In this document: positions 1 through 64,000 of the stretch, piece after piece | Numbering within the stretch: the stretch's first letter is position 1 | How the letters are laid out: every line of letters begins with the position of its first letter | From: Gammaproteobacteria bacterium | Lineage (GTDB): Bacteria; Pseudomonadota; Gammaproteobacteria; Eutrophobiales; Eutrophobiaceae | DNA: 64,000 bases | NCBI GenBank assembly: GCA_004297165.1 | Contig: SCUJ01000010.1 | Coordinates: 5,001 to 69,000 of the forward strand | Direction of reading: 5' to 3' | Made by a program: the position numbers and the translations under genes | The notes under the pieces: generated by a model | What the model saw: the letters and a program-made list of their open reading frames with translations, nothing else | Databases searched by the model: none | What the model was told of the DNA's origin: nothing

Positions 1-1230
1 TTCCGGCAGCATCTCCTCGTTCTCGGCTATGGTCATGCTGTTGTATTGCAGGTTGTTACCCAACGATTCCCAAGCCGTGACGTTGTTTCGCAAATCACCG
101 GCAGTTTTGGAAATTAAGGCGAAGAACCTGCCGACAACAGTATTGGCCTCATTGTAGGGCCCCATCGCGTTGGTGCCGGAATTCATCCCTAGCTCCTTGC
201 GAATAGGACCATTGACGATGACGGTATTAGCCATGGAAGAGGTGGAGTTACCGAACGGTGCCTTGGTCGCGATTGCCAGCAGCAATGGCATGAATTGCGG
301 CTTGGCACCCACCATGACGGCGGTGATGGCAACCTTCTCCACGGTCAGTTCCCGGCGTCCTGGTGTGAAGGTGATTGTATTGATGACCTCATCCGGTTTA
401 TGACTGGTACCGGCAAGCATTTTCTTTACCCGCTCTTCGGTGGGGAGAATGATGGGATTGTAATCAGTCCACTCCTTGTCCTTGAACAATTGTTGCAGGT
501 TCTCTTCCGTATCCGGAGGAAGGAACCTGGGTTCATTTTCTATACTGGCTGTAGAACCAGTTATTTTTTCATTATCTGTCAGCGGTTTGGTCAGGGCATC
601 GACAATTGCCGTCATCACCGGCTTCTTGGACAATTGATCCTTGCCGGCGACGTAGGCCTTATGAACCGAGCGTGGCTGACCAGCAATAGGGAAGGGGAAA
701 GCAACGTACCTGATGGGCATGCCATTGGAGTATTTAAAATCATAATCCAGGGCGTAGGAAACAATGTTGATTCCCGCAGTAGCGACGGTAGGAACCCCCA
801 TCTGTTCCAGTGTTCTGGCATGTCGGCTCACGGCCGACACACAACCATTTCACTGGCCAGTGCCGATGATCGCGGCGTTGCCCTTCTCACTAATCTCCTT
901 CCACAAGGCTGGGTCATCCGTAAACATGTTGCCTTGGGTACGGCGTAAAACAGTCTTTACGCTGGGCATGTTTTCCTTGAACCAAACTTCCATTTCCTCG
1001 AACAACTGATAGGCGCCTTCAGGCCCGCCCCATTGGTTGTCCACCATATAGACAGTCTTGCCTTCCAGCGTATCGAGGCGCGGAGAAAGTGCCAATCGCA
1101 CGGCGAACTTCCCGGCGATCGCCGGATTCATCACTGTTATTTTTTCTCCTTCGGCATTCACCACAAGAGGCATGAGGAATGCCATGGTAAAACATATCAA
1201 GGATCTGAACGGTCTTTCATATGGCTTCAT
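1..1230 (-). CDS. UGSC-family exported selenoprotein, read through UGA (3' end outside window)
   Basis: The reading frame starts at ATG 1230, with an AAGGGGG ribosome site about 8 bases upstream. It runs 126 codons, meets UGA at 852-850, then stays open for 283 further codons to the window edge. The UGA is followed by Asn-Gly-Cys, giving U-N-G-C after IIGTGQ. This is the place of the U-G-S-C redox motif for which the UGSC family is named. Past the UGA the frame has family-like conserved text, e.g. NGPIRKELGMNSGTNAMGP (about residues 345-365). That argues against a chance open frame. Residues 1-27 (charged start, hydrophobic core ending LVVNAEG) look like a signal peptide, so the product should be periplasmic. 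A short hairpin follows the UGA (separate entry). The function of the family is not established; a thiol/selenol redox role is inferred from U-x-x-C. Alternatives are a nonsense mutation or a sequencing error from TGT/TGC. Confidence 0.8.
821..852 (-). promoter_or_regulatory. Sec UGA codon with candidate bacterial SECIS hairpin
   Basis: UGA lies at 852-850 in the minus-strand frame. Seventeen bases later comes the loop of a perfect 7-bp stem: TGTCGGC (839-833), loop CGTGA (832-828), GCCGACA (827-821). Bacterial SECIS elements recognised by SelB sit directly 3' of the UGA, with a small apical loop bearing an early G about 16-37 bases away. Both criteria are met here. The stem is coding sequence (VSAVSRH). 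Energetics and SelB binding were not computed. Confidence 0.65.
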
Positions 1231-1302
1231 ACAATTTCCCCCTTATTTGGTTAATCGGTTTTTATGAGTATAGTCTTAACACCTTACGGATTCAGATCGT
1301 AT

Positions 1303-2508
1303 TCAGTTTGTGGATCGCAAGGTGACCTTGGCAAATTTTCGCTTGCCGACAGCGATGACGTAAGTGGAACCCGTTTGTAGCTGGGTCTCTTTATCAGTTA
1401 CCTTGACGCCGTCGATCCGGACTGCCCCGGATTCCAACATCTTTATCGCCTCGGAGGTGCTGCCTGTCAAGCCGGCCTGTTTAATTGCCTTGGCAATCCA
1501 TAAGGATTCATCGCAGGCGAGAACTGACTCGGGAAGGTAATCCGGTAGATTGCCATGCCTGAACCGGTTGATGAATTCCTCCCTGGCGGCAAATGCGGCT
1601 TTACTGTTGTGGAATCTACTGACGATTTCGTCAGCCAGTAACATCTTGATGTCCCTGGGATTGGCGCCTTTACTCACGGATTCCCGATACTGCGCTATCT
1701 CCTGCAGGGGGCGGAAACTCAGTAATTCAAAATAGCGCCACATAAGATCGTCGGAAACCGACATAAGCTTGCCGTACATCTCATCAGGTTTCTCGTTGAT
1801 GGCGATGTAATTACCCAAGGATTTCGACATCTTCTGCACGCCATCCAACCCTTCGAGGATTGGCATGGTGATTATAACCTGGGGCTCCTGACCGTTTTCC
1901 TTCTGCAACTCGCGACCCACCAGCAAGTTGAATTTCTGATCCGTACCGCCCAATTCCACATCTGCGCGCATCGCTACGGAGTCATACCCCTGCATCAGTG
2001 GATAGAGAAACTCATGTATCGAGATGGGTTCATTGGCCGCGAAACGTTTCTTGAAATCGTCTCGCTCCAGCATCCTGGCGACAGTGTAACGCGATGCCAG
2101 CTTGATCATGCCGATTGAACCCAGTTCCACACCCCAACTGGAATTGAAACAGACTTCGGTCCGATCCGGGTCAAGAATCTTGAACACCTGCTCTCGATAG
2201 GTCCTGGCATTTGCCTCGATGTCCTCGCGAGTCAGTGGCTTGCGGGTGACGTTCCGGCCAGAAGGATCGCCGATGAGACCGGTGAAATCCCCGATTAGAA
2301 ACATGACATGATGGCCCAATTCCTGAAAATGGCGCAGCTTGTTGATTAATACGGTGTGGCCAAGATGCAGATCAGGCGCCGTCGGGTCGAACCCTGCCTT
2401 CACCCTCAGTGGAACGTTTTTATTTAATTTTTTCTCCAGATCCGATTCGAGCAGTATTTCTTCGGTCCCGCGTCTTATCAAATCCCAAGTGTCCTTATGC
2501 TGTGCCAT
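1303..2508 (-). CDS. tyrS: Tyrosyl-tRNA synthetase
   Basis: Cytoplasmic class I synthetase that charges tRNA-Tyr. The Rossmann catalytic half carries the HIGH-type motif HLGH (about residue 50) and the KMSKS loop ([11 protein letters not shown]). The C-terminal ~60 residues, ending near [14 protein letters not shown], form an S4-like RNA-binding domain. I start at ATG 2508 ([10 protein letters not shown], 401 aa) because this matches the usual N-terminus of the family. An in-frame upstream extension to 2559 ([10 protein letters not shown]) reads like leader sequence. The gene is divergent from the M23 peptidase gene and lies just upstream of the selenoprotein gene on the same strand. The tyrS-M23-anmK-erpA neighbourhood is typical of Gammaproteobacteria. 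No T-box or other leader control was seen. Confidence 0.95.
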
Positions 2509-2633
2509 TCGTGCAACCATCATGAATAAAACATGTAGCTTACCATAGAGCCAATCCACTCAGGATCTGCAAGTTTGATTGACTGGATCACGAACTCCAG
2601 CTATCGTTCTTTTAAAATATTCTCGTCTGAACC

Positions 2634-4106
2634 GTGAGTTACATAAAAGATTTCAATTCAAACTCAACTCAAGCGCCTATTGCCGTGAACCGGACTCCAA
2701 TAACTGCCGCTTCAATACACACGATGCCATTGTTGTCAGGCTTGATCCTGGTGACAGCATGGATCTCATTCGCCTGGCTTTACCCTACTTTGGAAAATGA
2801 CCCAATTCATTCATACGATAAGGGTGCTGACTTATCGATACGCCAGGTAAGACACTTTGAAAACAAAGCCCTCCCAACACACCTGGAAAATAAGCTTGCT
2901 ACTGATTATAAACCCAAGGTGGTGGACAAAACTGAAGGGCCGGCCCCATGGCGTACTGTAAAAGTACAGAAGGGTGACAATATGTCGTTGATCTTCAAGC
3001 GTATCAAACAATCTCCAGCCGTTCTCCACGCCATCATGTCCACCGGTAACCATTCCGAAAAACTCATGCAGCTGATGCCGGGAGACGAGATAAATTACCA
3101 GGTTTTGGATAATCAGTTGATGGTGCTCCGTGTCGATCCCGAACCCGGCACCACCTTGCTTTTCGAGAAGATCCCTGATGGATTCACCAGTCAGAAGATC
3201 ATCACCGAGCTAACAACTACCACGCGGGATGTGCAGGGCGTCATCACAGATTCGTTGTTTCTGGCCGGGCAACAGGCCGGTCTCTCGGATAATCTCATCA
3301 TGCGGCTGGTTGAAATCTACGGTTGGGATATAGACTTCGCGCTTGAAATCCGCAACGGAGATCACTTCAGGGTGCTTTATGAGGAGCAATTCCTCGATGG
3401 AGAGAAGGTGCGCGACGGTAATATACTCGTTGCGGAATTCGTGAATAAAGGTAAATCCTATCGCGCCGTACGTTATACAAATCCAGAGGGCGAGACCGGA
3501 TTTTTCAATGAACAAGGCTATAGCATGCGCAAGGCATTCCTGCGAACCCCGGTAAAATTCAACCGGATAAGCTCATTGTTCAATCCAAACAGAAAACATC
3601 CCATACTCAATACGATAAGGGCCCACAAGGGGGTGGATTACGCCGCCCCGACCGGAACACCGGTCAAGGCGACAGGAGATGGTACGGTGATGTCAGCGGG
3701 GAGAAATGACGGATATGGGAATGCAGTAATTATTCGCCATGCCGGCACCTATGAGACCTTGTACGCCCATCTCTCCCGCTTTGCCAACGGCATGACCCGC
3801 GGGAAACATGTTCGCCAAGGTGACATCATCGGCTATGTCGGACAAACGGGACTGGCAAGCGGACCCCATCTGCATTATGAATTTCGCATAAACGGAGTGC
3901 ATCGTAATCCATTGACGGTTGAATTGCCGAAGGCATTGCCAATACCTGACAAATACCGACAGCACTTCCAATCGCAGACCGGTACGTTAATCGCAAAATT
4001 GAACTCCTCAGTACCAGCCACAATCGCCAGCAAAGACTCTCCAGATCAGGACAACCTGATCCTGGCCCTGAAAGAGAAAGACCGTCATTCGACAACTGTG
4101 CATTAG
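2634..4106 (+). CDS. M23 family peptidoglycan endopeptidase (MepM-like)
   Basis: Murein DD-endopeptidase expected to cut peptide cross-links during cell-wall growth. One N-terminal membrane anchor (about residues 31-50, MPLLSGLILVTAWISFAWLY) places the rest in the periplasm. Next come an OapA/LysM-like segment around residue 105 (TVKVQKGDNMSLIF), a middle region seen in MepM proteins, and a C-terminal LytM domain with HKGVDYAAP (zinc ligands H-x3-D) and the second zinc motif HLHYEF near residue 420. All expected zinc ligands are present. The start is GTG 2634 without a clear ribosome site; ATG 2724 is possible but would leave the anchor at the extreme N-terminus. The next gene, anmK, follows after 15 bases, which links wall cutting to recycling of released anhydro-muropeptides. 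Confidence 0.9.
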   Translation: MSYIKDFNSNSTQAPIAVNRTPITAASIHTMPLLSGLILVTAWISFAWLYPTLENDPIHSYDKGADLSIRQVRHFENKALPTHLENKLATDYKPKVVDKTEGPAPWRTVKVQKGDNMSLIFKRIKQSPAVLHAIMSTGNHSEKLMQLMPGDEINYQVLDNQLMVLRVDPEPGTTLLFEKIPDGFTSQKIITELTTTTRDVQGVITDSLFLAGQQAGLSDNLIMRLVEIYGWDIDFALEIRNGDHFRVLYEEQFLDGEKVRDGNILVAEFVNKGKSYRAVRYTNPEGETGFFNEQGYSMRKAFLRTPVKFNRISSLFNPNRKHPILNTIRAHKGVDYAAPTGTPVKATGDGTVMSAGRNDGYGNAVIIRHAGTYETLYAHLSRFANGMTRGKHVRQGDIIGYVGQTGLASGPHLHYEFRINGVHRNPLTVELPKALPIPDKYRQHFQSQTGTLIAKLNSSVPATIASKDSPDQDNLILALKEKDRHSTTVH

Positions 4107-4121
4107 AATTACGCCAATGCC

Positions 4122-5222
4122 ATGCTCTACATCGGTCTCATGTCTGGAACCAGCATGGATGCTGTCGATGCCGCGCTGGTTCAATTCAATCAAAATTCTA
4201 CCCAACTACTGGCCTATGAAGAATACCCGCTGGATCCGGGGATTCGTCGAGGTGTCAGGAACCTCTCGGGTGCCTCCTCCATAAATGAAGTATGCCGGTA
4301 TGACGCCATACTCGGCAACCTCTTCGCTGAAGCCGCGCTTAACCTTATTCAAAAAGCCGGGATAACTCCTGATAGCATCACAGCGATAGGCAGTCACGGC
4401 CAGACCGTTCTGCATCTGCCTGTCCACGATTACCCTGTGACCATTCAGATCGGGGATCCGAACATCATCGCCTATAAAACTGGTAAAACCACTGTCGCCG
4501 ACTTCCGGCGGATGGACATCGCGGCAGGGGGTCAAGGCGCTCCTCTCGCCCCGGCATTCCATGAATATCTCTTCCGTGATAATCAACGCCAATATGTGAT
4601 CCTAAATATAGGCGGGATCGCCAACATTACGGTATTGCCCGCGCAACCTGATATCCCTGCATCAGGGTTCGACACGGGACCGGGTAATGGCCTGCTCGAC
4701 GATTGGAATCATCTGCACAACGGAACCGACATGGATAAAGACAGCGCGTGGGCGTCAGGAGGCACTGTCGATCAGGCGCTTCTGAAGCAATTCATGGCGG
4801 ATCCCTACTTCGATGCAGACCCGCCTAAAAGCACTGGTCGGGATTACTTCAATCTGGCCTGGATACGATCACAAATCGGACGAGAAGGCGGTAATATTGA
4901 ATCTCGTGATGTCATGGCGACACTCCTCAACCTGACGATAAATAACATCGTGACCGCCATCGGGAGGCACGCCCCTGATACCCAGACAGTCATCGTGTGT
5001 GGCGGGGGAGCGCGGAATAGAGTGCTACTTGCCCAACTCAAGCTGGCGCTTGGAGGCAGGCAGATAATTACTACCGCCGACAAGGGCTACAACCCAGATG
5101 CAATAGAGGCGATGACATTTGCATGGCTTGCCAAACGTCGCCTGGATCTCAAACGTGGGAATCTGCCAACCGTTACCGGCGCGGGGAAAGAAGTAATACT
5201 TGGTGCAGTTTACCAGTCTTAA
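4122..5222 (+). CDS. anmK: Anhydro-N-acetylmuramic acid kinase
   Basis: Phosphorylates and opens 1,6-anhydro-MurNAc to MurNAc-6-phosphate in cell-wall recycling, in the cytoplasm. The start MLYIGLMSGTSMDAVDAAL is the diagnostic AnmK N-terminus (phosphate-1 loop of the ASKHA fold). GSHGQTVLH near residue 92, VILNIGGIANIT (about 160), FDTGPGN (about 185) and VCGGGARN (about 290) are further signature segments. The length of 366 aa is normal. It follows the M23 peptidase gene by 15 bases and converges on erpA. No sign of damage. Confidence 0.96.
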   Translation: MLYIGLMSGTSMDAVDAALVQFNQNSTQLLAYEEYPLDPGIRRGVRNLSGASSINEVCRYDAILGNLFAEAALNLIQKAGITPDSITAIGSHGQTVLHLPVHDYPVTIQIGDPNIIAYKTGKTTVADFRRMDIAAGGQGAPLAPAFHEYLFRDNQRQYVILNIGGIANITVLPAQPDIPASGFDTGPGNGLLDDWNHLHNGTDMDKDSAWASGGTVDQALLKQFMADPYFDADPPKSTGRDYFNLAWIRSQIGREGGNIESRDVMATLLNLTINNIVTAIGRHAPDTQTVIVCGGGARNRVLLAQLKLALGGRQIITTADKGYNPDAIEAMTFAWLAKRRLDLKRGNLPTVTGAGKEVILGAVYQS

Positions 5223-5234
5223 CTTGACACCATA

Positions 5235-5594
5235 TCAGGCTGTAAACGATGAGCCACACCCGCAAGTCGTTGTGGCATTTGGATTCTTGATTACGAACTG
5301 CGCCCCTTCGAGCCCCTCCGTGTAATCGATCTCGGCGCCAGTCAGGTATTGCATACTCATTGGGTCAATTAATAGTCGCACCCCATTTTTATCCACGATG
5401 GTATCGCCATCGGATGTATTCTCTTCGAAAGTAAAACCATACTGGAAACCCGAGCAGCCGCCACCAGAAATAAAAACCCTCAACATCAGCGCATCGTTAC
5501 CCTCTTCTTCAATCAGAGATCTAACTTTACTGGCAGCGGCTTCGGTAAAAACCACCGGGTCGAATGTTTGTTCAAGAGATTCGGCTTGCTGCAT
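5235..5594 (-). CDS. erpA: Iron-sulfur cluster insertion protein ErpA
   Basis: A-type Fe-S carrier that delivers clusters to apo-proteins such as isoprenoid-synthesis enzymes and dehydrogenases. At 119 aa it has the HesB/IscA fold with the three conserved cysteines: one in [12 protein letters not shown] and the CGCGSSF pair near the C-terminus. Position beside anmK, converging with it, is the usual gammaproteobacterial place for erpA rather than iscA, which would sit in an isc operon. The start at ATG 5594 gives the normal length. Confidence 0.93.
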
Positions 5595-5677
5595 GATTCG
5601 CTCAACCTAGGTTAATTTTAGTGAATATAAATTATACAGCGGGACTAAGGCAAAAACCAAGTATTTGACTCGGGTAT

Positions 5678-6091
5678 TTAGTCGGCTTCCAAGATTCGCC
5701 CTTGATTCATTGTGGATGATTCGGCTGCAGAGACTGGATTGTGAACAAGCTTACCGTTAACCTCAGCACCTATTGCCATTTCGATTAGATAATAATAAAC
5801 ATTGCCGGTCACTCTGGCTTTAGAAGAAAGTTCCACATGCTCTCCACCATGCACATCGCCAATGACCACACCATTGATTACAACATAGGGGACATTCACC
5901 TCTCCTTCAATCCTGCCATGTTCATTCAGTGAAAGCAGGGATTTGCCATCATTTTCAGCATGTACATTTCCCCTGATCACGCCTTCGACGTGCAAACCGC
6001 CGGAAAAACGAATATCTCCCTGAATCGTAGTATCCGGACCAATGAGCGTTCCAATACTCGCTGTCCGATGTCCTGATTTACGTCCCCACAT
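5678..6091 (-). CDS. Bactofilin (polymer-forming cytoskeletal protein)
   Basis: Small right-handed beta-helix protein that self-assembles into filaments and recruits wall enzymes. The central region is a run of short hydrophobic beta-rungs (IQGDIRFSGGLHVEGVIRGN, then VVINGVVIGDVHGG). I start at ATG 6091 (MWGRKSGHRTASIG, 137 aa) because AGGAGA lies 8 bases upstream; an ATG at 6127 would lack this and deepen overlap with the previous gene. The gene overlaps the end of the coiled-coil protein gene by 14 bases, so the two are probably co-translated. Confidence 0.9.
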   Translation of the reverse strand: MWGRKSGHRTASIGTLIGPDTTIQGDIRFSGGLHVEGVIRGNVHAENDGKSLLSLNEHGRIEGEVNVPYVVINGVVIGDVHGGEHVELSSKARVTGNVYYYLIEMAIGAEVNGKLVHNPVSAAESSTMNQGRILEAD

Positions 6092-6815
6092 TCTGCTGCT
6101 CTCCTGACAGGATTGCCTGCCAGTCATAGGAATTTATGATCGGCGAGATCTTGGAGTCATTTGCCTGTAAACGAATCACCACCTTTCTCGGTTCAAATCC
6201 ATCCGGCAAGACGAAGACATTTTGAAACCTTAAATAATTTCTGAAGTTATAACTGAGGTCCGGCGTCCCCTCCTCGGCAATATCCTGGATATCGTACCGC
6301 TTGATCTTGGCGTCCAGCAGACCTTCCACCGAGATATTTAGAACACCTTTGGCAACTGTAACATCTTTAGCCAAGTGGGTTAATACCACCTTGATTCTAT
6401 ATGTTCTAGGCGTGGTTAACGAATCTATGTGCACACGTTGTATGTTAAGTCCGGTTATGTCTTTGGTCGCATCCATCACTCCCTGATAGAACTCCAGTTC
6501 TCGTTTAAGCTGATACAGTTCCTCTTGGATCATACGATCTTCCGCCTGCATGAGCGCGATCGTCTCCCGATCGACTGTAGCCGACTGCTCCAGCACCAGA
6601 ATTTGTTCCTTTAATTTCTTGTTAGATTCCTCAAGTTCACGTTTTTCCATCACAGTTTTCTGGAAATCGAGACCATCATTGATATTGTTGCGTATGAGCG
6701 CCCAATGGCTCCGATCGAGGGAAAACCACACCACCATTGCACTAAGCATGCTCAAAACGATCACCGCGAGCGCCCACTGCATGGGACGGTGACTCTTTAT
6801 CGTCAATCTCGGCAC
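6078..6815 (-). CDS. Single-pass membrane protein with coiled coil (DUF6776-like)
   Basis: 245 aa. A short basic N-terminus is followed by one membrane helix (about residues 13-31, WALAVIVLSMLSAMVVWFSL), then a strong heptad-rich coiled coil (about 45-115, e.g. KRELEESNKKLKEQILVLEQ) and a C-terminal beta-rich domain (about 120-240). This build and its position directly upstream of a bactofilin match an uncharacterised gammaproteobacterial family that I believe is DUF6776. It may anchor or regulate the bactofilin filament at the inner membrane; that role is inferred from gene order only. Confidence 0.75.
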   Translation of the reverse strand: MPRLTIKSHRPMQWALAVIVLSMLSAMVVWFSLDRSHWALIRNNINDGLDFQKTVMEKRELEESNKKLKEQILVLEQSATVDRETIALMQAEDRMIQEELYQLKRELEFYQGVMDATKDITGLNIQRVHIDSLTTPRTYRIKVVLTHLAKDVTVAKGVLNISVEGLLDAKIKRYDIQDIAEEGTPDLSYNFRNYLRFQNVFVLPDGFEPRKVVIRLQANDSKISPIINSYDWQAILSGEQQNVGT

Positions 6816-6922
6816 GGTATCATGCGTTTAAAATCTGTAGTGACTCGAAGCGTATATATTCGAGGTTCCTAGGCTTCTACCATAGTAGACTTTCCTGGCC
6901 AAGAGATCGAATAGCAGACTAC

Positions 6923-6950
6923 AAGAACAAAAAAGCGGCCGAAGCCGCTT
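6923..6950 (-). terminator. Intrinsic terminator with UUCG tetraloop
   Basis: On the minus strand AAGCGGC, loop TTCG, GCCGCTT, running into six T residues. The plus strand lacks a T-run after the stem, so it acts on minus-strand transcripts. Confidence 0.65.
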
Positions 6951-7016
6951 ATACAAGATGAAAAAATTTATAATAATAATTATGTTTGATCCATATATAG
7001 TATTTACATATGCATC
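6924..7016 (-). ncRNA. Candidate small RNA, about 93 nt
   Basis: In the 301-base gap between two divergent genes, the minus strand carries a good sigma-70 promoter (7051-7023) followed about 75 bases later by a strong intrinsic terminator (6950-6929). No plausible protein lies between: the ATGs are followed quickly by stops. The transcript would be AT-rich with a UUCG-capped terminator. It would stop before reaching the next minus-strand gene, so the terminator is not explained by a neighbouring mRNA. Target and expression are unknown. Confidence 0.4.
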
Positions 7017-7022
7017 ATAGCC

Positions 7023-7051
7023 AGAATAATTTAAGGGGATTAGTCAGTCAA
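7023..7051 (-). promoter_or_regulatory. Sigma-70-type promoter for candidate small RNA
   Basis: Read on the minus strand: -35 TTGACT (7051-7046), 17-base spacer, -10 TATTCT (7028-7023). Predicted start near 7016. Confidence 0.45.
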
Positions 7052-7116
7052 GTTTCTGACATTACAATTTTTTAGACCTGATGAAAGAAAGTTACTCACT
7101 CATATAATAATTTCCA

Positions 7117-8403
7117 GTGGATAAAAATAACAAACTGTTTGATAAGGCAAAAAAATTCATTCCCGGTGGAGTAAATTCACCGGTGCGGGCGTTCCGATCG
7201 GTAGGAGGGTCGCCCGTGTTCTTCAGCAAAGGAAATGGTGCCTATCTATATGATGTCGAAGATCGATCCTATATCGATTACGTTTGCTCATGGGGGCCGG
7301 TGGTCCTTGGGCATGCTGATCCGGAGGTTGTCCGCGTGGTCTGTGAGGCTGCAAGGATGGGCCTGAGTTTCGGAGCGCCAACCGAAATCGAGCTTAGTCT
7401 GGCTGAAAAGATCTGCGAGCTCATGCCGAACATAGAAAAGATTCGCATGGTAAATTCAGGCACCGAAGCCGCCATGAGCGCGATTAGATTGGCGCGTGGT
7501 TATACCGGCCGGGATAAAATAATCAAGTTCGAGGGGTGCTACCATGGCCATGCGGATGGCCTGCTTGTCAAAGCCGGATCAGGCGCCCTGACATTCGGCG
7601 TTCCAACATCCCTTGGTGTGCCGCAGGATTTCGCGCGACAGACAATCACACTCACCTATAACGATTGCGACGAGATCATCGAGTATTTCAATCAGTCAGG
7701 TGAACAAATCGCTGCGATCATAGTAGAACCGGTCGCCGGCAACATGAATTGCATACTTCCAAAACCGGAGTTCTTGCTTACCCTGCGACAGCTTTGCGAC
7801 AGGCATAACTGCCTGCTCATATTTGATGAAGTCATGACGGGTTTTCGCGTGGCTTTGGGCGGCGCCCAGGCAATATACAATATCCGCCCGGATCTGACCG
7901 TTCTCGGCAAGATTATCGGCGGAGGTATGCCAGTGGGCGCGTTCGGCGGGCGTGCCGAGATAATGGATAAACTCGCCCCGGAAGGACCTGTTTATCAGGC
8001 CGGAACATTATCCGGGAACCCGGTAGCAATGAACGCAGGTCTGGCGACCTTGAAGATCGTTTCCCGGCCAGGTTTTTATGCCGAGCTTGCGAAAAAGGTT
8101 GATATCCTCATGAAGGGCCTGCGCGAATTGGCCAGGCAAGCGCATATCCCGTTCGCTACCAATCAGATTGGCGGTATGTTCGGTTTCTTTTTTACTACAG
8201 AAGCTCAGGTGGACAGTTACACCAAGGTCTTGGCTTGTGACACTGGCCACTTCCGCACTTTTTTTCATGGCATGTTGTCACGCGGGATTTACTTTGCCCC
8301 TTCCCCGTTTGAAGCCGGCTTTATGTCAGCCGCACACTCGCAGGCTGATCTGGCCATGACATTGAATGCTGCTAAGGAAGTGTTCGTCACAATGCAAAGA
8401 TAG
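7117..8403 (+). CDS. hemL: Glutamate-1-semialdehyde 2,1-aminomutase
   Basis: PLP enzyme that converts glutamate-1-semialdehyde to 5-aminolevulinate, the last step of the C5 route to heme. 428 aa, full length. It begins with family text ([18 protein letters not shown]) and has [29 protein letters not shown] and [13 protein letters not shown]. The PLP-binding lysine is K265 in [17 protein letters not shown]. The start is GTG 7117 with no clear ribosome site; a TATAAT at 7103-7108 lies so close that a leaderless transcript is possible. Confidence 0.96.
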
Positions 8404-8517
8404 AGTGAAGTTGTAGTCCAAAAGGCTTTATTGCTGAAACCTGAATTAGGTACGGAAAATATCTACTGAAGAACTTTAAGTTTATTTCCTAATTTTCCAA
8501 CCGGAAAAAGAAAATAC

Positions 8518-8546
8518 TTGTTATAGATAGTACCCTTACATAAAAT
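8518..8546 (+). promoter_or_regulatory. Candidate promoter upstream of the hopanoid cyclase gene
   Basis: TTGTTA (8518-8523), 17-base spacer, TAAAAT (8541-8546). It lies in the 287-base gap 8404-8690 and would give a leader of about 140 bases. Nothing else was recognised in that gap. Confidence 0.35.
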
Positions 8547-8690
8547 TAGTCGGCTATTTAGGGGGAAACTGCAGTGCTCGAACAGCAACTTATTGATCTA
8601 GCGGTAGATTTATAAGATTGCAGGGGTGTTTTTTACTGTTATTTTTTCATCTTTGTACCGCGACAGTTCGATTAAGTAGGTTAAAGACTC

Positions 8691-10760
8691 ATGCATGATG
8701 GGACAACTGTGAGCGAAGCGACGAGGCCAACCTTGGTCACGGATATGCTCCGTATCCAGCATGAGATTCATGCGCCTGCTGTAATCAGCGATCCGCTTGC
8801 CAGAACCGTGCAACACTCAGCGGATGCGTTGCTGGAAATGCAGGCCGGGGAAGGCTTTTGGCGTTTCGATCTGGAGGCCGATACCACCATTCCCGCGGAA
8901 TATCTGTTCCTGCAATATTTTCTGGGGTCGGTCGATGTCACCCGTCAGGCGAAGCTGGCCGACTACATTCTGAGCAGGCAATTGCAGGATGGAAGTTGGC
9001 CGCTTTATGAGGGGGGGCCCGGCAACATCAGCGCATCGGTAAAATCCTATTTTGCACTGAAACTCGCCGGCAAAGACCCGGCATCGCCAGAAATGAAACT
9101 TGCCAGGCAATGGGTATTGACACATGGCGGCGCTGAAAACGCAAATGTCTTCACCCGTATAACATTGGCGGTCTATGGCCAGATTCCATGGCGCACCGTC
9201 CCTGCGATGATGGCCGAAGTAATCTGGCTGCCAAAATGGTTTCTGCTGTTCAACCTGCACAAGGTCTCCTACTGGTCCCGTTGCGTAATCGTGCCCTTAT
9301 TAATCATCTTCGCGACCAGACCGGTGCATGCCCTCACGACAAACCAGGGAATAACCGAACTCTTCGTCAGTAACCCCGGGGCTTTGAAACATCTCGACAG
9401 ATTCAATCAGGGCAGTCTGCTGAAAAATCTGTTCATACTGATCGACAGGATGTTGAAGATCGCGGAATCCTTCGTCCCGGCAGGGTTGCGTGACATGTCC
9501 GTGCGAAAGGCAGAGAAGTGGATGCGGGAACACATGCGGGGCGAGGGCGGTATAGGGGCAATTTTTCCAGCCATGGCCAATGCCGTCATGGCGCTAAAAA
9601 TCCTCGGACACGATGCTACCGATCCCGATATGCGACGCGGGATTAAGGCGATTGAGGATCTGGTCATTGAAAATGAGAACGAGACCTTTGTACAGCCGTG
9701 TGTCTCGCCAATCTGGGACACCTGTCTCTCCATCAGCGCACTGACTGAAGCCGGGGTCTCCACAAACGCAGATCCCATTCAATCAGCAACGGACTGGCTA
9801 TTCGAAAAACAGGTCTTCGTGCGTGGCGACTGGAGCGAGAACGCACCCGACCTGGATGAAGGAGGTTGGGCATTTCAATTCGAGAACGATCTTTATCCGG
9901 ATGTGGATGACAGCAGTATGGTGATCATGGCGCTCTTGCGCGCCGACGCTCAGGCAAATCCGGACAAACGCGGACGCATTGCGCAAGGCGTCAACTGGGT
10001 GCTGGGCATGCAGAATCCGGATGGCGGCTGGGGCGCGTTCGACATCGATAATCACTACGAATACCTTAACAACATACCCTTTGCGGATCATGGGGCATTG
10101 GTTGACCCAAGTACTGCGGACCTTACCGGACGCTGCATCGAAATGCTCGCCATGCTCGGCTATGACAGAAGCTTCCCGCCTATCGCCCGTGGGCTGGAAT
10201 TCCTGCGCCGGGAACAGGAACCTTCGGGTTCATGGTATGGCCGTTGGGGTGTAAATTACATCTATGGCACATGGGCGGTGCTCGTCGGGCTTGGCGCCTT
10301 GGGCGAAGACCCCAGCCAACCTTATATCCGCAAGGCCATCAACTGGCTGAAATCGATTCAAAACCGCGATGGCGGCTGGGGCGAAAGTTGCGACAGCTAC
10401 GACGATCCTGATTTACAGGGACGTTACGAAAGCACTGCTTCTCAAACCGCCTGGGCATTACTAGGCCTCATGGCGGTCGGCGAGGTCGACTCGGAGTGTG
10501 TCACCAGGGGTATTAACTTTCTGATGCGCACCTATGAAGGCAAAGGCGGGTGGAAAGAAACACCCTACACAGGGACTGGATTCCCCAAGGTTTTCTACCT
10601 CAAATATCACGGTTACAGTCACTATTTCCCCTTATGGGCTCTTGGCGTATACCAGAGGCTGAAAGCAGGGAAACCCACCAGACAACAGGAAGTATGCGCG
10701 GGCGGTCCGATTGAACTCGGCCCCATGCCGGTAGTCGAAAAAATCAGATTACGCCCCTGA
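8691..10760 (+). CDS. shc: Squalene-hopene cyclase
   Basis: Membrane-associated class II triterpene cyclase that folds squalene into hopene/hopanol, the scaffold of hopanoids. 689 aa in two alpha-barrel domains. The proton-donating DxDD motif is D404-V-D-D407 (YPDVDDSSMV), and many QW-type repeats are visible (MQNPDGGWGAFD, IQNRDGGWGESCDSYDDPD, EPSGSWYGRWGVNYIYGTW). The C-terminal active-site text GTGFPKVFYLKYHGYSHYFP is present. No hpn genes for phytoene-synthase-like enzymes or hopanoid side chains are adjacent, so squalene supply and tailoring must be encoded elsewhere. Confidence 0.96.
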   Translation: MHDGTTVSEATRPTLVTDMLRIQHEIHAPAVISDPLARTVQHSADALLEMQAGEGFWRFDLEADTTIPAEYLFLQYFLGSVDVTRQAKLADYILSRQLQDGSWPLYEGGPGNISASVKSYFALKLAGKDPASPEMKLARQWVLTHGGAENANVFTRITLAVYGQIPWRTVPAMMAEVIWLPKWFLLFNLHKVSYWSRCVIVPLLIIFATRPVHALTTNQGITELFVSNPGALKHLDRFNQGSLLKNLFILIDRMLKIAESFVPAGLRDMSVRKAEKWMREHMRGEGGIGAIFPAMANAVMALKILGHDATDPDMRRGIKAIEDLVIENENETFVQPCVSPIWDTCLSISALTEAGVSTNADPIQSATDWLFEKQVFVRGDWSENAPDLDEGGWAFQFENDLYPDVDDSSMVIMALLRADAQANPDKRGRIAQGVNWVLGMQNPDGGWGAFDIDNHYEYLNNIPFADHGALVDPSTADLTGRCIEMLAMLGYDRSFPPIARGLEFLRREQEPSGSWYGRWGVNYIYGTWAVLVGLGALGEDPSQPYIRKAINWLKSIQNRDGGWGESCDSYDDPDLQGRYESTASQTAWALLGLMAVGEVDSECVTRGINFLMRTYEGKGGWKETPYTGTGFPKVFYLKYHGYSHYFPLWALGVYQRLKAGKPTRQQEVCAGGPIELGPMPVVEKIRLRP

Positions 10761-10823
10761 GCCTGTACGGCGGAGTCCGGCCGACCGGCGCCCTGACCCG
10801 GATATAATTCATCCCAGTCGAAC

Positions 10824-11846
10824 ATGCACGACACAGCAACGACAGCCACGATCCTGACGCCTGCAGATCTGACTACACCATCAATACAGCCAGACTCGCT
10901 GCGGCATGGCGAAACCGCACGTAATGGAACCAGAAGATTAATCGATGGTAAGGAACGGGTCTTCTATGATGGCTACTGGATGAAAACGTATGATGTCCCC
11001 CACACCATCGCCTACAAGAAATGGCTCATCGATCAGTTGACCCGCCGGGTCTTCCGCAACACCGAACCAGGCATCAATGCCCCTGGGAAACGCTTGGAGG
11101 AGGTAAAAGCCGCCTATAACAGCACGTCGGAACCCTCCCGGAAGCGCGTGCTTGCGGCAATGCTCGCAGGCGCTTACCTCAATCGTGGCTCCGACATACT
11201 CACCAAGGTCGTCGAACTGGAGGAAATTGGCATCACCGTGGAATCGAGCAATGAACTGCTGAGGGAATGCGGACGGTGCTTTATGAACGCCCTTGAGTTT
11301 GGCAAGAATATCCATCCGTTGCATGGTACCGAGGAACTCGATGAACTCTGGGGAGAACCCTTTAAGGCCTTCACGATGCCGATACCGCAATTTCTGGAAA
11401 CGCGATATATCAAACTCGCCAAGGCCCTCAGTGATATCGACCTGATCGCCAACACCATGATCGATCTGGTGCAACGAATCGAATACTTTCCAGGCGTGGC
11501 GGAACAACTTAAGGAACTCCGGGAAAGCGCGAAGGAGGCCGCACAAACCCAGAGAAGCGATATCGAAATCATCGAGATCTGGCCCAGGTTCGTCGGCGTC
11601 GCTGACCGCCTGCACGATTACCGCCCGGTCGTCCCGCCACGCACCTCCCGACGCGTGCAGAGCATGGCGTGGCGGGGCAAACAGATCATCAAGATCGGCG
11701 CCGATTTGATCGGCGATATCTCCAGCCTGAGAATCTCCAAACCCAAGACCACACAAAGCTTTCTTCAACGTTGTGAGCATTACCGGCAACGCTATCTGAC
11801 CAACCCGCAATCCCGAACGATCAGCGCGGACGACCTGCGCGCCTGA
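10824..11846 (+). CDS. Protein of unknown function downstream of shc
   Basis: 340 aa, not recognised. No signal peptide or membrane helix is visible. It is largely alpha-helical and charged, with a central helical stretch (KRVLAAMLAGAYLNRGSDIL, then LLRECGRCFMNALEFG) and an Arg-rich tail. It starts at ATG 10824, 63 bases after shc and on the same strand, so it may be co-transcribed with the cyclase gene. A large minus-strand frame (11810-10938) overlaps it, but the plus-strand frame has the more natural composition and spacing. Confidence 0.6.
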   Translation: MHDTATTATILTPADLTTPSIQPDSLRHGETARNGTRRLIDGKERVFYDGYWMKTYDVPHTIAYKKWLIDQLTRRVFRNTEPGINAPGKRLEEVKAAYNSTSEPSRKRVLAAMLAGAYLNRGSDILTKVVELEEIGITVESSNELLRECGRCFMNALEFGKNIHPLHGTEELDELWGEPFKAFTMPIPQFLETRYIKLAKALSDIDLIANTMIDLVQRIEYFPGVAEQLKELRESAKEAAQTQRSDIEIIEIWPRFVGVADRLHDYRPVVPPRTSRRVQSMAWRGKQIIKIGADLIGDISSLRISKPKTTQSFLQRCEHYRQRYLTNPQSRTISADDLRA

Positions 11847-11878
11847 CCTTCGCCAGTATCGGCCGCCATCAGTAAGTC

Positions 11879-13372
11879 ATGTCTGCCATCCGTACCGCGG
11901 CATCCGTCCTCCTGATTCGTGGCGCGGACAATAACCCCGAGATCTACCTGGTAAAACGTTCTCCCAATCTTGTCTTCATGGCGGGCTTATGGGCCTTCCC
12001 CGGGGGTGTTGTGCATGCATCGGCGGACGCCGTAGGGTGGGACGTTCCGCATTCTGCCCTAACCGCCTGTGCCAGGAGAGAGTTGTTCGAAGAGACAGGG
12101 GTTTTACTGGCCGACCCGGTGTGCCTGCCGGCACCCGACCGGCTGCAAACAATCCGCCTCGCCATGTTATCCGGTTCAGAGGATGGCATGTGGTCTGGCT
12201 TACAAGCCGCTCTTGACGATCCCGCCGGATATTTCACCCCCGTCTGCGAACTGCTCACGCCTGCCGGATCGCCGGTACGCTACCAGACTACTTTCCTGCT
12301 TGCCCGTCTGCCTGACGATTGTCTCCCGACAATCATAAACGGCGAGCTGACCGAGGGGGCTTTTTTCCAACCTGAGGAGGTTGTCGGATTGTGGCACGCG
12401 GGACAGCTCCCGATCGCCCCACCCAATCTTATGTTACTGAAGATCATGGCGGAGCGCGGGTTGAGCGGTTTCCCCGGCGCGGCCCGGGCCGCCGCCGGGA
12501 ATATTGCCGCTGGCGCCCTGCATCCCATCTATTTTTCTCCCGGCATTTTTCTCGCGGCGCAGCCGACTCCGACCTTGCCCCCCGCAACCACGACCAACAC
12601 CTTCATCGTTGGCGTACGGGATCTGTATCTCATCGATCCTGCAACGCCGGATTCCGCTGAACAGGAACGCCTGTTTGAAACGATGGATAATCTGATTCTC
12701 AAGGGAGGGACGTTCAGAGGGATCCTGCTCACTCATTATCATGGCGATCATACCGGGGCAGTCACTGTCGCCAGCCAACGATATCGGTTACCGGTGCGGG
12801 CCCATCCCCGGTGCTATGCCCATTTACCGCCCGGATATCTGGCCGGAACACCTCTGATGGATGGCGATATCATCGATCTCGGATTGGCCCCGGACGGATC
12901 AGATACCTGGGGGCTTACGGTTGTACATACACCGGGCCATTCCCCCGATCATCTCTGTTTTCTGGATAACAGATACCACGCAGCGATCGTCGGCGACATG
13001 GTGTCTACCGTATCCACCATCGTCATCGATCCGCCCGAAGGTCACATGGCGACCTATCTCAGCAGCCTGGAAAAATTATGCGCCCTGCCCTTGCGAATGC
13101 TTTACCCTGCCCATGGCGCGCCGCATCCCGACGGCAGGCGATTGCTCCGACAATACCTTGCGCATCGCCGGCAGCGCGAGAACCTCATCATCACAGCCCT
13201 GAAAAAAAGAATCACGACGACAACGCCGGAGTCGCTCCTGCCTGAAGTCTATGCCGACGTGGATCCGGCCATGTATCCAATCGCCGCGCGGTCCCTGCTT
13301 GCCGGGCTTATCAAGCTCGAAGAAGAAGGACTTTGTTCCCGCGATGCCACAGGTGACTGGCGAATGGCTTGA
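11879..13372 (+). CDS. Fused Nudix hydrolase - metallo-beta-lactamase-fold hydrolase
   Basis: 497 aa, two enzymes in one chain. Residues 1 to about 215 form a Nudix domain: GLWAFPGGVVH followed by ARRELFEETGVL, the Nudix box with an insertion between its first Gly and the REx2EE part. Residues about 225-410 form a metallo-beta-lactamase fold with the zinc motif THYHGDHTG, a downstream HTPGHSPDHLCF, the Asp in VGDMVS and the last His in PAHGAPHPDG. The C-terminal ~80 residues look like the winged helix found in LACTB2-type proteins. Separate and fused forms are known in proteobacteria; the substrate is not established (nucleotide-linked or acyl-CoA thioester substrates are possible). It abuts the convergent decarboxylase gene without a gap. 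Confidence 0.85.
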   Translation: MSAIRTAASVLLIRGADNNPEIYLVKRSPNLVFMAGLWAFPGGVVHASADAVGWDVPHSALTACARRELFEETGVLLADPVCLPAPDRLQTIRLAMLSGSEDGMWSGLQAALDDPAGYFTPVCELLTPAGSPVRYQTTFLLARLPDDCLPTIINGELTEGAFFQPEEVVGLWHAGQLPIAPPNLMLLKIMAERGLSGFPGAARAAAGNIAAGALHPIYFSPGIFLAAQPTPTLPPATTTNTFIVGVRDLYLIDPATPDSAEQERLFETMDNLILKGGTFRGILLTHYHGDHTGAVTVASQRYRLPVRAHPRCYAHLPPGYLAGTPLMDGDIIDLGLAPDGSDTWGLTVVHTPGHSPDHLCFLDNRYHAAIVGDMVSTVSTIVIDPPEGHMATYLSSLEKLCALPLRMLYPAHGAPHPDGRRLLRQYLAHRRQRENLIITALKKRITTTTPESLLPEVYADVDPAMYPIAARSLLAGLIKLEEEGLCSRDATGDWRMA

Positions 13373-14701
13373 TCAGCGGGCAATCCCGTCGAGGATCTCC
13401 CAGATCCTGTCGATCCACTCCAAGTGTTCGGGCTTCATCAGACAGGAGCGCAGGCAGGTAACTGTCGGCCGGTCAAAATCGACATCCTGCCAATAAACTT
13501 GTAACAGACCGGCCGGGAGATCCGCCAGGGCGAGATGCAAGTTATGCGCGGCGGCGCGTTTGAAGTAGTCGCGGGATAATTCCGATATCGCGGAGGCGGA
13601 CGCCGCCCGCGGGGCCCAGAGCACGATATCCAACTCCGGAGGAAAAAGCGTCAGGTAACGGGGATCTCCATGCAGCCGATCATATAAAGTCAGCGCAGCC
13701 TTCCGGCAGCATTCGAGATTGCGCGCGAATTCCGACCCGCGCTCCATGGGCAAGAGCCTTTGTGTCGCCCACAGGGCCACGGCGGCGGCCCCCGCCCGCG
13801 AACATTCCAGACTGATCTCCCCGAGGTGCAGGTCATCCGAACTGAAATAGGTATAGGGCGAATCGTGCCGGTAGAATCGGCCGGCGCTTGGATCCCGGAA
13901 CAGGATACAGCCACAGCCGTAGGGTTGCAGTCCATGTTTGTGCGGATCGATGACGATGGAATCGGCTTCCACAAGGCACGCAAAGGCGCGACTGGCCTCT
14001 GTGGATAGATTATCCGCTAGCAGGTAATACCCGCCGTAGGCAGCATCCACATGCAGGCGAAAACCGTATTCACGCCGCATGTCCAGCAGATCCGGCAATG
14101 GATCGACCGCGCCTGCGGCGGTCGTTCCCAACGTCGCGACCACGGTTCCCCCGGCGCCCCGTTCAAGCATCAGTCGCAGCGCCTTGAGGTCCATCCTCGC
14201 GCGCTCATCCACGGGGATTGCGGCAAAATCGAGTCCCAGCACCTCGGAGATCCGCGCATGGGTATAGTGCGCCTGTGCCGAGGCCATGATCTTCGCGCCG
14301 GGGCGTAACTTACCCGCCACCCAGAGGGCCTCCAGATTCGCCAGTGTGCCGCCCCCGGTGAGATGCCCCAGATACTCCCGCCAACCGATCATTCCGGCGA
14401 TATTCGCCACCGCCTCCTTTTCCATCGCGGAACTGGCGCGGCCGCCGTCCAGGGCATGGTTGTTAGGGTTGAGGTGCATGGCGAGGGCATAGGCGAGACG
14501 CGCCACCGGATGGGGCGGCTTGAGCATCTGCCCGGCATAGAGGGGATGATGATACGGAAAATTATCCCGCATACGGTCGCTGACCTCCGTCAGGACCGCT
14601 GCGATCCGGTCTTCAGCAACGGTCTGTGAATGCGGAGGCAGGTCGGAGAAACCCTGCCACAGCCGTCGGACCGCGCGACCGAGCAGCTTTTCTTCGTCCA
14701 T
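13373..14701 (-). CDS. Group II PLP-dependent amino acid decarboxylase
   Basis: 442 aa, aromatic-L-amino-acid / aspartate / glutamate decarboxylase superfamily. The PLP-lysine motif is DSIVIDPHKHGLQPYGCG. Other family segments are GGTLANLEALWVAGKL, ATLGTTAAGAVDPL and LHVDAAYGGYY (His stacking on PLP and the Asp of the cofactor site). Product specificity cannot be read from sequence. It follows the aldehyde:ferredoxin oxidoreductase gene by 18 bases on the same strand. Co-expression suggests that an amine from this enzyme may be turned into an aldehyde and then an acid; that chain is inference. Confidence 0.85.
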   Translation of the reverse strand: MDEEKLLGRAVRRLWQGFSDLPPHSQTVAEDRIAAVLTEVSDRMRDNFPYHHPLYAGQMLKPPHPVARLAYALAMHLNPNNHALDGGRASSAMEKEAVANIAGMIGWREYLGHLTGGGTLANLEALWVAGKLRPGAKIMASAQAHYTHARISEVLGLDFAAIPVDERARMDLKALRLMLERGAGGTVVATLGTTAAGAVDPLPDLLDMRREYGFRLHVDAAYGGYYLLADNLSTEASRAFACLVEADSIVIDPHKHGLQPYGCGCILFRDPSAGRFYRHDSPYTYFSSDDLHLGEISLECSRAGAAAVALWATQRLLPMERGSEFARNLECCRKAALTLYDRLHGDPRYLTLFPPELDIVLWAPRAASASAISELSRDYFKRAAAHNLHLALADLPAGLLQVYWQDVDFDRPTVTCLRSCLMKPEHLEWIDRIWEILDGIAR

Positions 14702-14719
14702 ACCCGGTCAGGACAGGTA

Positions 14720-16462
14720 CTAGCCGCCTCCCGAGGCGCCGAAGAACAGGGCGTGGGTCGCGGGCTGCCTGACCTTCGCCTTGGCGAGCAGGTCCCTGGG
14801 GATATCGAATTTGATCGTATGATCCGGTCCGACGCCCTCCTCGCGCAGACACTTCACCATGTCATCATCCTCGCCGGAGAAGCCGGCGCGGCGGTTGAAT
14901 TCCCACTCATCCAGCAGGCATTGCCAGCCCAGATCCGCCAGGAACTCGTTCGTGATCTCCTCGCCGAAGAAGGCGGCATAGAACTGCCGGATCTCGTCGA
15001 TCGCGGGCTGGAGAAAGAGACAAAAACCGGTGGAATCGGCGAGTGTGTTGACGATCTGGCTCTCCTGCGAGGCCAGCACAGCAGCCTCGCCGCCGATCTC
15101 GGGGTTGATGACCAGACCCGCGGTGTGATCCGCGCCCATCGGACTGGTGGCATAGGTAACGCCGGTCGCCTTCATCGATCGCGGGTCCCATGCGGGGACG
15201 GCCTGTCCTTTGACCACCGGGACCCGATGATGCTTGCGGCCCTTGCCGGTGGAGACTGCGCCGTTTGCGATCATCATGCCGATGTCACTGCCTTTGCCGA
15301 TCTCATCCCTCAACATGGCCTTCGCAGCCGCAGCATCGCCCCATTGCATCCCTCCCGAATCCATCAGGATGGCGAGGGCGGCGCCTATCTCGATGGTGTC
15401 CATCCCAAGCTCGTCGCAGAGGCGATCCAGTGCCGCGACTTCCTCCCAGTCATTGATATCGCAACAGGAGCCCAACAAAGTGAGGGTCTCGAATTCCAGC
15501 GCCGAGGTCAGGTAGTTGCCCGCCGCGTCATGGATCATGTTCGAGCATTTGACGATGCACCCGTTCATGCAGGCGTGCATGCCGCCGCCGCGTTTCTCGA
15601 AGGACTCCCGGATCCGGGCCCCGTCGAGTTTCTCGAAATGCGGGTTGCGGCCCTCGGTCCGGTTACGATAGGGGAAGGTGTTGAGCATGTTGGCCACGGG
15701 GATGACCGCGCTCGTGCCCCATTCGAAGGTCTTGTGTCTCGCGCCGAGATAATCCTTGCTGAACCGTTTATGCACCTCGGCAAAGGCGGCAGAGTTGGCG
15801 GGCTTTCGCGACGGGGCCTTGCCGGGGTCGATCAGGACCCACTTCAGGCGCTTGGAACCCATCACCGCCCCGACGCCGCCACGCGCGGCATGCCGGGCCG
15901 GACGTCGCTCCCTCTCTTTATCCGTACAGGCCACCGAGGCGGACTTGTACATCCGTTCGCCGGCCGGACCGATAGAGATGGCCGAGGCCGTCTTGGGATA
16001 ATGAGTAAACAATTTCTCGCAACTGGCGTAGTTCCACAATCCCCGATACTCGTCTGCGGGGACCAGGCGCACCCCCTCGGCCGTAACTTCAAGCCCCCAG
16101 AGTTTTTCCCGATCCGCCGGCACACCGGTGACTACGATCGCGCGGTAGCCGAGGCGCATCAGATCCTGCCCCGGATTGCCTCCGACATTGGCCTCCTTGA
16201 TCCCCCCGGTCAACGGACTCTTGCAACCCACGGAGAGTCTTCCGGACGTTGGCGCCGTGCTGCCTGAAAGCACGCCCGGGGCTAACACGAGGATATTCTC
16301 GGGTCCCAGGGGTTCGCAGCGGGGATTACATTCCTCAAGCAGGATCCTCGCCGACAAGGCCCGCCCGCCGAGAAATTTCCAGTCTTTCCTGAAGTCTTGA
16401 ATGGCGACGGACAAATCGGTCATGTTGACGCGAATGAGCTTCTGGTTTTCTGTGTTGGCCAT
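14720..16462 (-). CDS. Tungsten/molybdenum aldehyde:ferredoxin oxidoreductase
   Basis: AOR family enzyme with bis-pterin W/Mo and one 4Fe-4S cluster, oxidising aldehydes to acids with ferredoxin as acceptor (or the reverse). 580 aa from ATG 16462 (MANTENQKLIRVNMTDLS), which has AAAGGG upstream and the usual AOR N-terminus; the frame extends further upstream but that part is not AOR-like. Pterin-binding text includes LGGRALSARILLEE, SGRLSVGCKSPLTGG and GGVGAVMGSKRLK. The cluster cysteines appear as ACMNGCIVKC (C-x3-C-x3-C, not the common C-x2-C-x3-C) plus a late Cys in STGFCLFLQP. Few aerobic Gammaproteobacteria carry AOR, so transfer or a microaerobic lifestyle is possible. Confidence 0.93.
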   Translation of the reverse strand: MANTENQKLIRVNMTDLSVAIQDFRKDWKFLGGRALSARILLEECNPRCEPLGPENILVLAPGVLSGSTAPTSGRLSVGCKSPLTGGIKEANVGGNPGQDLMRLGYRAIVVTGVPADREKLWGLEVTAEGVRLVPADEYRGLWNYASCEKLFTHYPKTASAISIGPAGERMYKSASVACTDKERERRPARHAARGGVGAVMGSKRLKWVLIDPGKAPSRKPANSAAFAEVHKRFSKDYLGARHKTFEWGTSAVIPVANMLNTFPYRNRTEGRNPHFEKLDGARIRESFEKRGGGMHACMNGCIVKCSNMIHDAAGNYLTSALEFETLTLLGSCCDINDWEEVAALDRLCDELGMDTIEIGAALAILMDSGGMQWGDAAAAKAMLRDEIGKGSDIGMMIANGAVSTGKGRKHHRVPVVKGQAVPAWDPRSMKATGVTYATSPMGADHTAGLVINPEIGGEAAVLASQESQIVNTLADSTGFCLFLQPAIDEIRQFYAAFFGEEITNEFLADLGWQCLLDEWEFNRRAGFSGEDDDMVKCLREEGVGPDHTIKFDIPRDLLAKAKVRQPATHALFFGASGGG

Positions 16463-16739
16463 GACGGTACCCTTTGTTTGAAAAGTAGCTGCGAGCGTGA
16501 ATTTCAACTTCGTCTGTGACATGTATCCCCGATTCACGGGAATCGGTCGTGGATTCATTCTATCCGGATCGACGCCGTTCACCAAATCAACGCGCCTGAA
16601 TCCCCCTCGCCTCTCTGATATAATTTTCCGCATCGTATTTTCAATACCCGGATGAATATACGGGATACCGTGGATCTTCAACGTTCACAGCTACACATTC
16701 AACAACTGATGCCATCGCATCGGTGTCGCCGATGACTTC

Positions 16740-19700
16740 ATGGCCTCGCTCCCAGAAAATTCCGATACTGACAATCTTCCCTTCCAGTTCAGCGCCAATA
16801 CCGAGGTTTCGACCAGTCCCCGGTTCCTGATCGTCAGTTACTTTCTTGCCGTGACGATTGCGGCCACCCTCCAGGCGCTCTGGTTCGATGAACTCATTCA
16901 GTTGATCGGGGATACGGCGGTCGCCGCACCCGCCCTGGCAGCCGCGTTTATCGCTGCGCAACTGACCGGATATTTTCTGCTGGTCCTCGCGCCAAAACTG
17001 CGTGGCGCCGAGGCGCCGCAACTCCCATTGCTGCTCTTCACGCTCGCGTTATCCGCCCTGGCGACCCCGCTGTTTCTGGAGGTTTTCGATTATCTCCATG
17101 TCACAATCTTCGGGAGTAAAGATACGTTGCCGTCAGCCCCTGGTCTTTCCGCCGCGCTTTTTTACTTTCTGGCGGGATATGGCGTTACCCTGGCGCCGCT
17201 CGCTTGTGCGGGGGCGTCTTTGGCGGTCTACCAGAATGCCCGGAGGCATGACACGGGGCTGGTCGAGACGGGCATCGGGCTTGCGATCGGCTACCTGTTG
17301 GGATGGCATCTCACGCGGGATCATTCCGGGTTCACCAGGGAACTATGGGTAATCTCGTCCCTGAGCCTGATCCTCTGTGGCGTCATGCTGGCGTCCCGCT
17401 CCAGGAGGGACCAGGCGACGATGAATATCCACGTCATCCCAAGAGCAGCCGGCACTCCGGCCTTCCTGATACTTCTCCCCCTGTTTCTGAGCGCTGTAGG
17501 TCTGGCAGTTCTATACCGGACAGTCGTCGATATGCTGGTTGCGCATCAAGGTTATTTGCGGCATGCCCCGGCAATCTGTATAGCGCTGCTCTGCTGCGGT
17601 ATTGGCATCGGCGGCTGGATCCACACAAGGTTTCCTGTTTCAGCACTATATAAACAGGTGACTATGGGGTTCGCTTATTCGCTTACTGTCTTTATCGGCG
17701 CAATCCTGATTCTGTTCACCGGATCCCCTGCTGATACCGCAGCGGCAACGCAGGGTTTCCTTATTACGATGTATCTCCTGTTGCTGACAATCGCCGTGTG
17801 TAATGGCGCCGCACTGCAACACGCCCTGACCGACACTCCGATCCCTGCCAATCGTTCGACAATTCGCATGGGTATCACTCTGCTCCCCTGGCTGGGAGGA
17901 TTCCCTGTCGGCATGCTCATTGCGGGATTATTCCTTGCCAAAGGCGCGGCCGTTTTCTGGACGCTCGCCACCGGGGTCTGTCTTTATATCCTTGCTGCGG
18001 TATTCAGCCTGCACCGATCACCTAACGCGGCAACCCGCCTGGGTTGTTTACTGATCATGCTCGCAGCCGGTGTCATCACACTCTTTACAAACAACAAACA
18101 AAACCGTTCGAGTACCGAGACAGATGCCACAGCGATCACGCAATTCCTCGGCGCCGATGCCGCGGCCAGCGTCCACATCTGGCGCGGGCCCGCGAACGAT
18201 GTCTTGTTGATCAATGGGCTCGCCGAGGCGACCATCGGCCATCCCATGGGTCCGCCGCAAAACGATCCGCAGCGCTGGCTGACGGCCCTGCCCTTCGCCC
18301 TCCTGCCAACCGCGGATAATCTCCTGCTGGTCGGTGGCGCGGGCATGGCGGCGCCGGAGGACCTGCCGCCCCTGCCGGGCTATGTGGATGTCATCGAGCC
18401 ATCCGCCCAGGTCATGCAGGCCTATGGCAGGATTCACGGCAATCAGACGTTTCTCCGCGGTTGGCACACGCCAAAAGTGAATTACCACATGAACGATATT
18501 GTTAACGTGCTGACCCTGACCGAGCGCCGTTACGACATCATTGTCACCAGCCCGCAGTCTCCGGCCCGCCGTCGAGCGGAGCAACTCGAGTCCAGGGACT
18601 ATCTCCGGCATATCAATCGCCATCTCGAGCGGGACGGGATTTATATCCACGGGGTCATTGCGGATTACGCCCCTACCGATCGTTTGCGGCGATTGATAGA
18701 GCGCTTGCTGTCCAGATTCGAGGATGTGCAATTGTTTCAGACCACGCCTGGCATGTTCTACCTGGTCGCCTCCGATACCACGATCGATCCCCGGATAAGA
18801 AAGTTGACGGAGGATTATTCATTGCTCGGGCAGATCGAATATTTCAGCCGCTCCGGGATAAACGCCGCAGAGGACCTGCTCCTCTCATGGCGCATGAACC
18901 GTGCGGAACTGGCGGCCTTCGTGGAGAACACGGAGACTGCACTCCCCGATTCTGCCGATCGCCTTTCGGCGATCCCCACGGAGCAGAACAGGATCTATAT
19001 CGCCTCTCGCCTGCTCGCACTGGGCTTCCCCAATCGCATGACGGATCTACGGCGCCAAACGCAAGATAAACCGACCGCGCTGGTCATCTCAGCCCTGGAA
19101 TCCGAACACTCCGGCAGACCGGATACCGCGGAGCGGCTGCTTATGGAGGCGCGAACACTGGCCCCGCAAGACCAGATCGCCGGGTATCTGCTTGTGCGCA
19201 ATTATCTCGATGACCTCGCCATCGGCTCGGCCCCCGCGGAGATCGGGGTCATCGCCAGCGAGTTACGCGGCCCGCCAGAGAACATCGCCCGTATCTGGAC
19301 AAATTTTCTTGGCAACGACTGGTATGGGATCCTCCCCTTCGAACGGGAACTCGCAAGGGTGGAGCCGCTGGAGCCCTGGTATGCCGAGGCCGCTTTGCTC
19401 AGGGCCACCTGGCGGATTAATTACGACAGTTCCGACTACCGGCGGGCGATGCTGATCGAGGCGATACGGATCATCGATCGCGCCTTGGCTTCATATTACA
19501 GCGGCAAGCTCTATCTGGCCCGGGCCAGGGCGGCCAATCTCCTCGGCCAGTCGTCCGCCGCGATTGAGACCGCCAGGACTGCCGCGGGGCTTTATGAACT
19601 GCAACTCCAGTACGCCACGCGGGAACAAGAACCGAAACTCCTGCGCCGGCTGCTCTCGGCGAGGACGGAGGCGGCGCAGATGCAGGCAGTCATCCGCGCC

Positions 19701-19823
19701 GCAGGGACATCGCGTGACAGCCAGGCCGAGGCACAGCACATCGATCGGCGCTATGCCGGGATCCTGGAACGGATGGATACAGAGATTGACAGACTGCGGC
19801 TGGCTTCAAACCAGCAGCGATAA
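16740..19823 (+). CDS. Large membrane protein with degenerate spermidine-synthase-like domain
   Basis: 1027 aa. Residues about 25-455 contain some twelve hydrophobic helices. Residues about 470-680 resemble the Rossmann domain of spermidine synthases, with LLLVGGAGMAAPEDL, VDVIEPSAQVMQAY and YDIIVTSPQSPA. The catalytic Asp expected in the last motif is missing, so classical aminopropyl transfer is doubtful. The C-terminal ~330 residues are helical, TPR-like and rich in Glu and Arg. Membrane-fused SpeE-like proteins are widespread and uncharacterised. The last 18 bases overlap the convergent phosphatase gene. Confidence 0.75.
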   Translation: MASLPENSDTDNLPFQFSANTEVSTSPRFLIVSYFLAVTIAATLQALWFDELIQLIGDTAVAAPALAAAFIAAQLTGYFLLVLAPKLRGAEAPQLPLLLFTLALSALATPLFLEVFDYLHVTIFGSKDTLPSAPGLSAALFYFLAGYGVTLAPLACAGASLAVYQNARRHDTGLVETGIGLAIGYLLGWHLTRDHSGFTRELWVISSLSLILCGVMLASRSRRDQATMNIHVIPRAAGTPAFLILLPLFLSAVGLAVLYRTVVDMLVAHQGYLRHAPAICIALLCCGIGIGGWIHTRFPVSALYKQVTMGFAYSLTVFIGAILILFTGSPADTAAATQGFLITMYLLLLTIAVCNGAALQHALTDTPIPANRSTIRMGITLLPWLGGFPVGMLIAGLFLAKGAAVFWTLATGVCLYILAAVFSLHRSPNAATRLGCLLIMLAAGVITLFTNNKQNRSSTETDATAITQFLGADAAASVHIWRGPANDVLLINGLAEATIGHPMGPPQNDPQRWLTALPFALLPTADNLLLVGGAGMAAPEDLPPLPGYVDVIEPSAQVMQAYGRIHGNQTFLRGWHTPKVNYHMNDIVNVLTLTERRYDIIVTSPQSPARRRAEQLESRDYLRHINRHLERDGIYIHGVIADYAPTDRLRRLIERLLSRFEDVQLFQTTPGMFYLVASDTTIDPRIRKLTEDYSLLGQIEYFSRSGINAAEDLLLSWRMNRAELAAFVENTETALPDSADRLSAIPTEQNRIYIASRLLALGFPNRMTDLRRQTQDKPTALVISALESEHSGRPDTAERLLMEARTLAPQDQIAGYLLVRNYLDDLAIGSAPAEIGVIASELRGPPENIARIWTNFLGNDWYGILPFERELARVEPLEPWYAEAALLRATWRINYDSSDYRRAMLIEAIRIIDRALASYYSGKLYLARARAANLLGQSSAAIETARTAAGLYELQLQYATREQEPKLLRRLLSARTEAAQMQAVIRAAGTSRDSQAEAQHIDRRYAGILERMDTEIDRLRLASNQQR

Positions 19824-20600
19824 CGCCGCCTGATGCAGTTCGGGAGTCGCGGCGGCCACAATCCGCCCGCCGCCGATTGCGCTCCCGCCCTCCCAGTTAC
19901 TGACCACGCCACCCGCGGCCTCGATGATGGGGATGAGCGGAATGATGTCGTAAGGCGCGAGCCCGCCTTCGATTACCAGATCGATATGCCCGGCGGCCAG
20001 CAGGCCGTAGAGATAACAATCCCCGCCATAGCGCATCAACCGGCAATGACCCGCGACCTTGTGGAACCGATCAAGATCGTTCTGCTGCCCAAAGATGGAA
20101 GGATGAGTGCTATACAAGATTGCGTCAGCCAGATCGGTCGTCTGTCGCGTGCGGATCGTTTGCAGGCCCGCCGCGTTCTCGAAAGTGGCCTTGCCGTCAC
20201 GGACCCCGGTGAAGGTTTCGCCCAGAAAGGGTTGATGGAGCGCGCCAAGAATGCATTCATTCCTGATCTGCAAGCCGAGGAGGATGCCCCACAGCGGGAT
20301 ACCGGAGATGAAGGCCCGGGTGCCGTCGATGGGATCGATGACCCACTGGTGTATGCCATCGCCCGCCCTGGACGCCTCCTCTTCACCCACGATCCCATGG
20401 GCGGGATAAGCGGCCTCTATCCGGCGCCGAATCAGGCGCTCGACCTCGCGATCCGCCTCCGTGACCGGGTCAAAGCGGCTGGTCGTCGACTTGTTGGTCA
20501 CTGGCATGGCGGTGCGGAAATATTTCAGTGCGATCGCGCCGGCATCCCTGGCCACTTCGACGGTAAACCGCAGCAATTCGGCGCGGGATGCTATTGTCAC
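19806..20600 (-). CDS. Inositol-monophosphatase-family phosphatase, probably histidinol-phosphatase HisN
   Basis: 264 aa Mg-dependent, Li-sensitive phosphatase fold. Metal ligands are in GIVGEEEAS, the signature DPIDGTRAF and the late GGLAPYDIIPLIPIIEAAGG. Segments KSTTSRFDPVTEADREVE and RYGGDCYLYGLLAAGHIDLV are closest in style to HisN-type histidinol-phosphatases rather than SuhB. No his genes are adjacent, so the substrate is inferred from subfamily resemblance. Confidence 0.85.
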   Translation of the reverse strand: MTIASRAELLRFTVEVARDAGAIALKYFRTAMPVTNKSTTSRFDPVTEADREVERLIRRRIEAAYPAHGIVGEEEASRAGDGIHQWVIDPIDGTRAFISGIPLWGILLGLQIRNECILGALHQPFLGETFTGVRDGKATFENAAGLQTIRTRQTTDLADAILYSTHPSIFGQQNDLDRFHKVAGHCRLMRYGGDCYLYGLLAAGHIDLVIEGGLAPYDIIPLIPIIEAAGGVVSNWEGGSAIGGGRIVAAATPELHQAALSLLV

Positions 20601-20880
20601 TTGCTGAATCCCCTGGTTGATAGTGAAATCACCCGCGCATCGTAATCAGTTCCGCCGGTATTGGCCAGAAGAATGGCTTCCCTTCAGCCGCGAAGCAGGC
20701 AATAATAATCCCGGCAAACATGCCCTGCCTGCATGCAGGAGACTGCCCGCCAGATCGAACGATTCAACAGCCCTGTAGTTTCCGCAGCGCACAATCAGCA
20801 TTCAAACGGCCGGCAACAAGCGAACCAGCATCCTGCCTTGCCGGCGGCGTTGCGGCCCTCAACCCCAGGAGAAACCAGTT

Positions 20881-22302
20881 TTGAAAAAGGTCATCAAGGT
20901 CATGGATACATCCTTCCGTGACGGCTTCCAATCCGTGTATGGCGCGCGCGTCCTGACCGAGGATTTTCTGCCGGCGGTCGAGGCCAGCGTCGCGGCCGGG
21001 ATCACCCATTTCGAGGCCGGCGGCGGGGCCCGTTTCCAGAGCCTGTTCTTCTATTGCAACGAGTCCGCCTTCGACATGATGGATGCCTTCCGGGAGAAGG
21101 TCGGCCCGGACGCGAACCTGCAGACGCTCGCGCGCGGCATCAACGTGGTCGCGCTCAGTCAGCAACCGCGCGACATCATCGATCTGCACGCCAAGATGTT
21201 CAAAAAGCACGGCATGACCACGATCCGGAACTTCGATGCCCTGAACGATATCCGCAACCTGGAATACTCGGCGGAGCGGATCAAGCATCATGGACTCAGA
21301 CACGAACTGGTCATCGCGATCATGGACCTCCCGCCCGGATGCGAGGGCGCGCATACCCCCGAGTTTTATCTGGATCGCCTCAAACGGGCGCTGGACAAGA
21401 ATGTGCCCTTCGATTCCATCTGCTTCAAGGACGCGACCGGCACCGCCAACCCGCGCAAGGTCTACGAGACCGTCAAGGGCGCGCGGAAGATGTTGCCGGC
21501 AGACACCCATATCCGGGTCCATACCCACGATACCGTCGGTTGCGGGATTGCCCAATACCTTGCGGCTGTGGAGGCCGGCGCGGACGGCATCGATCTGGCC
21601 AAGAGTCCGGTTTCCGGCGGCACCTCCCAGCCCGACATGATCAGCATGTGGCATGCCCTGAAGGGGACCGATTACACCCTCGATGTCGATTACGAAAAGA
21701 TCCTGCAGGCCAGCGATGTGTTCGAGGAATGCATGAAGGATTATTTCGTCCCTCCGGAGGCCAGGCAGACCTCGCCCATCATCGCCATTTCACCCATGCC
21801 GGGCGGCGCCCTCACCGCCAATACCATGATGATGCGGGACATCAACACCCTGCACCTCTTCCCGAAGGTCATCAAGGAAATGTCCGAGGTGGTGCGGGTC
21901 GGGGGCTTCGGCACCTCGGTCACCCCGGTCTCGCAGTTCTATTTCCAGCAGGCGTATGCGAATGTGGCCATGGGGCGCTGGAAGCGCATCACCCCGGACT
22001 ACGGCGACATGGTGCTCGGCTATTTCGGCCAGACGCCGGTGCCGCCGGCCCCCGAGGTCATCAAGCTCGCGGAGAAACAGCGGAAAAAACCGTTGTTCAC
22101 CGGCGATCCGCTGGACCTCACCGAACCCGGCATCCCCAAGGCGACCAGGATACTGGAGGAGAACAACCTGCCGGTGACGGACGAGAACATCTTCATCATC
22201 GCGAGCTGCGAGAAGAAGGGCCTCGATTTCCTCCTCGGCAAGACTGTGGTCAACGTCCGCAAGACCGTTCCCGCGGCAAGCCCGGGGACTGTAGCGGCCT
22301 GA
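20881..22302 (+). CDS. Carboxyltransferase/HMG-CoA-lyase-like TIM barrel protein without biotin domain
   Basis: 473 aa. It begins DTSFRDGFQSVYGARV, the DxxxRDGxQS motif of pyruvate carboxylase and oxaloacetate decarboxylase alpha subunits (DRE-TIM superfamily). SICFKDATGTANP carries the active-site Lys, and RVHTHDTVGCG holds the metal-binding H-x-H. After the barrel it continues with a PYC/OADA-like region (about 260-400) but ends without the biotinylated MKM motif. A separate biotin protein and carboxylase would be needed for carboxyl transfer; none is nearby. The start is TTG 20881, supported by AGGAGA about 10 bases upstream. It converges on fadE. Confidence 0.8.
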   Translation: MKKVIKVMDTSFRDGFQSVYGARVLTEDFLPAVEASVAAGITHFEAGGGARFQSLFFYCNESAFDMMDAFREKVGPDANLQTLARGINVVALSQQPRDIIDLHAKMFKKHGMTTIRNFDALNDIRNLEYSAERIKHHGLRHELVIAIMDLPPGCEGAHTPEFYLDRLKRALDKNVPFDSICFKDATGTANPRKVYETVKGARKMLPADTHIRVHTHDTVGCGIAQYLAAVEAGADGIDLAKSPVSGGTSQPDMISMWHALKGTDYTLDVDYEKILQASDVFEECMKDYFVPPEARQTSPIIAISPMPGGALTANTMMMRDINTLHLFPKVIKEMSEVVRVGGFGTSVTPVSQFYFQQAYANVAMGRWKRITPDYGDMVLGYFGQTPVPPAPEVIKLAEKQRKKPLFTGDPLDLTEPGIPKATRILEENNLPVTDENIFIIASCEKKGLDFLLGKTVVNVRKTVPAASPGTVAA

Positions 22303-22320
22303 CGCCCGGCTGCCTGGCGT

Positions 22321-24762
22321 TCAGCCGTCTGCGCCGGCCCGCGCGAAACTCGCGCTGGGGAATTCATCCACGGCAATGACCTCGCTGACCCGCGTCCTGA
22401 ACGCGGTCAACTGCTCCGCCTCGGCCTGACTCAGGACCCCGGCGGCACTGGCCGCCTCGATCTGCTCCGCCCCGGTCAGCTTTGCGAGCCGGCCCTGTTT
22501 GCGCGCTTCCTTCAACCTGCCCTCCAGGACCTCGGCTGCCCCGGCCAGATGGAAGGTCTCCTCCACTACGCCGAGCGGGTTCGTCCGGACCGGGTTCAAG
22601 TACGCCCCATCGATGAGCCGCCGGCGGGTTGGCGTATCGCGCGTCACCAGTTCCGCGATCCGCAGGGCGAGGGCATCGCTCGGCGGTTCGAAACGCTGGC
22701 CGAGCGGAAACACAAGCAGGCGCAGCGCCCAGGCGATGGGGCGCACGGGGAAGTTCAGCAGAAACTCGTGCATGGCCTGTTGATAGCGGTGCAATAGATA
22801 GGCGCAGGACCATTCCAGCACCGGGAGATCCTCCGCGGGGCAACCCTCGTCATCGTAATGTTTCATGACCATGCTGCCGAGATACAGCATGCTGAGCAGG
22901 TCGCCCAACCGCCCCGAAAGCAGCTCCCGGCGTTTGAGGGACCCTTGCAGGATGAGCATCGCGACATCGGCGGCGAGCGCGAACGCGGCGCTGAGCCGGC
23001 TGAATTGCCGGTAATGGTTGCCGATCGGCGAACCCATCGGGACCTGTGCAAAACAGGATCCGGTAAGACCGTGCAGCAGGGCGAGCGCGGCGTTTCTGAT
23101 CGCGAAATGGATGTGCTCGAACAACACGTCATCGAACCTGCCGACCGTCCCGGCTGTCTCGGTCTCGCGCGCGATCTCCATCTCCCGTAGCACATAGGGA
23201 TGACAACGGATCGCCCCCTGACCGAAGATCATGAGCGAACGGGTCATGATGTTCGCCCCTTCCACGGTGATGGCGACCGGCGTGGATTCGTAGGCCGAGG
23301 CCAGATAATTCCGCGGCCCCTTCATGATGGCCTTGCCGCCGTGGATATCCATCGCGTCGAGGCCGATTTGCCGCGCCAGCTCGGTGCAGTGGTATTTCAG
23401 GATGGAGGAAGGCACGGAGGGTTTGGAGCCGCCGGCGATTGCCTGCGCGGTATGCAGCCGCGCCGCGTTGATGATATAGCCGAGCCCGGCGATGCGGGCG
23501 AGCGGCTGCTGAATCCCCTCGAAATTCGCGAGCGGATTGCCGAACTGGCGCCGCAGCCTGGCATAGGCGCTGCTGCCCGCGAGGGCGCGTTTCGCGATGC
23601 AGTTGGAGATGGACGGCAGGGAGATCGAGCGGCCGGCCGAAAGGCAGTCCACCAGCATGCGCCAACCCTTGCCGGCCATCGCGCCGCCGCCGATGATGTA
23701 ATCGAGCGGCACGAAGACGTCCCGGCCCCGCACCGGTCCGTTGATGAAAGGGTCGCCGATGGGATAATGCCGGCGGCCGGTCTCGATCCCCGGCGTGGTC
23801 GCCGGCAACAGGGCGCAGGTGATGCCGAGGTCTTCGGTATCGCCGAGGAGATGGTCCGGGTCGTGGAGTTTGAAGGCGAGGCCGATCAACGTGGCGACCG
23901 GGGCGAGCGTGATGTACCGCTTGTCGAAGGTGAGACGCATGCCGAGGATCTCCCGGCCCTGCCACTCTCCCTTGCAGACAAAGCCGGCATCGGTGAGCGA
24001 GGTCGCATCCGAGCCCGCGACGGGCGAGGTCAGGGCAAAGCAGGGGATCTCCACGCCCCGGGCCAGCCGCGGCAGATAATAATTCCGTTGATCGTCCGTC
24101 CCGTATTTCAGTAGCAGTTCCGCCGGTCCCAGGGAATTCGGGACCACGATGTAGTTGGCCACCACCCCGCTCGCCGCGAACAGCCGGGTAATGACCTCCG
24201 TCTGCGCGATCTCGGAAAATTCCAGGCCGCCGTAACTTTGCGGGATGATCATCCCGAGGAATCCCTTGGCATGGATGAAATCCCTGACCTCGGCGGGCAG
24301 ATCGGCAAGCTCGTGATTGATCCGCCAGTTGTCCGTCATCCGGCAAAGCTCCGCGAGGGGGCCGTCGATGAAGTCCTGCTCCCGTTTGGTCAACTCCGGC
24401 CTACCGGCGGAGAGGAGTTTGTCCCAGTCCGGCCGACCGCTGAAGAGATCGGCCTCCCACCAGACCGTCCCGGCATCGATGCCCTCCTGTTCGGTAGGGG
24501 AGATCGGCGGGAGGACCTTGCGGTACCACTTCAACAGCGGGGCGCTGACGAGCGAGCGGCGCAGATCGCGCCGGCTTACTAACAGCAAGGCCGCGAAGGT
24601 GAGCCCAGGAAACAACAAGGCAATCCACAACGAGGCGTCGCTGAAGAGGGCGAATAACAACAGGACGCCGCAAGCGATGAGCGCCGCCTTCAGGCTGGCG
24701 TCGGTGGCCGCGAGCAGAACGGCCCCCGCGATATAGATAACGAGTACAACCAAGCTGCTCAT
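22321..24762 (-). CDS. fadE: Acyl-CoA dehydrogenase
   Basis: 813 aa, the length of enterobacterial FadE. Two N-terminal membrane helices (residues 1-50) precede an FAD-dependent acyl-CoA dehydrogenase core (e.g. IPQSYGGLEFSEIAQTEVI, CFALTSPVAGSDATSLTDAG, VAITVEGANIMTRSLMIFGQG) and the FadE-specific C-terminal domain. It catalyses the first step of beta-oxidation at the inner membrane, passing electrons to EtfAB. AAAGGAGG precedes the ATG at 24762. It lies downstream of fadJ on the same strand with a 37-base gap: one fatty-acid oxidation operon. Confidence 0.95.
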   Translation of the reverse strand: MSSLVVLVIYIAGAVLLAATDASLKAALIACGVLLLFALFSDASLWIALLFPGLTFAALLLVSRRDLRRSLVSAPLLKWYRKVLPPISPTEQEGIDAGTVWWEADLFSGRPDWDKLLSAGRPELTKREQDFIDGPLAELCRMTDNWRINHELADLPAEVRDFIHAKGFLGMIIPQSYGGLEFSEIAQTEVITRLFAASGVVANYIVVPNSLGPAELLLKYGTDDQRNYYLPRLARGVEIPCFALTSPVAGSDATSLTDAGFVCKGEWQGREILGMRLTFDKRYITLAPVATLIGLAFKLHDPDHLLGDTEDLGITCALLPATTPGIETGRRHYPIGDPFINGPVRGRDVFVPLDYIIGGGAMAGKGWRMLVDCLSAGRSISLPSISNCIAKRALAGSSAYARLRRQFGNPLANFEGIQQPLARIAGLGYIINAARLHTAQAIAGGSKPSVPSSILKYHCTELARQIGLDAMDIHGGKAIMKGPRNYLASAYESTPVAITVEGANIMTRSLMIFGQGAIRCHPYVLREMEIARETETAGTVGRFDDVLFEHIHFAIRNAALALLHGLTGSCFAQVPMGSPIGNHYRQFSRLSAAFALAADVAMLILQGSLKRRELLSGRLGDLLSMLYLGSMVMKHYDDEGCPAEDLPVLEWSCAYLLHRYQQAMHEFLLNFPVRPIAWALRLLVFPLGQRFEPPSDALALRIAELVTRDTPTRRRLIDGAYLNPVRTNPLGVVEETFHLAGAAEVLEGRLKEARKQGRLAKLTGAEQIEAASAAGVLSQAEAEQLTAFRTRVSEVIAVDEFPSASFARAGADG

Positions 24763-24799
24763 GGCTTGCCTCCTTTGTTAACAGACTGTGGTCATGCGG

Positions 24800-26899
24800 T
24801 CATGCTTTATCCTGGCTCCATTGCTCGAAGGTCCGGCCTTCCCTGACGAGCTGCTCCAGCAGCGGCGCCGGTGTCCAGTAGCGGTCGCCGTAGCGGTCAC
24901 GGTATTTTCGCGTCGCCTCGAGGACGTTCCCGAGGCCGATCATATCCGCATAGATCATGGGGCCGCCGCGATAACGCGGCATCCCGTAGCCGCTGGTGAA
25001 CACGACATCGATATCGCATGACCGCAGGGCGATACCTTCTTCCAGCACGCGGGCGCCTTCGTTGACCATCGAGTAGAGCAGGCGCTCGATGACTTCCGTG
25101 TCGCCGATCTCGCGCCGGGCGATCCCGAGCCGTTGCGCCTCCTGCCTCGCCAGATCCGCCACGACAGGATCGGGCAGCGGTTTTCTGCCGTCATACTTGA
25201 AATAGCCGGCGGAGGTCTTCTGGCCCAACCGCCCCTGCTCGCGGAGCAGGCCGAGCATGCGGAAGGCCGCGGGGTCTGCGGGCCGGTCTTTCCATTCCAT
25301 CAGGGCGCTGTGAAAGACGTCGATGCCGGAGAGGTCCACCACGCTCAGCGGGCCCATCGCCATGCCCCAGTCGTAAGCCAGCTTGTCGATGCGCTCGGGC
25401 GCGACGCCCTCTAGCAGCATTAAATCGGCCTCCCGGATGTACGGGAAATAGACGCGGTTGCCGACGAAACCGAAACAGACGCCGACCAGCACCGCGGTCT
25501 TTTTGATGCGTTTGGCCAGCGCCATGGAGGTAGCGACGACGTCCTTTGCCGTCTTCGCCCCGCGCACGATCTCCAGCAGGACCATGATGTTCGCGGGCGC
25601 GAAGAAATGCAGGCCGATCACGTCTTCCGGGCGCCGGGTGACGGCGGCGATGGCATCGACATCCAGACTGGAGGTGTTGGTGGCGAGGATCGCCCCCGGC
25701 TTGCAGACCTGATCCAACCTTGTAAACACCTCCCGTTTGACCTTCATGTCCTCGAATACGGCCTCGATGACCAGATCCGCGCCGGCAAGGGCCTCGTATG
25801 CGAGCGCCTTCGTGTGCAACGCCATGCGCTGCTCCAGCACCTCCGCCTTCAACCGGCCCTTGTCGACATAATCCTGGTAGGTCTTGCGGATGCGGGCGAC
25901 GCCCCGGTCCAGCGCTTCTTCATTCATCTCCAGTTGGATCACTGGGATCCCGGCATTGAGAAAGTTTATGGCTATCCCCGTTCCCATGGTGCCGGCGCCG
26001 ATGATCCCGACCTGTTTGATGTCCCGGAGCGGGATATCCTTGGGTATATCAGGGATCTTTGTAATGGTCCGTTCCGCGAAGAAGAGATAGCGTTGGGCGC
26101 GGGAATGCGGCGAGGCCTTGCATTCGTTGAACAGACGCGTCTCCAGTTCGAGCGCCTCCGGGAATGGCTTCTGCGCGGCCGCCTCCAGGCACTCGACGAT
26201 CCGCAGGGGCGAAAAGAAACCGCGCGCCTCTTTCGCCAATTTAGCCCGCGCCTGCTGAAAGAAGTCCGCTGGCAGGTCAGAGGTATTGACACGCAGCTCG
26301 CTGAGACGCCGCACCGGGGCCTTCTGTTCCACCAGCTTGCGGGCCGCGGCAATCGCCCCGGCGCGCAGGTCGCCCTCGATAATCTCGTCGATCACGCCGC
26401 TGGCCTTGCCTTCCGCCGCGGTCATGGGTTTGCCGGAGAGGATCATCTCCAGGGCCTTCGGAATGCCGGTCAATCGCGGCAACCGCTGGGTCCCACCGGC
26501 GCCCGGCAGCAGGCCGAGGTTCACCTCGGGCAGTCCCATGGAGGCCGAGTTAAGGGCGCAACGATAGTGGCAGGCCAGCGCGGTTTCGAAGCCACCGCCG
26601 AGGGCCGTGCCGTGCAACGCGGCGACCACGGGTTTCGGGGAGGCCTCGATCCGGAGCAGGACCTTGGGCAGCCAGGGGTCTTCCGGCGGTTTGTCGAACT
26701 CCGTGATATCCGCGCCCGCGATGAAGGTGCGCCCGGCACAGATCAAAATGCCTGCCGCAATGCCGGGATCGGCCAGAAACTCGTCGAGTATTTCCCACAG
26801 CCCCTTGCGCACGGCGAAGGACATGGCGTTAACCGGCGGGTTATCGATGGTGATGACCCCGATATTACCCACGCGCTCAAAACTGACAACATCAGACAT
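24800..26899 (-). CDS. fadJ: Bifunctional enoyl-CoA hydratase / 3-hydroxyacyl-CoA dehydrogenase
   Basis: 699 aa multifunctional beta-oxidation enzyme. The N-terminal crotonase domain (VNAMSFAVRKGLWEIL, HGTALGGGFETALACHYR with the oxyanion Gly pair, PEVNLGLLPGAGGTQRLPR) is followed by an NAD-binding Rossmann domain (VGIIGAGTMGTGIAINFL, about residue 298) and the hydroxyacyl-CoA dehydrogenase domain (VIGLHFFAPANIM, GFVGNRVYFPYIREADLML). It lacks the long FadB thiolase-interaction features and matches the FadJ/peroxisomal-MFE type by length. AAGGAAAT precedes ATG 26899. First gene of the operon with fadE; the thiolase must be encoded elsewhere. Confidence 0.93.
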   Translation of the reverse strand: MSDVVSFERVGNIGVITIDNPPVNAMSFAVRKGLWEILDEFLADPGIAAGILICAGRTFIAGADITEFDKPPEDPWLPKVLLRIEASPKPVVAALHGTALGGGFETALACHYRCALNSASMGLPEVNLGLLPGAGGTQRLPRLTGIPKALEMILSGKPMTAAEGKASGVIDEIIEGDLRAGAIAAARKLVEQKAPVRRLSELRVNTSDLPADFFQQARAKLAKEARGFFSPLRIVECLEAAAQKPFPEALELETRLFNECKASPHSRAQRYLFFAERTITKIPDIPKDIPLRDIKQVGIIGAGTMGTGIAINFLNAGIPVIQLEMNEEALDRGVARIRKTYQDYVDKGRLKAEVLEQRMALHTKALAYEALAGADLVIEAVFEDMKVKREVFTRLDQVCKPGAILATNTSSLDVDAIAAVTRRPEDVIGLHFFAPANIMVLLEIVRGAKTAKDVVATSMALAKRIKKTAVLVGVCFGFVGNRVYFPYIREADLMLLEGVAPERIDKLAYDWGMAMGPLSVVDLSGIDVFHSALMEWKDRPADPAAFRMLGLLREQGRLGQKTSAGYFKYDGRKPLPDPVVADLARQEAQRLGIARREIGDTEVIERLLYSMVNEGARVLEEGIALRSCDIDVVFTSGYGMPRYRGGPMIYADMIGLGNVLEATRKYRDRYGDRYWTPAPLLEQLVREGRTFEQWSQDKA

Positions 26900-27160
26900 G
26901 ATTTATTTCCTTGAATTTATTGATTACTTCATCCAGTCCCGTAGGTTTCCACAGGCGCTGTGATCGCGGTTATACCCCGCCCGGATACTTTATACTCAAG
27001 CCGTGCGGCTGTACAAATCATATGCCTGTCGCCGCCGTCCGTTCGCTACAGCCTTACATATAGCCGGGGGGGCGATACTGCACCTATAATGCGGAGGAAC
27101 AATCCATTCCGGATGGAATCAAAATTCCGCACGGGGGTTAATGCCAGGATTGAAACGGAA

Positions 27161-28438
27161 ATGAGTGCATTTCGAAACATAAAACTGTTGCGCCTCTGCC
27201 TGGCAATCCTCTGCCTTCCGGTGGCCGCGGCCGGGCAGTCGGCGCCGGATGCGATGACGACCCTCGATTCCGCCGATACCCCGGCCAATATCTCCCGTTA
27301 TGAAGCCTTGATTTCGGACCTTGAGAGCCGCTACGGCGCCTATCATGTCGATCTTTCGGAGACGCTGGTCGGGCTTGGCCGGGCCTATCAGGAGAAGGGC
27401 GATTACGCCGCCGCGGTTTCGGCCCTGCAACGATCCTTGCACATCAACCGGGTCAACAATGGCCTGTATGACTCAGGACAGTTGCCGATCCTCTCCCTGC
27501 TCATCGAGGCGAACAAGGCCAGGCGGGACTGGCAAGCGCTGGATCAGAACTACCACTACAGGTACTGGATTACCCGCCGCGCTTATGGAGAGAAAGACCC
27601 CAGACAGTTGCCGGCGCTCTACGACGCGGCGCATTGGCACCTGGACGCCTACTACGGCGGGGTGGATGAATACCCTCTCCCGCATCTACTCAAGGCCTAC
27701 GATCTCTATACCAGGGCGGTAAGGATCCTCGAGGCCAATGGCGGTCCGGACAATCCGGATCTCGTCACGCCGCTCTATGCAACGGCCCGCACGCTGTACG
27801 AGATGCGGCAACTGGCCGCCAATTTCTTTGCCGGAGAAAAAACCGGCATCAGCGAGGATAATCGCACCGGTTTCAATGAACGCACGACCGACAGCGAGAA
27901 TCAACTCTATGCGATTGTCGGCAACACCTTCCGCGAGGGGAAACAGGCACTGGAACGCGCGATCGCCATCTATCGAAACCACCCGGAATTGCCGGCGGAG
28001 GAACGCGCGGCGGCCCTCGTTCATCTCGGCGACTGGCATCTGTTATACGACAAGACTGGCAAGGCCCTGGATAACTACCACGAGGTCTACTCGATCGCCG
28101 GCTCGGAAGAGGGTTTGCTGAAAAAGATCGACGGGCTGTTCTCGGAACCCAGGTCCATTCCGGTCCTCAGACTCCCCGATAATGGGCAACCTCAACAATC
28201 GCCAGTGGACAAAGACGCGAATGTCAACTATGTCATCGCCTCCTTCAATGTCTCCGAGACCGGACGGCCGTTCAATATCCATATACTTGAGGCGAAACCC
28301 GCCAATGACGCCTCGATGCGACGGCAGGCCCGGCAGGACATCCGCGGGACGCGGTTCCGGCCGCGCTTCGAAAAGGGTCAACCCGTGGCCTCCACCAACG
28401 TTAATTTCCGTTACGTTTTTCCAGGAACATTGCAATGA
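27161..28438 (+). CDS. Exported TPR protein with TonB-like C-terminal domain (first gene of the envelope operon)
   Basis: 425 aa from ATG 27161, chosen because MSAFRNIKLLRLCLAILCLP starts a clear signal peptide ending near AAAGQS; the frame is open further upstream without one. TPR-like helices follow (ETLVGLGRAYQEKGDYAAAV, LVHLGDWHLLYDKTGKALDN). The last ~80 residues (ETGRPFNIHILEA, DIRGTRFRPRF) resemble the TonB C-terminal fold also used by periplasmic adaptors. Its stop overlaps the next start (ATGA). A periplasmic scaffold role in the operon machine is inferred. Confidence 0.8.
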   Translation: MSAFRNIKLLRLCLAILCLPVAAAGQSAPDAMTTLDSADTPANISRYEALISDLESRYGAYHVDLSETLVGLGRAYQEKGDYAAAVSALQRSLHINRVNNGLYDSGQLPILSLLIEANKARRDWQALDQNYHYRYWITRRAYGEKDPRQLPALYDAAHWHLDAYYGGVDEYPLPHLLKAYDLYTRAVRILEANGGPDNPDLVTPLYATARTLYEMRQLAANFFAGEKTGISEDNRTGFNERTTDSENQLYAIVGNTFREGKQALERAIAIYRNHPELPAEERAAALVHLGDWHLLYDKTGKALDNYHEVYSIAGSEEGLLKKIDGLFSEPRSIPVLRLPDNGQPQQSPVDKDANVNYVIASFNVSETGRPFNIHILEAKPANDASMRRQARQDIRGTRFRPRFEKGQPVASTNVNFRYVFPGTLQ

Positions 28439-29481
28439 AACCTTCAGCCAATTTCGTAGTATCGGTACTCATCGCGGGCGCTGTCGCCCTGCTCTCCGCC
28501 TGCAATACCCAATCCTCGATGCGGCCTTCGGGGATGCCTTCCCCTACCAGCTCTACCGGCTCCTCAGGCAGTGCGGGGATCCCTGGACCCACGCCCATGC
28601 CGGGAAGCACGAGCAGCAGTGGGTCGGGACGCCAGTCTTCCACGGGGCAAACCCCTCGTTCCAGTTCCGGCACGGCCTCCCGTTCCGGCGCCGCCTCCAG
28701 TCCCGGTGAGCAAGGTTCCGGCGCCAATTCCGGCAGAAAGTCAGGGACAACCTCCGAATCGGGGACCGCAAACAAGAGCGGGACAGCGGACCGCGAAGGC
28801 GCCGCCGGGTCGGAAGCGCGCGGCGAGGGCGAGTCGGATACCGCCGGCAAATCGGATGACGAGATCCTGGCCGAGGCACTTGCGGCCCTCTCCGCCGGTA
28901 AGGCGAAGGGTCAGGGTACCGAATCCGAAGGCGAAAAAGACGGCGAGAAGACCGGGGCAGGGACCGATGGAAAGGGCGACGGTCAGCAAGATGGGGATCA
29001 AGGTACAGCGAACGCATCCCGCGCGGGCGATCGTAGCGGCAATGGAACCGATTCCAACTCCGGCAATCAGAATGCGGCGGATGGCCGGCTCACAGCGGGC
29101 CTGGCCGAATTCGATGATATGATACGGGACAAACGCGAGGAGGCGACGGCGCAGGCGAATACCGAAGGCGCCGGGCCACGCCGCATTTCCGGAGGCGCTG
29201 AAGATGAAGACGGCCTGCAAACCGCCATGCTGGACCGGGACCCACCGCCCGCGCCAGACGGCAGCGAACAGGGGGCTGGCGGTACCGATATGGCCAAGGC
29301 GGGCCCTGCGGCAGTAACGCCCGAATTCGAGGTCCCGGCTGACGTGGGCAACGGTCAGGACGACGACATCATCGCCAAACAACTGCGGGAGGCCGCGATG
29401 AAGGAGAAAGACCCGGAGTTGCAGGCGAAACTCTGGGAGGAGTACCGTAAATACAAGAATGACATGCAGGCGAGGACATGA
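28435..29481 (+). CDS. Low-complexity Ser/Gly/acidic lipoprotein
   Basis: 348 aa. A lipoprotein signal with lipobox LLSAC (Cys at about residue 23) is followed by some 70 residues rich in Ser, Gly, Thr and Pro, then a Gly/Asp/Glu/Lys-rich disordered stretch. The charged helical C-terminus (DDDIIAKQLREAAMKEKDPE) is the only region likely to fold. It overlaps both neighbours by 4 bases, so translation is coupled. It probably acts as a long flexible tether from the outer membrane; no family was recognised. Confidence 0.75.
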   Translation: MKPSANFVVSVLIAGAVALLSACNTQSSMRPSGMPSPTSSTGSSGSAGIPGPTPMPGSTSSSGSGRQSSTGQTPRSSSGTASRSGAASSPGEQGSGANSGRKSGTTSESGTANKSGTADREGAAGSEARGEGESDTAGKSDDEILAEALAALSAGKAKGQGTESEGEKDGEKTGAGTDGKGDGQQDGDQGTANASRAGDRSGNGTDSNSGNQNAADGRLTAGLAEFDDMIRDKREEATAQANTEGAGPRRISGGAEDEDGLQTAMLDRDPPPAPDGSEQGAGGTDMAKAGPAAVTPEFEVPADVGNGQDDDIIAKQLREAAMKEKDPELQAKLWEEYRKYKNDMQART

Positions 29482-30665
29482 TGCGATCCAACCATTTCCA
29501 ATTTCTGCTGACGGCCTGCCTGGGACTCCTGCTGGCAGGCTGCAATACCACGCAGGTGCGCACCACCGAGCATACCGGGATAATCCAGGAGTCGACGCCC
29601 ATTGCGGAACACCTGCTGCTCGATGTCGGCATCGGGATCTTCAATCCCGGCGTCGACCCGGACGCCGACCCCGAAAAGACCGGTATCTTTCCCAAGATCC
29701 GCGCGGCCGAGGCGCGTTTCATGCCCTATATCCTGATGGAGACCCTGCAACAAAGCGGCAACTGGGGCATGGTGCGGGTCATTCCGGACCGGCAGAGCGA
29801 GATGGATGTCTGGGTGGACGCCGAGATCCTGGTCTCGGACGGCGCGACCCTGGAGCTCGGGGTAACCGTGCAGGACAGTTCCGGGCGCACCTGGTTCACG
29901 AAAAAATACCAGGAAGAGGCCAGCAAATACGCCTTTGATCCAAGCATCCCCAACCACGGCGAACCCTTTCAGGGGCTCTATAACCGGATCGCCAACGACC
30001 TGCTGGCTTATCACCGGTCCCTGCCCGAGGCGGAGATCGTGGCCATCCGCACCATCACCGGCCTGCAATTCGCGCGGCGTTTCGCCCCCGAGGTCTTCAC
30101 CGGGCATCTCACCGCCGATGAGCAAGGGCGGTTGTACATCGCGCGGACGCCGGCGCCGAACGACCCGGTCTTGCAGCGGGTCGAGCAGATCCGGGAACGC
30201 GATTACATGTTCGTGGACACCCTGCAGGAATATTACGAATCCTTCGTGCGCCAGATGGATGTGCCTTACCTGGAATGGCGCAAGGCCTTTTACGAGGAGA
30301 GCGAGGCCCTGCGTGAGGCGCGGGCCCAGCGCAATGCCCGCCTCATCGGCGGGGCGGTCGCAATCCTCGGCGGGATCCTGGCCCAGGGCAGCAACAGCCC
30401 GGTGGTCAACACCGCAGGACAGGTCGGCATCTTTGGCGGGGCCGCCGCCATCTACAGCGGTCTGCACAAGCGGGAGGAGGTCAAGTTCCATGTCGAGTCG
30501 CTGGAACAAATCTCGGACTCGTTGCAGGGGGAGATGGAACCCCACACCATGGCTTTGGAGGACAAGACAGTGACCCTCAGCGGTTCCGTCAACGAGCAGT
30601 ACCGGCAGTGGCGCGAGATCCTGCGGGAGATGTACGAAAGCGAAACAGGATTGACAACAAACTAG
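29478..30665 (+). CDS. Lipoprotein of the envelope operon, family unknown
   Basis: 395 aa with lipobox LLLAGC (about residue 23). The N-terminal ~200 residues look like a mixed alpha/beta periplasmic domain (HLLLDVGIGIFNPGVDPD, EMDVWVDAEILVSDGATLEL). A glycine-rich hydrophobic stretch (about 290-320, GGAVAILGGILAQG) could be a membrane-inserting or packing segment. The C-terminus is charged and helical. The start ATG at 29478 overlaps the preceding stop. Not recognised further. Confidence 0.75.
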   Translation: MMRSNHFQFLLTACLGLLLAGCNTTQVRTTEHTGIIQESTPIAEHLLLDVGIGIFNPGVDPDADPEKTGIFPKIRAAEARFMPYILMETLQQSGNWGMVRVIPDRQSEMDVWVDAEILVSDGATLELGVTVQDSSGRTWFTKKYQEEASKYAFDPSIPNHGEPFQGLYNRIANDLLAYHRSLPEAEIVAIRTITGLQFARRFAPEVFTGHLTADEQGRLYIARTPAPNDPVLQRVEQIRERDYMFVDTLQEYYESFVRQMDVPYLEWRKAFYEESEALREARAQRNARLIGGAVAILGGILAQGSNSPVVNTAGQVGIFGGAAAIYSGLHKREEVKFHVESLEQISDSLQGEMEPHTMALEDKTVTLSGSVNEQYRQWREILREMYESETGLTTN

Positions 30666-30727
30666 AACAGCAACCAGATCGACGGACCGCCCGCCCGTTC
30701 GCCACCTGCAGGCAGCACTGATACAGC

Positions 30728-32299
30728 ATGATTTCAAATCCGGATCGTGAACCAGACGAATTCGCATCGCCAACCATCCGGCCGGCGCGGATCGACCTGA
30801 GCCGGCGCTCGGTCGACGGCGCTCAAGCGGCTTCCGGCCTCCGTAATCCGCGCTATATCGCCGTGGCGCTCCTGTTCGGTCTGCTCATCGCCGCGGCCGT
30901 GGGCGTGATCGTCGTCCTGCCGGACTGGCGTCCCGCCATCGCCCCTGTTACGTCTCAAGCCAACAACGCAGGCGTCAAGCAGGCAGTCGCCGCCACAACG
31001 CCCCCGCCGCCCGCGGCGACGGCGCCGCCCCCCGGCGATGCCCCCTGGCAGAAGGCGATCCGCTCGGGTCTGCGCAAGGACAGCCAGTTGATCCTGGAGC
31101 AACTCCTGGAGGCGCGCAAATCGCTGGAGGAACACGGGGTCATGCAGTGGGCGTCCGCTGATTTCGAGCAGGCCATGACCACGGCCGAGGCGGGCGACAA
31201 ATTCTACAACGGGCAGGAATTCGAGCAGGCGCGCGACAGTTACCAGAAGTCCCTCGATGCGCTTAACGGTTTATTGGAACGCAAGGAAACCCTGTTCGAG
31301 GAATCCATGCAGAAGGGGTTGCAGGCCCTGAATGACGGCGATTCCGCCAGCGCGAAGGCGGCCCTGCAACTCGCCCTGGCCATCGATCCCCTGGATCGCG
31401 AGGCGGGCCTCGCCATGCAACGGGCCGGGACGCTGGATGAGGTCCTCGCCCTGATCGCCGAAGGCGATGATCTCCTTGCAGCCGACCAGCTCGAGGCGGC
31501 ACAAGGCAGCTATGCCAAGGCCCAGGGTCTGGATCCGGCCTATCCCGTCACCGCGGAAAAACTGCAACTTGTCGAGACCCGTATCCGGGACCTGGTCTTC
31601 GGGCGGCACATGTCCGCGGGTTTTGCGGAGCTCGAGGCGGGACGGCTGGACGAGGCCCGCAAGGCCTTCAACGAGGCGCTCAAAGTCGCAACGAATTCGG
31701 TGGAGGCGCGCAATGCCCTCGAACAGGTCAATCTTAAACTCACCGGCAACCGGATCCAGGCCCTGTTAAAACAGGCCGAGGCCGACGAGGCGGCGGAGGA
31801 GTGGCAGGCCGCGCAGCGGTCCTATGAGGACGCGCTGGCCATCGATGACAAGCTCGCCGCCGCGCAAGCCGGCAGGGAGCGCACCGCCGTGCGCGCGGCC
31901 ATCCACGAGCAGGTGATGTCGATCATCGACCACCCGGACCGGCTCTATGACCCGAAGGTGTATTCAGAAACCCGGACATTTCTCGACCGGATGCATGCGC
32001 TCTCCGACAAGGGCCCCGTGTTATCGAAACAACTCGCCACGCTCGGTGGATTGATGGAGCAGGCCGCCACCCCGGTCCGCGTCCGCCTGCAATCCGATAA
32101 CCAGACAGAGGTGACGATTTATAAAGTGGGCAACCTCGGTTTTTTCACGGACCTGGAACTGGAACTGCGGCCTGGCCGCTATGTCGCGGTGGGCATCCGC
32201 TCCGGATACCAGGACGCGCGGACGGAATTCCAGGTGGCGCCGGATCAGCCGGAACAGATCGTGCAGGTCCGGGCTGACCGCCCCAGCATGCCGCGCTGA
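30728..32299 (+). CDS. Inner-membrane TPR protein
   Basis: 523 aa. A ~40-residue cytoplasmic tail with many Arg precedes one membrane helix (about 41-63, YIAVALLFGLLIAAAVGVIV), a Pro/Ala linker, then tandem TPR-like helices (ADQLEAAQGSYAKAQGLDPA, AGRLDEARKAFNEALKVATN, AEEWQAAQRSYEDALAIDDK). The C-terminal beta domain (VTIYKVGNLGFFTDLELELR) resembles PEGA-type carbohydrate- or protein-contact modules. Most of the protein is therefore periplasmic. It starts 62 bases after the preceding gene and 18 bases before the PEGA/SUMF1 gene, whose domain style it shares. Confidence 0.8.
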   Translation: MISNPDREPDEFASPTIRPARIDLSRRSVDGAQAASGLRNPRYIAVALLFGLLIAAAVGVIVVLPDWRPAIAPVTSQANNAGVKQAVAATTPPPPAATAPPPGDAPWQKAIRSGLRKDSQLILEQLLEARKSLEEHGVMQWASADFEQAMTTAEAGDKFYNGQEFEQARDSYQKSLDALNGLLERKETLFEESMQKGLQALNDGDSASAKAALQLALAIDPLDREAGLAMQRAGTLDEVLALIAEGDDLLAADQLEAAQGSYAKAQGLDPAYPVTAEKLQLVETRIRDLVFGRHMSAGFAELEAGRLDEARKAFNEALKVATNSVEARNALEQVNLKLTGNRIQALLKQAEADEAAEEWQAAQRSYEDALAIDDKLAAAQAGRERTAVRAAIHEQVMSIIDHPDRLYDPKVYSETRTFLDRMHALSDKGPVLSKQLATLGGLMEQAATPVRVRLQSDNQTEVTIYKVGNLGFFTDLELELRPGRYVAVGIRSGYQDARTEFQVAPDQPEQIVQVRADRPSMPR

Positions 32300-32317
32300 A
32301 TCAGGGACACATCCCGC

Positions 32318-34366
32318 ATGCACGACGAAAATATCCGCATCGAGGCCGCCCCCTTCAAGCCGCACACGCCAGGGCAACGCAGTCGCTCCCTCAAGCTGCG
32401 CGCCGGGGTGGTGCTCACCGGTCTGTTCCTGCTGATCAGCCTCGGGGCGGCATGGTTCCTGTTCAGTGCGCGCGCCGTCTATATCAATGTCACGCCCGCG
32501 GAGGCCCGGATCGATGTCGCCGCCATCCTGCAACTGCGACTGGCGGACCGCTTTCTCCTGCTCACTGGCAGTTACCCGACGGAGATCGGCGCGGAAGGCT
32601 ATTACCCGCTGGCGGTGGAACTGCCGATCACGGAGCAACAGAACCAGGAGTTTCACTATCAGTTGCAGCCGCTCCCCGGGAGTTTGCGGATCACGACGCC
32701 GGGGGTCGTGAATGCCGCGATCCTCCTCGACGGCGCTGCCCGCGGCGTTGCACCCACGGTCATTACGGAGATCCCTCAAGGCGGACACAGGTTGACCATC
32801 CAGGCCGAACGTTACTTCCCGGTGGAAACCAATATCGAGATTGAGGGCCTGGGCCGGGAGCAGGAACTCGCGGTGGAACTCAAACCGGCCTGGGCGGATG
32901 TGGAGATCGTCTCGGACCCGCAGGACGCGGAGGTCTTCCTGGGCGAGGAATCCCTGGGGCGCACCCCGCTCGCAATGACAATCCTGGAAGGCCGTCACCG
33001 CCTGATGGTGAAACGCGACGGCTTCAAGCCCTGGATCGATCACATCCAGATCACCGCCGGACAGGCGCAGCGTCTGACCGATATCCGTCTGGCGCCGGCC
33101 GATGCCACGGTCCTGTTGAGCAGCGACCCGCCGCAGGCCAATGCCACGGTGAACGGCGAATACATGGGCATGACGCCGCTGGAACTCGCCCTGACCCCGG
33201 GGCAGGCGGCGACCATCAAACTGCACAAGCCAGGGTTTCTATCCGCAGAACGCTCCCTGAAGCCCGCCTCCGGGGATCAGGTCCGTCTCAATGTCCCGTT
33301 GCAGCCGGAACTCGTCGAGGTCAGTTTCGATATCCGGCCGGCGGATGCCGAGTTGTATGTCGATGGCGCGCTGGCCGGCACGGGGAGTCAGCGCCTGCGC
33401 CTTCCCGTCCGGGGTCACCGGATCGAGGTGAAGAAGGCCGGCTACGCGGATTACAGCGACAGGATCGCGCTGCTCGGCGGGGCGGATCAGCAGGTCGCCA
33501 TCGAACTGAAGACGATCGCCGAGGTGCGCAAGGCGCAGATCAAATCCCGGGTAACGACAACCGCCGGCCAGACCCTGAAGCTGCTGGAGCCCTATACATT
33601 CACCCTGGGGGCCTCGCGCCGGGAGGCGGGCCGCCGGGCCAACGAGCCCCTGCGGACCGTGGAATTGCGCAAACCGTTTTACCTCAGCCTGAACGAGGTC
33701 ACCAATGCCCAGTTCCGGGAGATGAAAGCGGACCATCGCTCGGGCGAGGTCCAGGGCATCAGCCTCGACGACGACCCGCAACCCGTCGTGAACATCACCT
33801 GGGAACAGGCCGCGCAGTACTGCAATTGGCTGAGCCGCAAGGAATCGCTGCCATTGTTTTATCAGGAAACGGACGGGCGGATCACCGGCATCAACCCCGC
33901 AGCGTCCGGCTACCGCCTGCCGAGCGAGGCGGAGTGGGAATGGGCGGCGCGCGCCGTTCCGGGGACGGAGGGGTTGAAGTTTCCCTGGGGCCCGGCATTG
34001 CCGCCGCCGGATAAAAGCGGCAACTATGCCGACGAGACCTCGGCCGCGGTCATCGGCCGCATCCTGGAGAATTACAACGACGACCATCTGGCTGCCGCCC
34101 CGGTCGGCAGCTTTCCCGCCGGCAACAACGGCCTCTTCGACATGGGCGGCAATGTCTCCGAATGGGTCAACGATTATTACGGGATAGGACTGGAAAGCGC
34201 CAATGTGTCGAGCGACCCGCTCGGCCCCGAGTCCGGCGAATTTCACGTCATCAAGGGCTCCAGTTGGGCCCATGGAACGCTGGCGGAACTGCGCCTGTCT
34301 TATCGTGACTATGGGGATCAACCCCGCAACGATGTGGGCTTTCGGATCGCCCGGTATGTAGAATGA
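32318..34366 (+). CDS. Membrane-anchored PEGA-repeat protein with C-terminal SUMF1-like domain
   Basis: 682 aa. One membrane helix (about 28-48, AGVVLTGLFLLISLGAAWFL) is followed by several PEGA-type beta repeats (e.g. DPQDAEVFLGEESLGRTPLA, DPPQANATVNGEYMGMTPLE). Residues from about 429 form a formylglycine-generating-enzyme-like (SUMF1) fold (NEVTNAQFREM, YRLPSEAEWEWAARA, GLFDMGGNVSEWVNDYYG, DVGFRIAR). The cysteine pair needed for sulfatase activation is absent, since the final region reads VIKGSSWAHGTLAEL. It is therefore more likely a binding domain of the C-type-lectin-like fold than an enzyme. It lies in the middle of the envelope operon; cell-wall or glycan contact is inferred. Confidence 0.85.
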   Translation: MHDENIRIEAAPFKPHTPGQRSRSLKLRAGVVLTGLFLLISLGAAWFLFSARAVYINVTPAEARIDVAAILQLRLADRFLLLTGSYPTEIGAEGYYPLAVELPITEQQNQEFHYQLQPLPGSLRITTPGVVNAAILLDGAARGVAPTVITEIPQGGHRLTIQAERYFPVETNIEIEGLGREQELAVELKPAWADVEIVSDPQDAEVFLGEESLGRTPLAMTILEGRHRLMVKRDGFKPWIDHIQITAGQAQRLTDIRLAPADATVLLSSDPPQANATVNGEYMGMTPLELALTPGQAATIKLHKPGFLSAERSLKPASGDQVRLNVPLQPELVEVSFDIRPADAELYVDGALAGTGSQRLRLPVRGHRIEVKKAGYADYSDRIALLGGADQQVAIELKTIAEVRKAQIKSRVTTTAGQTLKLLEPYTFTLGASRREAGRRANEPLRTVELRKPFYLSLNEVTNAQFREMKADHRSGEVQGISLDDDPQPVVNITWEQAAQYCNWLSRKESLPLFYQETDGRITGINPAASGYRLPSEAEWEWAARAVPGTEGLKFPWGPALPPPDKSGNYADETSAAVIGRILENYNDDHLAAAPVGSFPAGNNGLFDMGGNVSEWVNDYYGIGLESANVSSDPLGPESGEFHVIKGSSWAHGTLAELRLSYRDYGDQPRNDVGFRIARYVE

Positions 34367-34370
34367 ATGT

Positions 34371-34607
34371 ATGCGCGCACTACTCTCATGTTTATCGTTA
34401 CTGCTGGCGCTGATGGCGCCGGTCGCGGCGCAGGACGCCCCCGTGCCGGAACCACCGAAGGCGGAGGATAATGACGGAGACAAGGAGGCGGGCAAAAACG
34501 TTCAACAAACCAAAACCAAACCAGAAGAGGCGCAGGCCCCCGATATAATCGAGACCACCGACAAGGCCTCCGAGGATCTACCTCTCATCTTTCCAGCGGA
34601 TATTTGA
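34371..34607 (+). CDS. Small exported acidic protein
   Basis: 78 aa. A signal peptide (LLSCLSLLLALMAPVAAQDA) is followed by a short, disordered, Lys/Glu/Pro-rich tail with no cysteine. It sits 5 bases after the PEGA/SUMF1 gene and 10 bases before the channel gene. It could be an accessory subunit or a translational spacer. No family was recognised. Confidence 0.6.
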   Translation: MRALLSCLSLLLALMAPVAAQDAPVPEPPKAEDNDGDKEAGKNVQQTKTKPEEAQAPDIIETTDKASEDLPLIFPADI

Positions 34608-34616
34608 ATAACGTCC

Positions 34617-35414
34617 ATGAAATACAATCCACTGCATGACTTTCTCTATCAGCTCTTCGCCCTGATCCTGTCCTTCATCCTGGTGCATGCCGTCTACGTC
34701 ACCATCATCCGGCCCAACGCCGATGCCCTGCTTGAGGAACAACAAAGGGAACAGGACGCCGGACAGCTCACGGAGATCAAGCGGTCCGTGCACATCGTGC
34801 TCAAGGATCCCGAGCAGGAATCCTGTTTCGTCCTGGCCTTCTGGGTATTCGCGATCATCGGCCAGAAGGCCAAGATCGCATTGCACGAGCGCAAGCTGCT
34901 GTCGCAGGCGTTGCTCGATGTGACGCCGGGGACCAGCATCCTGCCCGAGGACGCCCGCACCTATTCCCGGACGATTCAGACCCTGCCCGATTCGGAGCGC
35001 GAGTATCTCCTGCCGCGCGCCTTGCTTGCGGCGCTGCAACGCTTCGGCTCCACCCGCAGCATCCAGGATGCCTCCACTGCGATCCGGGAGATCTGCGACA
35101 CGGAATCCGATCGGCTTGATTCGGAACTGTCCATGGTCCGGTACATCATCTGGGCCATTCCCGCCATCGGCTTCATCGGCACGGTCCGGGGCATAGGCGA
35201 GGCCCTGACCCAGGCGCAGAAGGCGGTCCAGGGCGACATCATCGGGGTGACCATCGGCCTCGGCGTGGCCTTCAATTCGACCCTCGTCGCCCTGCTGCTC
35301 AGCATCGTCATCATGTTCATGATGCATCAACTGCAGTTGCTCCAGGAACGCCTGGTGCTCGACGCCCAGAATTACTGCGATGTGAATCTGGTCCGGCACC
35401 TGCAAATCAGGTAA
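34617..35414 (+). CDS. MotA/TolQ/ExbB-family proton channel protein
   Basis: 265 aa. Hydrophobic helices lie near residues 8-30, 62-78, 175-195 and 207-240. The conserved MotA/ExbB core is present: AIPAIGFIGTVRGIGEAL (Pro at 182, the TolQ/ExbB helix) and GVTIGLGVAFNSTLVALLLS. These proteins form pentamers that let protons through and drive a partner anchored by an Asp-bearing helix. No ExbD, TolR or MotB gene is adjacent. The two VWA proteins downstream have the matching helix (see their entries). This is therefore predicted to be the motor stator of the operon. Confidence 0.88.
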   Translation: MKYNPLHDFLYQLFALILSFILVHAVYVTIIRPNADALLEEQQREQDAGQLTEIKRSVHIVLKDPEQESCFVLAFWVFAIIGQKAKIALHERKLLSQALLDVTPGTSILPEDARTYSRTIQTLPDSEREYLLPRALLAALQRFGSTRSIQDASTAIREICDTESDRLDSELSMVRYIIWAIPAIGFIGTVRGIGEALTQAQKAVQGDIIGVTIGLGVAFNSTLVALLLSIVIMFMMHQLQLLQERLVLDAQNYCDVNLVRHLQIR

Positions 35415-35428
35415 AGGCGGAAAACGAC

Positions 35429-36751
35429 ATGCATCCGGTAATCATGGAACTCAACGACCACGAGATTCGGCTTGCCCGCGACGCGGAGATCATCCTGCGC
35501 AGCCCTGGTTACGCCCTCGTCAACGGCGGTCAGGTCGTCCTCGGCGAAGGCGCCGTCAGGCAATCCAGATTGCGCCCGCGTTCGATCCACGATCAATTCT
35601 GGGACCGGCTGAATGAGGATCCGCTGAAAACCCCCGCCGGGAGCCACCGTCACCATGCCGATCTGGCCTACTCGCACCTGCTCGACATGCATGCGCGGAT
35701 CGGCAAGCCGGAACAGATCGTGTTCGTCGTGCCAGGCAAGTTCAGCAATATGCAACTCGCCCTCCTGCTGGGGCTCGCCGAGGCGGCGCCATTCGCGGCG
35801 GCGGGACTCGTCGATCTTGCAACGGCCGCCATCGCCGCGGTTGCCGGGGCGGGAGAATATGTCCATATCGACATCCATCTCCACAACGCGGTGCTGACCC
35901 AGGTGACGGTCGCCGACCGCGTTCGCCGCGGCGGCGTTCAGGTGATCCCCGGGGCGGGCATGGGGGCGATCGTCGACAGTTGCGCCTATGCCATCGCCGA
36001 CCTGTTCATCAAGCAGTCGCGCTTCGACCCGCAACATCTCCCGGAGACCGAGCAGGAACTGTACAACCAGATCCCGGCCTGCCTCGCGGCCTTGTCATCC
36101 GCCGGGGAATACCTCATGCAAATCGCCCACGGGCAGGTGCAGCATCAGGTCCGGATCGATGCCGCCGCCCTCGCCCCGGCGCTCGAAAAACACTATCAGC
36201 GGATCCGCGCCGCGATTCCGCCGGGCCGGGGCTGCCTGCTGTCCGATCGCGCTGCGGGTCTGCCCGGTTTCGCGGCAGGGCTCGATTGCGCCGGGACGCT
36301 CGAGGAAACGGCCACTTTTCTGGGGTGCCTTGCGAATCTTGCCGAGATCTGCCGTCCGGCGGAGGGCAAGTCCATGCCCTACATCACCTCACTGCCGCGC
36401 ACCGAGTCGCCGCGGATTCATCCGAAGGTCAACCTGACGAAAACCCGGCATCCCGCTGCGTCGCCAAACCGGACGGGCATCACTCATGTCCTGTACCGGG
36501 GACAGGCCTGGCCGCTCGCGAACGGACCGCTCCATCTCGGCGCGGCGGGCGGTCCGCCGCTGGCGGCCCCCTCAACGAGCGGCTGCACCGTAAACCCCAC
36601 ACCGGCCGGCGCGGAGGTCCGTTCCCTCGACAGCGACACGCTGGTCATCAACGGGAAACCCGCTCCCACGCCGGCGCAAGTCGCGCCAGGCGATCAACTT
36701 GCCTTCCCCGGAACGGATACGAGTTATACCTTCATCAACGTGACCGGCTGA
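35429..36751 (+). CDS. Actin/Hsp70-like (ASKHA) protein, tentative
   Basis: 440 aa, no signal peptide. The start (MELNDHEIRLARD, then GYALVNGGQVVLGEGA) and the internal EYVHIDIHLHNAVLTQV resemble the two phosphate-binding strands of the actin/Hsp70 fold, and EQIVFVVPGKFSNMQLALLL resembles the connecting region. The glycine-rich nucleotide loops are not all clear, so the fold call is tentative. The C-terminal ~90 residues form a separate small domain rich in Thr, Pro and Gly. Position between the channel and the VWA genes suggests a cytoplasmic ATP-binding regulator or scaffold. Confidence 0.5.
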   Translation: MHPVIMELNDHEIRLARDAEIILRSPGYALVNGGQVVLGEGAVRQSRLRPRSIHDQFWDRLNEDPLKTPAGSHRHHADLAYSHLLDMHARIGKPEQIVFVVPGKFSNMQLALLLGLAEAAPFAAAGLVDLATAAIAAVAGAGEYVHIDIHLHNAVLTQVTVADRVRRGGVQVIPGAGMGAIVDSCAYAIADLFIKQSRFDPQHLPETEQELYNQIPACLAALSSAGEYLMQIAHGQVQHQVRIDAAALAPALEKHYQRIRAAIPPGRGCLLSDRAAGLPGFAAGLDCAGTLEETATFLGCLANLAEICRPAEGKSMPYITSLPRTESPRIHPKVNLTKTRHPAASPNRTGITHVLYRGQAWPLANGPLHLGAAGGPPLAAPSTSGCTVNPTPAGAEVRSLDSDTLVINGKPAPTPAQVAPGDQLAFPGTDTSYTFINVTG

Positions 36752-36752
36752 C

Positions 36753-37838
36753 ATGGCGCGACGGGTCCGGCGGGAAGCATCCTTCTTCAGCCTGTCCTTC
36801 CTGGATGTCATGTCCTGCGGGCTCGGCGCGGTGGTGCTGCTGTTTTTGATCATCAAGCACAACGCCGATGCGAAGGTGACCGAGACCCCGGTCGATGACC
36901 TGCGTTCCGAGGTTGTCCTGCTGGAAGAAGAGATCGACACCGGGCAACAGGACCTCGCAAAGCTGCGCAATACCCTCTCGGACCTTGACGATCAGCTCGC
37001 CACCGCGCAGGGGCTCGCCCGCCGGATCATGGATTCGATCTCAGCGGAGAAGGAGCAGACCGCCGAGGTCAAACCGGCCAGCGAGGCCGAGGAACTCGAC
37101 CGCCTGAAGCGGGAGATCGTCAGGCTGGAGACCGAGCGCCAGAAGTTGCTGACCGAGGAGAACCAGACCGGGGCGAATATCCGCCGCCACGCCGGCGAAG
37201 GCAACCGGGCCTATATCACGGGGCTGCGTCTCGGCGGCCGGCGCATCCTGATCCTCCTGGACGCCTCCGGCAGCATGCTGGATCGGACCATCGTGAACAT
37301 CCTGCGGATCCGCAACATGCGGGACGAGCGCAAACGGCTCGCGTCCAAATGGCAGAGCGCCGTGGCGACCGTGGACTGGCTGACCGCCCGTCTGCCGCTC
37401 GACAGCCAGTACCAGATATACACCTTCAACACCCGCACCGCCGCGGCCTTGCCGGACACCCTAGGCCGCTGGCTCGCGGTGAAGGACAAACCGCAAATCA
37501 CCCGGGCGGTGGAGCAATTGCGAACCCTGGTCCCGGAGGGCGGGACCAATATGGAACAGGTCTTCCGGGCGGCGCGGGAGATGTCGCCGCCGCCGGACAA
37601 CATCATCCTCATCACCGACGGACTGCCCACCCAGGACAACCGCGGCGGCAGCGGAAATGTCACCGGCAAGCAGCGGCTCCAGTTTTTCAGCAATGCCCTG
37701 AAACAGCTCCCGACGGGGGTCCCGGTGAACGTCATCCTCGAACCCCTGGAAGGCGATCCGGACGCCCCGACCGCGTTCTGGCAGCTCGCGCAGGCGACGG
37801 ATGGCTCCTACATGAGCCCCACGGGGGACTGGCCATGA
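36753..37838 (+). CDS. Membrane-anchored VWA protein 1 with ExbD-like Asp helix
   Basis: 361 aa. After a short basic tail the single helix reads FSLSFLDVMSCGLGAVVLLF, with Asp18 where ExbD (FIDVMLVLL), TolR and MotB keep their essential Asp. A coiled coil follows (about 45-145, rich in Glu, Leu and Lys). The VWA domain then has a complete MIDAS: DASGSM at 170, GGTNM in the middle and LITDG later. Topology puts coil and VWA in the periplasm. It starts 2 bases after the ASKHA-like gene and overlaps the next VWA gene by 4 bases. Likely role: the moving, ligand-binding partner of the ExbB-like channel (inferred). Confidence 0.85.
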   Translation: MARRVRREASFFSLSFLDVMSCGLGAVVLLFLIIKHNADAKVTETPVDDLRSEVVLLEEEIDTGQQDLAKLRNTLSDLDDQLATAQGLARRIMDSISAEKEQTAEVKPASEAEELDRLKREIVRLETERQKLLTEENQTGANIRRHAGEGNRAYITGLRLGGRRILILLDASGSMLDRTIVNILRIRNMRDERKRLASKWQSAVATVDWLTARLPLDSQYQIYTFNTRTAAALPDTLGRWLAVKDKPQITRAVEQLRTLVPEGGTNMEQVFRAAREMSPPPDNIILITDGLPTQDNRGGSGNVTGKQRLQFFSNALKQLPTGVPVNVILEPLEGDPDAPTAFWQLAQATDGSYMSPTGDWP

Positions 37839-38830
37839 GCCGCCGAGCGCGGCGGGAGACCGAGGTCTTCAGCCTCTCCCTGCTCGATGTCGTCACGTGC
37901 GGCTTCGGCGCGATCATCCTCCTGTTGATGATCGCCAGGACCGGCGATGCCCCGGTCCTCGAGGTCTCGCCCGAACCGCTGGACGCGGTGGTCCGCGACC
38001 TCCAGACCCAGTTGTTTCAAATCCGGGGCGAGACCACGATCCTCAACCGGGACCTGAACGCGCGGCATGAACAGATCTCCATCTGGGAGGAAAAGATCGC
38101 CATCCTGCAAGGCGAGCTGGAACAGGCCCGGCGTTCCATGGATGAGATCAAGGACCAGAATTCGGTGAATGCGGTCATCAAGGGGGAGCTGGAACTCGCA
38201 CTCCAGGAACTGACCGCCGAGATGAAACTGCTGCTCGCGCGCAAGGAATCCATCGACACCGGCATCATCGGCGGCATCCCGGTGGACAGCGAATATGTCG
38301 TGTTCGTCATCGACACCTCGGGCAGCATGCAGAGCCACCATTGGGACAGGATGATCGCGATGGTGAACGAGACCCTGGATGCCTACCCCACGGTCAAGGG
38401 CATGCAGATCATGAGCGACATGGGCGAATACATGATCACCGGGAAGCGCCGCCAGTGGATCAAGGACACCCCTGCCCTGCGGCGGACCATCCTCAATACC
38501 CTGCGGAACTGGGCGCCCTTCAGCATCAGCAGCCCGGTGGGCGGCATCCTCGAGGCCGTGCGCGCCTTCCGGGAAAACACCCCGGGGAAGGTCAGCATCT
38601 ATGTCTTCGGCGATGAATTCACCGGCGACTCGATCCGGCAGGTGATCAGGACCGTGGATCAATTGAACCCGCGGGACGAGGCGGGCAATACCAAGATCCG
38701 CATCCATGGCGTGGGTTTTCCCGCCGTGGCCAATGCCCATGCCGATTACCAGTTCACCAACCGGCGCTTCGCCACGCTGATGCGCGAGATTGCCTACCGC
38801 AACAATGGTACATTTGTTGGTCTAAACTAA
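37835..38830 (+). CDS. Membrane-anchored VWA protein 2, paralog of VWA protein 1
   Basis: 331 aa from ATG 37835, which overlaps the previous stop (ATGA); the frame runs further left but only as antisense-like shadow. The N-terminus aligns without gaps to VWA protein 1: RRARRETEVFSLSLLDVVTC, again with Asp18 in the helix. A coiled coil (about 45-140) leads to a VWA domain with DTSGSM at 160. The later MIDAS residues are less clear than in the paralog (VFGDEFTGDS). Two different Asp-bearing partners would suit an ExbB5-ExbD2-type motor built as a heterodimer. Confidence 0.85.
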   Translation: MSRRARRETEVFSLSLLDVVTCGFGAIILLLMIARTGDAPVLEVSPEPLDAVVRDLQTQLFQIRGETTILNRDLNARHEQISIWEEKIAILQGELEQARRSMDEIKDQNSVNAVIKGELELALQELTAEMKLLLARKESIDTGIIGGIPVDSEYVVFVIDTSGSMQSHHWDRMIAMVNETLDAYPTVKGMQIMSDMGEYMITGKRRQWIKDTPALRRTILNTLRNWAPFSISSPVGGILEAVRAFRENTPGKVSIYVFGDEFTGDSIRQVIRTVDQLNPRDEAGNTKIRIHGVGFPAVANAHADYQFTNRRFATLMREIAYRNNGTFVGLN

Positions 38831-38840
38831 TGTAAACAGG

Positions 38841-39464
38841 ATGCCGCCCATGACCGTTCGCCCGCAACGTATCCTTTCCTGGCTGATCGTCTCAGCATTC
38901 CTTTTGAGCGGGTGCAATAATTCACTCAGCCTCAAAACCGCGATCGAGGTACCCGAACCCCAGGTCGCCAAACTGCCGCTGACCGTGGGGGTTTACTACG
39001 AGGACGAACTGAAAAACCATGTCTACACCGAGGACAGCGAGGACCGTCCCGGCTGGAAGATCGACACCGGCGAGTCCCAGGTCGAGCTTTTCGATCGGAT
39101 CCTGCCGGCGATGTTTCAGACTGTTACGCAGGTCGCGCAACCGACCAGCGGCGGGGGGCTGGATGCCGTGCTCGCCCCGCATGTCGAGGACATGCAGTTC
39201 GCCCTGCCGCGCGAGACCGGGACCGATCTCTACGAGGCCTGGATCAAATACCGGCTCAGCCTCTACGACCAGGCCGGGGTCGCCATCGCGAACTGGACCA
39301 TCTCCGGTTACGGGAAATCCACCCCGGAGTTTCTGGGCCGCCGGGATGAAGGTCTCCAACAGGCGATCAATGCCGCCTTCCGCGACGCGGGGGCGCGCCT
39401 TGCCCTCAGTTTCACCCGCAACGAGGAGGTGAAGAAATGGCTCTCGGAAAAACTTGGCGAGTAA
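38841..39464 (+). CDS. Lipoprotein of the envelope operon
   Basis: 207 aa with lipobox LLSGC (LIVSAFLLSGCNNSLSLKTA). The mature part reads like an uncharacterised lipoprotein domain of the LPS-assembly/transport-accessory style (KLPLTVGVYYEDELKNHVY; YEAWIKYRLSLYDQAGVAIA). It ends in a charged helix. The start is ATG 38841 or ATG 38850; CAGG lies 2 bases from the first and 10 from the second, so the second may be the true one. It overlaps the upstream leader of the next lipoprotein gene. Confidence 0.75.
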   Translation: MPPMTVRPQRILSWLIVSAFLLSGCNNSLSLKTAIEVPEPQVAKLPLTVGVYYEDELKNHVYTEDSEDRPGWKIDTGESQVELFDRILPAMFQTVTQVAQPTSGGGLDAVLAPHVEDMQFALPRETGTDLYEAWIKYRLSLYDQAGVAIANWTISGYGKSTPEFLGRRDEGLQQAINAAFRDAGARLALSFTRNEEVKKWLSEKLGE

Positions 39465-39484
39465 ACCTTGCCGATACTGCTGTC

Positions 39485-40156
39485 ATGAAAACGCCCGCCG
39501 CCAATTCGCCGCTCGTGAAATGCCTGTTGGCGTTGTCGCTTGGCTTGGGCGGTTGCAAGAGCACCACGGTGATCGACGAATACCGCGAAGCGCCCACGGC
39601 CGCGCTCGGCGCCGGGGAATCGGTGGTGGTCCTGGGCCGCCGTCACAATAGCGAGCACGAGACCGAGGAGGACTTCATCTCCTGTGTCGGCAAGAACCTG
39701 ACCAACGGCAAGGCCGCCATGCGGGTCATCCCCGAGCAGGAGTTCGTCGACAGCATGTACCCCTACTTCGAAACCAGCACCGCCCCCATGGACGTGAAGA
39801 ATCTCGACTCTCTGGTGGAGAATCCGGCGATAGCGCGGAAATTCGCGGACCTGGATATCCATTATTTCATCTGGATCGACGGTTTCACCGAACGCACCGG
39901 CAGCGAAGGCTCAATCTCCTGCGCCATCGGCCCCGGCGGCGGCGGTTGCTTCGGCTTCGCCACCTGGGATGACGAGGCCAACTACGAAGCCAGCGTCTGG
40001 GACTTCAAGTCATTGAACTTCTCGGGCAAGATCAACGCCGAAACCAAGGGGACCTCCTACATGCCCGCCGTCATCGTCCCGATCCCGCTGCTCGCGAGGG
40101 TTCAGGCAAACGCCTGCAAGAGCATGGCGGAACAGATCCGGACCTTCATTCAATGA
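39485..40156 (+). CDS. Second small lipoprotein of the envelope operon
   Basis: 223 aa from ATG 39485, chosen because it gives a clean lipoprotein signal (LLALSLGLGGCKSTTV). The mature domain has several Cys (DFISCVGKNLTNG, SISCAIGPGGGGCFGFA) that may form disulfides, and an alpha/beta pattern (FADLDIHYFIWIDGFTERTG). The last 4 bases overlap the M48 protease gene. No family was recognised. Confidence 0.72.
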   Translation: MKTPAANSPLVKCLLALSLGLGGCKSTTVIDEYREAPTAALGAGESVVVLGRRHNSEHETEEDFISCVGKNLTNGKAAMRVIPEQEFVDSMYPYFETSTAPMDVKNLDSLVENPAIARKFADLDIHYFIWIDGFTERTGSEGSISCAIGPGGGGCFGFATWDDEANYEASVWDFKSLNFSGKINAETKGTSYMPAVIVPIPLLARVQANACKSMAEQIRTFIQ

Positions 40157-40833
40157 AATTAATTCATATTTTGCTGCTCGCCTGCGCCCTCGCCGGCATC
40201 TCGCTGCAATCCGCAACCGCCGCCACCGCGCAGGGGCCGACGGTCTGGCTGGTGCGCGAGTTGGCCAAGGCCCCGACCGATACCCTGCCGCTGCGCGACG
40301 CCCGCGACCGGGTGGTGAAGACCATCCCGTCGAGCCAGGCGGTTTATCTTTATGCCCTTTTCACAGGACTCCTGGAAGCGGCCGAACTTGAGGCGGAGCT
40401 TTATCTCATCGAGGGCAAGGATCCGAACGCCATGGCGACGCTGGGCGAGAAAGGCGAGAACATCATCGCCATCAACTTCGCCATGCTCGACCTGCTGGGG
40501 GATGATCTGCACGCCCTGGCCGGCGTCATCGGTCATGAGCTGGCGCACCTCAAGCTGAACCACTATCAGGATAAGATCGATGCGTTGCAACGCAATCAGA
40601 ATTCCATGATCACCGCAGAGAACACCAAATACAGCCGGGACAACGAGCGCGAGGCGGATTATCTCGGCATGATCTGGTCGATCGAGGCGGGCTACGATCC
40701 GGAGGGGGCGGTACGCGCCCAGGAGGCACTGTACAAACTGGCGCGACACGGCGGCATGTTCGTCGGCTCGCATCCTTCCAGCATCGAACGGATCACGGTC
40801 CTGAAATCGCTGGCCCGGCGTCTGAAAAAATAA
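40153..40833 (+). CDS. Periplasmic M48-family zinc metalloprotease
   Basis: 226 aa. A signal peptide (LIHILLLACALAGISLQSAT) precedes a compact M48 domain with the zinc motif GHELAHLKLNH (H128-E-x2-H) and the third-ligand region DNEREADYLGMIWS. The C-terminal text GSHPSSIERITVLKSLARRL is typical of the HtpX/BepA/Oma1-like group. Its ATG overlaps the preceding stop, making it the last of the thirteen operon genes. It probably does quality control on, or processes, the outer-membrane or periplasmic parts of this machine (inferred). Confidence 0.88.
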   Translation: MKLIHILLLACALAGISLQSATAATAQGPTVWLVRELAKAPTDTLPLRDARDRVVKTIPSSQAVYLYALFTGLLEAAELEAELYLIEGKDPNAMATLGEKGENIIAINFAMLDLLGDDLHALAGVIGHELAHLKLNHYQDKIDALQRNQNSMITAENTKYSRDNEREADYLGMIWSIEAGYDPEGAVRAQEALYKLARHGGMFVGSHPSSIERITVLKSLARRLKK

Positions 40834-40837
40834 GATT

Positions 40838-40865
40838 GTAGGGGTGAAAGATTTTTCGCCCCTAC
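40838..40865. terminator. Hairpin at the end of the envelope operon
   Basis: GTAGGGGTGAAAGA paired with TTTTTCGCCCCTAC (12 of 14 positions plus G-U). It begins 4 bases after the M48 stop. No T-run follows, so it may be a dispersed repeat that also stops or protects transcripts. Confidence 0.4.
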
Positions 40866-40900
40866 GGAATTCGTGACGTTATAAACGTCATTCCGGACTC

Positions 40901-40937
40901 GATCCGGAATCCAGCCAGACAAAGCATGACCGGTGGG
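40901..40937. repeat. 37-bp dispersed repeat, copy A
   Basis: GATCCGGAATCCAGCCAGAC followed by AAAGCATGACCGGTGGG. It recurs at 42137-42173 with two substitutions, just outside or within the cassette cluster. Confidence 0.6.
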
Positions 40938-40970
40938 GGCAGCTTTACCGCGTCGCCCTTGATTGCATTG

Positions 40971-41269
40971 TTATGTTTCTTCATCGGGTAGCAATAGCAA
41001 CCTCTCACTTCTCCAGACCCGAACCAGATTTATCGATGATGCATCCCGCAGGTAAACCACTCGAAACGGTGGATGGACAATTTCCCGGATGCAGTCTTGA
41101 TTAACTCGGGGACCTTTCTACCTGAGTCAGGGTGTACGCGCAGCCTTTGTACATTTTTCAATATGGCATTTACATACTTCTGGCCAACATCCGGTACACC
41201 CTGTTCCAAATAGTAAATTTTAATCTCCTGGAGGTCACTCAGGGCAGAGCGAGCGATAATGATCTTCAT
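40971..41269 (-). pseudogene. Frameshifted ParE/RelE-type toxin
   Basis: From ATG 41269 the frame reads a ParE-type toxin (ARSALSDLQEIKIYYLEQGV) to PELIKTA, then slips and ends after 79 aa. Shifting frame at about 41095-41090 recovers the missing family C-terminus: IREIVHPPFRVVYLRDAS and INLVRVWRSERLLLL, up to a stop at 40971. One base appears to be lost in the AAGACTGCATCC stretch. The preceding antitoxin gene is intact and adjacent. Either the toxin has been inactivated or the base is a sequencing error. Confidence 0.8.
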
Positions 41270-41539
41270 TTACGCCGTGCCAAGTATTTTTTTTGCCTCA
41301 GCCAGCGTAACGGTATTGCCTTCCCGGATGTCAGCCAGTCCTTGGGCCACAGCCTTTATGAATCGTAGTTCTTCAGTACTTTTCTCGTAATCGTCCAGAC
41401 CTTGCACGACAGCAACCCCTCTGCCTCTGCTAGTCAATAGGACGGGCCTGTGTGTTTCGTTCACCCGTCTTAAGACTTTGCCAGGGTTAACCTTGAGATC
41501 GGATAGAGGAATGACATCCTCTGAATATATTATTTGCAT
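41270..41539 (-). CDS. Phd/YefM-family antitoxin
   Basis: 89 aa. The start IPLSDLKVNPGKVLRRVNET and RPVLLTSRGRGVAVVQGLDDYE are the DNA-binding half of the Phd/YefM fold. The C-terminal helix would wrap the toxin. It ends exactly where the frameshifted ParE-type gene begins, as in parDE/stb operons, and would autorepress the pair. Confidence 0.88.
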   Translation of the reverse strand: MQIIYSEDVIPLSDLKVNPGKVLRRVNETHRPVLLTSRGRGVAVVQGLDDYEKSTEELRFIKAVAQGLADIREGNTVTLAEAKKILGTA

Positions 41540-41657
41540 GCGAACACACTCGTTAGATTTAGGGCTTTTAATAGCGCCTGTCTATAGGTGCTGTCAAGAA
41601 ACTATAGTCCGCCCGCGACAGAGCTGTTTATGTGTCCCAGCCAGCGGCAACGGTATG

Positions 41658-41963
41658 TTAGGCGCATCCACGTAGGCCACCTCGCAAAATAGCGGCGTCG
41701 ATCGTGCTGATTGGGGCCAACATCGACATTGGGTCCCAGAAGGCCACGGCTGAGATCTCTGCATCGCCAGGAGTTGGCGCTCCTTCAGCGCGGCATTGAT
41801 ACAGCGCGCACTTCTGAACCAACACAACACCACGCTCGTGTTGCGCGAGAACTATGCTGACGCGAACATCGTCGACGCCAGTCGCGCCTTCGCTCACCGC
41901 AAGCAAGCGCTCACCGCGTTCGTTTACGATGGGCTCCGAAAGTGGCGTGATCATGCGGAGCAT
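41658..41963 (-). CDS. Small cassette-borne protein, unknown
   Basis: 101 aa from ATG 41963 (MLRMITPLSEPIVNERGERL). Function not recognised; it looks like a small alpha/beta cytoplasmic protein. Its setting is informative: 10 bases before the ATG the minus strand has GTTAGGC (attC R' core), and its stop TAA lies inside GCCTAAC (41663-41657), the pattern of an integron gene cassette. A TTG start inside the core is also possible. Confidence 0.5.
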   Translation of the reverse strand: MLRMITPLSEPIVNERGERLLAVSEGATGVDDVRVSIVLAQHERGVVLVQKCALYQCRAEGAPTPGDAEISAVAFWDPMSMLAPISTIDAAILRGGLRGCA

Positions 41964-41972
41964 CTCGGCTGC

Positions 41973-42081
41973 GCCTAACAATTGAATATAAGGAAGGCAT
42001 TAAATACTGTGATACACGGAATCCGTATAGCGCAGTATTTAAGGGTTTTGGAATTCGTGTCCATACGGCGGTTTATTCCTC
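41973..42081 (-). repeat. 108-bp attC-like repeat, copy 1
   Basis: It matches 43587-43694 at about 100 of 108 positions. On the minus strand it ends in TATTCAATTGTTAGGC (R' core GTTAGGC), directly before a cassette gene. It holds a long hairpin with arms TTAAATACTG/CAGTATTTAA around a TACACGGA-A-TCCGTATA core. The 5' partner of the core is not obvious, so it may be an attC remnant or another mobile hairpin that carries the core. Confidence 0.6.
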
Positions 42082-42296
42082 TATAGCTGTACGTTATTTT
42101 GTTTAAGGCATCTCTGATTATCCCGTAACATGAAGGGATCCGGAATCCAGTCAGACAAAGCATGGCCGGTGGGCGGTGCACTCCTAAATTTGATGCCGGA
42201 ATCTATTTCGTCCCTAAGGTCCGGGCCTTTTCTACAGGTACAACGCTCCGCTTGAAGCGCGGCGAGCTTCAGTCGAGCCGTTGCTTCGAAACGGTG
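42082..42296. other. Non-coding stretch with repeat remnants
   Basis: No convincing gene. It holds the second copy of the 37-bp repeat (42137-42173), a TTTAAGGCATCTCTGATTA segment that has a diverged match near 43858, and, on the minus strand after the ParE stop, an attC-like inverted-repeat region (GCCTAATCACCG ... CTTCAAGCGGAGCGTTGT). Confidence 0.5.
42137..42173. repeat. 37-bp dispersed repeat, copy B
   Basis: Matches 40901-40937 at 35 of 37 positions. It shows that the non-coding DNA on both sides of the first toxin-antitoxin locus shares a repeat. Confidence 0.6.
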
Positions 42297-42297
42297 A

Positions 42298-42600
42298 TTA
42301 GGCGCCAAGCCGCTCAATGATATAGGCAGGGTCCTGAGAGCCATGAATGACCGCGAGTATTTGTACGGTCTGCTCGTCGAAAGTATAGAAGACAAGGTAC
42401 GGAAACGTGTGCGTTACCGCCCTTCGGATGTCTGTCTCCACTTCCTGATACAAAAATGGATTGGGTAGAATTCGATCGCAGGCCAATTCAATTTCGTCCA
42501 TGAACCGCCAACCAAGGCCCTCCTGCTTTTCTTCGTAGGAGAGGTAGCCGTCGAGAATGTCCGCCTCAGCCTCTTTTGTAACAATGAGCTTGCGGCTCAT
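42298..42600 (-). CDS. ParE/RelE-superfamily toxin
   Basis: 100 aa, full length. Family features are KEAEADILDGYLSYEEKQEG, the long helical hairpin, and the C-terminal FPYLVFYTFDEQTVQILAVIHGSQDP. It inhibits gyrase (ParE) or translation (RelE); which cannot be told from sequence. It overlaps its antitoxin gene by 4 bases. Its stop TAA falls within GCCTAAT (42303-42297), as in cassette genes. Confidence 0.88.
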   Translation of the reverse strand: MSRKLIVTKEAEADILDGYLSYEEKQEGLGWRFMDEIELACDRILPNPFLYQEVETDIRRAVTHTFPYLVFYTFDEQTVQILAVIHGSQDPAYIIERLGA

Positions 42601-42812
42601 CCGTTCAAAATTCGGCGTTTAACGTCTTCCCACGGCGACCCCGCGCCTGGATTCGCCCGATATGCAGCCAGCCTCTTTCGGAGAAGCTGCCGTGTGGCAT
42701 CAGTCAGTTCGATCTTCTCTGGACATTCGGCGATGCTGTCCCAGATTTCTGAAACCAGTTGGATGCGTTCCGGAACTGGCATTTCGAGAGTATCAGCAGC
42801 AGTTATCTTCAT
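42597..42812 (-). CDS. Addiction-module antitoxin (TIGR02574-type)
   Basis: 71 aa. The segments RIQLVSEIWDSIAECPEKIE and LLRKRLAAYRANPGAGSPWE are the hallmark of the small helical antitoxins that pair with this ParE group. The C-terminus (WEDVKRRIL) is expected to bind the toxin. First gene of the pair; a GTTATGC core lies about 70 bases upstream on the minus strand. Confidence 0.88.
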   Translation of the reverse strand: MKITAADTLEMPVPERIQLVSEIWDSIAECPEKIELTDATRQLLRKRLAAYRANPGAGSPWEDVKRRILNG

Positions 42813-42880
42813 AACTGAAAAATTAGCACAATGCGCTCATCCGTGCCAAGTACGGGTGTCAATGGAGCAGCTTTTCTGGC

Positions 42881-42970
42881 GCATAACGATTGCCATGACC
42901 GGCACCGCCACAAGCCCGTCCGCATAGCGCCGCGATGCTGTCTGGCGACCGGTTGAAGGCGTGATTAGGT
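42881..42970 (-). repeat. attC-like recombination site (90 bp)
   Basis: On the minus strand it runs from ACCTAAT (containing the stop TAA of the upstream gene) to GTTATGC before the toxin-antitoxin pair. Inside, ACCGGTCGCCA pairs with TGGCGGTGCCGGT with small bulges, the bulged palindrome expected of attC. Confidence 0.6.
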
Positions 42971-43327
42971 GGAAGTGGCCGACGCTGCTTCACCAAACTT
43001 GTGTCCACAATACCTACAAACTTTTGCCTCTGGCATTATCTTCTCCGCGCACTGAGGACAGACCTTCATCGCAGCATCAATCTTCTGCGCGAGACACTTG
43101 TTGTAGCGTCCGGCAGCGAGGAAACCGTCGATGATAAGGACAATCCAGATTCCCAGAGCGCCGGCAGGCGTCACGAAGATCATCCCAATCACAAACGGCA
43201 AGACGATGATGCCAAGGATTGGTCGCCCGCAGTACATATAACCGGCCCCCGGCAGCAGAATATTCAACCCAGCCGCGAGTAATCCGCTTTTCTCTTTATG
43301 CTTGAGTTTGTCCAGTTCTTCAGACAT
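42965..43327 (-). CDS. TM2-type membrane protein with C-terminal zinc ribbon
   Basis: 120 aa. Two hydrophobic segments (AAGLNILLPGAGYMYCGRPI to VLPFVIGMIFV, and TPAGALGIWIVLIIDGFLAA) resemble the TM2 domain. The C-terminus is a zinc ribbon, CPQCAEK with a later CRYCGHKF. Such proteins are common and of unknown function. Its stop overlaps the attC-like R'' motif, and it shares a cassette with the 73-aa gene upstream. Confidence 0.8.
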   Translation of the reverse strand: MSEELDKLKHKEKSGLLAAGLNILLPGAGYMYCGRPILGIIVLPFVIGMIFVTPAGALGIWIVLIIDGFLAAGRYNKCLAQKIDAAMKVCPQCAEKIMPEAKVCRYCGHKFGEAASATST

Positions 43328-43345
43328 CGTACCCTCCCCGAGTTA

Positions 43346-43567
43346 CTATTGTCGTGATACAGACAGAAGATCAACCACAGCCCCTACTACTCCGCCTACA
43401 CTGCTTAAGGGAATTTCCGGCCCTTGTCGTAGATGGCCAATTCCATCGCGAATCTGGATTCTGACCGAAGGTGAGTTATCCCAGCCATTTTCTATGTAAG
43501 TAACTCGGACGTGACCGTCCGAAATGGGGACTTCCTCATATAGGTTACCACTGGAGTCAGTTGGCAT
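43346..43567 (-). CDS. Small protein of unknown function (cassette)
   Basis: 73 aa (MPTDSSGNLYEEVPISDGHV ... VGGVVGAVVDLLSVSRQ). AGGAG lies about 10 bases before the ATG, and the attC-like core GTTAGGT about 20 bases before it. No family was recognised. It is probably the first gene of a two-gene cassette with the TM2/zinc-ribbon gene. Confidence 0.55.
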   Translation of the reverse strand: MPTDSSGNLYEEVPISDGHVRVTYIENGWDNSPSVRIQIRDGIGHLRQGPEIPLSSVGGVVGAVVDLLSVSRQ

Positions 43568-43586
43568 TGTTTTCTCTCCTCTTCCA

Positions 43587-43694
43587 CCTAACAGTTGAAT
43601 ATAAGGAAGGCATTAAATACTGTGATATACGGAATCCGTATAGTGCAGGATTTAAGGGTTTTAGAATGCGTATCCATACAGCGGTTTATTCCTC
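43587..43694 (-). repeat. 108-bp attC-like repeat, copy 2
   Basis: Second copy of the element at 41973-42081, about 93% identical. On the minus strand it ends in TATTCAACTGTTAGGT before the 73-aa cassette gene. Here the inner palindrome TATACGGA-A-TCCGTATA is perfect while the outer arms have one mismatch. Confidence 0.6.
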
Positions 43695-43730
43695 GATTAT
43701 CGAGAAGGCATGCTACAAGGAGGTTAGCAC

Positions 43731-43856
43731 ATGAATTATCCCGCTGCCAAAATTAAAGCTATCGAAGCGGCGATTCCGGAATCGCCGTATACATTACCGC
43801 ATGGTTACGAACATGTCCCAGCATCCATGCAAAATAAAACGCTGTATGTTTCGTAG
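43731..43856 (+). CDS. Possible 41-aa small protein
   Basis: ATG 43731 is preceded by AAGGAGG with a 7-base gap, an unusually good ribosome site for this region. The frame encodes MNYPAAKIKAIEAAIPESPY and a further 21 residues, then TAG. No homology was recognised. It could also be the start of a decayed longer gene. Confidence 0.35.
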   Translation: MNYPAAKIKAIEAAIPESPYTLPHGYEHVPASMQNKTLYVS

Positions 43857-43878
43857 ATTTAGGCAACTCTGATTAAAT

Positions 43879-43947
43879 CCGTTCGTATTGAGCCTGTCGA
43901 AATGCGCGCTCATAAATCAAGGGCTTCGACAAGCTCAGCCCGAACGG
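43879..43947. repeat. Imperfect inverted repeat of the GAGCTTGTCGAAG type
   Basis: The left arm CCGTTCGTATTGAGCCTGTC (43879 on) pairs with the right arm ending AAGCTCAGCCCGAACGG (43947). This sequence type is a common dispersed repeat in proteobacterial genomes. It lies just past the nudC stop and may end its transcript. Confidence 0.55.
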
Positions 43948-43954
43948 TGAGTAC

Positions 43955-44800
43955 TTATTCTGGGTTTTCCTGGCCCCCGCCCTCGCCGCATCTCCTGACA
44001 TAATCCTGGATCAACATCCCCGACATCGCCGAGCCGGGCGGCGTCAGCGGCAGTTCCCGGTAGTGCCACCAGCGGGCGTCGACGATCTCCTCCTCGCCGA
44101 TCCGGATCTCGCCCCCGGCATATTCCGCATGGAAGCCGATCATGAGCTGATGCGGGAAAGGCCATGGCTGGCTGCCGAAATACACCGGCGGCGCGATGCG
44201 GACCCCGACCTCCTCCAGCACCTCCCGGTGCACCGCCTGTTCGATCGTCTCGCCGGGCTCCACAAATCCGGCGAGCGTGCTGTACATGGCGTTCGGGAAG
44301 CGGGCGCTGCGGGCGAGCAGGAGTTCCTCGCCGCGGGTGACGAGCACAATCATGCAGGGTGACACCCGCGGATACACGACATGACCGCAGCCCTGGCACT
44401 CCCGGGCGAGATCCCGTGCGTGCGCGACGGTCGGCTGTCCGCATTTCCCGCAATAACGGTGGGTCAGGTTGAATTCCAGGATCTGCCGGCCGCGGCCCGC
44501 CAGGGAATATAGCGTCGCGCTCTCGTCGACCAGCAAGCGGCGGAGCCCCGTCCATTCCATCCCCGCCGGCACGGCGGCGTCGGCTTCGTGCTGGACTGCA
44601 TAACAGGGCAGACCCCGATAACTGCCGAAATAAAACGCAGGCAGATTCCCGAACGGCGACTCCTGCCAGACCTCCCGTGTCATGGGTTCCGGGAGACTTC
44701 GATCGGCGGCGCACAACAGATCATTTCCGCGAAAGACGAAATACCAGGCGCGCTCCGCGGCGGAGACATCCCGCATTCCCATTTCGAAGTCAGGCAACAT
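43955..44800 (-). CDS. nudC: NADH pyrophosphatase (NAD-capped RNA decapping Nudix hydrolase)
   Basis: 281 aa. It cleaves NADH to NMNH and AMP and removes NAD caps from RNA in the cytoplasm. A variable N-terminal domain is followed by a four-Cys zinc ribbon (RYCGKCGQPT ... CQGCGHVVYPRVSP) and the Nudix box GFVEPGETIEQAVHREVLEE, with SQPWPFPHQLMIGF, the SQPWPFPxS-like motif that marks the NADH-specific subfamily. Divergent from the acyltransferase gene. Confidence 0.95.
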   Translation of the reverse strand: MLPDFEMGMRDVSAAERAWYFVFRGNDLLCAADRSLPEPMTREVWQESPFGNLPAFYFGSYRGLPCYAVQHEADAAVPAGMEWTGLRRLLVDESATLYSLAGRGRQILEFNLTHRYCGKCGQPTVAHARDLARECQGCGHVVYPRVSPCMIVLVTRGEELLLARSARFPNAMYSTLAGFVEPGETIEQAVHREVLEEVGVRIAPPVYFGSQPWPFPHQLMIGFHAEYAGGEIRIGEEEIVDARWWHYRELPLTPPGSAMSGMLIQDYVRRCGEGGGQENPE

Positions 44801-44856
44801 ATCGTTTCGCGTTCCTATCGGTTAGTATGCGGCCATTTCAACAAGCACCCGCGGGA

Positions 44857-45747
44857 ATGTCCAGATCGTTACGTTACTTCAGCCAGGGGATCGTCAGCAC
44901 CGTCGCCTTCCGGATCCTCTCCTGGTTGCCTTATGCCGCATCATCGGCAATCGGCGGCAATCTCCTGCGGCGCATCGGTCCCGGACTTCGCCGCAACCGG
45001 ATCGCGCGCGACAACCTGCGGCAGGCCCTGCCGGAGATGGATGCCGCCGGCCTCGACCGGATCCTCGCGGACATGTGGGAGAACCTCGGTCGGGTCTGCG
45101 GGGAGTTCCCTCATCTGGGCCGGATGACCAGGGAAGAATTCGACCGCCACGTCATTGTCGAGGGCGCGGAATACATCGAAGAGGCCAAACAGGGCGACCG
45201 GTCCTGCATCTTCTATTCCGGACATCTTGCCAACTGGGAGTTCGCGCCGAAGACACTCGCGGTCCATGGCGCCCCGCTCGCCCTCGTCTATCGCAAGGGC
45301 AACAACCCCTGGCTCGATCGCCTGATCCAGGAGACCCGCGGCCATTATCAATCCGAGGCCGTGGCCAAGGGCGCCGGCGGTTCGAAGCAATTGCTGCGCG
45401 CCATCCAGCAACGCCGCCATATCGGTATGCTGCTCGATCAAAAGATGAACACCGGCATCGCCGTCGATTTCTTCGGGCGGAAGGCCATGACCGCCACCGC
45501 GATCGCCACGTTGGCGCTGAAATACGATTGTCCGATCATCCCGGTGCGGGTGGTGCGCAGCGCCGGGACCCGCCATAAGGTCACCATCTTTCCGCCGCTC
45601 GCACTTGAGCGATCCGGCGACGAGGCCGCGGATATCAAACGGATAATGAGCCGGATCAACGCGACCCTCGAGGGCTGGATCCGCGAATACCCGGCCCAGT
45701 GGATCTGGATACACCGGCGCTGGCCCGCCGCGGGGCATGTTAAATGA
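44857..45747 (+). CDS. Lipid A biosynthesis (LpxL/HtrB-family) acyltransferase
   Basis: 296 aa from ATG 44857 (MSRSLRYFSQGIVSTVAFRI); ATG 44827 is an alternative. An N-terminal membrane helix precedes the acyltransferase core with the catalytic H-x4-E motif SGHLANWEF (about residue 125). Later come LALVYRKGNNPWLDRLI, IGMLLDQKMNTGIAVDFFGR and the C-terminal PAQWIWIHRRWP that marks the family. It adds a secondary acyl chain to lipid A precursor or a related acceptor at the inner membrane. The stop overlaps the methyltransferase start. Confidence 0.9.
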   Translation: MSRSLRYFSQGIVSTVAFRILSWLPYAASSAIGGNLLRRIGPGLRRNRIARDNLRQALPEMDAAGLDRILADMWENLGRVCGEFPHLGRMTREEFDRHVIVEGAEYIEEAKQGDRSCIFYSGHLANWEFAPKTLAVHGAPLALVYRKGNNPWLDRLIQETRGHYQSEAVAKGAGGSKQLLRAIQQRRHIGMLLDQKMNTGIAVDFFGRKAMTATAIATLALKYDCPIIPVRVVRSAGTRHKVTIFPPLALERSGDEAADIKRIMSRINATLEGWIREYPAQWIWIHRRWPAAGHVK

Positions 45748-46772
45748 GTGAAACCGGCATCTGCCCGCTCTGCGAACAACAGTTATCCGAGTTGTTGTCC
45801 ACGACGGATCGGCATGGCCGTCCGCTGCGGACAATCATCTGCCGCGGTTGCGGATTGGTGCGTATCGACCCCATGCCGGACAGCGGCAGTCTGAATGACT
45901 TCTACTCCCATGACTACCGCCTGCAATACAAGGGCGCCTGGCATCCCCGGCCCAAGCATGTCTACCGCGACACCCGGGGCGCCATTATGCGGGCGCGGCG
46001 CCTGCTGGAGATCTATCGCCCCGGGATGAAGGTGCTGGATATCGGTTGCGGCGGGGGCTTCTTCCTGCACCTGCTGCGCTCGCTCTCGATCGATGCCAGC
46101 GGGCTCGAACCCAACCGGGGCTACGCGGACTTCGCCCGCAACGAACTCGGGATCGACAGCATCTTTACCGGCACATTGCATGAGTACGCCCCGGACAACC
46201 GCTTTGACATCGTCACCATCAACCACGTCTTCGAACATCTCCCCGACCCGCTGGCCGCGCTCGCGCGGATGCGCGGATTGCTCAAGGATGACGGCGCGAT
46301 CATCATGGAGATCCCGAATATCGAATCGACCTCCCACGCCCCGAACCGGATCTTTCACTACGGGCATCTGTATTGGTACAACCCGATCACCATTCATGCC
46401 CTGTTGCAAAAGGCCGGGTTTGGCATCGCGGACATGGCGGTTGCCAGAGGCAACGAACACATCAATCTCGTCATCCGTTTGCAGCCGGAAACGGAAGCGA
46501 CAGCCCTGGGGATCCTGCGCGGCATGCTGATCGGCAACTACCACCGGGTCCGCGCCATCCGGGATCGCCACACCCGACTGAGACACTACCTCTCCCGCGC
46601 GCCCTACCGGCGGATTCTCGGCAAGTGTCTCCAGTATTCCCGCGAATTCCTGGCGACCTGGCGGGCGCGATCTCCGCGCGCCATCGCCGATCGGGTCTGT
46701 CAGGCCGCCATCCCCGAACTGCGGCGCCGAATCCTCACTGGCGCCGAAGCAGCGAAGCACAAGTCCCTATAA
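45744..46772 (+). CDS. Zinc-ribbon SAM-dependent methyltransferase
   Basis: 342 aa. The N-terminal four-Cys ribbon (CPLCEQQ ... CRGCGLVRIDPMP) precedes a class I methyltransferase core with motif I MKVLDIGCGGGFFLHLLRS and FDIVTINHVFEHLPDPLAAL. The arrangement matches methyltransferases that act on nucleotide sugars or lipid-linked glycans. Coupled by 4 bases to the acyltransferase gene, which suggests a shared role in envelope lipid or polysaccharide modification. Confidence 0.85.
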   Translation: MSETGICPLCEQQLSELLSTTDRHGRPLRTIICRGCGLVRIDPMPDSGSLNDFYSHDYRLQYKGAWHPRPKHVYRDTRGAIMRARRLLEIYRPGMKVLDIGCGGGFFLHLLRSLSIDASGLEPNRGYADFARNELGIDSIFTGTLHEYAPDNRFDIVTINHVFEHLPDPLAALARMRGLLKDDGAIIMEIPNIESTSHAPNRIFHYGHLYWYNPITIHALLQKAGFGIADMAVARGNEHINLVIRLQPETEATALGILRGMLIGNYHRVRAIRDRHTRLRHYLSRAPYRRILGKCLQYSREFLATWRARSPRAIADRVCQAAIPELRRRILTGAEAAKHKSL

Positions 46773-46916
46773 CCCTCACGGGTATCGCCGGAGGTTCCTG
46801 CTTGATCCAAATCAAGGACTTAAGTGCATGGCAAGAATGAAATAGCCATGTTGTAACACGGAGTGCTGAATCAGGAGAGCGGTCGACTGACAAATAATAA
46901 TTTCGGGAGTCGCGCA

Positions 46917-47099
46917 ATGACTGAATCCAACCAAAAAGCCGGCGGCGAAGCTTCCGGCGGTCCCGAGGAACGCATCCCCATCATGCAGCGGATCCTCGAT
47001 AACCCATTTCTTCTGCTGTTTCTCGGAGTCACCGTACCCACGGTCTTCTACATCATCTGGGGCGTAATGGAAATCGCCCAGATACCCATAGCCAAATAA
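46917..47099 (+). CDS. Small single-helix subunit of the heme-copper complex (orf1-like)
   Basis: 60 aa from ATG 46917. A hydrophilic N-terminus is followed by one membrane helix (about 32-52, LLLFLGVTVPTVFYIIWGVM). It lies 12 bases before the CuA subunit gene. Small one-helix subunits accompany ba3-type oxidases and also form orf1 of the senC-norSY-orf1 cluster. A longer frame from 46863 has no better support. Confidence 0.7.
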   Translation: MTESNQKAGGEASGGPEERIPIMQRILDNPFLLLFLGVTVPTVFYIIWGVMEIAQIPIAK

Positions 47100-47111
47100 G
47101 GGGGAATAACT

Positions 47112-47645
47112 ATGGCTATCACGCCTCCAACCGAGCGCATCTGGTGGAACCTGCCGATCGCGAAAGTGGAACTTGCCTGGATCATCATCGCCTTCGTCTG
47201 GGGTCTGATCATGTTCTTCATGATGGTCTACTGGCACGGGGCTGGCGAGCAGAACCTCTCCAACGAGGCCTATCGCATCACCCCGGAGCAGTTCGCCGCG
47301 AAGACTAATGCCATGGTCGAGCAGTACACCGTCCGCGACGAGAGCGGGTATGCCGTGGTGCATCCCCCGGCGGGCAGCGACGTTTATCTGATCGCCCGTC
47401 TGTGGCAATGGTGGCCCATCATCGAAATGGAGAAAGGCCAGAGCTACCGCGTGCATCTCTCCTCCATGGACTGGCAACACGGCTTCTCGCTGCAACCCAT
47501 CAACGTCAATCTTTCCGTGCATCCCGGTTATGAGATGGTGGTCACGATGACCCCCGATGCGACGGGCGAATTCGGGATCGTCTGCAACGAATTCTGCGGG
47601 ATCGGCCATCACCTCATGGTCGGCAAGATCTACGTTGTGGAATAA
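47112..47645 (+). CDS. Heme-copper oxidoreductase subunit II with CuA (probably NorY)
   Basis: 177 aa. One N-terminal membrane helix (about 17-40, ELAWIIIAFVWGLIMFFMMV) carries a periplasmic cupredoxin domain. The CuA ligands are complete: the His in LSVHPGYEMVV and then VCNEFCGIGHHLM (C-x3-C-x3-H-x2-M). It takes electrons from a soluble cytochrome c or copper protein. Close to subunit II of ba3-type complexes; the call as NorY depends on subunit I lacking the oxidase tyrosine. Confidence 0.85.
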   Translation: MAITPPTERIWWNLPIAKVELAWIIIAFVWGLIMFFMMVYWHGAGEQNLSNEAYRITPEQFAAKTNAMVEQYTVRDESGYAVVHPPAGSDVYLIARLWQWWPIIEMEKGQSYRVHLSSMDWQHGFSLQPINVNLSVHPGYEMVVTMTPDATGEFGIVCNEFCGIGHHLMVGKIYVVE

Positions 47646-47657
47646 AGGGGCAAACTC

Positions 47658-49343
47658 ATGAATGCAACGACAATATTCCGTACCTGCCCCTCCACCGGGC
47701 TCAAGGTCCATAGCTCCGCGGAAAAATTAATCAAGGCGCACGCGGTCGCCGCGGTCGTGTTTCTCGCCGTCGGCGGACTCTTCGGCCTGCTCGTGGCCCT
47801 GACCCGCTGGCCGACGATTCATCTCCTGCCCGCGGACTGGTTCTATCTGGTGCTGACGGGCCACGGCCTCGACGTGCTGCTCGTCTGGATCATCTTCTTC
47901 GAGATGGCGGTGCTCTATTTCGCCTCCGCCGTGCTCCTGAACTGCCGGCTCGCGACGCCGCTCGCGGCGTGGATCGGATTCTGGATGATGCTGATCGGCG
48001 CCGCCATGACCAACGTGGCCGTGTTGCAGGGCGATTCCAGCGTCATGTTCACCTCCTATGTCCCGATGAAGGCCGCCCCGCATTTCTACCTGGGTCTGCT
48101 GTTGTTCGCCGTGGGCGCGCTCATCGGCTGTTTCGTCTTTTTCGGCACGCTGGTGATCGCCAAGGAAGAGAAGACCTATGAGGGATCGATCCCGCTGGTG
48201 ACCTTCGGCGCGCTGACCGCCGCGATCATCGCGGTCTTCACCATCGCCTCGGGCGCGATCATCCTCCTCCCGACCTTCCTCTGGTCGGTCGGGCTCATCA
48301 GCAATATCGACACCCTCACCTACAAGACCGTCTGGTGGGCGATGGGCCATTCCTCGCAGCAGATCAACGTCTCGGCGCATGTCGCGATCTGGTACCTGAT
48401 CGCCGCCATGCTGCTCGGAGCCCGCACGATCTCGGAGAAGGTCAGCCGCATGGCCTTCCTCATGTACATTCTGTTCCTGCAACTCGCGAGCGCGCATCAC
48501 CTGCTGGTGGAGCCCGGCATCAGCTCCGAGTGGAAGATCTTCAACACGAGTTACGCCATGTATCTCGCGGTGCTGGGCAGCATGGTGCATGGAATGACCA
48601 TCCCCGGCTCCATCGAGAACGCCCAGCGGCAGCGGGGTTTCAACAACGGCCTCTTTCAGTGGCTGCGGAAGGCCCCTTGGGGTAATCCGGCCTTCGCGGG
48701 GATGTTCATCTCCCTGATCCTCTTCGGTTTCCTCGGCGGCATCTCCGGGGTGGTCATGGGCACGGAGCAGTTGAACCTCATCATGCACAACACCCTCTAC
48801 GTCCCCGGCCATTTCCACGGCACGGTCGTGGCCGGCACCACGCTCGCCTTCATGGCGGTCACCTATCTGCTGGTCCCGCTGATCTTCCGCCGCGAGATCA
48901 TGTTCAAGAAACTGGCGCAGATTCAGCCCTACCTGTTCGGGCTGGGGGTCGCCGGGATCTCGGTGTTCATGATGGGGGCAGGGACGCTCGGCGTCTCGCG
49001 GCGGCACTGGGACATCACCTTCGCCGACGCAATCATGGGCTTCGATTACCCCGCCACGGCCTATCTCATGCTAGCCGCGAACGGGATCAGCGCGGTGCTG
49101 GCGTCGCTGGGCGGGATCATCTATGTCTTCGTGGTCGTGTCCTCGGTCTTCTTCGGCCGCAAGATCGGCGCTAACGAAAAGGTCATGGACATACCGGCGC
49201 CCGCCGCCGTGTCGCACTACGGCAGCGCCACGAAGATCTCGATCCCTGGCACGGCCGTGCTGGTCGCGGTCTTCTTCATCTCCTTCGTCCTGTATTACTT
49301 CGTGAACTGGAAGTATCTGTCCGATGTGTGGCCATTGCGTTAA
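47658..49343 (+). CDS. Heme-copper oxidoreductase subunit I, ba3-like but lacking the active-site Tyr; probable sNOR NorS
   Basis: 561 aa, about 13 membrane helices. Ligands visible: H69 (low-spin heme), H231, H280 and H281 (metal B), H385 and H387 (high-spin and low-spin heme, YVPGHFHGTVV). In ba3, bo3 and aa3 oxidases the first metal-B His is followed four residues later by the cross-linked Tyr (H-x3-Y). Here it is H231-S-S-Q-Q235. The cbb3-type alternative Tyr, six residues before the HH pair, is also absent (Leu274). Loss of this Tyr is characteristic of NO reductases derived from oxidases. With CuA subunit II, the small subunit and senC next door, the cluster fits sNOR (norSY-senC-orf1). 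Automated annotation would probably call it ba3 oxidase. Confidence 0.75.
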   Translation: MNATTIFRTCPSTGLKVHSSAEKLIKAHAVAAVVFLAVGGLFGLLVALTRWPTIHLLPADWFYLVLTGHGLDVLLVWIIFFEMAVLYFASAVLLNCRLATPLAAWIGFWMMLIGAAMTNVAVLQGDSSVMFTSYVPMKAAPHFYLGLLLFAVGALIGCFVFFGTLVIAKEEKTYEGSIPLVTFGALTAAIIAVFTIASGAIILLPTFLWSVGLISNIDTLTYKTVWWAMGHSSQQINVSAHVAIWYLIAAMLLGARTISEKVSRMAFLMYILFLQLASAHHLLVEPGISSEWKIFNTSYAMYLAVLGSMVHGMTIPGSIENAQRQRGFNNGLFQWLRKAPWGNPAFAGMFISLILFGFLGGISGVVMGTEQLNLIMHNTLYVPGHFHGTVVAGTTLAFMAVTYLLVPLIFRREIMFKKLAQIQPYLFGLGVAGISVFMMGAGTLGVSRRHWDITFADAIMGFDYPATAYLMLAANGISAVLASLGGIIYVFVVVSSVFFGRKIGANEKVMDIPAPAAVSHYGSATKISIPGTAVLVAVFFISFVLYYFVNWKYLSDVWPLR

Positions 49344-49425
49344 CGAACGGGCCGGCCGGGGCTAGCGGGGACGGATGAGCGACACGGTTTGGCTGCCGAT
49401 CCGATTCAATCTGGGGGGAGGTTAC

Positions 49426-49457
49426 GCCGCCGGAGTCATCTCCGGCGGCTTTTTTTC
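49426..49457 (+). terminator. Strong intrinsic terminator after subunit I
   Basis: GCCGCCGGAG, loop TCAT, CTCCGGCGGC, then seven T residues. A 10-bp perfect GC-rich stem between norS-like and senC-like genes; it may reduce readthrough into senC. Confidence 0.88.
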
Positions 49458-49515
49458 CCGCCGACGCCACCATCCGATGCGCTCATCGACGCCGGTAGCG
49501 ATTGATTGAGCGTCG

Positions 49516-50388
49516 ATGTCCGGACGATTCGTACCCTCGTTGCCGGCCGGCGTATGGCTCGCGGCGGTGCTGTTGAACTCCGTCTTGTGCGATCCCGCCC
49601 TGGCCCAGAATCATGCCGCGGCCCAGAATCCATCAAGAGAACGCTCGGTCGATAGCCCACTGCTCGATCGGGATGCGGCGCTGAAGTTCAGCATGGCGGC
49701 GGTCGATACGACACCCGCTGACCGTCGTTTCACCAATCAGGATAACCAGGCCGTCGCGCTTTCCAGGTATCGCGGCAAACCCCTGCTGGTGAATTTCATC
49801 TACACCAGTTGTTACCACACCTGTCCCACGATGACCTCGCACATCAAGGACGTGCTGAAGATCGCCCGGGACGCGGTCGGCGCGGACACCTTTGCCATCG
49901 TCAGCATCGGCTTCGATTACGCCGCGGACAGCCCAGGGCGGATGCGTTACTTCGCCGAACAGCGCAAGGTGGATTTCGCGGCGGAACACTGGGATTTCCT
50001 CAGCGGCGACCCGACCGCCATCGCGGGCATCGCGCGCGACCTTGGTTTTCAGTTCGTGTCCTCCCCGAACGGCTTCGATCACCTCGCCCAGACCACCCTC
50101 ATCGACGCCGACGGCAAGGTCTACCGGCAGATCTATGGCGCGGATTTCCAGCCACCCGCGCTGGTCGAGCCGCTGAAGGAGTTGGTCTTCGGGATCGATC
50201 CGCAAGCCAACGACATGCGCAACTGGCTCAATGGCATCAAGCTCTTCTGCACCATCTACGACCCCGCCGCCAACCGCTATTATTTCGATTACTCCATCTT
50301 CATCATGATCGCCATCGGGGTTGCCTGCCTGTCCTGGATGGCCTATTTTGTCATCCGTTCCTGGAGAGAGACCAGCCGGGCCAGTTGA
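49516..50388 (+). CDS. senC: SCO1/SenC copper chaperone
   Basis: 290 aa. A signal sequence (LAAVLLNSVLCDPALAQ) precedes a thioredoxin-like domain with the copper motif TSCYHTCPT (C-x3-C) and a later conserved His (NGFDHLAQTTLID). A C-terminal membrane helix (about 258-282, YSIFIMIAIGVACLSWMAYF) is unusual, because many SCO proteins are anchored at the N-terminus. It delivers copper to the CuA centre of subunit II; position right after the oxidoreductase genes supports this. Confidence 0.9.
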   Translation: MSGRFVPSLPAGVWLAAVLLNSVLCDPALAQNHAAAQNPSRERSVDSPLLDRDAALKFSMAAVDTTPADRRFTNQDNQAVALSRYRGKPLLVNFIYTSCYHTCPTMTSHIKDVLKIARDAVGADTFAIVSIGFDYAADSPGRMRYFAEQRKVDFAAEHWDFLSGDPTAIAGIARDLGFQFVSSPNGFDHLAQTTLIDADGKVYRQIYGADFQPPALVEPLKELVFGIDPQANDMRNWLNGIKLFCTIYDPAANRYYFDYSIFIMIAIGVACLSWMAYFVIRSWRETSRAS

Positions 50389-50449
50389 TGCGATCCTGCG
50401 CCGGCCCCGGCCGGACCGGGATCCTTCCCCATAATCAAGATGTAAACGA

Positions 50450-51985
50450 ATGAGACGCGCGGCCCGAATCCTGTTTGAATTGATCGATCGCTGGAGCGAA
50501 AGGGTTTTTACCCCGGAGCTGAATCCGCTCGTCCAGCTCGGAGCGCTGGTATGGTATTGCTACTGGATCGTGATCGTCAGCGGCATCTACCTCTACATCT
50601 TCTTCGACACCGGCATCACCCGCGCCTACGCCTCGGTCGAATACCTCACCAATGTCCAGTGGTATGCGGGGGGAGTCATGCGCAGCCTGCACCGCTACGC
50701 CTCGGACGCGATGATACCCGTGGTGACCCTGCACATGGCGCGGGAATTCGTGATGGACCGCTACCGGGGGGCGCGCTGGTTCGCCTGGGGCACGGGCGTG
50801 GTCCTGCTCTGGTTCCTCTATGCGAGCGGCATCACCGGTTACTGGGTCGTGTGGGACCGGCTCGCGCAGTACGTGGCGGTCGCCACGACGGAGTGGTTCG
50901 ACGCCCTGGGCATCTTCGGCAAACCGATTGCGCGGAATTTTCTGAACGAGGCCGCGGTCAGCGGGCGTTTTTTCACCCTGATGTCCTTCATCCACATCGC
51001 CGCGCCGCTCCTGCTCCTGTTCGGAATGTGGATACACATCCAGCGCCATGTCCAACCGCGGGTCAATCCGCCCGTGAAACTCGCGGCGGGCATCCTCGCG
51101 ACCCTGACCGCGCTGTCCCTGATCCATCCGGCGACGAGTCAGGGACCGGCCAACCTGGACATCGTGCCCGCCAGCATCGGCCTCGACTGGTTCTATCTCA
51201 TCATCCTGCCGCTCGCCGATCGCTATTCCGGGGAACTCGCCTGGGCGGTGGCGCTGGGATTCAGCCTGCTGATCTTCCTGCTGCCCTGGTTGCCGGCGCT
51301 GAAACAGACCCCGGTTGCGCAGGTCGATCTGGAGAATTGCAACGGTTGCGGTCGCTGCGCGAACGACTGCCCCTATAACGCCATCACCCTGCAGAACCGC
51401 ACCGACGGCAAACCCTACAAGCTGCAATCCAGCGTCAACCCGGGCCTCTGTCTGAGTTGCGGGATCTGCGTCGGGGCCTGCCACGCCGCCTCGCCCTTCC
51501 GCCGCGAACCTCAATTCATCGCCGGGATCGAGCTGCCCGACACGCCGGCCGCCGGACTGCGGGATAGCATCGTCCTGGCCTCGTCCGGGCTGCATGGCGA
51601 CATCCGGATCCTGCTGTTCAATTGCGCTGCCGGACCGGACCTCTCCTCCCTTGATGATCCTGAACTTGCGGTGATCGCCCTGCCCTGCATCGGCATGCTG
51701 CCGCCCTCCATGGTCGATTTCGCCATCATCAACAATCACGCCGACGGCGTGTTCCTGACCGGCTGCCGCGACAATGACTGCAAGTACCGTCACGGCATCC
51801 GCTGGATGCAGGAACGCATCCAGCGCCGGCGCGAGCCGTTCCTGCGCGAGATCGTGCCGCGGGAGAGGATCGATCAATACTGGGCGGGGGCCTCGGACCT
51901 CGCCGGGCTGACCCTGCGGCTCTCCGCCTTCAAGCGCCGCCTGCGGGCCATGCCCATCGACAATCCGAAGACCGACCATGCGTGA
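50450..51985 (+). CDS. Cytochrome b - 2[4Fe-4S] ferredoxin - MvhD/FlpD fusion protein
   Basis: 511 aa, three modules. Residues 1 to about 285 are a PetB-like membrane domain with two heme ligand pairs, H81/H95 and H182/H196 (each H-x13-H). Residues about 290-350 are a ferredoxin domain with Cys 297, 300, 303, 307 and 334, 337, 340, 344. Residues about 380-505 match the MvhD/FlpD delta-subunit family (LLFNCAAG, LPCIGMLPPS, FLTGCRDNDCKYRHG). MvhD-type domains pass electrons between hydrogenases and heterodisulfide-reductase-like partners. The chain therefore looks like a wire between a cytoplasmic donor and the quinone pool or cytochrome c. The partner is not in the window. Confidence 0.85.
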   Translation: MRRAARILFELIDRWSERVFTPELNPLVQLGALVWYCYWIVIVSGIYLYIFFDTGITRAYASVEYLTNVQWYAGGVMRSLHRYASDAMIPVVTLHMAREFVMDRYRGARWFAWGTGVVLLWFLYASGITGYWVVWDRLAQYVAVATTEWFDALGIFGKPIARNFLNEAAVSGRFFTLMSFIHIAAPLLLLFGMWIHIQRHVQPRVNPPVKLAAGILATLTALSLIHPATSQGPANLDIVPASIGLDWFYLIILPLADRYSGELAWAVALGFSLLIFLLPWLPALKQTPVAQVDLENCNGCGRCANDCPYNAITLQNRTDGKPYKLQSSVNPGLCLSCGICVGACHAASPFRREPQFIAGIELPDTPAAGLRDSIVLASSGLHGDIRILLFNCAAGPDLSSLDDPELAVIALPCIGMLPPSMVDFAIINNHADGVFLTGCRDNDCKYRHGIRWMQERIQRRREPFLREIVPRERIDQYWAGASDLAGLTLRLSAFKRRLRAMPIDNPKTDHA

Positions 51986-52481
51986 CATCCCGCGCTGGAT
52001 CCTGCTCGTGCTCCACTATGCCGTGTTCGCCGCGCTGATCGGATTTTTCTCGACCCGCCCCGTCTACCGGCAACTGGGACCGGACCTCGCCCTAATCAAG
52101 CTGAGCTTCGGCCACGCCGGCATGCATAAGGAGGACTGCCACAAATTGACCCCGGAAGAGCTCGCCAAACTGGCGGCCAACATGCGTCAGCCGGTGTCCT
52201 GCAAACGGGAGCGCGTCCCGCTGCTCGTCGAACTGGAACTCGACGGGGAGGTGATCCTGCGCCAGTCTTTGCCGCCCTCCGGGATCGCGGGCGACGGCGA
52301 ATCGACGATCTATCACCGCATCGAAGTTCCCGCCGGCCAGCACGACCTCACCGCCAGACTGCGCGACAGCCGCCGCGAGGAGGGCTTCGATTACGAAAGC
52401 GCCGCCCGCGTCGAACTCGCGCCCGAGCAGAATTACGTCATCGATTTCCGGGCCGAATCCGGGGGATTCATCTTTCCGTAA
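51978..52481 (+). CDS. Single-pass membrane protein of unknown function
   Basis: 167 aa, overlapping the cytochrome b fusion by 8 bases. One N-terminal helix (about 6-25, RWILLVLHYAVFAALIGFFS) is followed by a periplasmic beta-rich domain with two Cys (KEDCHKLTPEELAKL, PVSCKRERVPLLVELELDGE). The tight overlap suggests an assembly or regulatory partner of the fusion protein. No family was recognised. Confidence 0.65.
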   Translation: MRDIPRWILLVLHYAVFAALIGFFSTRPVYRQLGPDLALIKLSFGHAGMHKEDCHKLTPEELAKLAANMRQPVSCKRERVPLLVELELDGEVILRQSLPPSGIAGDGESTIYHRIEVPAGQHDLTARLRDSRREEGFDYESAARVELAPEQNYVIDFRAESGGFIFP

Positions 52482-52549
52482 ACTATTTTTCCGTACGGCG
52501 TGCACATCGTTCGTGCCCAGGTGGAAAAATCATCCTCAGCCCTCTGCTC

Positions 52550-52572
52550 GTGGGCACTGACAACGTGCCCAC
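52550..52572. terminator. Hairpin between convergent genes
   Basis: GTGGGCAC, 7-base loop, GTGCCCAC: a perfect 8-bp stem between the 167-aa gene and the convergent 175-aa gene. No T-run; it may act on both strands or be a dispersed repeat. Confidence 0.35.
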
Positions 52573-52643
52573 AATGACTCAACAGACAAACCCATCATGG
52601 CGACGAATCTGCTGCGCTTCACGTATCCTGAGGGAACATCCGG

Positions 52644-53171
52644 TCACGACAGCATTCCACTACGGGCGAGGAGTTCATGATTCAACGTCTCCAGCAATTT
52701 CTCGCGATCCGCCGGATTTACGGCGAAATACCCGGTCGTGGCAGGGACACGCTCCTGGTTGCGGAGGACGAACACCAGGCGATAGATGGTCGTTGCATGT
52801 TTACCCGTGGAAAGGCTGGTTCCGAGTTCCGCTTTCTCAATGTCGCGGATCGGTAGCTCCCTGCGGCCACTATGAGAATCGATGAACACAGCGGTCTTCC
52901 CGCGATTCAGGCTGACACGCACCCGCGTCCTCGCCCGTTGCCAGAACATGAGCGCAATGCCCATCACTGTGACCGCGATAAACAGGAATAACACACCGAT
53001 GACCTGCCACGAAAATCCCAGTGGCGCTCCCACCAATATATAACCGGCGGATGTGACGAACGGCGACGTCGCCAATCCAATCACTTGTAACCCAATCGGT
53101 TCGCAAAGTTCGACTACGAGATTGCCCGTTGAGTCGCGCTCGGTGCTGAGACCTGTAAAAAGGTTTTTCAT
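52644..53171 (-). CDS. Membrane protein of unknown function
   Basis: 175 aa. Two hydrophobic segments (ILVGAPLGFSWQVIGVLFLF, VTVMGIALMFW) are followed by a cytoplasmic beta-rich domain (VFIDSHSGRRELPIRDIEKA) that resembles PH-like membrane-protein tails. A short hydrophilic region precedes the helices. TTCTCCTCC on the plus strand just right of the ATG gives a GGAGGAGAA ribosome site on the minus strand. Unlinked to its neighbours. Confidence 0.6.
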   Translation of the reverse strand: MKNLFTGLSTERDSTGNLVVELCEPIGLQVIGLATSPFVTSAGYILVGAPLGFSWQVIGVLFLFIAVTVMGIALMFWQRARTRVRVSLNRGKTAVFIDSHSGRRELPIRDIEKAELGTSLSTGKHATTIYRLVFVLRNQERVPATTGYFAVNPADREKLLETLNHELLARSGMLS

Positions 53172-53517
53172 TTTCTCCTCCCCATATGTGCGATCGTTGT
53201 GTATGGCGCTGGCGTAGGCAGCGCCCTCTTACAGGCCTCGGAAATCCCCCCACTGAATCATCGGGATAACGGTTCGGCAAAGTATAGGCAGCCGATCTCC
53301 AGGTTTCCATGTTGAGATTCGGGCAGAATCACCCTTTAAATCCAGAGGCATGAACATTTTGTATGTCCCACGGACTTTTCCAACTGGATGAAATCGCCCC
53401 GGTTCCAGTATAATGCGCGGGCCCGCCGGCCTGTGCGGGCGGCCTGACGAAGCCGGATTCTCAAGCAGCATCCTTCCGCAGGCGACCTTCAACATTCACT
53501 AACCGAAAACGTTTGCT
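53172..53517. other. 346-base intergenic region upstream of etfBA
   Basis: No gene seen. It has a perfect TATAAT at 53409-53414 without a recognisable -35 element. It is followed by a GC-rich stem (GCCCGC ... GCGGGC, about 53419-53440) in what would be the etfB leader. No clear ribosome site precedes etfB. Confidence 0.4.
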
Positions 53518-54267
53518 ATGAAAATTCTTGTCCCCATTAAACGGGTGGTCGACCCTAACATCCGGGTCCGTGTGAAATCCGATCAAACCGGCGTCGAAAC
53601 CGCCAATCTCAAGATGGCGATCAACCCCTTCTGCGAGATCGCGGTTGAAGAGGCCGTACGCTTGCAGGAGGCCGGCAAGGCCAAGGAAGTGGTGCTGGTC
53701 ACCATCGGCGGCAGCCAGTGTCAGGACGTGCTCCGCACCGGCATGGCCATGGGCGCGGACCGGGCGATCCTGATCGAGACGGATGCCGCGTTGCAACCGC
53801 TCGGGATCGCGAAACTGCTCAAGGCCGTCATCGAGAAGGAGGCGCCCAATCTCGTCATCACCGGGAAACAGGCCATCGATGACGACAACAACCAGACCAG
53901 CCAAATGCTGGCCGCCCTGCTCGGCTGGCCGCAGGGGACCTTCGCCTCCAAGCTCGAACTCAACGGCGATCACGCCGTGGTCACCCGCGAGATCGACGGC
54001 GGACTGGAGACCCTCAAGCTGCGCCTGCCCGCCGTGATCTCCACCGACCTGCGCCTCAACGAACCGCGCTACGTGAAGCTGCCGAACATCATGAAGGCCA
54101 AGAAGAAGCCGCTGGACGTGATCAAGCCGGAGACCCTCGGCGTAGATTTCGCGCCACGGCTCAAGTCCCTCAAGGTCGAGGAGCCCGCCAAGCGCAAGGC
54201 CGGGATCAAGGTGGCGAATGTGGCCGAACTGGTCGCGAAACTGAAGAACGAAGCGAAGGTGATTTAA
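53518..54267 (+). CDS. etfB: Electron transfer flavoprotein subunit beta
   Basis: 249 aa. Typical start [40 protein letters not shown] and [20 protein letters not shown] are the nucleotide-binding signatures, and [20 protein letters not shown] is the family C-terminal motif with the recognition loop. With EtfA it carries electrons from acyl-CoA dehydrogenases such as FadE to the quinone pool. One base separates it from etfA. Confidence 0.96.
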
Positions 54268-54268
54268 G

Positions 54269-55201
54269 ATGAGCATCCTTGTCATTGCGGAACACGACAA
54301 CCAGGCCCTGAAGGCCGCGACCTTGAACGCCATCACCGCGGCCGGGCAACTCGGGCAACCGGTAACCGTCCTCGTCGCCGGTAACAACTGCCAGGCGGCG
54401 GCAACCGCGGCGGCGGCCGTCTCTGGCGTCGGCAAGGTGCTGCAGGCCGATGCCGCGCATTACGCGCACCCGCTCGCCGAGGAACTCGCCCCGCTGGTCG
54501 TCTCCCTTGCGAAGGATGCGACGCATATCCTCGCCCCGGCCTCGACCTTCGGCAAGAACCTGCTGCCGCGCGTGGCCGCCCTGCTGGATGTCGCCGCGAT
54601 CTCGGACATCACCCGGGTGGTCTCGGCCGATACCTTCGTACGGCCGATCTACGCGGGCAACGGGTTGCTAACCGTGCAGAGCCCGGACCCGGTGAAAGTG
54701 ATCACCGTGAGATCCACGGCCTTCGACGCAGCGCCCGCCACGGGCGGCAGCGCCGCGATAGAGTCCGTCGCCTGCCCGGCGCCGGCCGGGATCTCCGAAT
54801 TCGTGAGTCACGCCCTGAGCAAGTCGGAGCGCCCGGAGCTCACCACGGCCCGGATCGTTATCTCCGGCGGACGCGGACTCGGCAGCGCGGAGAATTTCAA
54901 ACTGCTGGAAGGCGTCGCGGACAAACTGGGCGCGGCTATAGGCGCTTCGCGGGCCGCGGTCGACGCGGGCTTCATCGACAACGACCATCAGGTGGGGCAG
55001 ACCGGCAAGATCGTCGCGCCCGATCTGTACATCGCCGTCGGGATCTCCGGGGCCATCCAGCATCTCGCCGGGATGAAGGAGAGCAAGGTGATCGTCGCCG
55101 TGAACAAGGACGAGGAGGCGCCGATCTTCGAGGTCGCGGATTACGGCCTGGTGATGGATCTCTTCGCCTTCCTGCCGGAATTCACTGCGGCGTTGAATTA
55201 A
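54269..55201 (+). CDS. etfA: Electron transfer flavoprotein subunit alpha
   Basis: 310 aa. The FAD-binding C-terminal domain is clear: [60 protein letters not shown] and [20 protein letters not shown]. The N-terminal half pairs with EtfB. Full length and intact. Confidence 0.97.
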
Positions 55202-55312
55202 TCAACGCTATGCACACGTCCCGCCGCGGAGCCTGTTATCAAACCTTCTGAACTGGCCGCGGCAGGGGCGGAAGGGCGGACAGGACAAAGCCTGCTGGCC
55301 GGGGCCGGCTGG

Positions 55313-56143
55313 ATGTTCCTGGCCACCGTCTTCTTCTCCGCCTCGGACGTTCTCGGGAAATTCCTGATCGCGGATTATCCGCTCGCCGAGGTCACCTGGC
55401 TGCGCAGCATCTTCGGCCTCGCCATCCTGATAATCATCTCCGGGGCATTCGGTCAGGCCAACGGATTGCGCACCCGTCATTGGGGCTGGCATCTCTTCCG
55501 GAGCGGCATCGCCGTCGTGCTCCTGCCCGCGATCTTCTACGGCCTGAACCACATCCCGCTCGCGGAATTCATCGCTATCATCTTCGCGGCACCCTTCTTC
55601 GTCGCCATCCTGACCCCGCTCCTGTTGGGGGAACGGGTGGCCGGCAAGGCCTGGCTCGCGATCGCCATGGGCTTCTGCGGGATCCTGATCGTGACCCGGC
55701 CAACGCCCGATCATTTTCACATCGCGCACCTCACCACCCTCTTCTGCGCGGCCTCCACTGCCACGCTGAGCGTCACGGCGCGCCGGCTCATTAAAACGGA
55801 TTCCCTCTTCGCCCTGAATTTCTATCTCTATCCGGCGGGCATCCTCGTGTACCTCATTCCGACCATCCAGGGCTGGCGTACGCCCGACCCGCTCGACTGG
55901 CTGCTCTTCGTCGCACTGGGTTTCACCGCCACCGCCGCGCTGTGGTGCGTGATCCTCGCGGTGCGCCACGCCAAACCCGCCTTCGTCGCCCCCATCGATT
56001 ACATCCGCATCGTCTGGACCATCGCGGTCGGCTGGTTGTTCTGGAGCGAGGTTCCGGATGCGATGACCTGGCTCGGCATCCTCGTGATCGCCGCCTGCGG
56101 GCTGTATATCGTGACGAATGGCCGGCGCGAACCCGCCCGTTGA
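55313..56143 (+). CDS. EamA/DMT-family transporter
   Basis: 276 aa, about ten membrane helices in two EamA repeats (AEVTWLRSIFGLAILIIIS; FVAPIDYIRIVWTIAVGWLF). It exports or imports small metabolites; the substrate is unknown. The start is set at ATG 55313 because no good start lies upstream, though the frame stays open for ~27 more codons. The first helix begins immediately, so a short upstream extension with a non-ATG start cannot be excluded. Confidence 0.85.
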   Translation: MFLATVFFSASDVLGKFLIADYPLAEVTWLRSIFGLAILIIISGAFGQANGLRTRHWGWHLFRSGIAVVLLPAIFYGLNHIPLAEFIAIIFAAPFFVAILTPLLLGERVAGKAWLAIAMGFCGILIVTRPTPDHFHIAHLTTLFCAASTATLSVTARRLIKTDSLFALNFYLYPAGILVYLIPTIQGWRTPDPLDWLLFVALGFTATAALWCVILAVRHAKPAFVAPIDYIRIVWTIAVGWLFWSEVPDAMTWLGILVIAACGLYIVTNGRREPAR

Positions 56144-56156
56144 TAAACGGCCGGGG

Positions 56157-56194
56157 ATGAAAACAGCTATTGGCCCGTCCACGAATAGTTAGAT
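56157..56194 (+). repeat. 38-bp repeat ending in GTTAGAT, copy 1
   Basis: ATGAAAACAGCTATTGGCCC ... CGAATAGTTAGAT. It recurs at 58002-58039 and 60869-60906. Each copy ends in a GTTRRRY-like core a few bases before a new gene, as expected of the 3' half of an attC site. Confidence 0.65.
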
Positions 56195-56198
56195 CGAA

Positions 56199-56678
56199 AT
56201 GGGAATCTGGTCCTGGTTCCGCAAGAGTTCGCCGCACCCACCACGTCGCTTCCGGCCACGCCCGCCTGAATGGTCAAAGACCTTTGACGAATTGATGACT
56301 GAGAAACGCACGATTTCGGCTGAGGAGTTGGAGTGGGCTCGAAGTTATGAGGTGGATCAACTGAAGGGCTGGGCACGTTTTCCGAAAGATGGAGAGCGCT
56401 TCGAAGCTCTTGATAACGTGGAGGTCGACTATCTAACTCACTGGCAGGCGCCATTTACCGGCGGCGGCAAGGGCACTCTCACTAAAGGAACACGGATACG
56501 AGTTACCGTTGATGCGAAACGCCCCGAGCCAGTTGGCGTCAATGCTTACCCACTCGACAAATCCCTCGAAAAACTTCTCGTGCCTGAAGCGGAAAGAACC
56601 TCGCCAAAGTATGGCGGCTTCAGTCTGTGGATTCCGATCGCGCAGCTAAACAAGGAGTTTCGACTTATTGCCAAGTGA
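56199..56678 (+). CDS. Protein of unknown function (cassette)
   Basis: 159 aa. A basic N-terminus (WFRKSSPHPPRRFRPRP) is followed by a charged helix (SKTFDELMTEKRTISAEELE) and a beta-rich domain (VEVDYLTHWQAPFTGGGKGT). The ATG lies 4 bases after the first 38-bp repeat. No membrane segment and no family recognised. Confidence 0.55.
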   Translation: MGIWSWFRKSSPHPPRRFRPRPPEWSKTFDELMTEKRTISAEELEWARSYEVDQLKGWARFPKDGERFEALDNVEVDYLTHWQAPFTGGGKGTLTKGTRIRVTVDAKRPEPVGVNAYPLDKSLEKLLVPEAERTSPKYGGFSLWIPIAQLNKEFRLIAK

Positions 56679-56895
56679 TTGCTTGTGACCTGTCCATCGC
56701 TCAACACCTGATCCTCAACGGCCGACCGCGTTACTCACACTTGAACTCGGTCCGTCCCAGGACTACGATTGTCGAGTGCGCGATAGAGCGCCTCCGATCC
56801 GCGGAAAGGGCCAGCCCCATCTATCTGCAGTACGATAGAAAACCTCTTTTCAGTCCAAGGGCGCGGATACTGGACCTAATTGAAAGGAGGACATC

Positions 56896-57255
56896 ATGTC
56901 TGCTATCAACAAAATTCACGTCGCCAAATTCAAGGACAAGGCAAAATCCCTGCACAGGGCGGTGAAGGCGAATGACGCAACCGCGTTGCGGCGGATCGCG
57001 CCATACTTCAATAATGTTTCAGAGTTCAAGCTGACCCAGGCACAACTCGTCATCGCGCGCGAGCTGCGCTGCTCGAGTTGGAGGGAACTCGTGTCGAACG
57101 ACGATTGGGTGCAGTGCTCGTTCTGCAAGAAGTGGCAGTATGAGGTGAAGAACTTGGTCGCCGGCCCTGATGTGTATGTCTGCGACGAGTGTATAGAGTT
57201 TTGTAGCGGGATCATCCGCGACAATCTCGACGACGGCCAACACGCGCACGCATAA
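56896..57255 (+). CDS. Small protein with C-terminal ClpX-type zinc finger
   Basis: 119 aa. Residues 1-70 form a helical region of ankyrin or wHTH-like character ([20 protein letters not shown]). Residues about 73-112 are a ClpX-type C4 zinc finger ([13 protein letters not shown] ... [15 protein letters not shown]). In ClpX this finger dimerises and binds adaptors and substrates; here it is not attached to an ATPase. AAGGAGG lies 8 bases before the ATG. It may adapt substrates to ClpXP, or simply bind nucleic acid or protein (inference). Confidence 0.8.
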
Positions 57256-57256
57256 C

Positions 57257-57811
57257 ATGCTATCGCCCTGCCCTGGTTGTGGCGCGCTGTTTCCACCCTG
57301 CGATGGAGCTACGCATCGATACATCGGCGCCTCCGCCGGCTGCTGGGCGTTGTTCAATTGGTCGGTGGTTGGCGGAGGGATTGACGTTACCAATCTGATC
57401 GCACAGTCGAGAATTCCCGACGACCTCGCGCCAATTCCGGAGCCCGGCGATGCACTGCCGCTCGACTCGCTCTGGGGTGATGCCTATGGCGTGCAGCATC
57501 ACGGGGGCAGCTCGCCGCAGGCAATTCAGTCGGTGGCGCTGCATCTCTTGAATCTGCATGGGATTATCAGCGGCCAGACGACTCGCCCCCGCTGGCCGAT
57601 CGAGCGCGCACTTCGCATACACGGCGTTTTTCACAAGCTCAATCCTCCGGCGATCGGGCGTGCGTTGACATACCGGCACCTCTTCCCCGGTGGCGGGGTT
57701 GTCACTCCGGTCACACACAGCCAGTATGCCGTTTCGGTCTACGAGGCATGGATGACGCTGCATCGTTCCGTCGTGGAGCAGTGGTATGAACGGTATGTGG
57801 TTTCTGAATAA
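57257..57811 (+). CDS. DUF5946-family protein
   Basis: 184 aa. The N-terminus CPGCGALFPPCDGATHRYIG followed by ASAGCWALFN is the DUF5946 signature. Two CxxC-like features and conserved His suggest a metal site. The start follows the previous stop by 1 base, so it may be translationally coupled to the zinc-finger gene. Function unknown. Confidence 0.8.
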   Translation: MLSPCPGCGALFPPCDGATHRYIGASAGCWALFNWSVVGGGIDVTNLIAQSRIPDDLAPIPEPGDALPLDSLWGDAYGVQHHGGSSPQAIQSVALHLLNLHGIISGQTTRPRWPIERALRIHGVFHKLNPPAIGRALTYRHLFPGGGVVTPVTHSQYAVSVYEAWMTLHRSVVEQWYERYVVSE

Positions 57812-58001
57812 CCCCGTAGAGGACTTTCTCAGTGAAGCCTGTAAACAGCCATCCGGTATGCTTATACATCTCAATGGCTATAATGAAAGGACATGTTCCG
57901 ATTGGGGAGATTTAGCCATGACTGCTTCCTTGCAGTGTTTTTTCAGGTTAACTCTATGATCAGTAAAAGACTACCATATTATCAACGCGCAAAAGCCGTA
58001 A

Positions 58002-58039
58002 ATGAAAACAACTTTTGGGCCGTCTACCAATAGTTAGAC
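58002..58039 (+). repeat. 38-bp repeat ending in GTTAGAC, copy 2
   Basis: ATGAAAACAACTTTTGGGCC ... CCAATAGTTAGAC, 3 bases before the next gene's ATG. The 190 bases to its left (after the DUF5946 stop) hold no convincing gene. Confidence 0.65.
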
Positions 58040-58042
58040 ATC

Positions 58043-58738
58043 ATGAATCGACTTGCCGAATATGATCTTGAGCGTTTACTAAATCAGCCTATTTATAGCT
58101 GGGATACTGCAACGATGCTTGAGAATATCGTAGATTACCTAGAATTCTCAGAACAAAATCTATCGTGGCAAAGAAAGCGTGAAATTCGAAGTGCTAAATT
58201 GGAAGGAGATCATATTGAATTTGATCCGCCAGATGAACACTTGACCGGCCAATATCGTCATCAACTTATTGAATCAGCAGAATACCGTTTTGATGTTTGT
58301 ATTGCCCAAAGCATTCGTTATGCTGGACTCAGTGCTTTTATTACAGTAATCGAACTTTGCTCAAAAGCTTTTTTAAAAGTACTAGGTTTTGAATTGACCC
58401 GAGCACCCGATGGCGAAAATAAAAATGTATATCTGCTTTCTTTACTAAATCAGAAATCATCATCTGGTTTTGAACGTGAAATAGAGGACCTGAAAAGTCT
58501 TACATATATACGCAACTGTATTGTTCATGCTGCGGGCTTTATTGAACGTTATAAATATAAAGCTCATATTATAGAATCTATTAATAAACTCCAGGGTTTT
58601 GCTATTTGGAAGGAAAACTATCTTGGCGTCAGTGTCTGTATTAACCCTGGGGCTGTAGAGCTTTATGCAAGAAAGGCCACTGAATGGGTGCCAAAGCTTC
58701 ACGAGAATTGCATAAAAATAGGTATTATAAAACAATGA
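58043..58738 (+). CDS. HEPN-like protein of unknown function (cassette)
   Basis: 231 aa, mostly helical, with clearly lower GC than the chromosomal flanks. The segment LTYIRNCIVHAAGFIERY contains R157-N-x3-H162, the R-x4-6-H signature of HEPN ribonuclease domains. A preceding helix pair (SAFITVIELCSKAFLKVLGF) fits the fold. The stop codon lies 1 base before GCCTAAC of an attC-like site, and the ATG lies 3 bases after a GTTAGAC core, so this is a textbook single-gene cassette. A toxin or abortive-infection role is inferred from the motif only. Confidence 0.6.
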   Translation: MNRLAEYDLERLLNQPIYSWDTATMLENIVDYLEFSEQNLSWQRKREIRSAKLEGDHIEFDPPDEHLTGQYRHQLIESAEYRFDVCIAQSIRYAGLSAFITVIELCSKAFLKVLGFELTRAPDGENKNVYLLSLLNQKSSSGFEREIEDLKSLTYIRNCIVHAAGFIERYKYKAHIIESINKLQGFAIWKENYLGVSVCINPGAVELYARKATEWVPKLHENCIKIGIIKQ

Positions 58739-58739
58739 T

Positions 58740-58850
58740 GCCTAACACTACGCCCAGCCCGACATGGAAAGTTCACGCTTATTAATCTGGTCCCTCGGCA
58801 AAGAGAAAAATACTATTGAAGCTGCAAGGCAGGTCAAATACCAGTTAGGC
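58740..58850 (+). repeat. attC-like site (111 bp)
   Basis: GCCTAAC (58740-58746) to GTTAGGC (58844-58850). Extended by two bases on each side this is a perfect 9-bp inverted repeat, ATGCCTAAC/GTTAGGCAT. Both cores fit the RYYYAAC/GTTRRRY consensus. It sits exactly between the stop of one small gene and the start of the next. Confidence 0.75.
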
Positions 58851-58875
58851 ATCTTATTAAGCATGTGAGAATCCC

Positions 58876-59475
58876 ATGGCAGATAAACTCTTTTTTGATC
58901 CGAACAACCAGAGTGTAATTGCTACTACGGCAGTTCAACTAGCAATAGATATTGAGCCTTCACTGCCTAGAGTGCCATGGTTATCAAATTCAGGCCAGCA
59001 GGAAGCATTTCAGAAGACCATCGGATTGATGACAAAAAGTATTGAACAGATGAATGCCGATGACGATGCTAAGGATGCAGCAACATTTTGGGCATTATCT
59101 TATCTCTACGCAAATAATCGAGGCTTCAGGTTGTCTACCGCAAGTGTCAAAAATTGGGGTGGAATCTACTTGTCTCCAATTGTTACTGCATTTGTTCAAT
59201 GGGTCGGTTCAAATATACACCCCGGTCAAGTCATAGCTGAAGAAATCATGCGCCGTAAAATGAGAGAAGTGATGGATTCAGACCTGCCTGGAAAAATACA
59301 AGATAAGATCATGAAGATCGCATTTATTAAAAATATTTCACCTGAAGAAGCATCTAATCTATTTCAAGAATTGTTTTCGAAAGCGTCAAAGAAATTTATG
59401 TCATCAGGGTTGTCTGAGGAAGAAGCAGATGAAAAAGCTGTCAATGAAATCCTTTCCCTTGAAATCACTGAATAA
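58876..59475 (+). CDS. Protein of unknown function (cassette)
   Basis: 199 aa, AT-rich, no recognised domain. A helix-rich protein with a hydrophobic middle (NWGGIYLSPIVTAFVQWVGS) and a charged C-terminal part (SEEEADEKAVNEILSLEIT). Flanked by attC-like sites on both sides, so a cassette gene. Confidence 0.6.
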   Translation: MADKLFFDPNNQSVIATTAVQLAIDIEPSLPRVPWLSNSGQQEAFQKTIGLMTKSIEQMNADDDAKDAATFWALSYLYANNRGFRLSTASVKNWGGIYLSPIVTAFVQWVGSNIHPGQVIAEEIMRRKMREVMDSDLPGKIQDKIMKIAFIKNISPEEASNLFQELFSKASKKFMSSGLSEEEADEKAVNEILSLEITE

Positions 59476-59555
59476 GGTAATGTCGCGCGTCTGGGAACAA
59501 CAAAACCTCCGCACATCACACATGCTGCTCGAACCGACGCTTGATGTGAAATGAG

Positions 59556-59616
59556 GCATAACAACTCAACCCAGCCGTAGCCAAAAAAGCGGCACGGCTG
59601 GTTTTCGCCATTATGC
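59556..59616 (+). repeat. attC-like site (61 bp)
   Basis: GCATAA ... TTATGC outer arms (59556-59561, 59611-59616) and CCAGCCGT ... ACGGCTGG inner arms (59571-59578, 59594-59601), with unpaired bases between them: the bulged two-box palindrome typical of short attC sites. Confidence 0.7.
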
Positions 59617-59696
59617 GGCACCAGCCAGCGCCGATACTGGGATTCACCTCAATCACAGCCATGGGGATATCAAATACCAATTTTTAGGTGTCAAGC

Positions 59697-60095
59697 ATGA
59701 AGATATACGTGACCAGCGTCTTCGTGGACGATCAAGCCAAGGCGTTGGAGTTCTATACGACCAAGTTGGGATTCCAGAAAAAGACGGACATCCCTTTAGG
59801 CGAGTACCGTTGGCTTACGGTGGTGGCGCCCAACCAACCGGACGGCGTTGAATTGCTGCTCGAACCCAGCGCGCACAGCGCCGTTCCCCCGTTCAAACAG
59901 GCGTTAATAAACGACGGCATCCCCTTCACCTCGTTCGAGGTGGACGACATCGACCGGGAGTTCAAGCGCCTGCAATCGTTGAACGTCGAGTTCACGCTAA
60001 ACCCGACGCCCGCGGGCGAGGTCATCATTGCGGTATTCGATGATACGTGCGGGAACCTTATCCAACTCATGCAACGCGTACGTAATGCCGCATGA
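59697..60095 (+). CDS. VOC-superfamily (glyoxalase/bleomycin-resistance-like) protein
   Basis: 132 aa from ATG 59697 (a GTG at 59688 is possible). Two beta-alpha-beta-beta-beta modules are visible: MKIYVTSVFVDDQAKALEFY with TTKLGFQKKTDIPLG, and FTSFEVDDIDREFKRLQSLN with VIIAVFDDTCGNLIQLMQ. The metal site is partly visible (Glu in GVELLLEPS). Such small VOC proteins are common integron cassette cargo, some giving drug resistance; the substrate is unknown here. After the stop a GCTGAAGC/GCTTCAGC hairpin and a GTTAGCC end suggest another, degenerate attC. Confidence 0.8.
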   Translation: MKIYVTSVFVDDQAKALEFYTTKLGFQKKTDIPLGEYRWLTVVAPNQPDGVELLLEPSAHSAVPPFKQALINDGIPFTSFEVDDIDREFKRLQSLNVEFTLNPTPAGEVIIAVFDDTCGNLIQLMQRVRNAA

Positions 60096-60239
60096 CGAAT
60101 CGCTGAAGCTGCCTTCGTTCCGCTTCAGCCCGGACCGTTCCAGTCGGGAAACGTCAAGCGCCGTTCATGCAATCGTTAGCCTTGCAGCCACAGCAGCGCC
60201 TGGGTATGATTAATCGTCATACTTATCAGGATCGCCGCC

Positions 60240-60482
60240 ATGAGTCAGACAAAAGTAGCCATCACCATAGAAGAGGGCATTCTCGCCAGAGTTGATGCTT
60301 TGGTGAAACGGAAGGTTTATACAAATCGCAGTAGGGCGATTCAGGAAGCCGTGCAGGAGAAGCTGGTGCGACTGGAGCGCAGTCGCCTGGCCGAAGAATG
60401 CGCCAAACTTAATCCGGCTTTTGAAAAAGCCATGGCAGACGAAGGTTTGTCTGAGGAACTGGCAGCATGGCCAAAATATTGA
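60240..60482 (+). CDS. Ribbon-helix-helix (CopG-type) antitoxin of a MazEF-like pair
   Basis: 80 aa. The N-terminal [20 protein letters not shown] and [20 protein letters not shown] form a ribbon-helix-helix DNA-binding domain; the acidic C-terminus would bind MazF. TCAGGA lies upstream of the ATG. A TATGA...TCATA inverted repeat at 60205-60221 may be its operator. It overlaps the toxin gene by 16 bases. Confidence 0.88.
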
Positions 60483-60805
60483 GAGGAGAAATTAGGTGGG
60501 CTGATCTCAACCCAACGGTTGGCCGAGAACAGTCAGGCGAGCGCCCGGTTCTCATTCTCAGCCAGGATATTTTTAATGAGCGGTCCGGAACCGTTATTGC
60601 CGTGGCGCTTACGAGCCAGGATCAACGCGCGGGTTTTCCACTCACGCATGAAATCTCGAAATCGAAATTGCCAAAACGTTCATGGATCAAGATTAGTCAA
60701 ATTCGCACGCTATCAACAGAACGTATTGGAAAAAGAATTGGCAGCATTGACCCGGAAGAACTAGCTCATGTTATTGAAGGGTTGAATGAAATTATCGGCG
60801 GCTAG
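60467..60805 (+). CDS. mazF: MazF/PemK-family mRNA interferase toxin
   Basis: 112 aa. The start [20 protein letters not shown] with [18 protein letters not shown] and the C-terminal [14 protein letters not shown] are the MazF fold and active-site strands (Arg in the first loop, Thr/Ser of the second). An endoribonuclease that cuts mRNA when the antitoxin is degraded. Full length and intact, inside the cassette-like array, where such pairs stabilise neighbouring cassettes. Confidence 0.92.
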
Positions 60806-60868
60806 CGAGGCCTTACTGTCGGACCAATACATGCTGTTGGGCGTAACCCTGAACGCCTGAGCGGCGCA

Positions 60869-60906
60869 ATGAAAATAGCTTTTAGACCGTCTACTAATAG
60901 TTATGC
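60869..60906 (+). repeat. 38-bp repeat ending in GTTATGC, copy 3
   Basis: ATGAAAATAGCTTTTAGACC ... CTAATAGTTATGC. Third copy, between the MazF gene and the HigBA promoter. Confidence 0.65.
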
Positions 60907-60920
60907 GGCATTACCAGCCT

Positions 60921-60950
60921 ATTGTAACCCGTAACGCCCTTGGTTACAAT
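60921..60950 (+). promoter_or_regulatory. Promoter embedded in an inverted repeat upstream of higBA
   Basis: ATTGTAACC (60921-60929) and GGTTACAAT (60942-60950) are a perfect 9-bp inverted repeat, spacer 12. The same bases supply -35 TTGTAA and -10 TACAAT at the ideal 17-base spacing. A HigA dimer bound here would block the polymerase. Predicted transcription start about 60957, only 2 bases before the higB GTG. Confidence 0.65.
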
Positions 60951-60958
60951 GCACCTCT

Positions 60959-61237
60959 GTGATCAAGAAATTCCGACACAAAGGGCTGGCCAGATTTTTC
61001 TTAACTGGATCAGTTACCGGAATACAACCAGCCCACGCCAAGCGGCTAAAACTTATTCTCAGCCGTTTACATGCATCTACCAAACCCAAAGACATGGACT
61101 TGCCTGGACTGCGTTTGCATGAATTGAAAGGACGCGACAAAGGTCGTTGGTCGGTTTGGGTGAATGGCAATTGGCGCGTCACCTTCAGGTTTGAAGGAGT
61201 TGATGCCACCGACGTTGACTACGAGGATTACCACTAA
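60959..61237 (+). CDS. higB: HigB-type (RelE superfamily) toxin
   Basis: 92 aa, start GTG 60959. Family text: [53 protein letters not shown] ribosome-dependent mRNA endonuclease in this group. The toxin gene comes first, as in other higBA operons. No ribosome site precedes the GTG, and the predicted transcript is almost leaderless. Confidence 0.93.
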
Positions 61238-61239
61238 CC

Positions 61240-61533
61240 ATGACTACTCAAATGTTCGATCCTCCTCATCCGGGGGAAATCATTAAGGAGCTTTGCCTGG
61301 ATCCGTTGGGGCTAAGTGTTACTGAAGCGGCGGAAGCGCTGGGTGTCAGCCGTAAGACTTTGTCGTCCATTCTCAATGGTCGGGCGGGGATAAGCCCTGA
61401 AATGGCTATTCGCTTATCCAAAGCTTTCGACACAACGCCGGAGAGTTGGATGAATCAGCAAGCACAGTATGATCTTTGGCAAGCACAACAAGTTGCGGGC
61501 TCTATAAAAGTGAAAAGGTTATATGCCGCATAG
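61240..61533 (+). CDS. higA: HigA-type Xre-family antitoxin
   Basis: 97 aa. The start [20 protein letters not shown] and the helix-turn-helix ([20 protein letters not shown], then [20 protein letters not shown]) are standard HigA. It binds HigB and represses the operon at the inverted repeat upstream. Starts 3 bases after the higB stop. Confidence 0.95.
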
Positions 61534-61685
61534 CAAACCGCTCCAACGGACCGAAACTTGCAGTCATGTCTTTTACGGATCAAAAGCCACGCCAGCAAGC
61601 TTCGGCTGCTGAGCGGGGGCGTTGGGCACAAGGTGACGGGCTACGCGGGCGTATGTAATGCCAAAATATTTATACCCGGATATTA

Positions 61686-61715
61686 TTGACTGCCATATTA
61701 TTACCCGGATATAAT
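61686..61715 (+). promoter_or_regulatory. Near-consensus promoter with overlapping direct repeats
   Basis: TTGACT (61686-61691), 18-base spacer, TATAAT (61710-61715). The sequence TACCCGGATAT occurs twice, at about 61674 and 61702, 28 bases apart, the second copy overlapping the -10 element. It looks like a regulated promoter for the DUF2239 gene. Confidence 0.6.
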
Positions 61716-61746
61716 AGCGTCACCCAATTTCTTGGAGATGATGCAA

Positions 61747-62421
61747 ATGGATGCCACTGAACAAACATCATGGATTGCCTATTCAAAAGGCAAATGCATT
61801 GCTTCTGGCGCACCGCGAGCGGTAGTTACCGAAGTCAAGCGCTTCGTTGGCTCTCACGCAAAGGATAATGTGACTATTCTTGACGCTCGAACGAGTGAAA
61901 CCGTTGAGGTCGATTTCCGCGGTTCCGTATCTACAGTCCTCAAACGTATCCCTTCTGCGCCAATCCAGAACCCCGAAAGAAATATTGAGACACTGGCCCC
62001 GGAACGAACCGTCGGTCGCCCCAGGCTCGGTGTTACGGCGCGCGAGGTCACCCTTTTGCCGAGGCATTGGGAGTGGCTTTCAAATCAACCAGGGGGCGCT
62101 TCCGTAGCCCTGCGTAAACTGGTCGAGCAAGCACTGCGTTCCAGCAAGGAATCCGACCGATTGCGCCAAGCTCAAGAAGCTGCCTATCGCTTCATGAATG
62201 TGATGGCAGGGGATAGTCCCGGCTTCGAAGAAGCCACGCGCGCGCTATTTGCCAGCGACATTGAACGTCTCCAGCAGTTTGTTTCAACGTGGCCCCGTGA
62301 TGTAAGAAAACAAGCGCTACTCCTTGCTGGCAAAGCAATCGCTAAAGATGGCGGCCTTGAGCACGCGCCCCAACCAATCATTTCATCGGACCTGTCGCGG
62401 CAAGCCGCGCCAGGCCGGTGA
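61747..62421 (+). CDS. DUF2239-family protein
   Basis: 224 aa from ATG 61747 (MDATEQTSWIAYSKGKCIAS), 9 bases after TTGGAG; earlier ATGs at 61738 and 61741 are too close to it. DUF2239 features: the N-terminal FRGSVSTVLKRI-type segment, GRPRLGVTAREVTLLPRHWE and QPGGASVALRKLVEQALRSS. The second half is helical. Function unknown. The last ~17 residues look like translated attC-like DNA, reached through CAA at 62371 where a TAA would complete an R'' motif. Confidence 0.85.
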   Translation: MDATEQTSWIAYSKGKCIASGAPRAVVTEVKRFVGSHAKDNVTILDARTSETVEVDFRGSVSTVLKRIPSAPIQNPERNIETLAPERTVGRPRLGVTAREVTLLPRHWEWLSNQPGGASVALRKLVEQALRSSKESDRLRQAQEAAYRFMNVMAGDSPGFEEATRALFASDIERLQQFVSTWPRDVRKQALLLAGKAIAKDGGLEHAPQPIISSDLSRQAAPGR

Positions 62422-62440
62422 ATTCAAACGTAATGTGCTT
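62371..62440 (+). repeat. Degenerate attC-like hairpin at the end of the DUF2239 gene
   Basis: CATCGGACCTG-TCGCGGC pairs with GCCGCGC-CAGGCCGGTG around a 2-base loop (about 62383-62420). It is flanked by CCCCAACC on the left and AAACGTAATG on the right, one or two changes away from attC cores (CCCTAAC, GTTAGG). Confidence 0.45.
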
Positions 62441-62473
62441 TTGCAGAACCCGATGACGGGGAGTATTCTTACA

Positions 62474-62686
62474 ATGATGAACGCCAAGCTTAGAAAAATG
62501 CCGCTGGGAGCACGCATTCGACTTGTTGAAGATCTCTGGGACAGCATCGCCTCGGATCAGAACGCCTTGCCGCTCACGCCGGAACAACGTGTGGAGCTGG
62601 ATCAAAGACTCGACGCCATAGAGGCAGATGGCAATCCGGGACGTCCCGCTGAAGAGGCCATTGTAGAGATTCGCAAGAGACTATGA
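62474..62686 (+). CDS. Addiction-module antitoxin (TIGR02574-type)
   Basis: 70 aa from ATG 62474 (or 62477). The segments GARIRLVEDLWDSIASDQNA and LDQRLDAIEADGNPGRPAEE are the same family as the antitoxin at 42597-42812. Overlaps the toxin gene by 4 bases. Confidence 0.88.
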   Translation: MMNAKLRKMPLGARIRLVEDLWDSIASDQNALPLTPEQRVELDQRLDAIEADGNPGRPAEEAIVEIRKRL

Positions 62687-62979
62687 CATTGGCGATCCAA
62701 CTCAGGGAAGAGGCGGATCGAGATATAACTAGCGCCGCTTCATGGTATGAGCAACAACGCCCCGGTCTCGGACATGAGTTTCTGGATGACGTGCTCACGG
62801 CAACCCGGTCGATCGCGGATCAACCGCTCTTATATCCAATAGTGCATCGAAATGCTCGACGTGCATTGATGCCTCGATTCCCATTCGGAATTTACTACCG
62901 TGTCGAGCATTCCTACATCGTCATTGTCGCGGTCATGCACGGCAGCCGGCACCCCCGCCGCTGGCAAGGTCGCACGTAA
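62683..62979 (+). CDS. ParE/RelE-superfamily toxin
   Basis: 98 aa. LREEADRDITSAASWYEQQR, LYPIVHRNARRALMPRFPFG and YIVIVAVMHGSRHPRRWQGR cover the whole fold. A homologous but distinct pair lies in the other cassette cluster (42298-42812), so the same type of module was acquired twice. Confidence 0.9.
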   Translation: MTLAIQLREEADRDITSAASWYEQQRPGLGHEFLDDVLTATRSIADQPLLYPIVHRNARRALMPRFPFGIYYRVEHSYIVIVAVMHGSRHPRRWQGRT

Positions 62980-63097
62980 CCAAACCCTGATCAAGATTGC
63001 GGAGCTGCACCCGCGCGAGCTGAAGAAAATTGCAGCATGAAATAATTAGGCCTGGCTCGCCAATCAAGTGAACTAATTACAAAAGGATTTTGCTGTT

Positions 63098-63601
63098 GTG
63101 AAAATAATCTTTCTCGCGGATGTAGTTGTATTCGCTATTGTCGTCGCTTTTATCGTAAACAAGCGGCGTCCGGCTGCCGACGTTGGCGAAGCACTATGGC
63201 CGTTCTATGCGAAGAAGCCGCTGACACAACCGGAGCAAGTGCTCTATTACCGTCTCGTTGCTGCAATGCCCGAGTGTATCGTGCTGGCACAAGTCCAACT
63301 ATCTCGAATTCTTGGGGTAAAAAAGGGGTTCAACTTCCATGAGTGGAACAACCGGATTAACCGTATGAGCGTCGATTTTCTGGTGTGCCACAAAGAATCA
63401 ACCATCGTTGCCGCAATTGAGCTTGATGACAAAACCCATGAGAAGGCATCCCGCGTCTTGGCGGATGCGAAGAAGGAAAAGGCATTGTCGGCCGCTGGTA
63501 TTCCGCTTGTTCGTTGGGACGTCAGGGCGCTGCCCGATGAAGGCGCCATTCGCCAGGCATTCGCCAAACGAGCAGCATCTGCTGTGCCTCCCCGTAAATA
63601 A
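63098..63601 (+). CDS. DUF2726 protein with N-terminal membrane helix
   Basis: 167 aa, start GTG 63098 with AAAAGGA upstream. The N-terminal helix (IIFLADVVVFAIVVAFIV) is followed by KPLTQPEQVLYYRLVAAMPE, VDFLVCHKESTIVAAIELDD and LSAAGIPLVRWDVRALPDEG. This is the DUF2726 layout, with nuclease-like (restriction-endonuclease fold) D and E-x-D residues in VDFLV and IELDD. Cleavage activity is not shown; anchoring in the membrane is common for this family. Confidence 0.85.
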   Translation: MKIIFLADVVVFAIVVAFIVNKRRPAADVGEALWPFYAKKPLTQPEQVLYYRLVAAMPECIVLAQVQLSRILGVKKGFNFHEWNNRINRMSVDFLVCHKESTIVAAIELDDKTHEKASRVLADAKKEKALSAAGIPLVRWDVRALPDEGAIRQAFAKRAASAVPPRK

Positions 63602-63706
63602 TGAAAAAAGCATGGAATCTAGGTGATACCAAGTCGCATCGGCGCCAGTTGTGGTTTAATGGCCCACTTTAAGCATTCATCGGGATAACATCGGGAGGTA
63701 ATATCC

Positions 63707-64000
63707 ATGCTCAGAATAACGATTTCCCTACTGGCCCTTTTCCTGTTCGTGGAGACTGCCGCGGCACAGGACGCCAACGCGGGCCGCACAGTCTTCCAGG
63801 GACAATGCGCCCTCTGCCACAGCGCCGTGGCGGGCGACAACGGCGGAGCCCAGGGACCGACGCTGATAGGCGTCGTCGACCGGGACGCGGCCAGCGACAG
63901 CCAGTTCTCCTACACGGAGGCCATGCGTAATTCGAAATTGCACTGGGACAAGGAAACGCTCGATCGTTTTCTCACGGATCCCCCCGGCGTCGTGCCCGGC
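63707..64000 (+). CDS. Class I c-type cytochrome, cut by the window edge
   Basis: 98 codons are visible, 3' end outside. ATG 63707 is preceded by GGGAGGT. A signal peptide (ISLLALFLFVETAAAQ) leads into the heme motif QCALCHSAV (C-x2-C-H) and GAQGPTLIGVVDRDAASDSQ, then SYTEAMRNSKLHWDKETLDR, typical of mitochondrial-type cytochrome c domains. The distal Met ligand should lie just beyond the edge. Periplasmic electron carrier; it could feed the CuA subunit. Confidence 0.9.
   Translation, partial: MLRITISLLALFLFVETAAAQDANAGRTVFQGQCALCHSAVAGDNGGAQGPTLIGVVDRDAASDSQFSYTEAMRNSKLHWDKETLDRFLTDPPGVVPG

Follow-up and report, generated by a model that had tools for sequence, protein, structure and literature searches.

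To our knowledge, the proton-driven motors recognized so far in the cell envelope are few (Mot, Ton, Tol, Agl, Gld and Zor). The locus analyzed here has in common with the MotA/TolQ/ExbB 5:2 superfamily a PF01618-type channel, a pore-lining Thr pair, and a single-TM partner bearing an Asp-containing helix. A related arrangement is described in PMC12204202 (Mol Biol Evol 2025), which reports TolQ-like genes accompanied by heterologous vWA pairs with a trans-pore helix and a conserved Asp, and without tolR or exbD; the AF3 models of TolQ-vWA pairs published there agree with a reading of the VWA proteins as axles. Our operon resembles these TPH-vWA systems in its tolQ-like gene, its heterologous pair of Asp-helix vWA genes and its lack of exbD, a likeness in described features, and differs from them in its PEGA-SUMF1 gene, neither PEGA nor SUMF1 being mentioned in the main text of that paper according to a term search. 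The core idea of a TolQ-VWA motor is therefore already known as a published prediction, so that the original prediction for this DNA, which found no named system to fit the gene set, is right only in part. What goes beyond that description is the whole conserved operon, the FlgT/PelC/CsgG/TolB-N fold of g3, the Hsp70-like fold of g8, and the relatives with kinase, PP2C and FHA components; no other papers on this gene set were found in the open-licence PMC literature. The conserved operon provides the likely parts of another such motor, among them candidate partners at the outer membrane and a connection to phosphorylation, and with it a structural guess from the literature becomes a machine open to testing.

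The operon also resembles Tol-Pal, with which it shares a TolQ-type channel with a matching Thr pair, envelope lipoproteins and, in the N-terminal domain of g3, the TolB-N fold; it differs in that a VWA axle replaces TolR and that PEGA-SUMF1 and ASKHA proteins are added, and no match to the TolA, TolB or Pal families was obtained among the operon proteins. Like GldLM with GldK and GldN, of type IX secretion and gliding, it combines a motor with a SUMF1-like envelope protein, whereas g7 is of the MotA_ExbB family and g5 scores well below the GldK cut-off. The kinase, PP2C and FHA modules of its relatives recall the Thr phosphorylation pathway (PpkA, PppA, Fha and TagQRST) of the type VI secretion system (T6SS), whereas the operon itself contains no T6SS genes.

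The window, that is, the whole 64-kb stretch of DNA analyzed (on contig C4 of its genome), contains 13 co-directional plus-strand ORFs between positions 27161 and 40833, designated g1 to g13, with ATGA-type 4-base overlaps at four junctions (g1/g2, g2/g3, g9/g10 and g12/g13). The predicted gene set is present, with Pfam matches to MotA_ExbB, PEGA, FGE-sulfatase, TPR, VWA and M48. The total of 13 proteins stands, while the number of TPR proteins has to be lowered by one, to two (g1 and g4), and that of lipoproteins or small exported proteins raised by one, to five (g2, g3, g6, g11 and g12). The predicted lack of an ExbD gene adjoining the operon was confirmed by a PF02472 search, which located the four ExbD genes of the same genome on contigs C13 and C5, and Pfam analysis of the operon proteins found no ExbD/TolR periplasmic domain on the axle proteins, which carry VWA domains instead. 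For g3, g8, g11 and g12, no naming match was found in NCBIfam, PHROGs or PADLOC. Upstream of the operon, two large minus-strand ORFs (22321-26899) look, by reading, like beta-oxidation proteins (acyl-CoA dehydrogenase-like and FadB-like); on the other side lie a minus-strand 100-aa ORF (42298-42600), which by reading resembles a RelE/ParE-type toxin, and genes with Pfam matches to a COX1-family oxidase, an SCO1-like protein and two ETF-domain proteins (47658-50385 and 53518-55198).

The channel subunit is encoded by g7 (34617..35414), a MotA/TolQ/ExbB-type protein with four hydrophobic segments that matches PF01618 (MotA_ExbB) above the Pfam cut-off (E 8e-15) and, modestly, TolQ in a PDB sequence search (E 0.0025). 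T189 and T222 of g7 are invariant in ten sequences and line up with TolQ T145 and T178 in the HMMER alignment, the Thr numbering in this comparison being counted by hand from the printed alignment. Its putative partners, g9 (VWA1; 36753..37838) and g10 (VWA2; 37835..38830), begin with the N-termini FSLSFLDVMSCGLGAVVLLFLI and FSLSLLDVVTCGFGAIILLLMI, and each combines a trans-pore-type helix (SFLDVMSCGLGAVVLLFLI and SLLDVVTCGFGAIILLLMI, respectively) with a coiled coil and an adhesion-type VWA domain. Pfam VWA_2 matches g9 with an E-value of 2e-8 and g10 with 1e-4, the latter under the Pfam cut-off; in both proteins, the only matches of the region that follows the helix are to coiled coils, and these were not counted as homology. 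An Asp near the start of the sole hydrophobic segment is present in all 75 aligned VWA proteins (38/38 VWA1 and 37/37 VWA2), stays at this place in the proteins from another class of the phylum (AFLDI, SFLDI), and occupies the position that it has in the helices of this genome's ExbD proteins (ExbD INVVPYIDVML against FSLSFLDVMS; ExbD proteins with PYIDVML and PMLDFVL). Together with the conserved channel Thr, this invariance and alignment support the proposed role of the VWA helix as a substitute for ExbD. The canonical MIDAS residues of g9 (DxSxS, Thr and Asp) are retained in the 38 aligned VWA1 proteins with few exceptions; in VWA2, where g10 has DxSxS plus Asp, DxSxS occurs in 37/37 and the Asp is retained, with Ser at the column taken for the MIDAS Thr. 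The conserved MIDAS-type motifs suggest that the VWA domains may bind ligands.

Scanning genome contigs with g7 yielded nine related loci, and whole-genome searches many more. Eight of the nine are labelled Gammaproteobacteria or Proteobacteria; the ninth (L010:2527-3270), from a 4.7-kb contig with a Klebsiella pneumoniae label, has a g7 homologue (45% identity) as its only operon gene. In profile searches of 44 loci, g2-g3-g4-g5-g7-g9-g10 emerged as a core whose order hardly varies; g8 frequently accompanies it, and g1, g11, g12 and g13 occur in a subset. This core spans many families of its class and extends to a single family of a different class, VWA1 being present in 30 of 369 genomes in the class sample and in 15 of 398 in the phylum sample, 12 of the latter from that single family. 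Variants include four loci from another class of the phylum (L110, L111, L112 and L115), where the core is present and g8 was not detected; two loci from one family (L084 and L088), with g7 placed after g10; and L087, in which profile search detected neither g7 nor g3. VWA1 and VWA2 adjoin in nearly all loci, and among 39 VWA1 loci an ExbB-like gene lies nearby on the same strand in 37, VWA2 in 36 and PEGA-SUMF1 in 34, several of the exceptions being short contigs or narrow regions. The genes thus travel together, as the original prediction of a single machine implied, and their arrangement is far beyond chance. No conserved flanking genes were found outside the operon, save in small groups of loci, and tblastn (E 1e-5) gave no match to VWA1 in plasmid records. 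Given the conserved core, the Asp found in 75/75 VWA proteins and the channel Thr residues matching TolQ T145/T178, the operon likely encodes a motor of the 5:2 type whose axle is formed by VWA1 and VWA2.

Several genes encode candidate partners at the outer membrane. g2 (28435..29481; in 34/44 loci) is a lipoprotein with lipobox LSAC, a long low-complexity linker and a C-terminal motif, DDDIIAKQLREAAMKEKDPELQAKLWEEYRKYK, retained across loci. g3 (29478..30665) is an outer-membrane-type lipoprotein, with a lipobox read from the sequence as LAGC-NTT. Relatives of g3 numbering 32 were aligned. Its AF2 model (pLDDT 79.9) is confident for most of residues 36-187, and VIA-align comparison of this part, on which the fold assignment rests, gave Z-scores of 11.3 with FlgT, 10.3 with PelC, 9.7 with CsgG and 9.1 with the TolB N-terminal domain; Foldseek with g3 gave no match under 0.001, the best being weak (E 1.3e-3). 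The modeled N-terminal domain shares a fold common to envelope lipoproteins and ring proteins, and from this fold g3 probably forms a ring; for its Gly-rich, hydrophobic helical stretch at about 287-330, model confidence is low. g11 (38841..39464; in 20/44 loci) and g12 (39437..40156) are lipoproteins without Pfam matches, with lipoboxes LSGC-NNS and LGGC-KST, respectively. A PDB sequence search with g11 gave nothing useful, and g12 is well conserved (46-72% identity to relatives), its true start probably being a downstream Met near 39485. The lipobox-like ends of g2, g3, g11 and g12 have no Asp at +2, so that under the general Lol rule all four are expected to be sorted to the outer membrane. 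The remaining exported proteins are g1 (27161..28438; in 17/44 loci), a TPR protein (TPR_12, E 1e-14) with an N-terminal hydrophobic segment and a weak TonB C-terminal domain (TonB_C, E 2e-4, under the cut-off); g6 (34371..34607), a small acidic protein of 78 aa with a signal segment, weakly conserved and positioned before g7; and g13 (40153..40833), an M48 metalloprotease (Peptidase_M48, E 2e-16) found in 9/44 loci, at times on the opposite strand.

Two single-pass membrane proteins and an ASKHA protein complete the set. g4 (30728..32299) is an inner membrane protein with a hydrophobic segment at residues 46-64, a periplasmic TPR region and, from reading of the sequence only, a PEGA-like C-terminus. 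g5 (32318..34366) carries four PEGA domains (Pfam PEGA, E 9e-43) and a SUMF1/FGE-sulfatase domain (E 1e-41), the latter present in 35/35 g5 relatives. Cys is absent from segment SSWAHGTLAELRLSYRDYG of the window copy, which we take to correspond to the active site where the FGE enzyme has its catalytic Cys pair, and at the 26 columns of this segment in the printed family alignment Cys is outside the four commonest residues; this lack of Cys among the commonest residues may point to a binding role for the SUMF1 domain. g8 (35429..36751), with an FHA-like C-terminus and no signal peptide seen, was correctly predicted to be ASKHA-like (Hsp70/actin-like): its AF2 model (pLDDT 91.9) matches Hsp70 chains in Foldseek with an E-value of about 3e-14, while a PDB sequence search returned nothing. 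Its consensus has LND and HxDxxLH at the places of the glycine-rich phosphate loops of Hsp70, which makes ATP turnover by g8 doubtful.

Taken together, we consider it probable that the operon encodes a trans-envelope proton-driven motor, in which a VWA1/VWA2 axle would sit in an ExbB/TolQ-like pentamer and work with lipoprotein partners; the finding is real, and the following mechanism is plausible. Five g7 copies would encircle a two-helix axle made of g9 and g10, and proton flow through this pentamer, via the axle Asp and the channel Thr, would turn or shift the axle. Raised by the coiled coil, the pair of VWA domains would reach into the periplasm and might grip partner proteins there with their metal-site faces. 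A periplasmic scaffold of the inner-membrane TPR (g4) and PEGA-SUMF1 (g5) proteins would transmit the force to lipoproteins assembled at the outer membrane, probably as a g3 ring with g2, g11 and g12, while the Hsp70-like g8 may control assembly or activity, in relatives together with a Ser/Thr kinase, a PP2C phosphatase and FHA domains. Our leading guess for the task of such a motor is outer membrane remodelling or transport across the outer membrane. More tentatively, and with slightly less than even confidence, we propose a separate class of trans-envelope motor, whose heterodimeric VWA1/VWA2 axle in an ExbB-type pentamer drives an outer-membrane lipoprotein ring, and which belongs to a wider kinase/PP2C/FHA-linked group with axles of differing output domains.

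The phosphorylation link bears on a different reading, in which the locus encodes a sensor and no force machine: the channel and the VWA pair would sense contact or damage at the envelope and signal to the cytoplasmic g8 and, in relatives, to kinase and FHA proteins, much as TagQRST-PpkA triggers the T6SS. An N-terminal Ser/Thr kinase domain (Pkinase) is present in five of 34 g4 relatives (L007, L008, L079, L030 and L080). In L007, L008 and L079, a gene for PP2C and another for a second kinase lie upstream, and g5 is extended at its N-terminus by a segment alignable between these loci. By reading of L007 and its relatives this segment looks FHA-like, while Pfam at E 0.001 called no FHA among the g5 proteins; FHA (PF00498) was called by Pfam in 8 of 30 g8 relatives. 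These parts, with the SUMF1 and lipoprotein components, resemble the Thr phosphorylation pathway modules of PMC6082577, and they suggest phosphorylation control in some lineages. The motor parts are nevertheless conserved where the kinase is missing, as in the window copy and most g4 relatives, and just 4 of the 26 carrier genomes have the T6SS gene VipA, which leaves a general T6SS link unsupported and the sensor reading unlikely. Since the window copy lacks both the kinase and a detectable FHA domain, phosphorylation control should not be assumed for it.

Rather improbable, in our estimate, is a motor for surface motility or adhesion like AglRQS/Glt or GldLM, in which the VWA heads or the lipoproteins would move adhesins. 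The use of two different axle proteins is shared with AglQ/AglS (PMC9389320), a title cited in PMC12204202 presents CglB, a protein of Myxococcus gliding, as a VWA adhesin, and the g5 SUMF1 domain has a weak similarity to GldK/PorK; however, this domain scores 107.5 bits, far under the 350-bit NCBIfam cut-off for GldK, so that GldK/PorK identity for g5 was rejected, and no extra genes are widely common to the flanks. A general link to flagella was likewise unsupported, FliG occurring in 11 of 26 carrier genomes. A Zorya-like anti-phage defence motor is very improbable: PADLOC gave a weak ZorA profile match to g7 (E 5e-4) but no other Zorya component among the operon proteins scanned, and the several lipoproteins point to the outer membrane.

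Besides the VWA-axle motor proposed here, we observed a distant, kinase/FHA-linked motor cluster without VWA (L042:1-10464; G016:C1:3430000-3449900). It encodes an STPK-SUMF1 protein, two trypsin-FHA proteins, a PP2C, an ExbB-like protein, FHA proteins, and a helix protein (FSMSALDLFASALGAFIL) that has an Asp-helix and a coiled coil and whose C-terminal part gave no Pfam match. Parts of this set recur in five further loci (L122-L126), with an ExbB-like gene detected in L123 and L124.

Follow-up and report, generated by a model that had tools for sequence, protein, structure and literature searches.

Can two different proteins, each held in the membrane by one helix that carries an aspartate, serve together as the axle of an ion-driven motor? 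The question is raised by two adjacent genes, VWA1 and VWA2, in a stretch of 64,000 nucleotides from a gammaproteobacterial genome (contig SCUJ01000010.1, positions 5,001 to 69,000; hereafter the window). In this work, we followed their homologues, their neighbouring genes and the affinities of their membrane helix. Based on our data, we think it rather likely that the two proteins act as unlike axle subunits in a motor driven by the proton-motive force, of the MotA-MotB, ExbB-ExbD and TolQ-TolR kind.

Two paralogous proteins with a membrane helix, a stalk and a VWA domain

VWA1 (36753..37838, + strand, 361 aa) and VWA2 (37835..38830, + strand, 331 aa) together fill the span that a preliminary description had assigned to them, 36753-38830, and their reading frames overlap at ATGA. 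The gap-free alignment of the N-termini noted there was confirmed by inspection, 20 of the first 34 residues being identical. The membrane helix comprises residues 12-34 in both proteins: FSLSFLDVMSCGLGAVVLLFLII in VWA1 (36786..36854, with the Asp18 codon at 36804-36806) and FSLSLLDVVTCGFGAIILLLMIA in VWA2 (37868..37936, Asp18 codon at 37886-37888). The motif shared by the helices is FSLS[FL]LDVxxCGxGAxxLL, with a basic stretch including Arg7 ahead of it. In a search of the genome with VWA2, the sole match was VWA1 (39% over residues 1-129, E 2e-11), and the profiles of the two N-termini matched each other with an HH probability of 99.5% (E about 1e-21). Judged by these sequence comparisons, the likeness of the N-terminal parts is far above chance and the two proteins are ancient paralogues.

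Behind the helix, each protein has the coiled coil and the VWA domain with a MIDAS that had been described. The MIDAS motif DxSxS lies at Asp170 of VWA1 and Asp160 of VWA2, and its residues are invariant among the homologues. With Pfam, VWA1 scored above the VWA cut-off (VWA_2, 1.9e-8) and VWA2 below it (23.1 vs 27). The AlphaFold2 model of VWA2 (mean pLDDT 76) shows a helix at residues 16-34, a long helix at 49-124 corresponding to the coiled coil, and an alpha/beta domain from residue 154 that Foldseek matched to VWA folds; in a PDB profile search with VWA2, coiled coils were the sole matches. Both proteins of the locus thus present a VWA domain on one N-terminal membrane helix.

An invariant aspartate in a helix that appears to resemble that of MotB

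Among 84,980 species genomes scanned, 52 loci proved to be related, almost all of them with the gene set seen in the window. Asp18 is kept in all 53 VWA1 and all 51 VWA2 homologues, and in 121/121 sequences once more distant ones are added. Loss of the aspartate among homologues had been named beforehand as an outcome that would speak against the idea, and the residue turned out to be invariant, even in the most distant members, in which Cys22 and Gly23 have changed.

The preliminary description placed this aspartate where ExbD and TolR have theirs. The sequence basis for that comparison proved weak, as it consists of three letters, LDV or IDV. The ExbD/TolR profile (PF02472) did not match VWA1 or VWA2 at E<=10, and ExbD/TolR reached an HH probability of 0.3-3% against their helix. 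Gapless profile scores against ExbD/TolR did not exceed those of column-permuted controls (p 0.86 and 0.60), and a position matrix built from 31-34 ExbD/TolR proteins left the VWA helices within the bulk of 1487 random ORFs, taken from a 400 kb sample. A version of the matrix with a membrane-biased background was set aside because it favoured polar windows. With no profile match and with permutation and matrix scores at chance, sequence homology of the helix to ExbD was rejected; by its sequence the helix is not ExbD-like.

The same kind of comparison with MotB gave a different picture as regards the register of the aspartate. Asp-on-Asp was the best of 17 gapless registers, at 10.5 and 12.7 bits for the two proteins, the benchmark of ExbD against MotB being 12.8 bits, and shuffling of the other columns gave p values of 0.0095 and 0.0015. 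The Asp column of a MotB matrix landed on Asp18 in 104/104 sequences. When ranked among the 1487 ORFs with this matrix, the proteins of the window came about 14th and the median of the VWA2 family third, so that 13-14 unrelated ORFs equal or beat the window proteins. The HMM-HMM probability for the VWA helix and MotB was 4-6.5%, vs 72% for ExbD and MotB, and the Pfam MotB profile (PF13677) had no match at the locus in its own genome at E<=1. The profile comparison proposed for these N-termini therefore turned out negative for ExbD/TolR and positive for MotB in the Asp register alone, in which the helix appears, with moderate confidence, to resemble that of MotB.

A dedicated channel protein accompanies the pair

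Upstream of the pair, at 34617..35414 (+ strand), lies a gene for an ion-channel subunit of the MotA/TolQ/ExbB family, a candidate pentamer former (PF01618, 7.9e-15; 55.2 bits vs a curated cut-off of 22.9), whose best solved relative is TolQ (E 0.0085). A gene of this family is found inside nearly all of the 53 clusters, in an altered gene order in L045, L046 and L048-L050. Three clusters are without it (L044, L051 and L053). In the genome of L044, it lies on another contig alongside the TPR and PEGA-SUMF1 genes described below, and the genomes of L051 and L053 have an unlinked, dedicated homologue (E about 1e-106 and 1e-108) much closer to the channel protein of the window than ordinary ExbB/TolQ. 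A dedicated channel gene was present in every genome checked. Thr189 (in GTVRG), Thr212 and Thr222 are invariant in all 50 channel sequences compared. In alignments with ExbB/TolQ, Thr189 falls on their channel Thr; for the second channel Thr, the equivalent of ExbB T181, Thr212 and Thr222 are both candidates, the alignment being ambiguous. No ExbD or MotB genes were found in the clusters at E<=0.01. Co-inheritance with the channel even when unlinked, together with the lack of exbD and motB in the clusters and the invariance of Asp18, makes VWA1 and VWA2 most likely the ion-coupling partners of this protein, in line with the rotor of the preliminary description.

A purely structural or assembly role of the aspartate must be weighed against this. 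The VWA pair would then be a membrane-anchored adhesion device or scaffold, with which the MotA-like protein conducts no ions. The failure of the ExbD/TolR and Pfam MotB profiles to recognise the helices would fit such a role, as would the strong conservation of CxGxGA, which could be a packing motif. Yet distant members vary at the C and G of this motif while the Asp stays, and the channel protein that is inherited with the pair keeps its pore Thr residues, so that we regard a scaffold as very improbable.

It could also be that the VWA proteins sit beside the motor and transmit its force, as TolA and TonB do, and that the axle is an ExbD or TolR encoded elsewhere in the genome. The genome of the window does have four ExbD/TolR genes, and a first vWA family described in a recent study (PMC12204202) is of exactly such a type. 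These four genes, however, adjoin other ExbB genes, the channel gene of the cluster has no ExbD neighbour, and the VWA helices lack the SHLS-type pattern with its His within the membrane, having an invariant buried Asp instead; we consider the transducer improbable. The reading of the pair as ion-coupling partners is the one that we retain: a helix with Asp, a stalk and a VWA domain, in two versions always inherited with the channel protein, suggest that VWA1 and VWA2 are probably the unequal halves of an envelope motor.

Elsewhere in the window's own genome (G000:C13:1231475-1233212; L006, L008, L064 and L065), two different exbD genes lie in tandem adjoining MotA/ExbB-family genes, a possible case of another two-partner motor.

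One axle of two chains or two axles

Further profile searches covered 370 gammaproteobacterial genomes and 397 genomes from the phylum. Of the 28 clear gammaproteobacterial genomes, 25 had precisely two copies, as had 11/11 clear genomes of the phylum search, six of them from another class; in both searches the copies were separated by some 1.0-1.2 kb. A single clear copy was seen in three genomes (G114, G202 and G123); that of G114 lies <1 kb from a contig end and that of G202 sits in a short open frame. In the tree, all VWA1 (61) are separated from all VWA2 (58), with local supports of 0.93 and 0.997 on the flanking branches, and two single-copy relatives fall between the two clades. The split implies a single old duplication, retained in both halves. 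Species differ in the spacing between Asp18 and the MIDAS Asp, and the spacings in VWA1 and VWA2 rise and fall together (rho 0.72, n=47, uncorrected for species kinship), as expected if the two proteins form one coiled coil together.

A single-copy relative of the helix-VWA type (EINIFNVSALDLFASALGAFILI...) is encoded in a cluster of L183 (G070:C218:48000-62000; cluster at 2048-11949). The other genes of that cluster encode an FHA protein, a MotA/ExbB-family protein (6.5e-31 with the profile of the window channel), a PP2C phosphatase and a PEGA-containing Ser/Thr kinase. This system may be a homodimeric cousin of the motor, wired to phosphorylation. A 231-aa protein of L182 (G068:C2:1000-15000, at 6632-7324) has a similar helix, SALDLFASAMGAFILL, and a coiled coil; it is flanked by a PP2C/trypsin-like pair on one side and Ser/Thr kinases on the other, and no MotA-family gene was found within those 14 kb.

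The distant relative in L183, standing beside a MotA-family gene, indicates that a homodimeric version can exist. It bears on a rival arrangement of two homodimeric motors, in which the axle inside the same MotA-like pentamer consists of two VWA1 chains in one motor and of two VWA2 chains in the other, and the periplasmic grips differ. To our knowledge, solved 5:2 motors all have identical axle chains, every half-step being therefore alike, which also speaks for homodimers. In the gliding machinery of Myxococcus, a 2022 review left open whether AglQ and AglS join AglR as a heterodimer or as homodimers, AglRQ and AglRS being considered possible as two alternative complexes (PMC9389320). Against two separate homodimers stand the obligate 1:1 tandem with overlapping genes, the near absence of clear single-copy members, the ancient duplication retained throughout and the co-variation of stalk lengths; we see this arrangement as unlikely. 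The heterodimeric rotor of the preliminary description remains a proposal, favoured by the constant tandem pairing, the single ancient duplication and the co-varying stalks.

The conserved gene cluster

The cluster that holds both complete genes runs from 29478 to 40833, entirely on the + strand, in the order lipoprotein, TPR, PEGA-SUMF1, MotA/ExbB-family channel, Hsp70-like, VWA1, VWA2, two lipoproteins and M48 peptidase. The first gene, a core member, encodes a predicted lipoprotein, LIP1 (29478..30665, lipobox-like LLAGC), which had no match in a Pfam search; its homologues occupy the equivalent position in 41 loci and are found in distant members as well. The next two core genes encode a TPR protein whose N-terminus carries a membrane helix (30728..32299; TPR_2, 4.9e-8; homologues in 47 loci) and a membrane-anchored protein with four PEGA domains and an FGE/SUMF1-like domain (32318..34366; PEGA 9e-43, FGE-sulfatase 1e-41 with Pfam). 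An accessory gene between the channel and VWA1 (35429..36751) encodes an Hsp70/actin-like domain with a C-terminal FHA-like region. Its AlphaFold2 model (pLDDT 90.8) was matched by Foldseek to Hsp70 ATPase domains (9e-15), the usual phosphate-binding motifs are apparently lost on inspection, and the homologue in L051 has a clear C-terminal FHA domain (2.9e-13). Downstream of VWA2 follow two accessory predicted lipoproteins, LIP2 (38841..39464, lipobox-like LLSGC, 43 loci) and LIP3 (39437..40156, 41 loci), and a peripheral secreted M48 peptidase (40153..40833; PF01435, 1.8e-16), which is well conserved in the nearest relative alone (49% identity in L010 vs 24-31% in the others).

In L185-L187 and L190, which represent members of another class and a single genome from the family to which the window belongs, the cluster as seen with profiles consists of LIP1, TPR, PEGA-SUMF1, MotA, VWA1 and VWA2 only, two of these stretches stopping at contig ends; a profile search of the same four stretches found no gene for the Hsp70-like protein. 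The set of six genes is likely to be the machine itself, to which the Hsp70-like protein and the lipoproteins downstream of VWA2 were likely added.

Two known kinds of system were rejected as descriptions of the cluster. The matches to PADLOC models were confined to coiled coils and a weak ZorA, so that nothing here points to defence of the Zorya type, and the GldK model of the type 9 secretion system scored 107 bits on the PEGA-SUMF1 protein, far below its cut-off of 350. Plasmid-borne copies were looked for and none was found.

Some further observations concern the surroundings of the cluster and its relatives. On its downstream side and on the opposite strand, ORFs at 41270-41539 and 42298-42600 (-) resemble an antitoxin of the Phd/YefM type and a toxin of the ParE/RelE type. 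The PEGA-SUMF1 homologue of L051 (3763-6273) begins with an apparent FHA domain on the cytoplasmic side, suggesting that a cytoplasmic FHA signal may be common to several proteins of the cluster. Contig L046 (CAMCQE010000092.1), from a MAG labelled Klebsiella pneumoniae, has the same cluster gene order as an unclassified gammaproteobacterial MAG (L045) and is close to it; its label is probably wrong.

Relation to known systems

Membrane-tethered 'TPH-vWA' proteins, drawn from an Idiomarina query, have been predicted to act in heterologous pairs beside tolQ homologues and without tolR or exbD (Mol Biol Evol 2025, 42:msaf138; PMC12204202, section 8 and Fig. 4c,d). Their helix has a proton-binding Asp, and AlphaFold3 models of the pairs put both Asp residues in a Thr ring. 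The pair in the window shares the tethered vWA, the heterologous pairing, the co-occurrence with tolQ, the absence of tolR, exbD and motB and the Asp of the helix, and the three invariant Thr of its channel may correspond to the Thr ring. From this match of described features, we infer that it belongs with the TPH-vWA/TolQ-like motors. In view of the 2025 prediction, our finding would amount to the same idea reached independently from a new locus, and the contrast with the usual identical pair, which the preliminary description had stressed, loses its novelty. That section and figure are silent on PEGA-SUMF1, Hsp70-like/FHA and lipoprotein partners and on the likeness of the helix to MotB or ExbD; what our data add to them is the MotB-like helix, the conserved core, the Hsp70-like/FHA partner, the co-variation of the stalks and the single-copy relative.

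Other motors are alike in part. With the MotA-MotB stator the locus has in common the PF01618 channel and a lone N-terminal helix with a cytoplasm-side Asp, in the best helix register, but it differs in its two unlike axle chains, in a VWA domain replacing the peptidoglycan-binding OmpA-like domain and in the lack of flagellar genes. ExbB-ExbD and TolQ-TolR share the channel family and a one-helix partner with Asp, whereas the locus has no ExbD domain and no TonB or TolA. In the AglR-AglQ-AglS system, too, a single MotA-like protein is joined by two distinct partners of the MotB/TolR type, and there are outer-membrane partners, although AglQ and AglS carry TolR-like periplasmic domains and no VWA. 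GldK-GldL-GldM of the type 9 secretion system pairs a SUMF1-fold protein with a 5:2 motor; GldK, however, is a lipoprotein, unlike the SUMF1 protein of the locus with its membrane helix and PEGA domains, and no GldL or GldM models were among the Pfam/NCBIfam matches listed for the cluster. Our literature search found no paper joining PEGA, ExbB, VWA and formylglycine, and no functional report on an envelope system with the six-gene core.

A possible asymmetric motor

The elements described above can be put together as an asymmetric ion motor. Five copies of the MotA/ExbB-family protein would assemble in the inner membrane, the pore of the pentamer holding one VWA1 helix and one VWA2 helix side by side, and the two Asp18 residues, chemically unlike, would alternate in binding protons beside the Thr ring as proton flow drives rotation. 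From there, the two chains would wind around each other in parallel for about 75 residues, a hetero-coiled-coil reaching into the periplasm, where two unlike VWA grips may seize or let go of partners through their metal (MIDAS) sites. The load would most likely be other products of the cluster, namely the TPR and PEGA-SUMF1 proteins anchored in the membrane and the lipoproteins of the outer membrane, with the cytoplasmic Hsp70-like/FHA protein as a regulator or scaffold where present. That such a pentamer around a VWA1-VWA2 heterodimer drives an unnamed trans-envelope machine with the six-gene core is a proposal whose chances we judge to be about even.

If it is true, the unlike axle chains would allow one to ask whether both Asp residues are needed, whether the steps alternate and whether one of the VWA grips is the load-bearing one. 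The conserved core, in turn, delimits the partners to be considered in an envelope system that is widespread.
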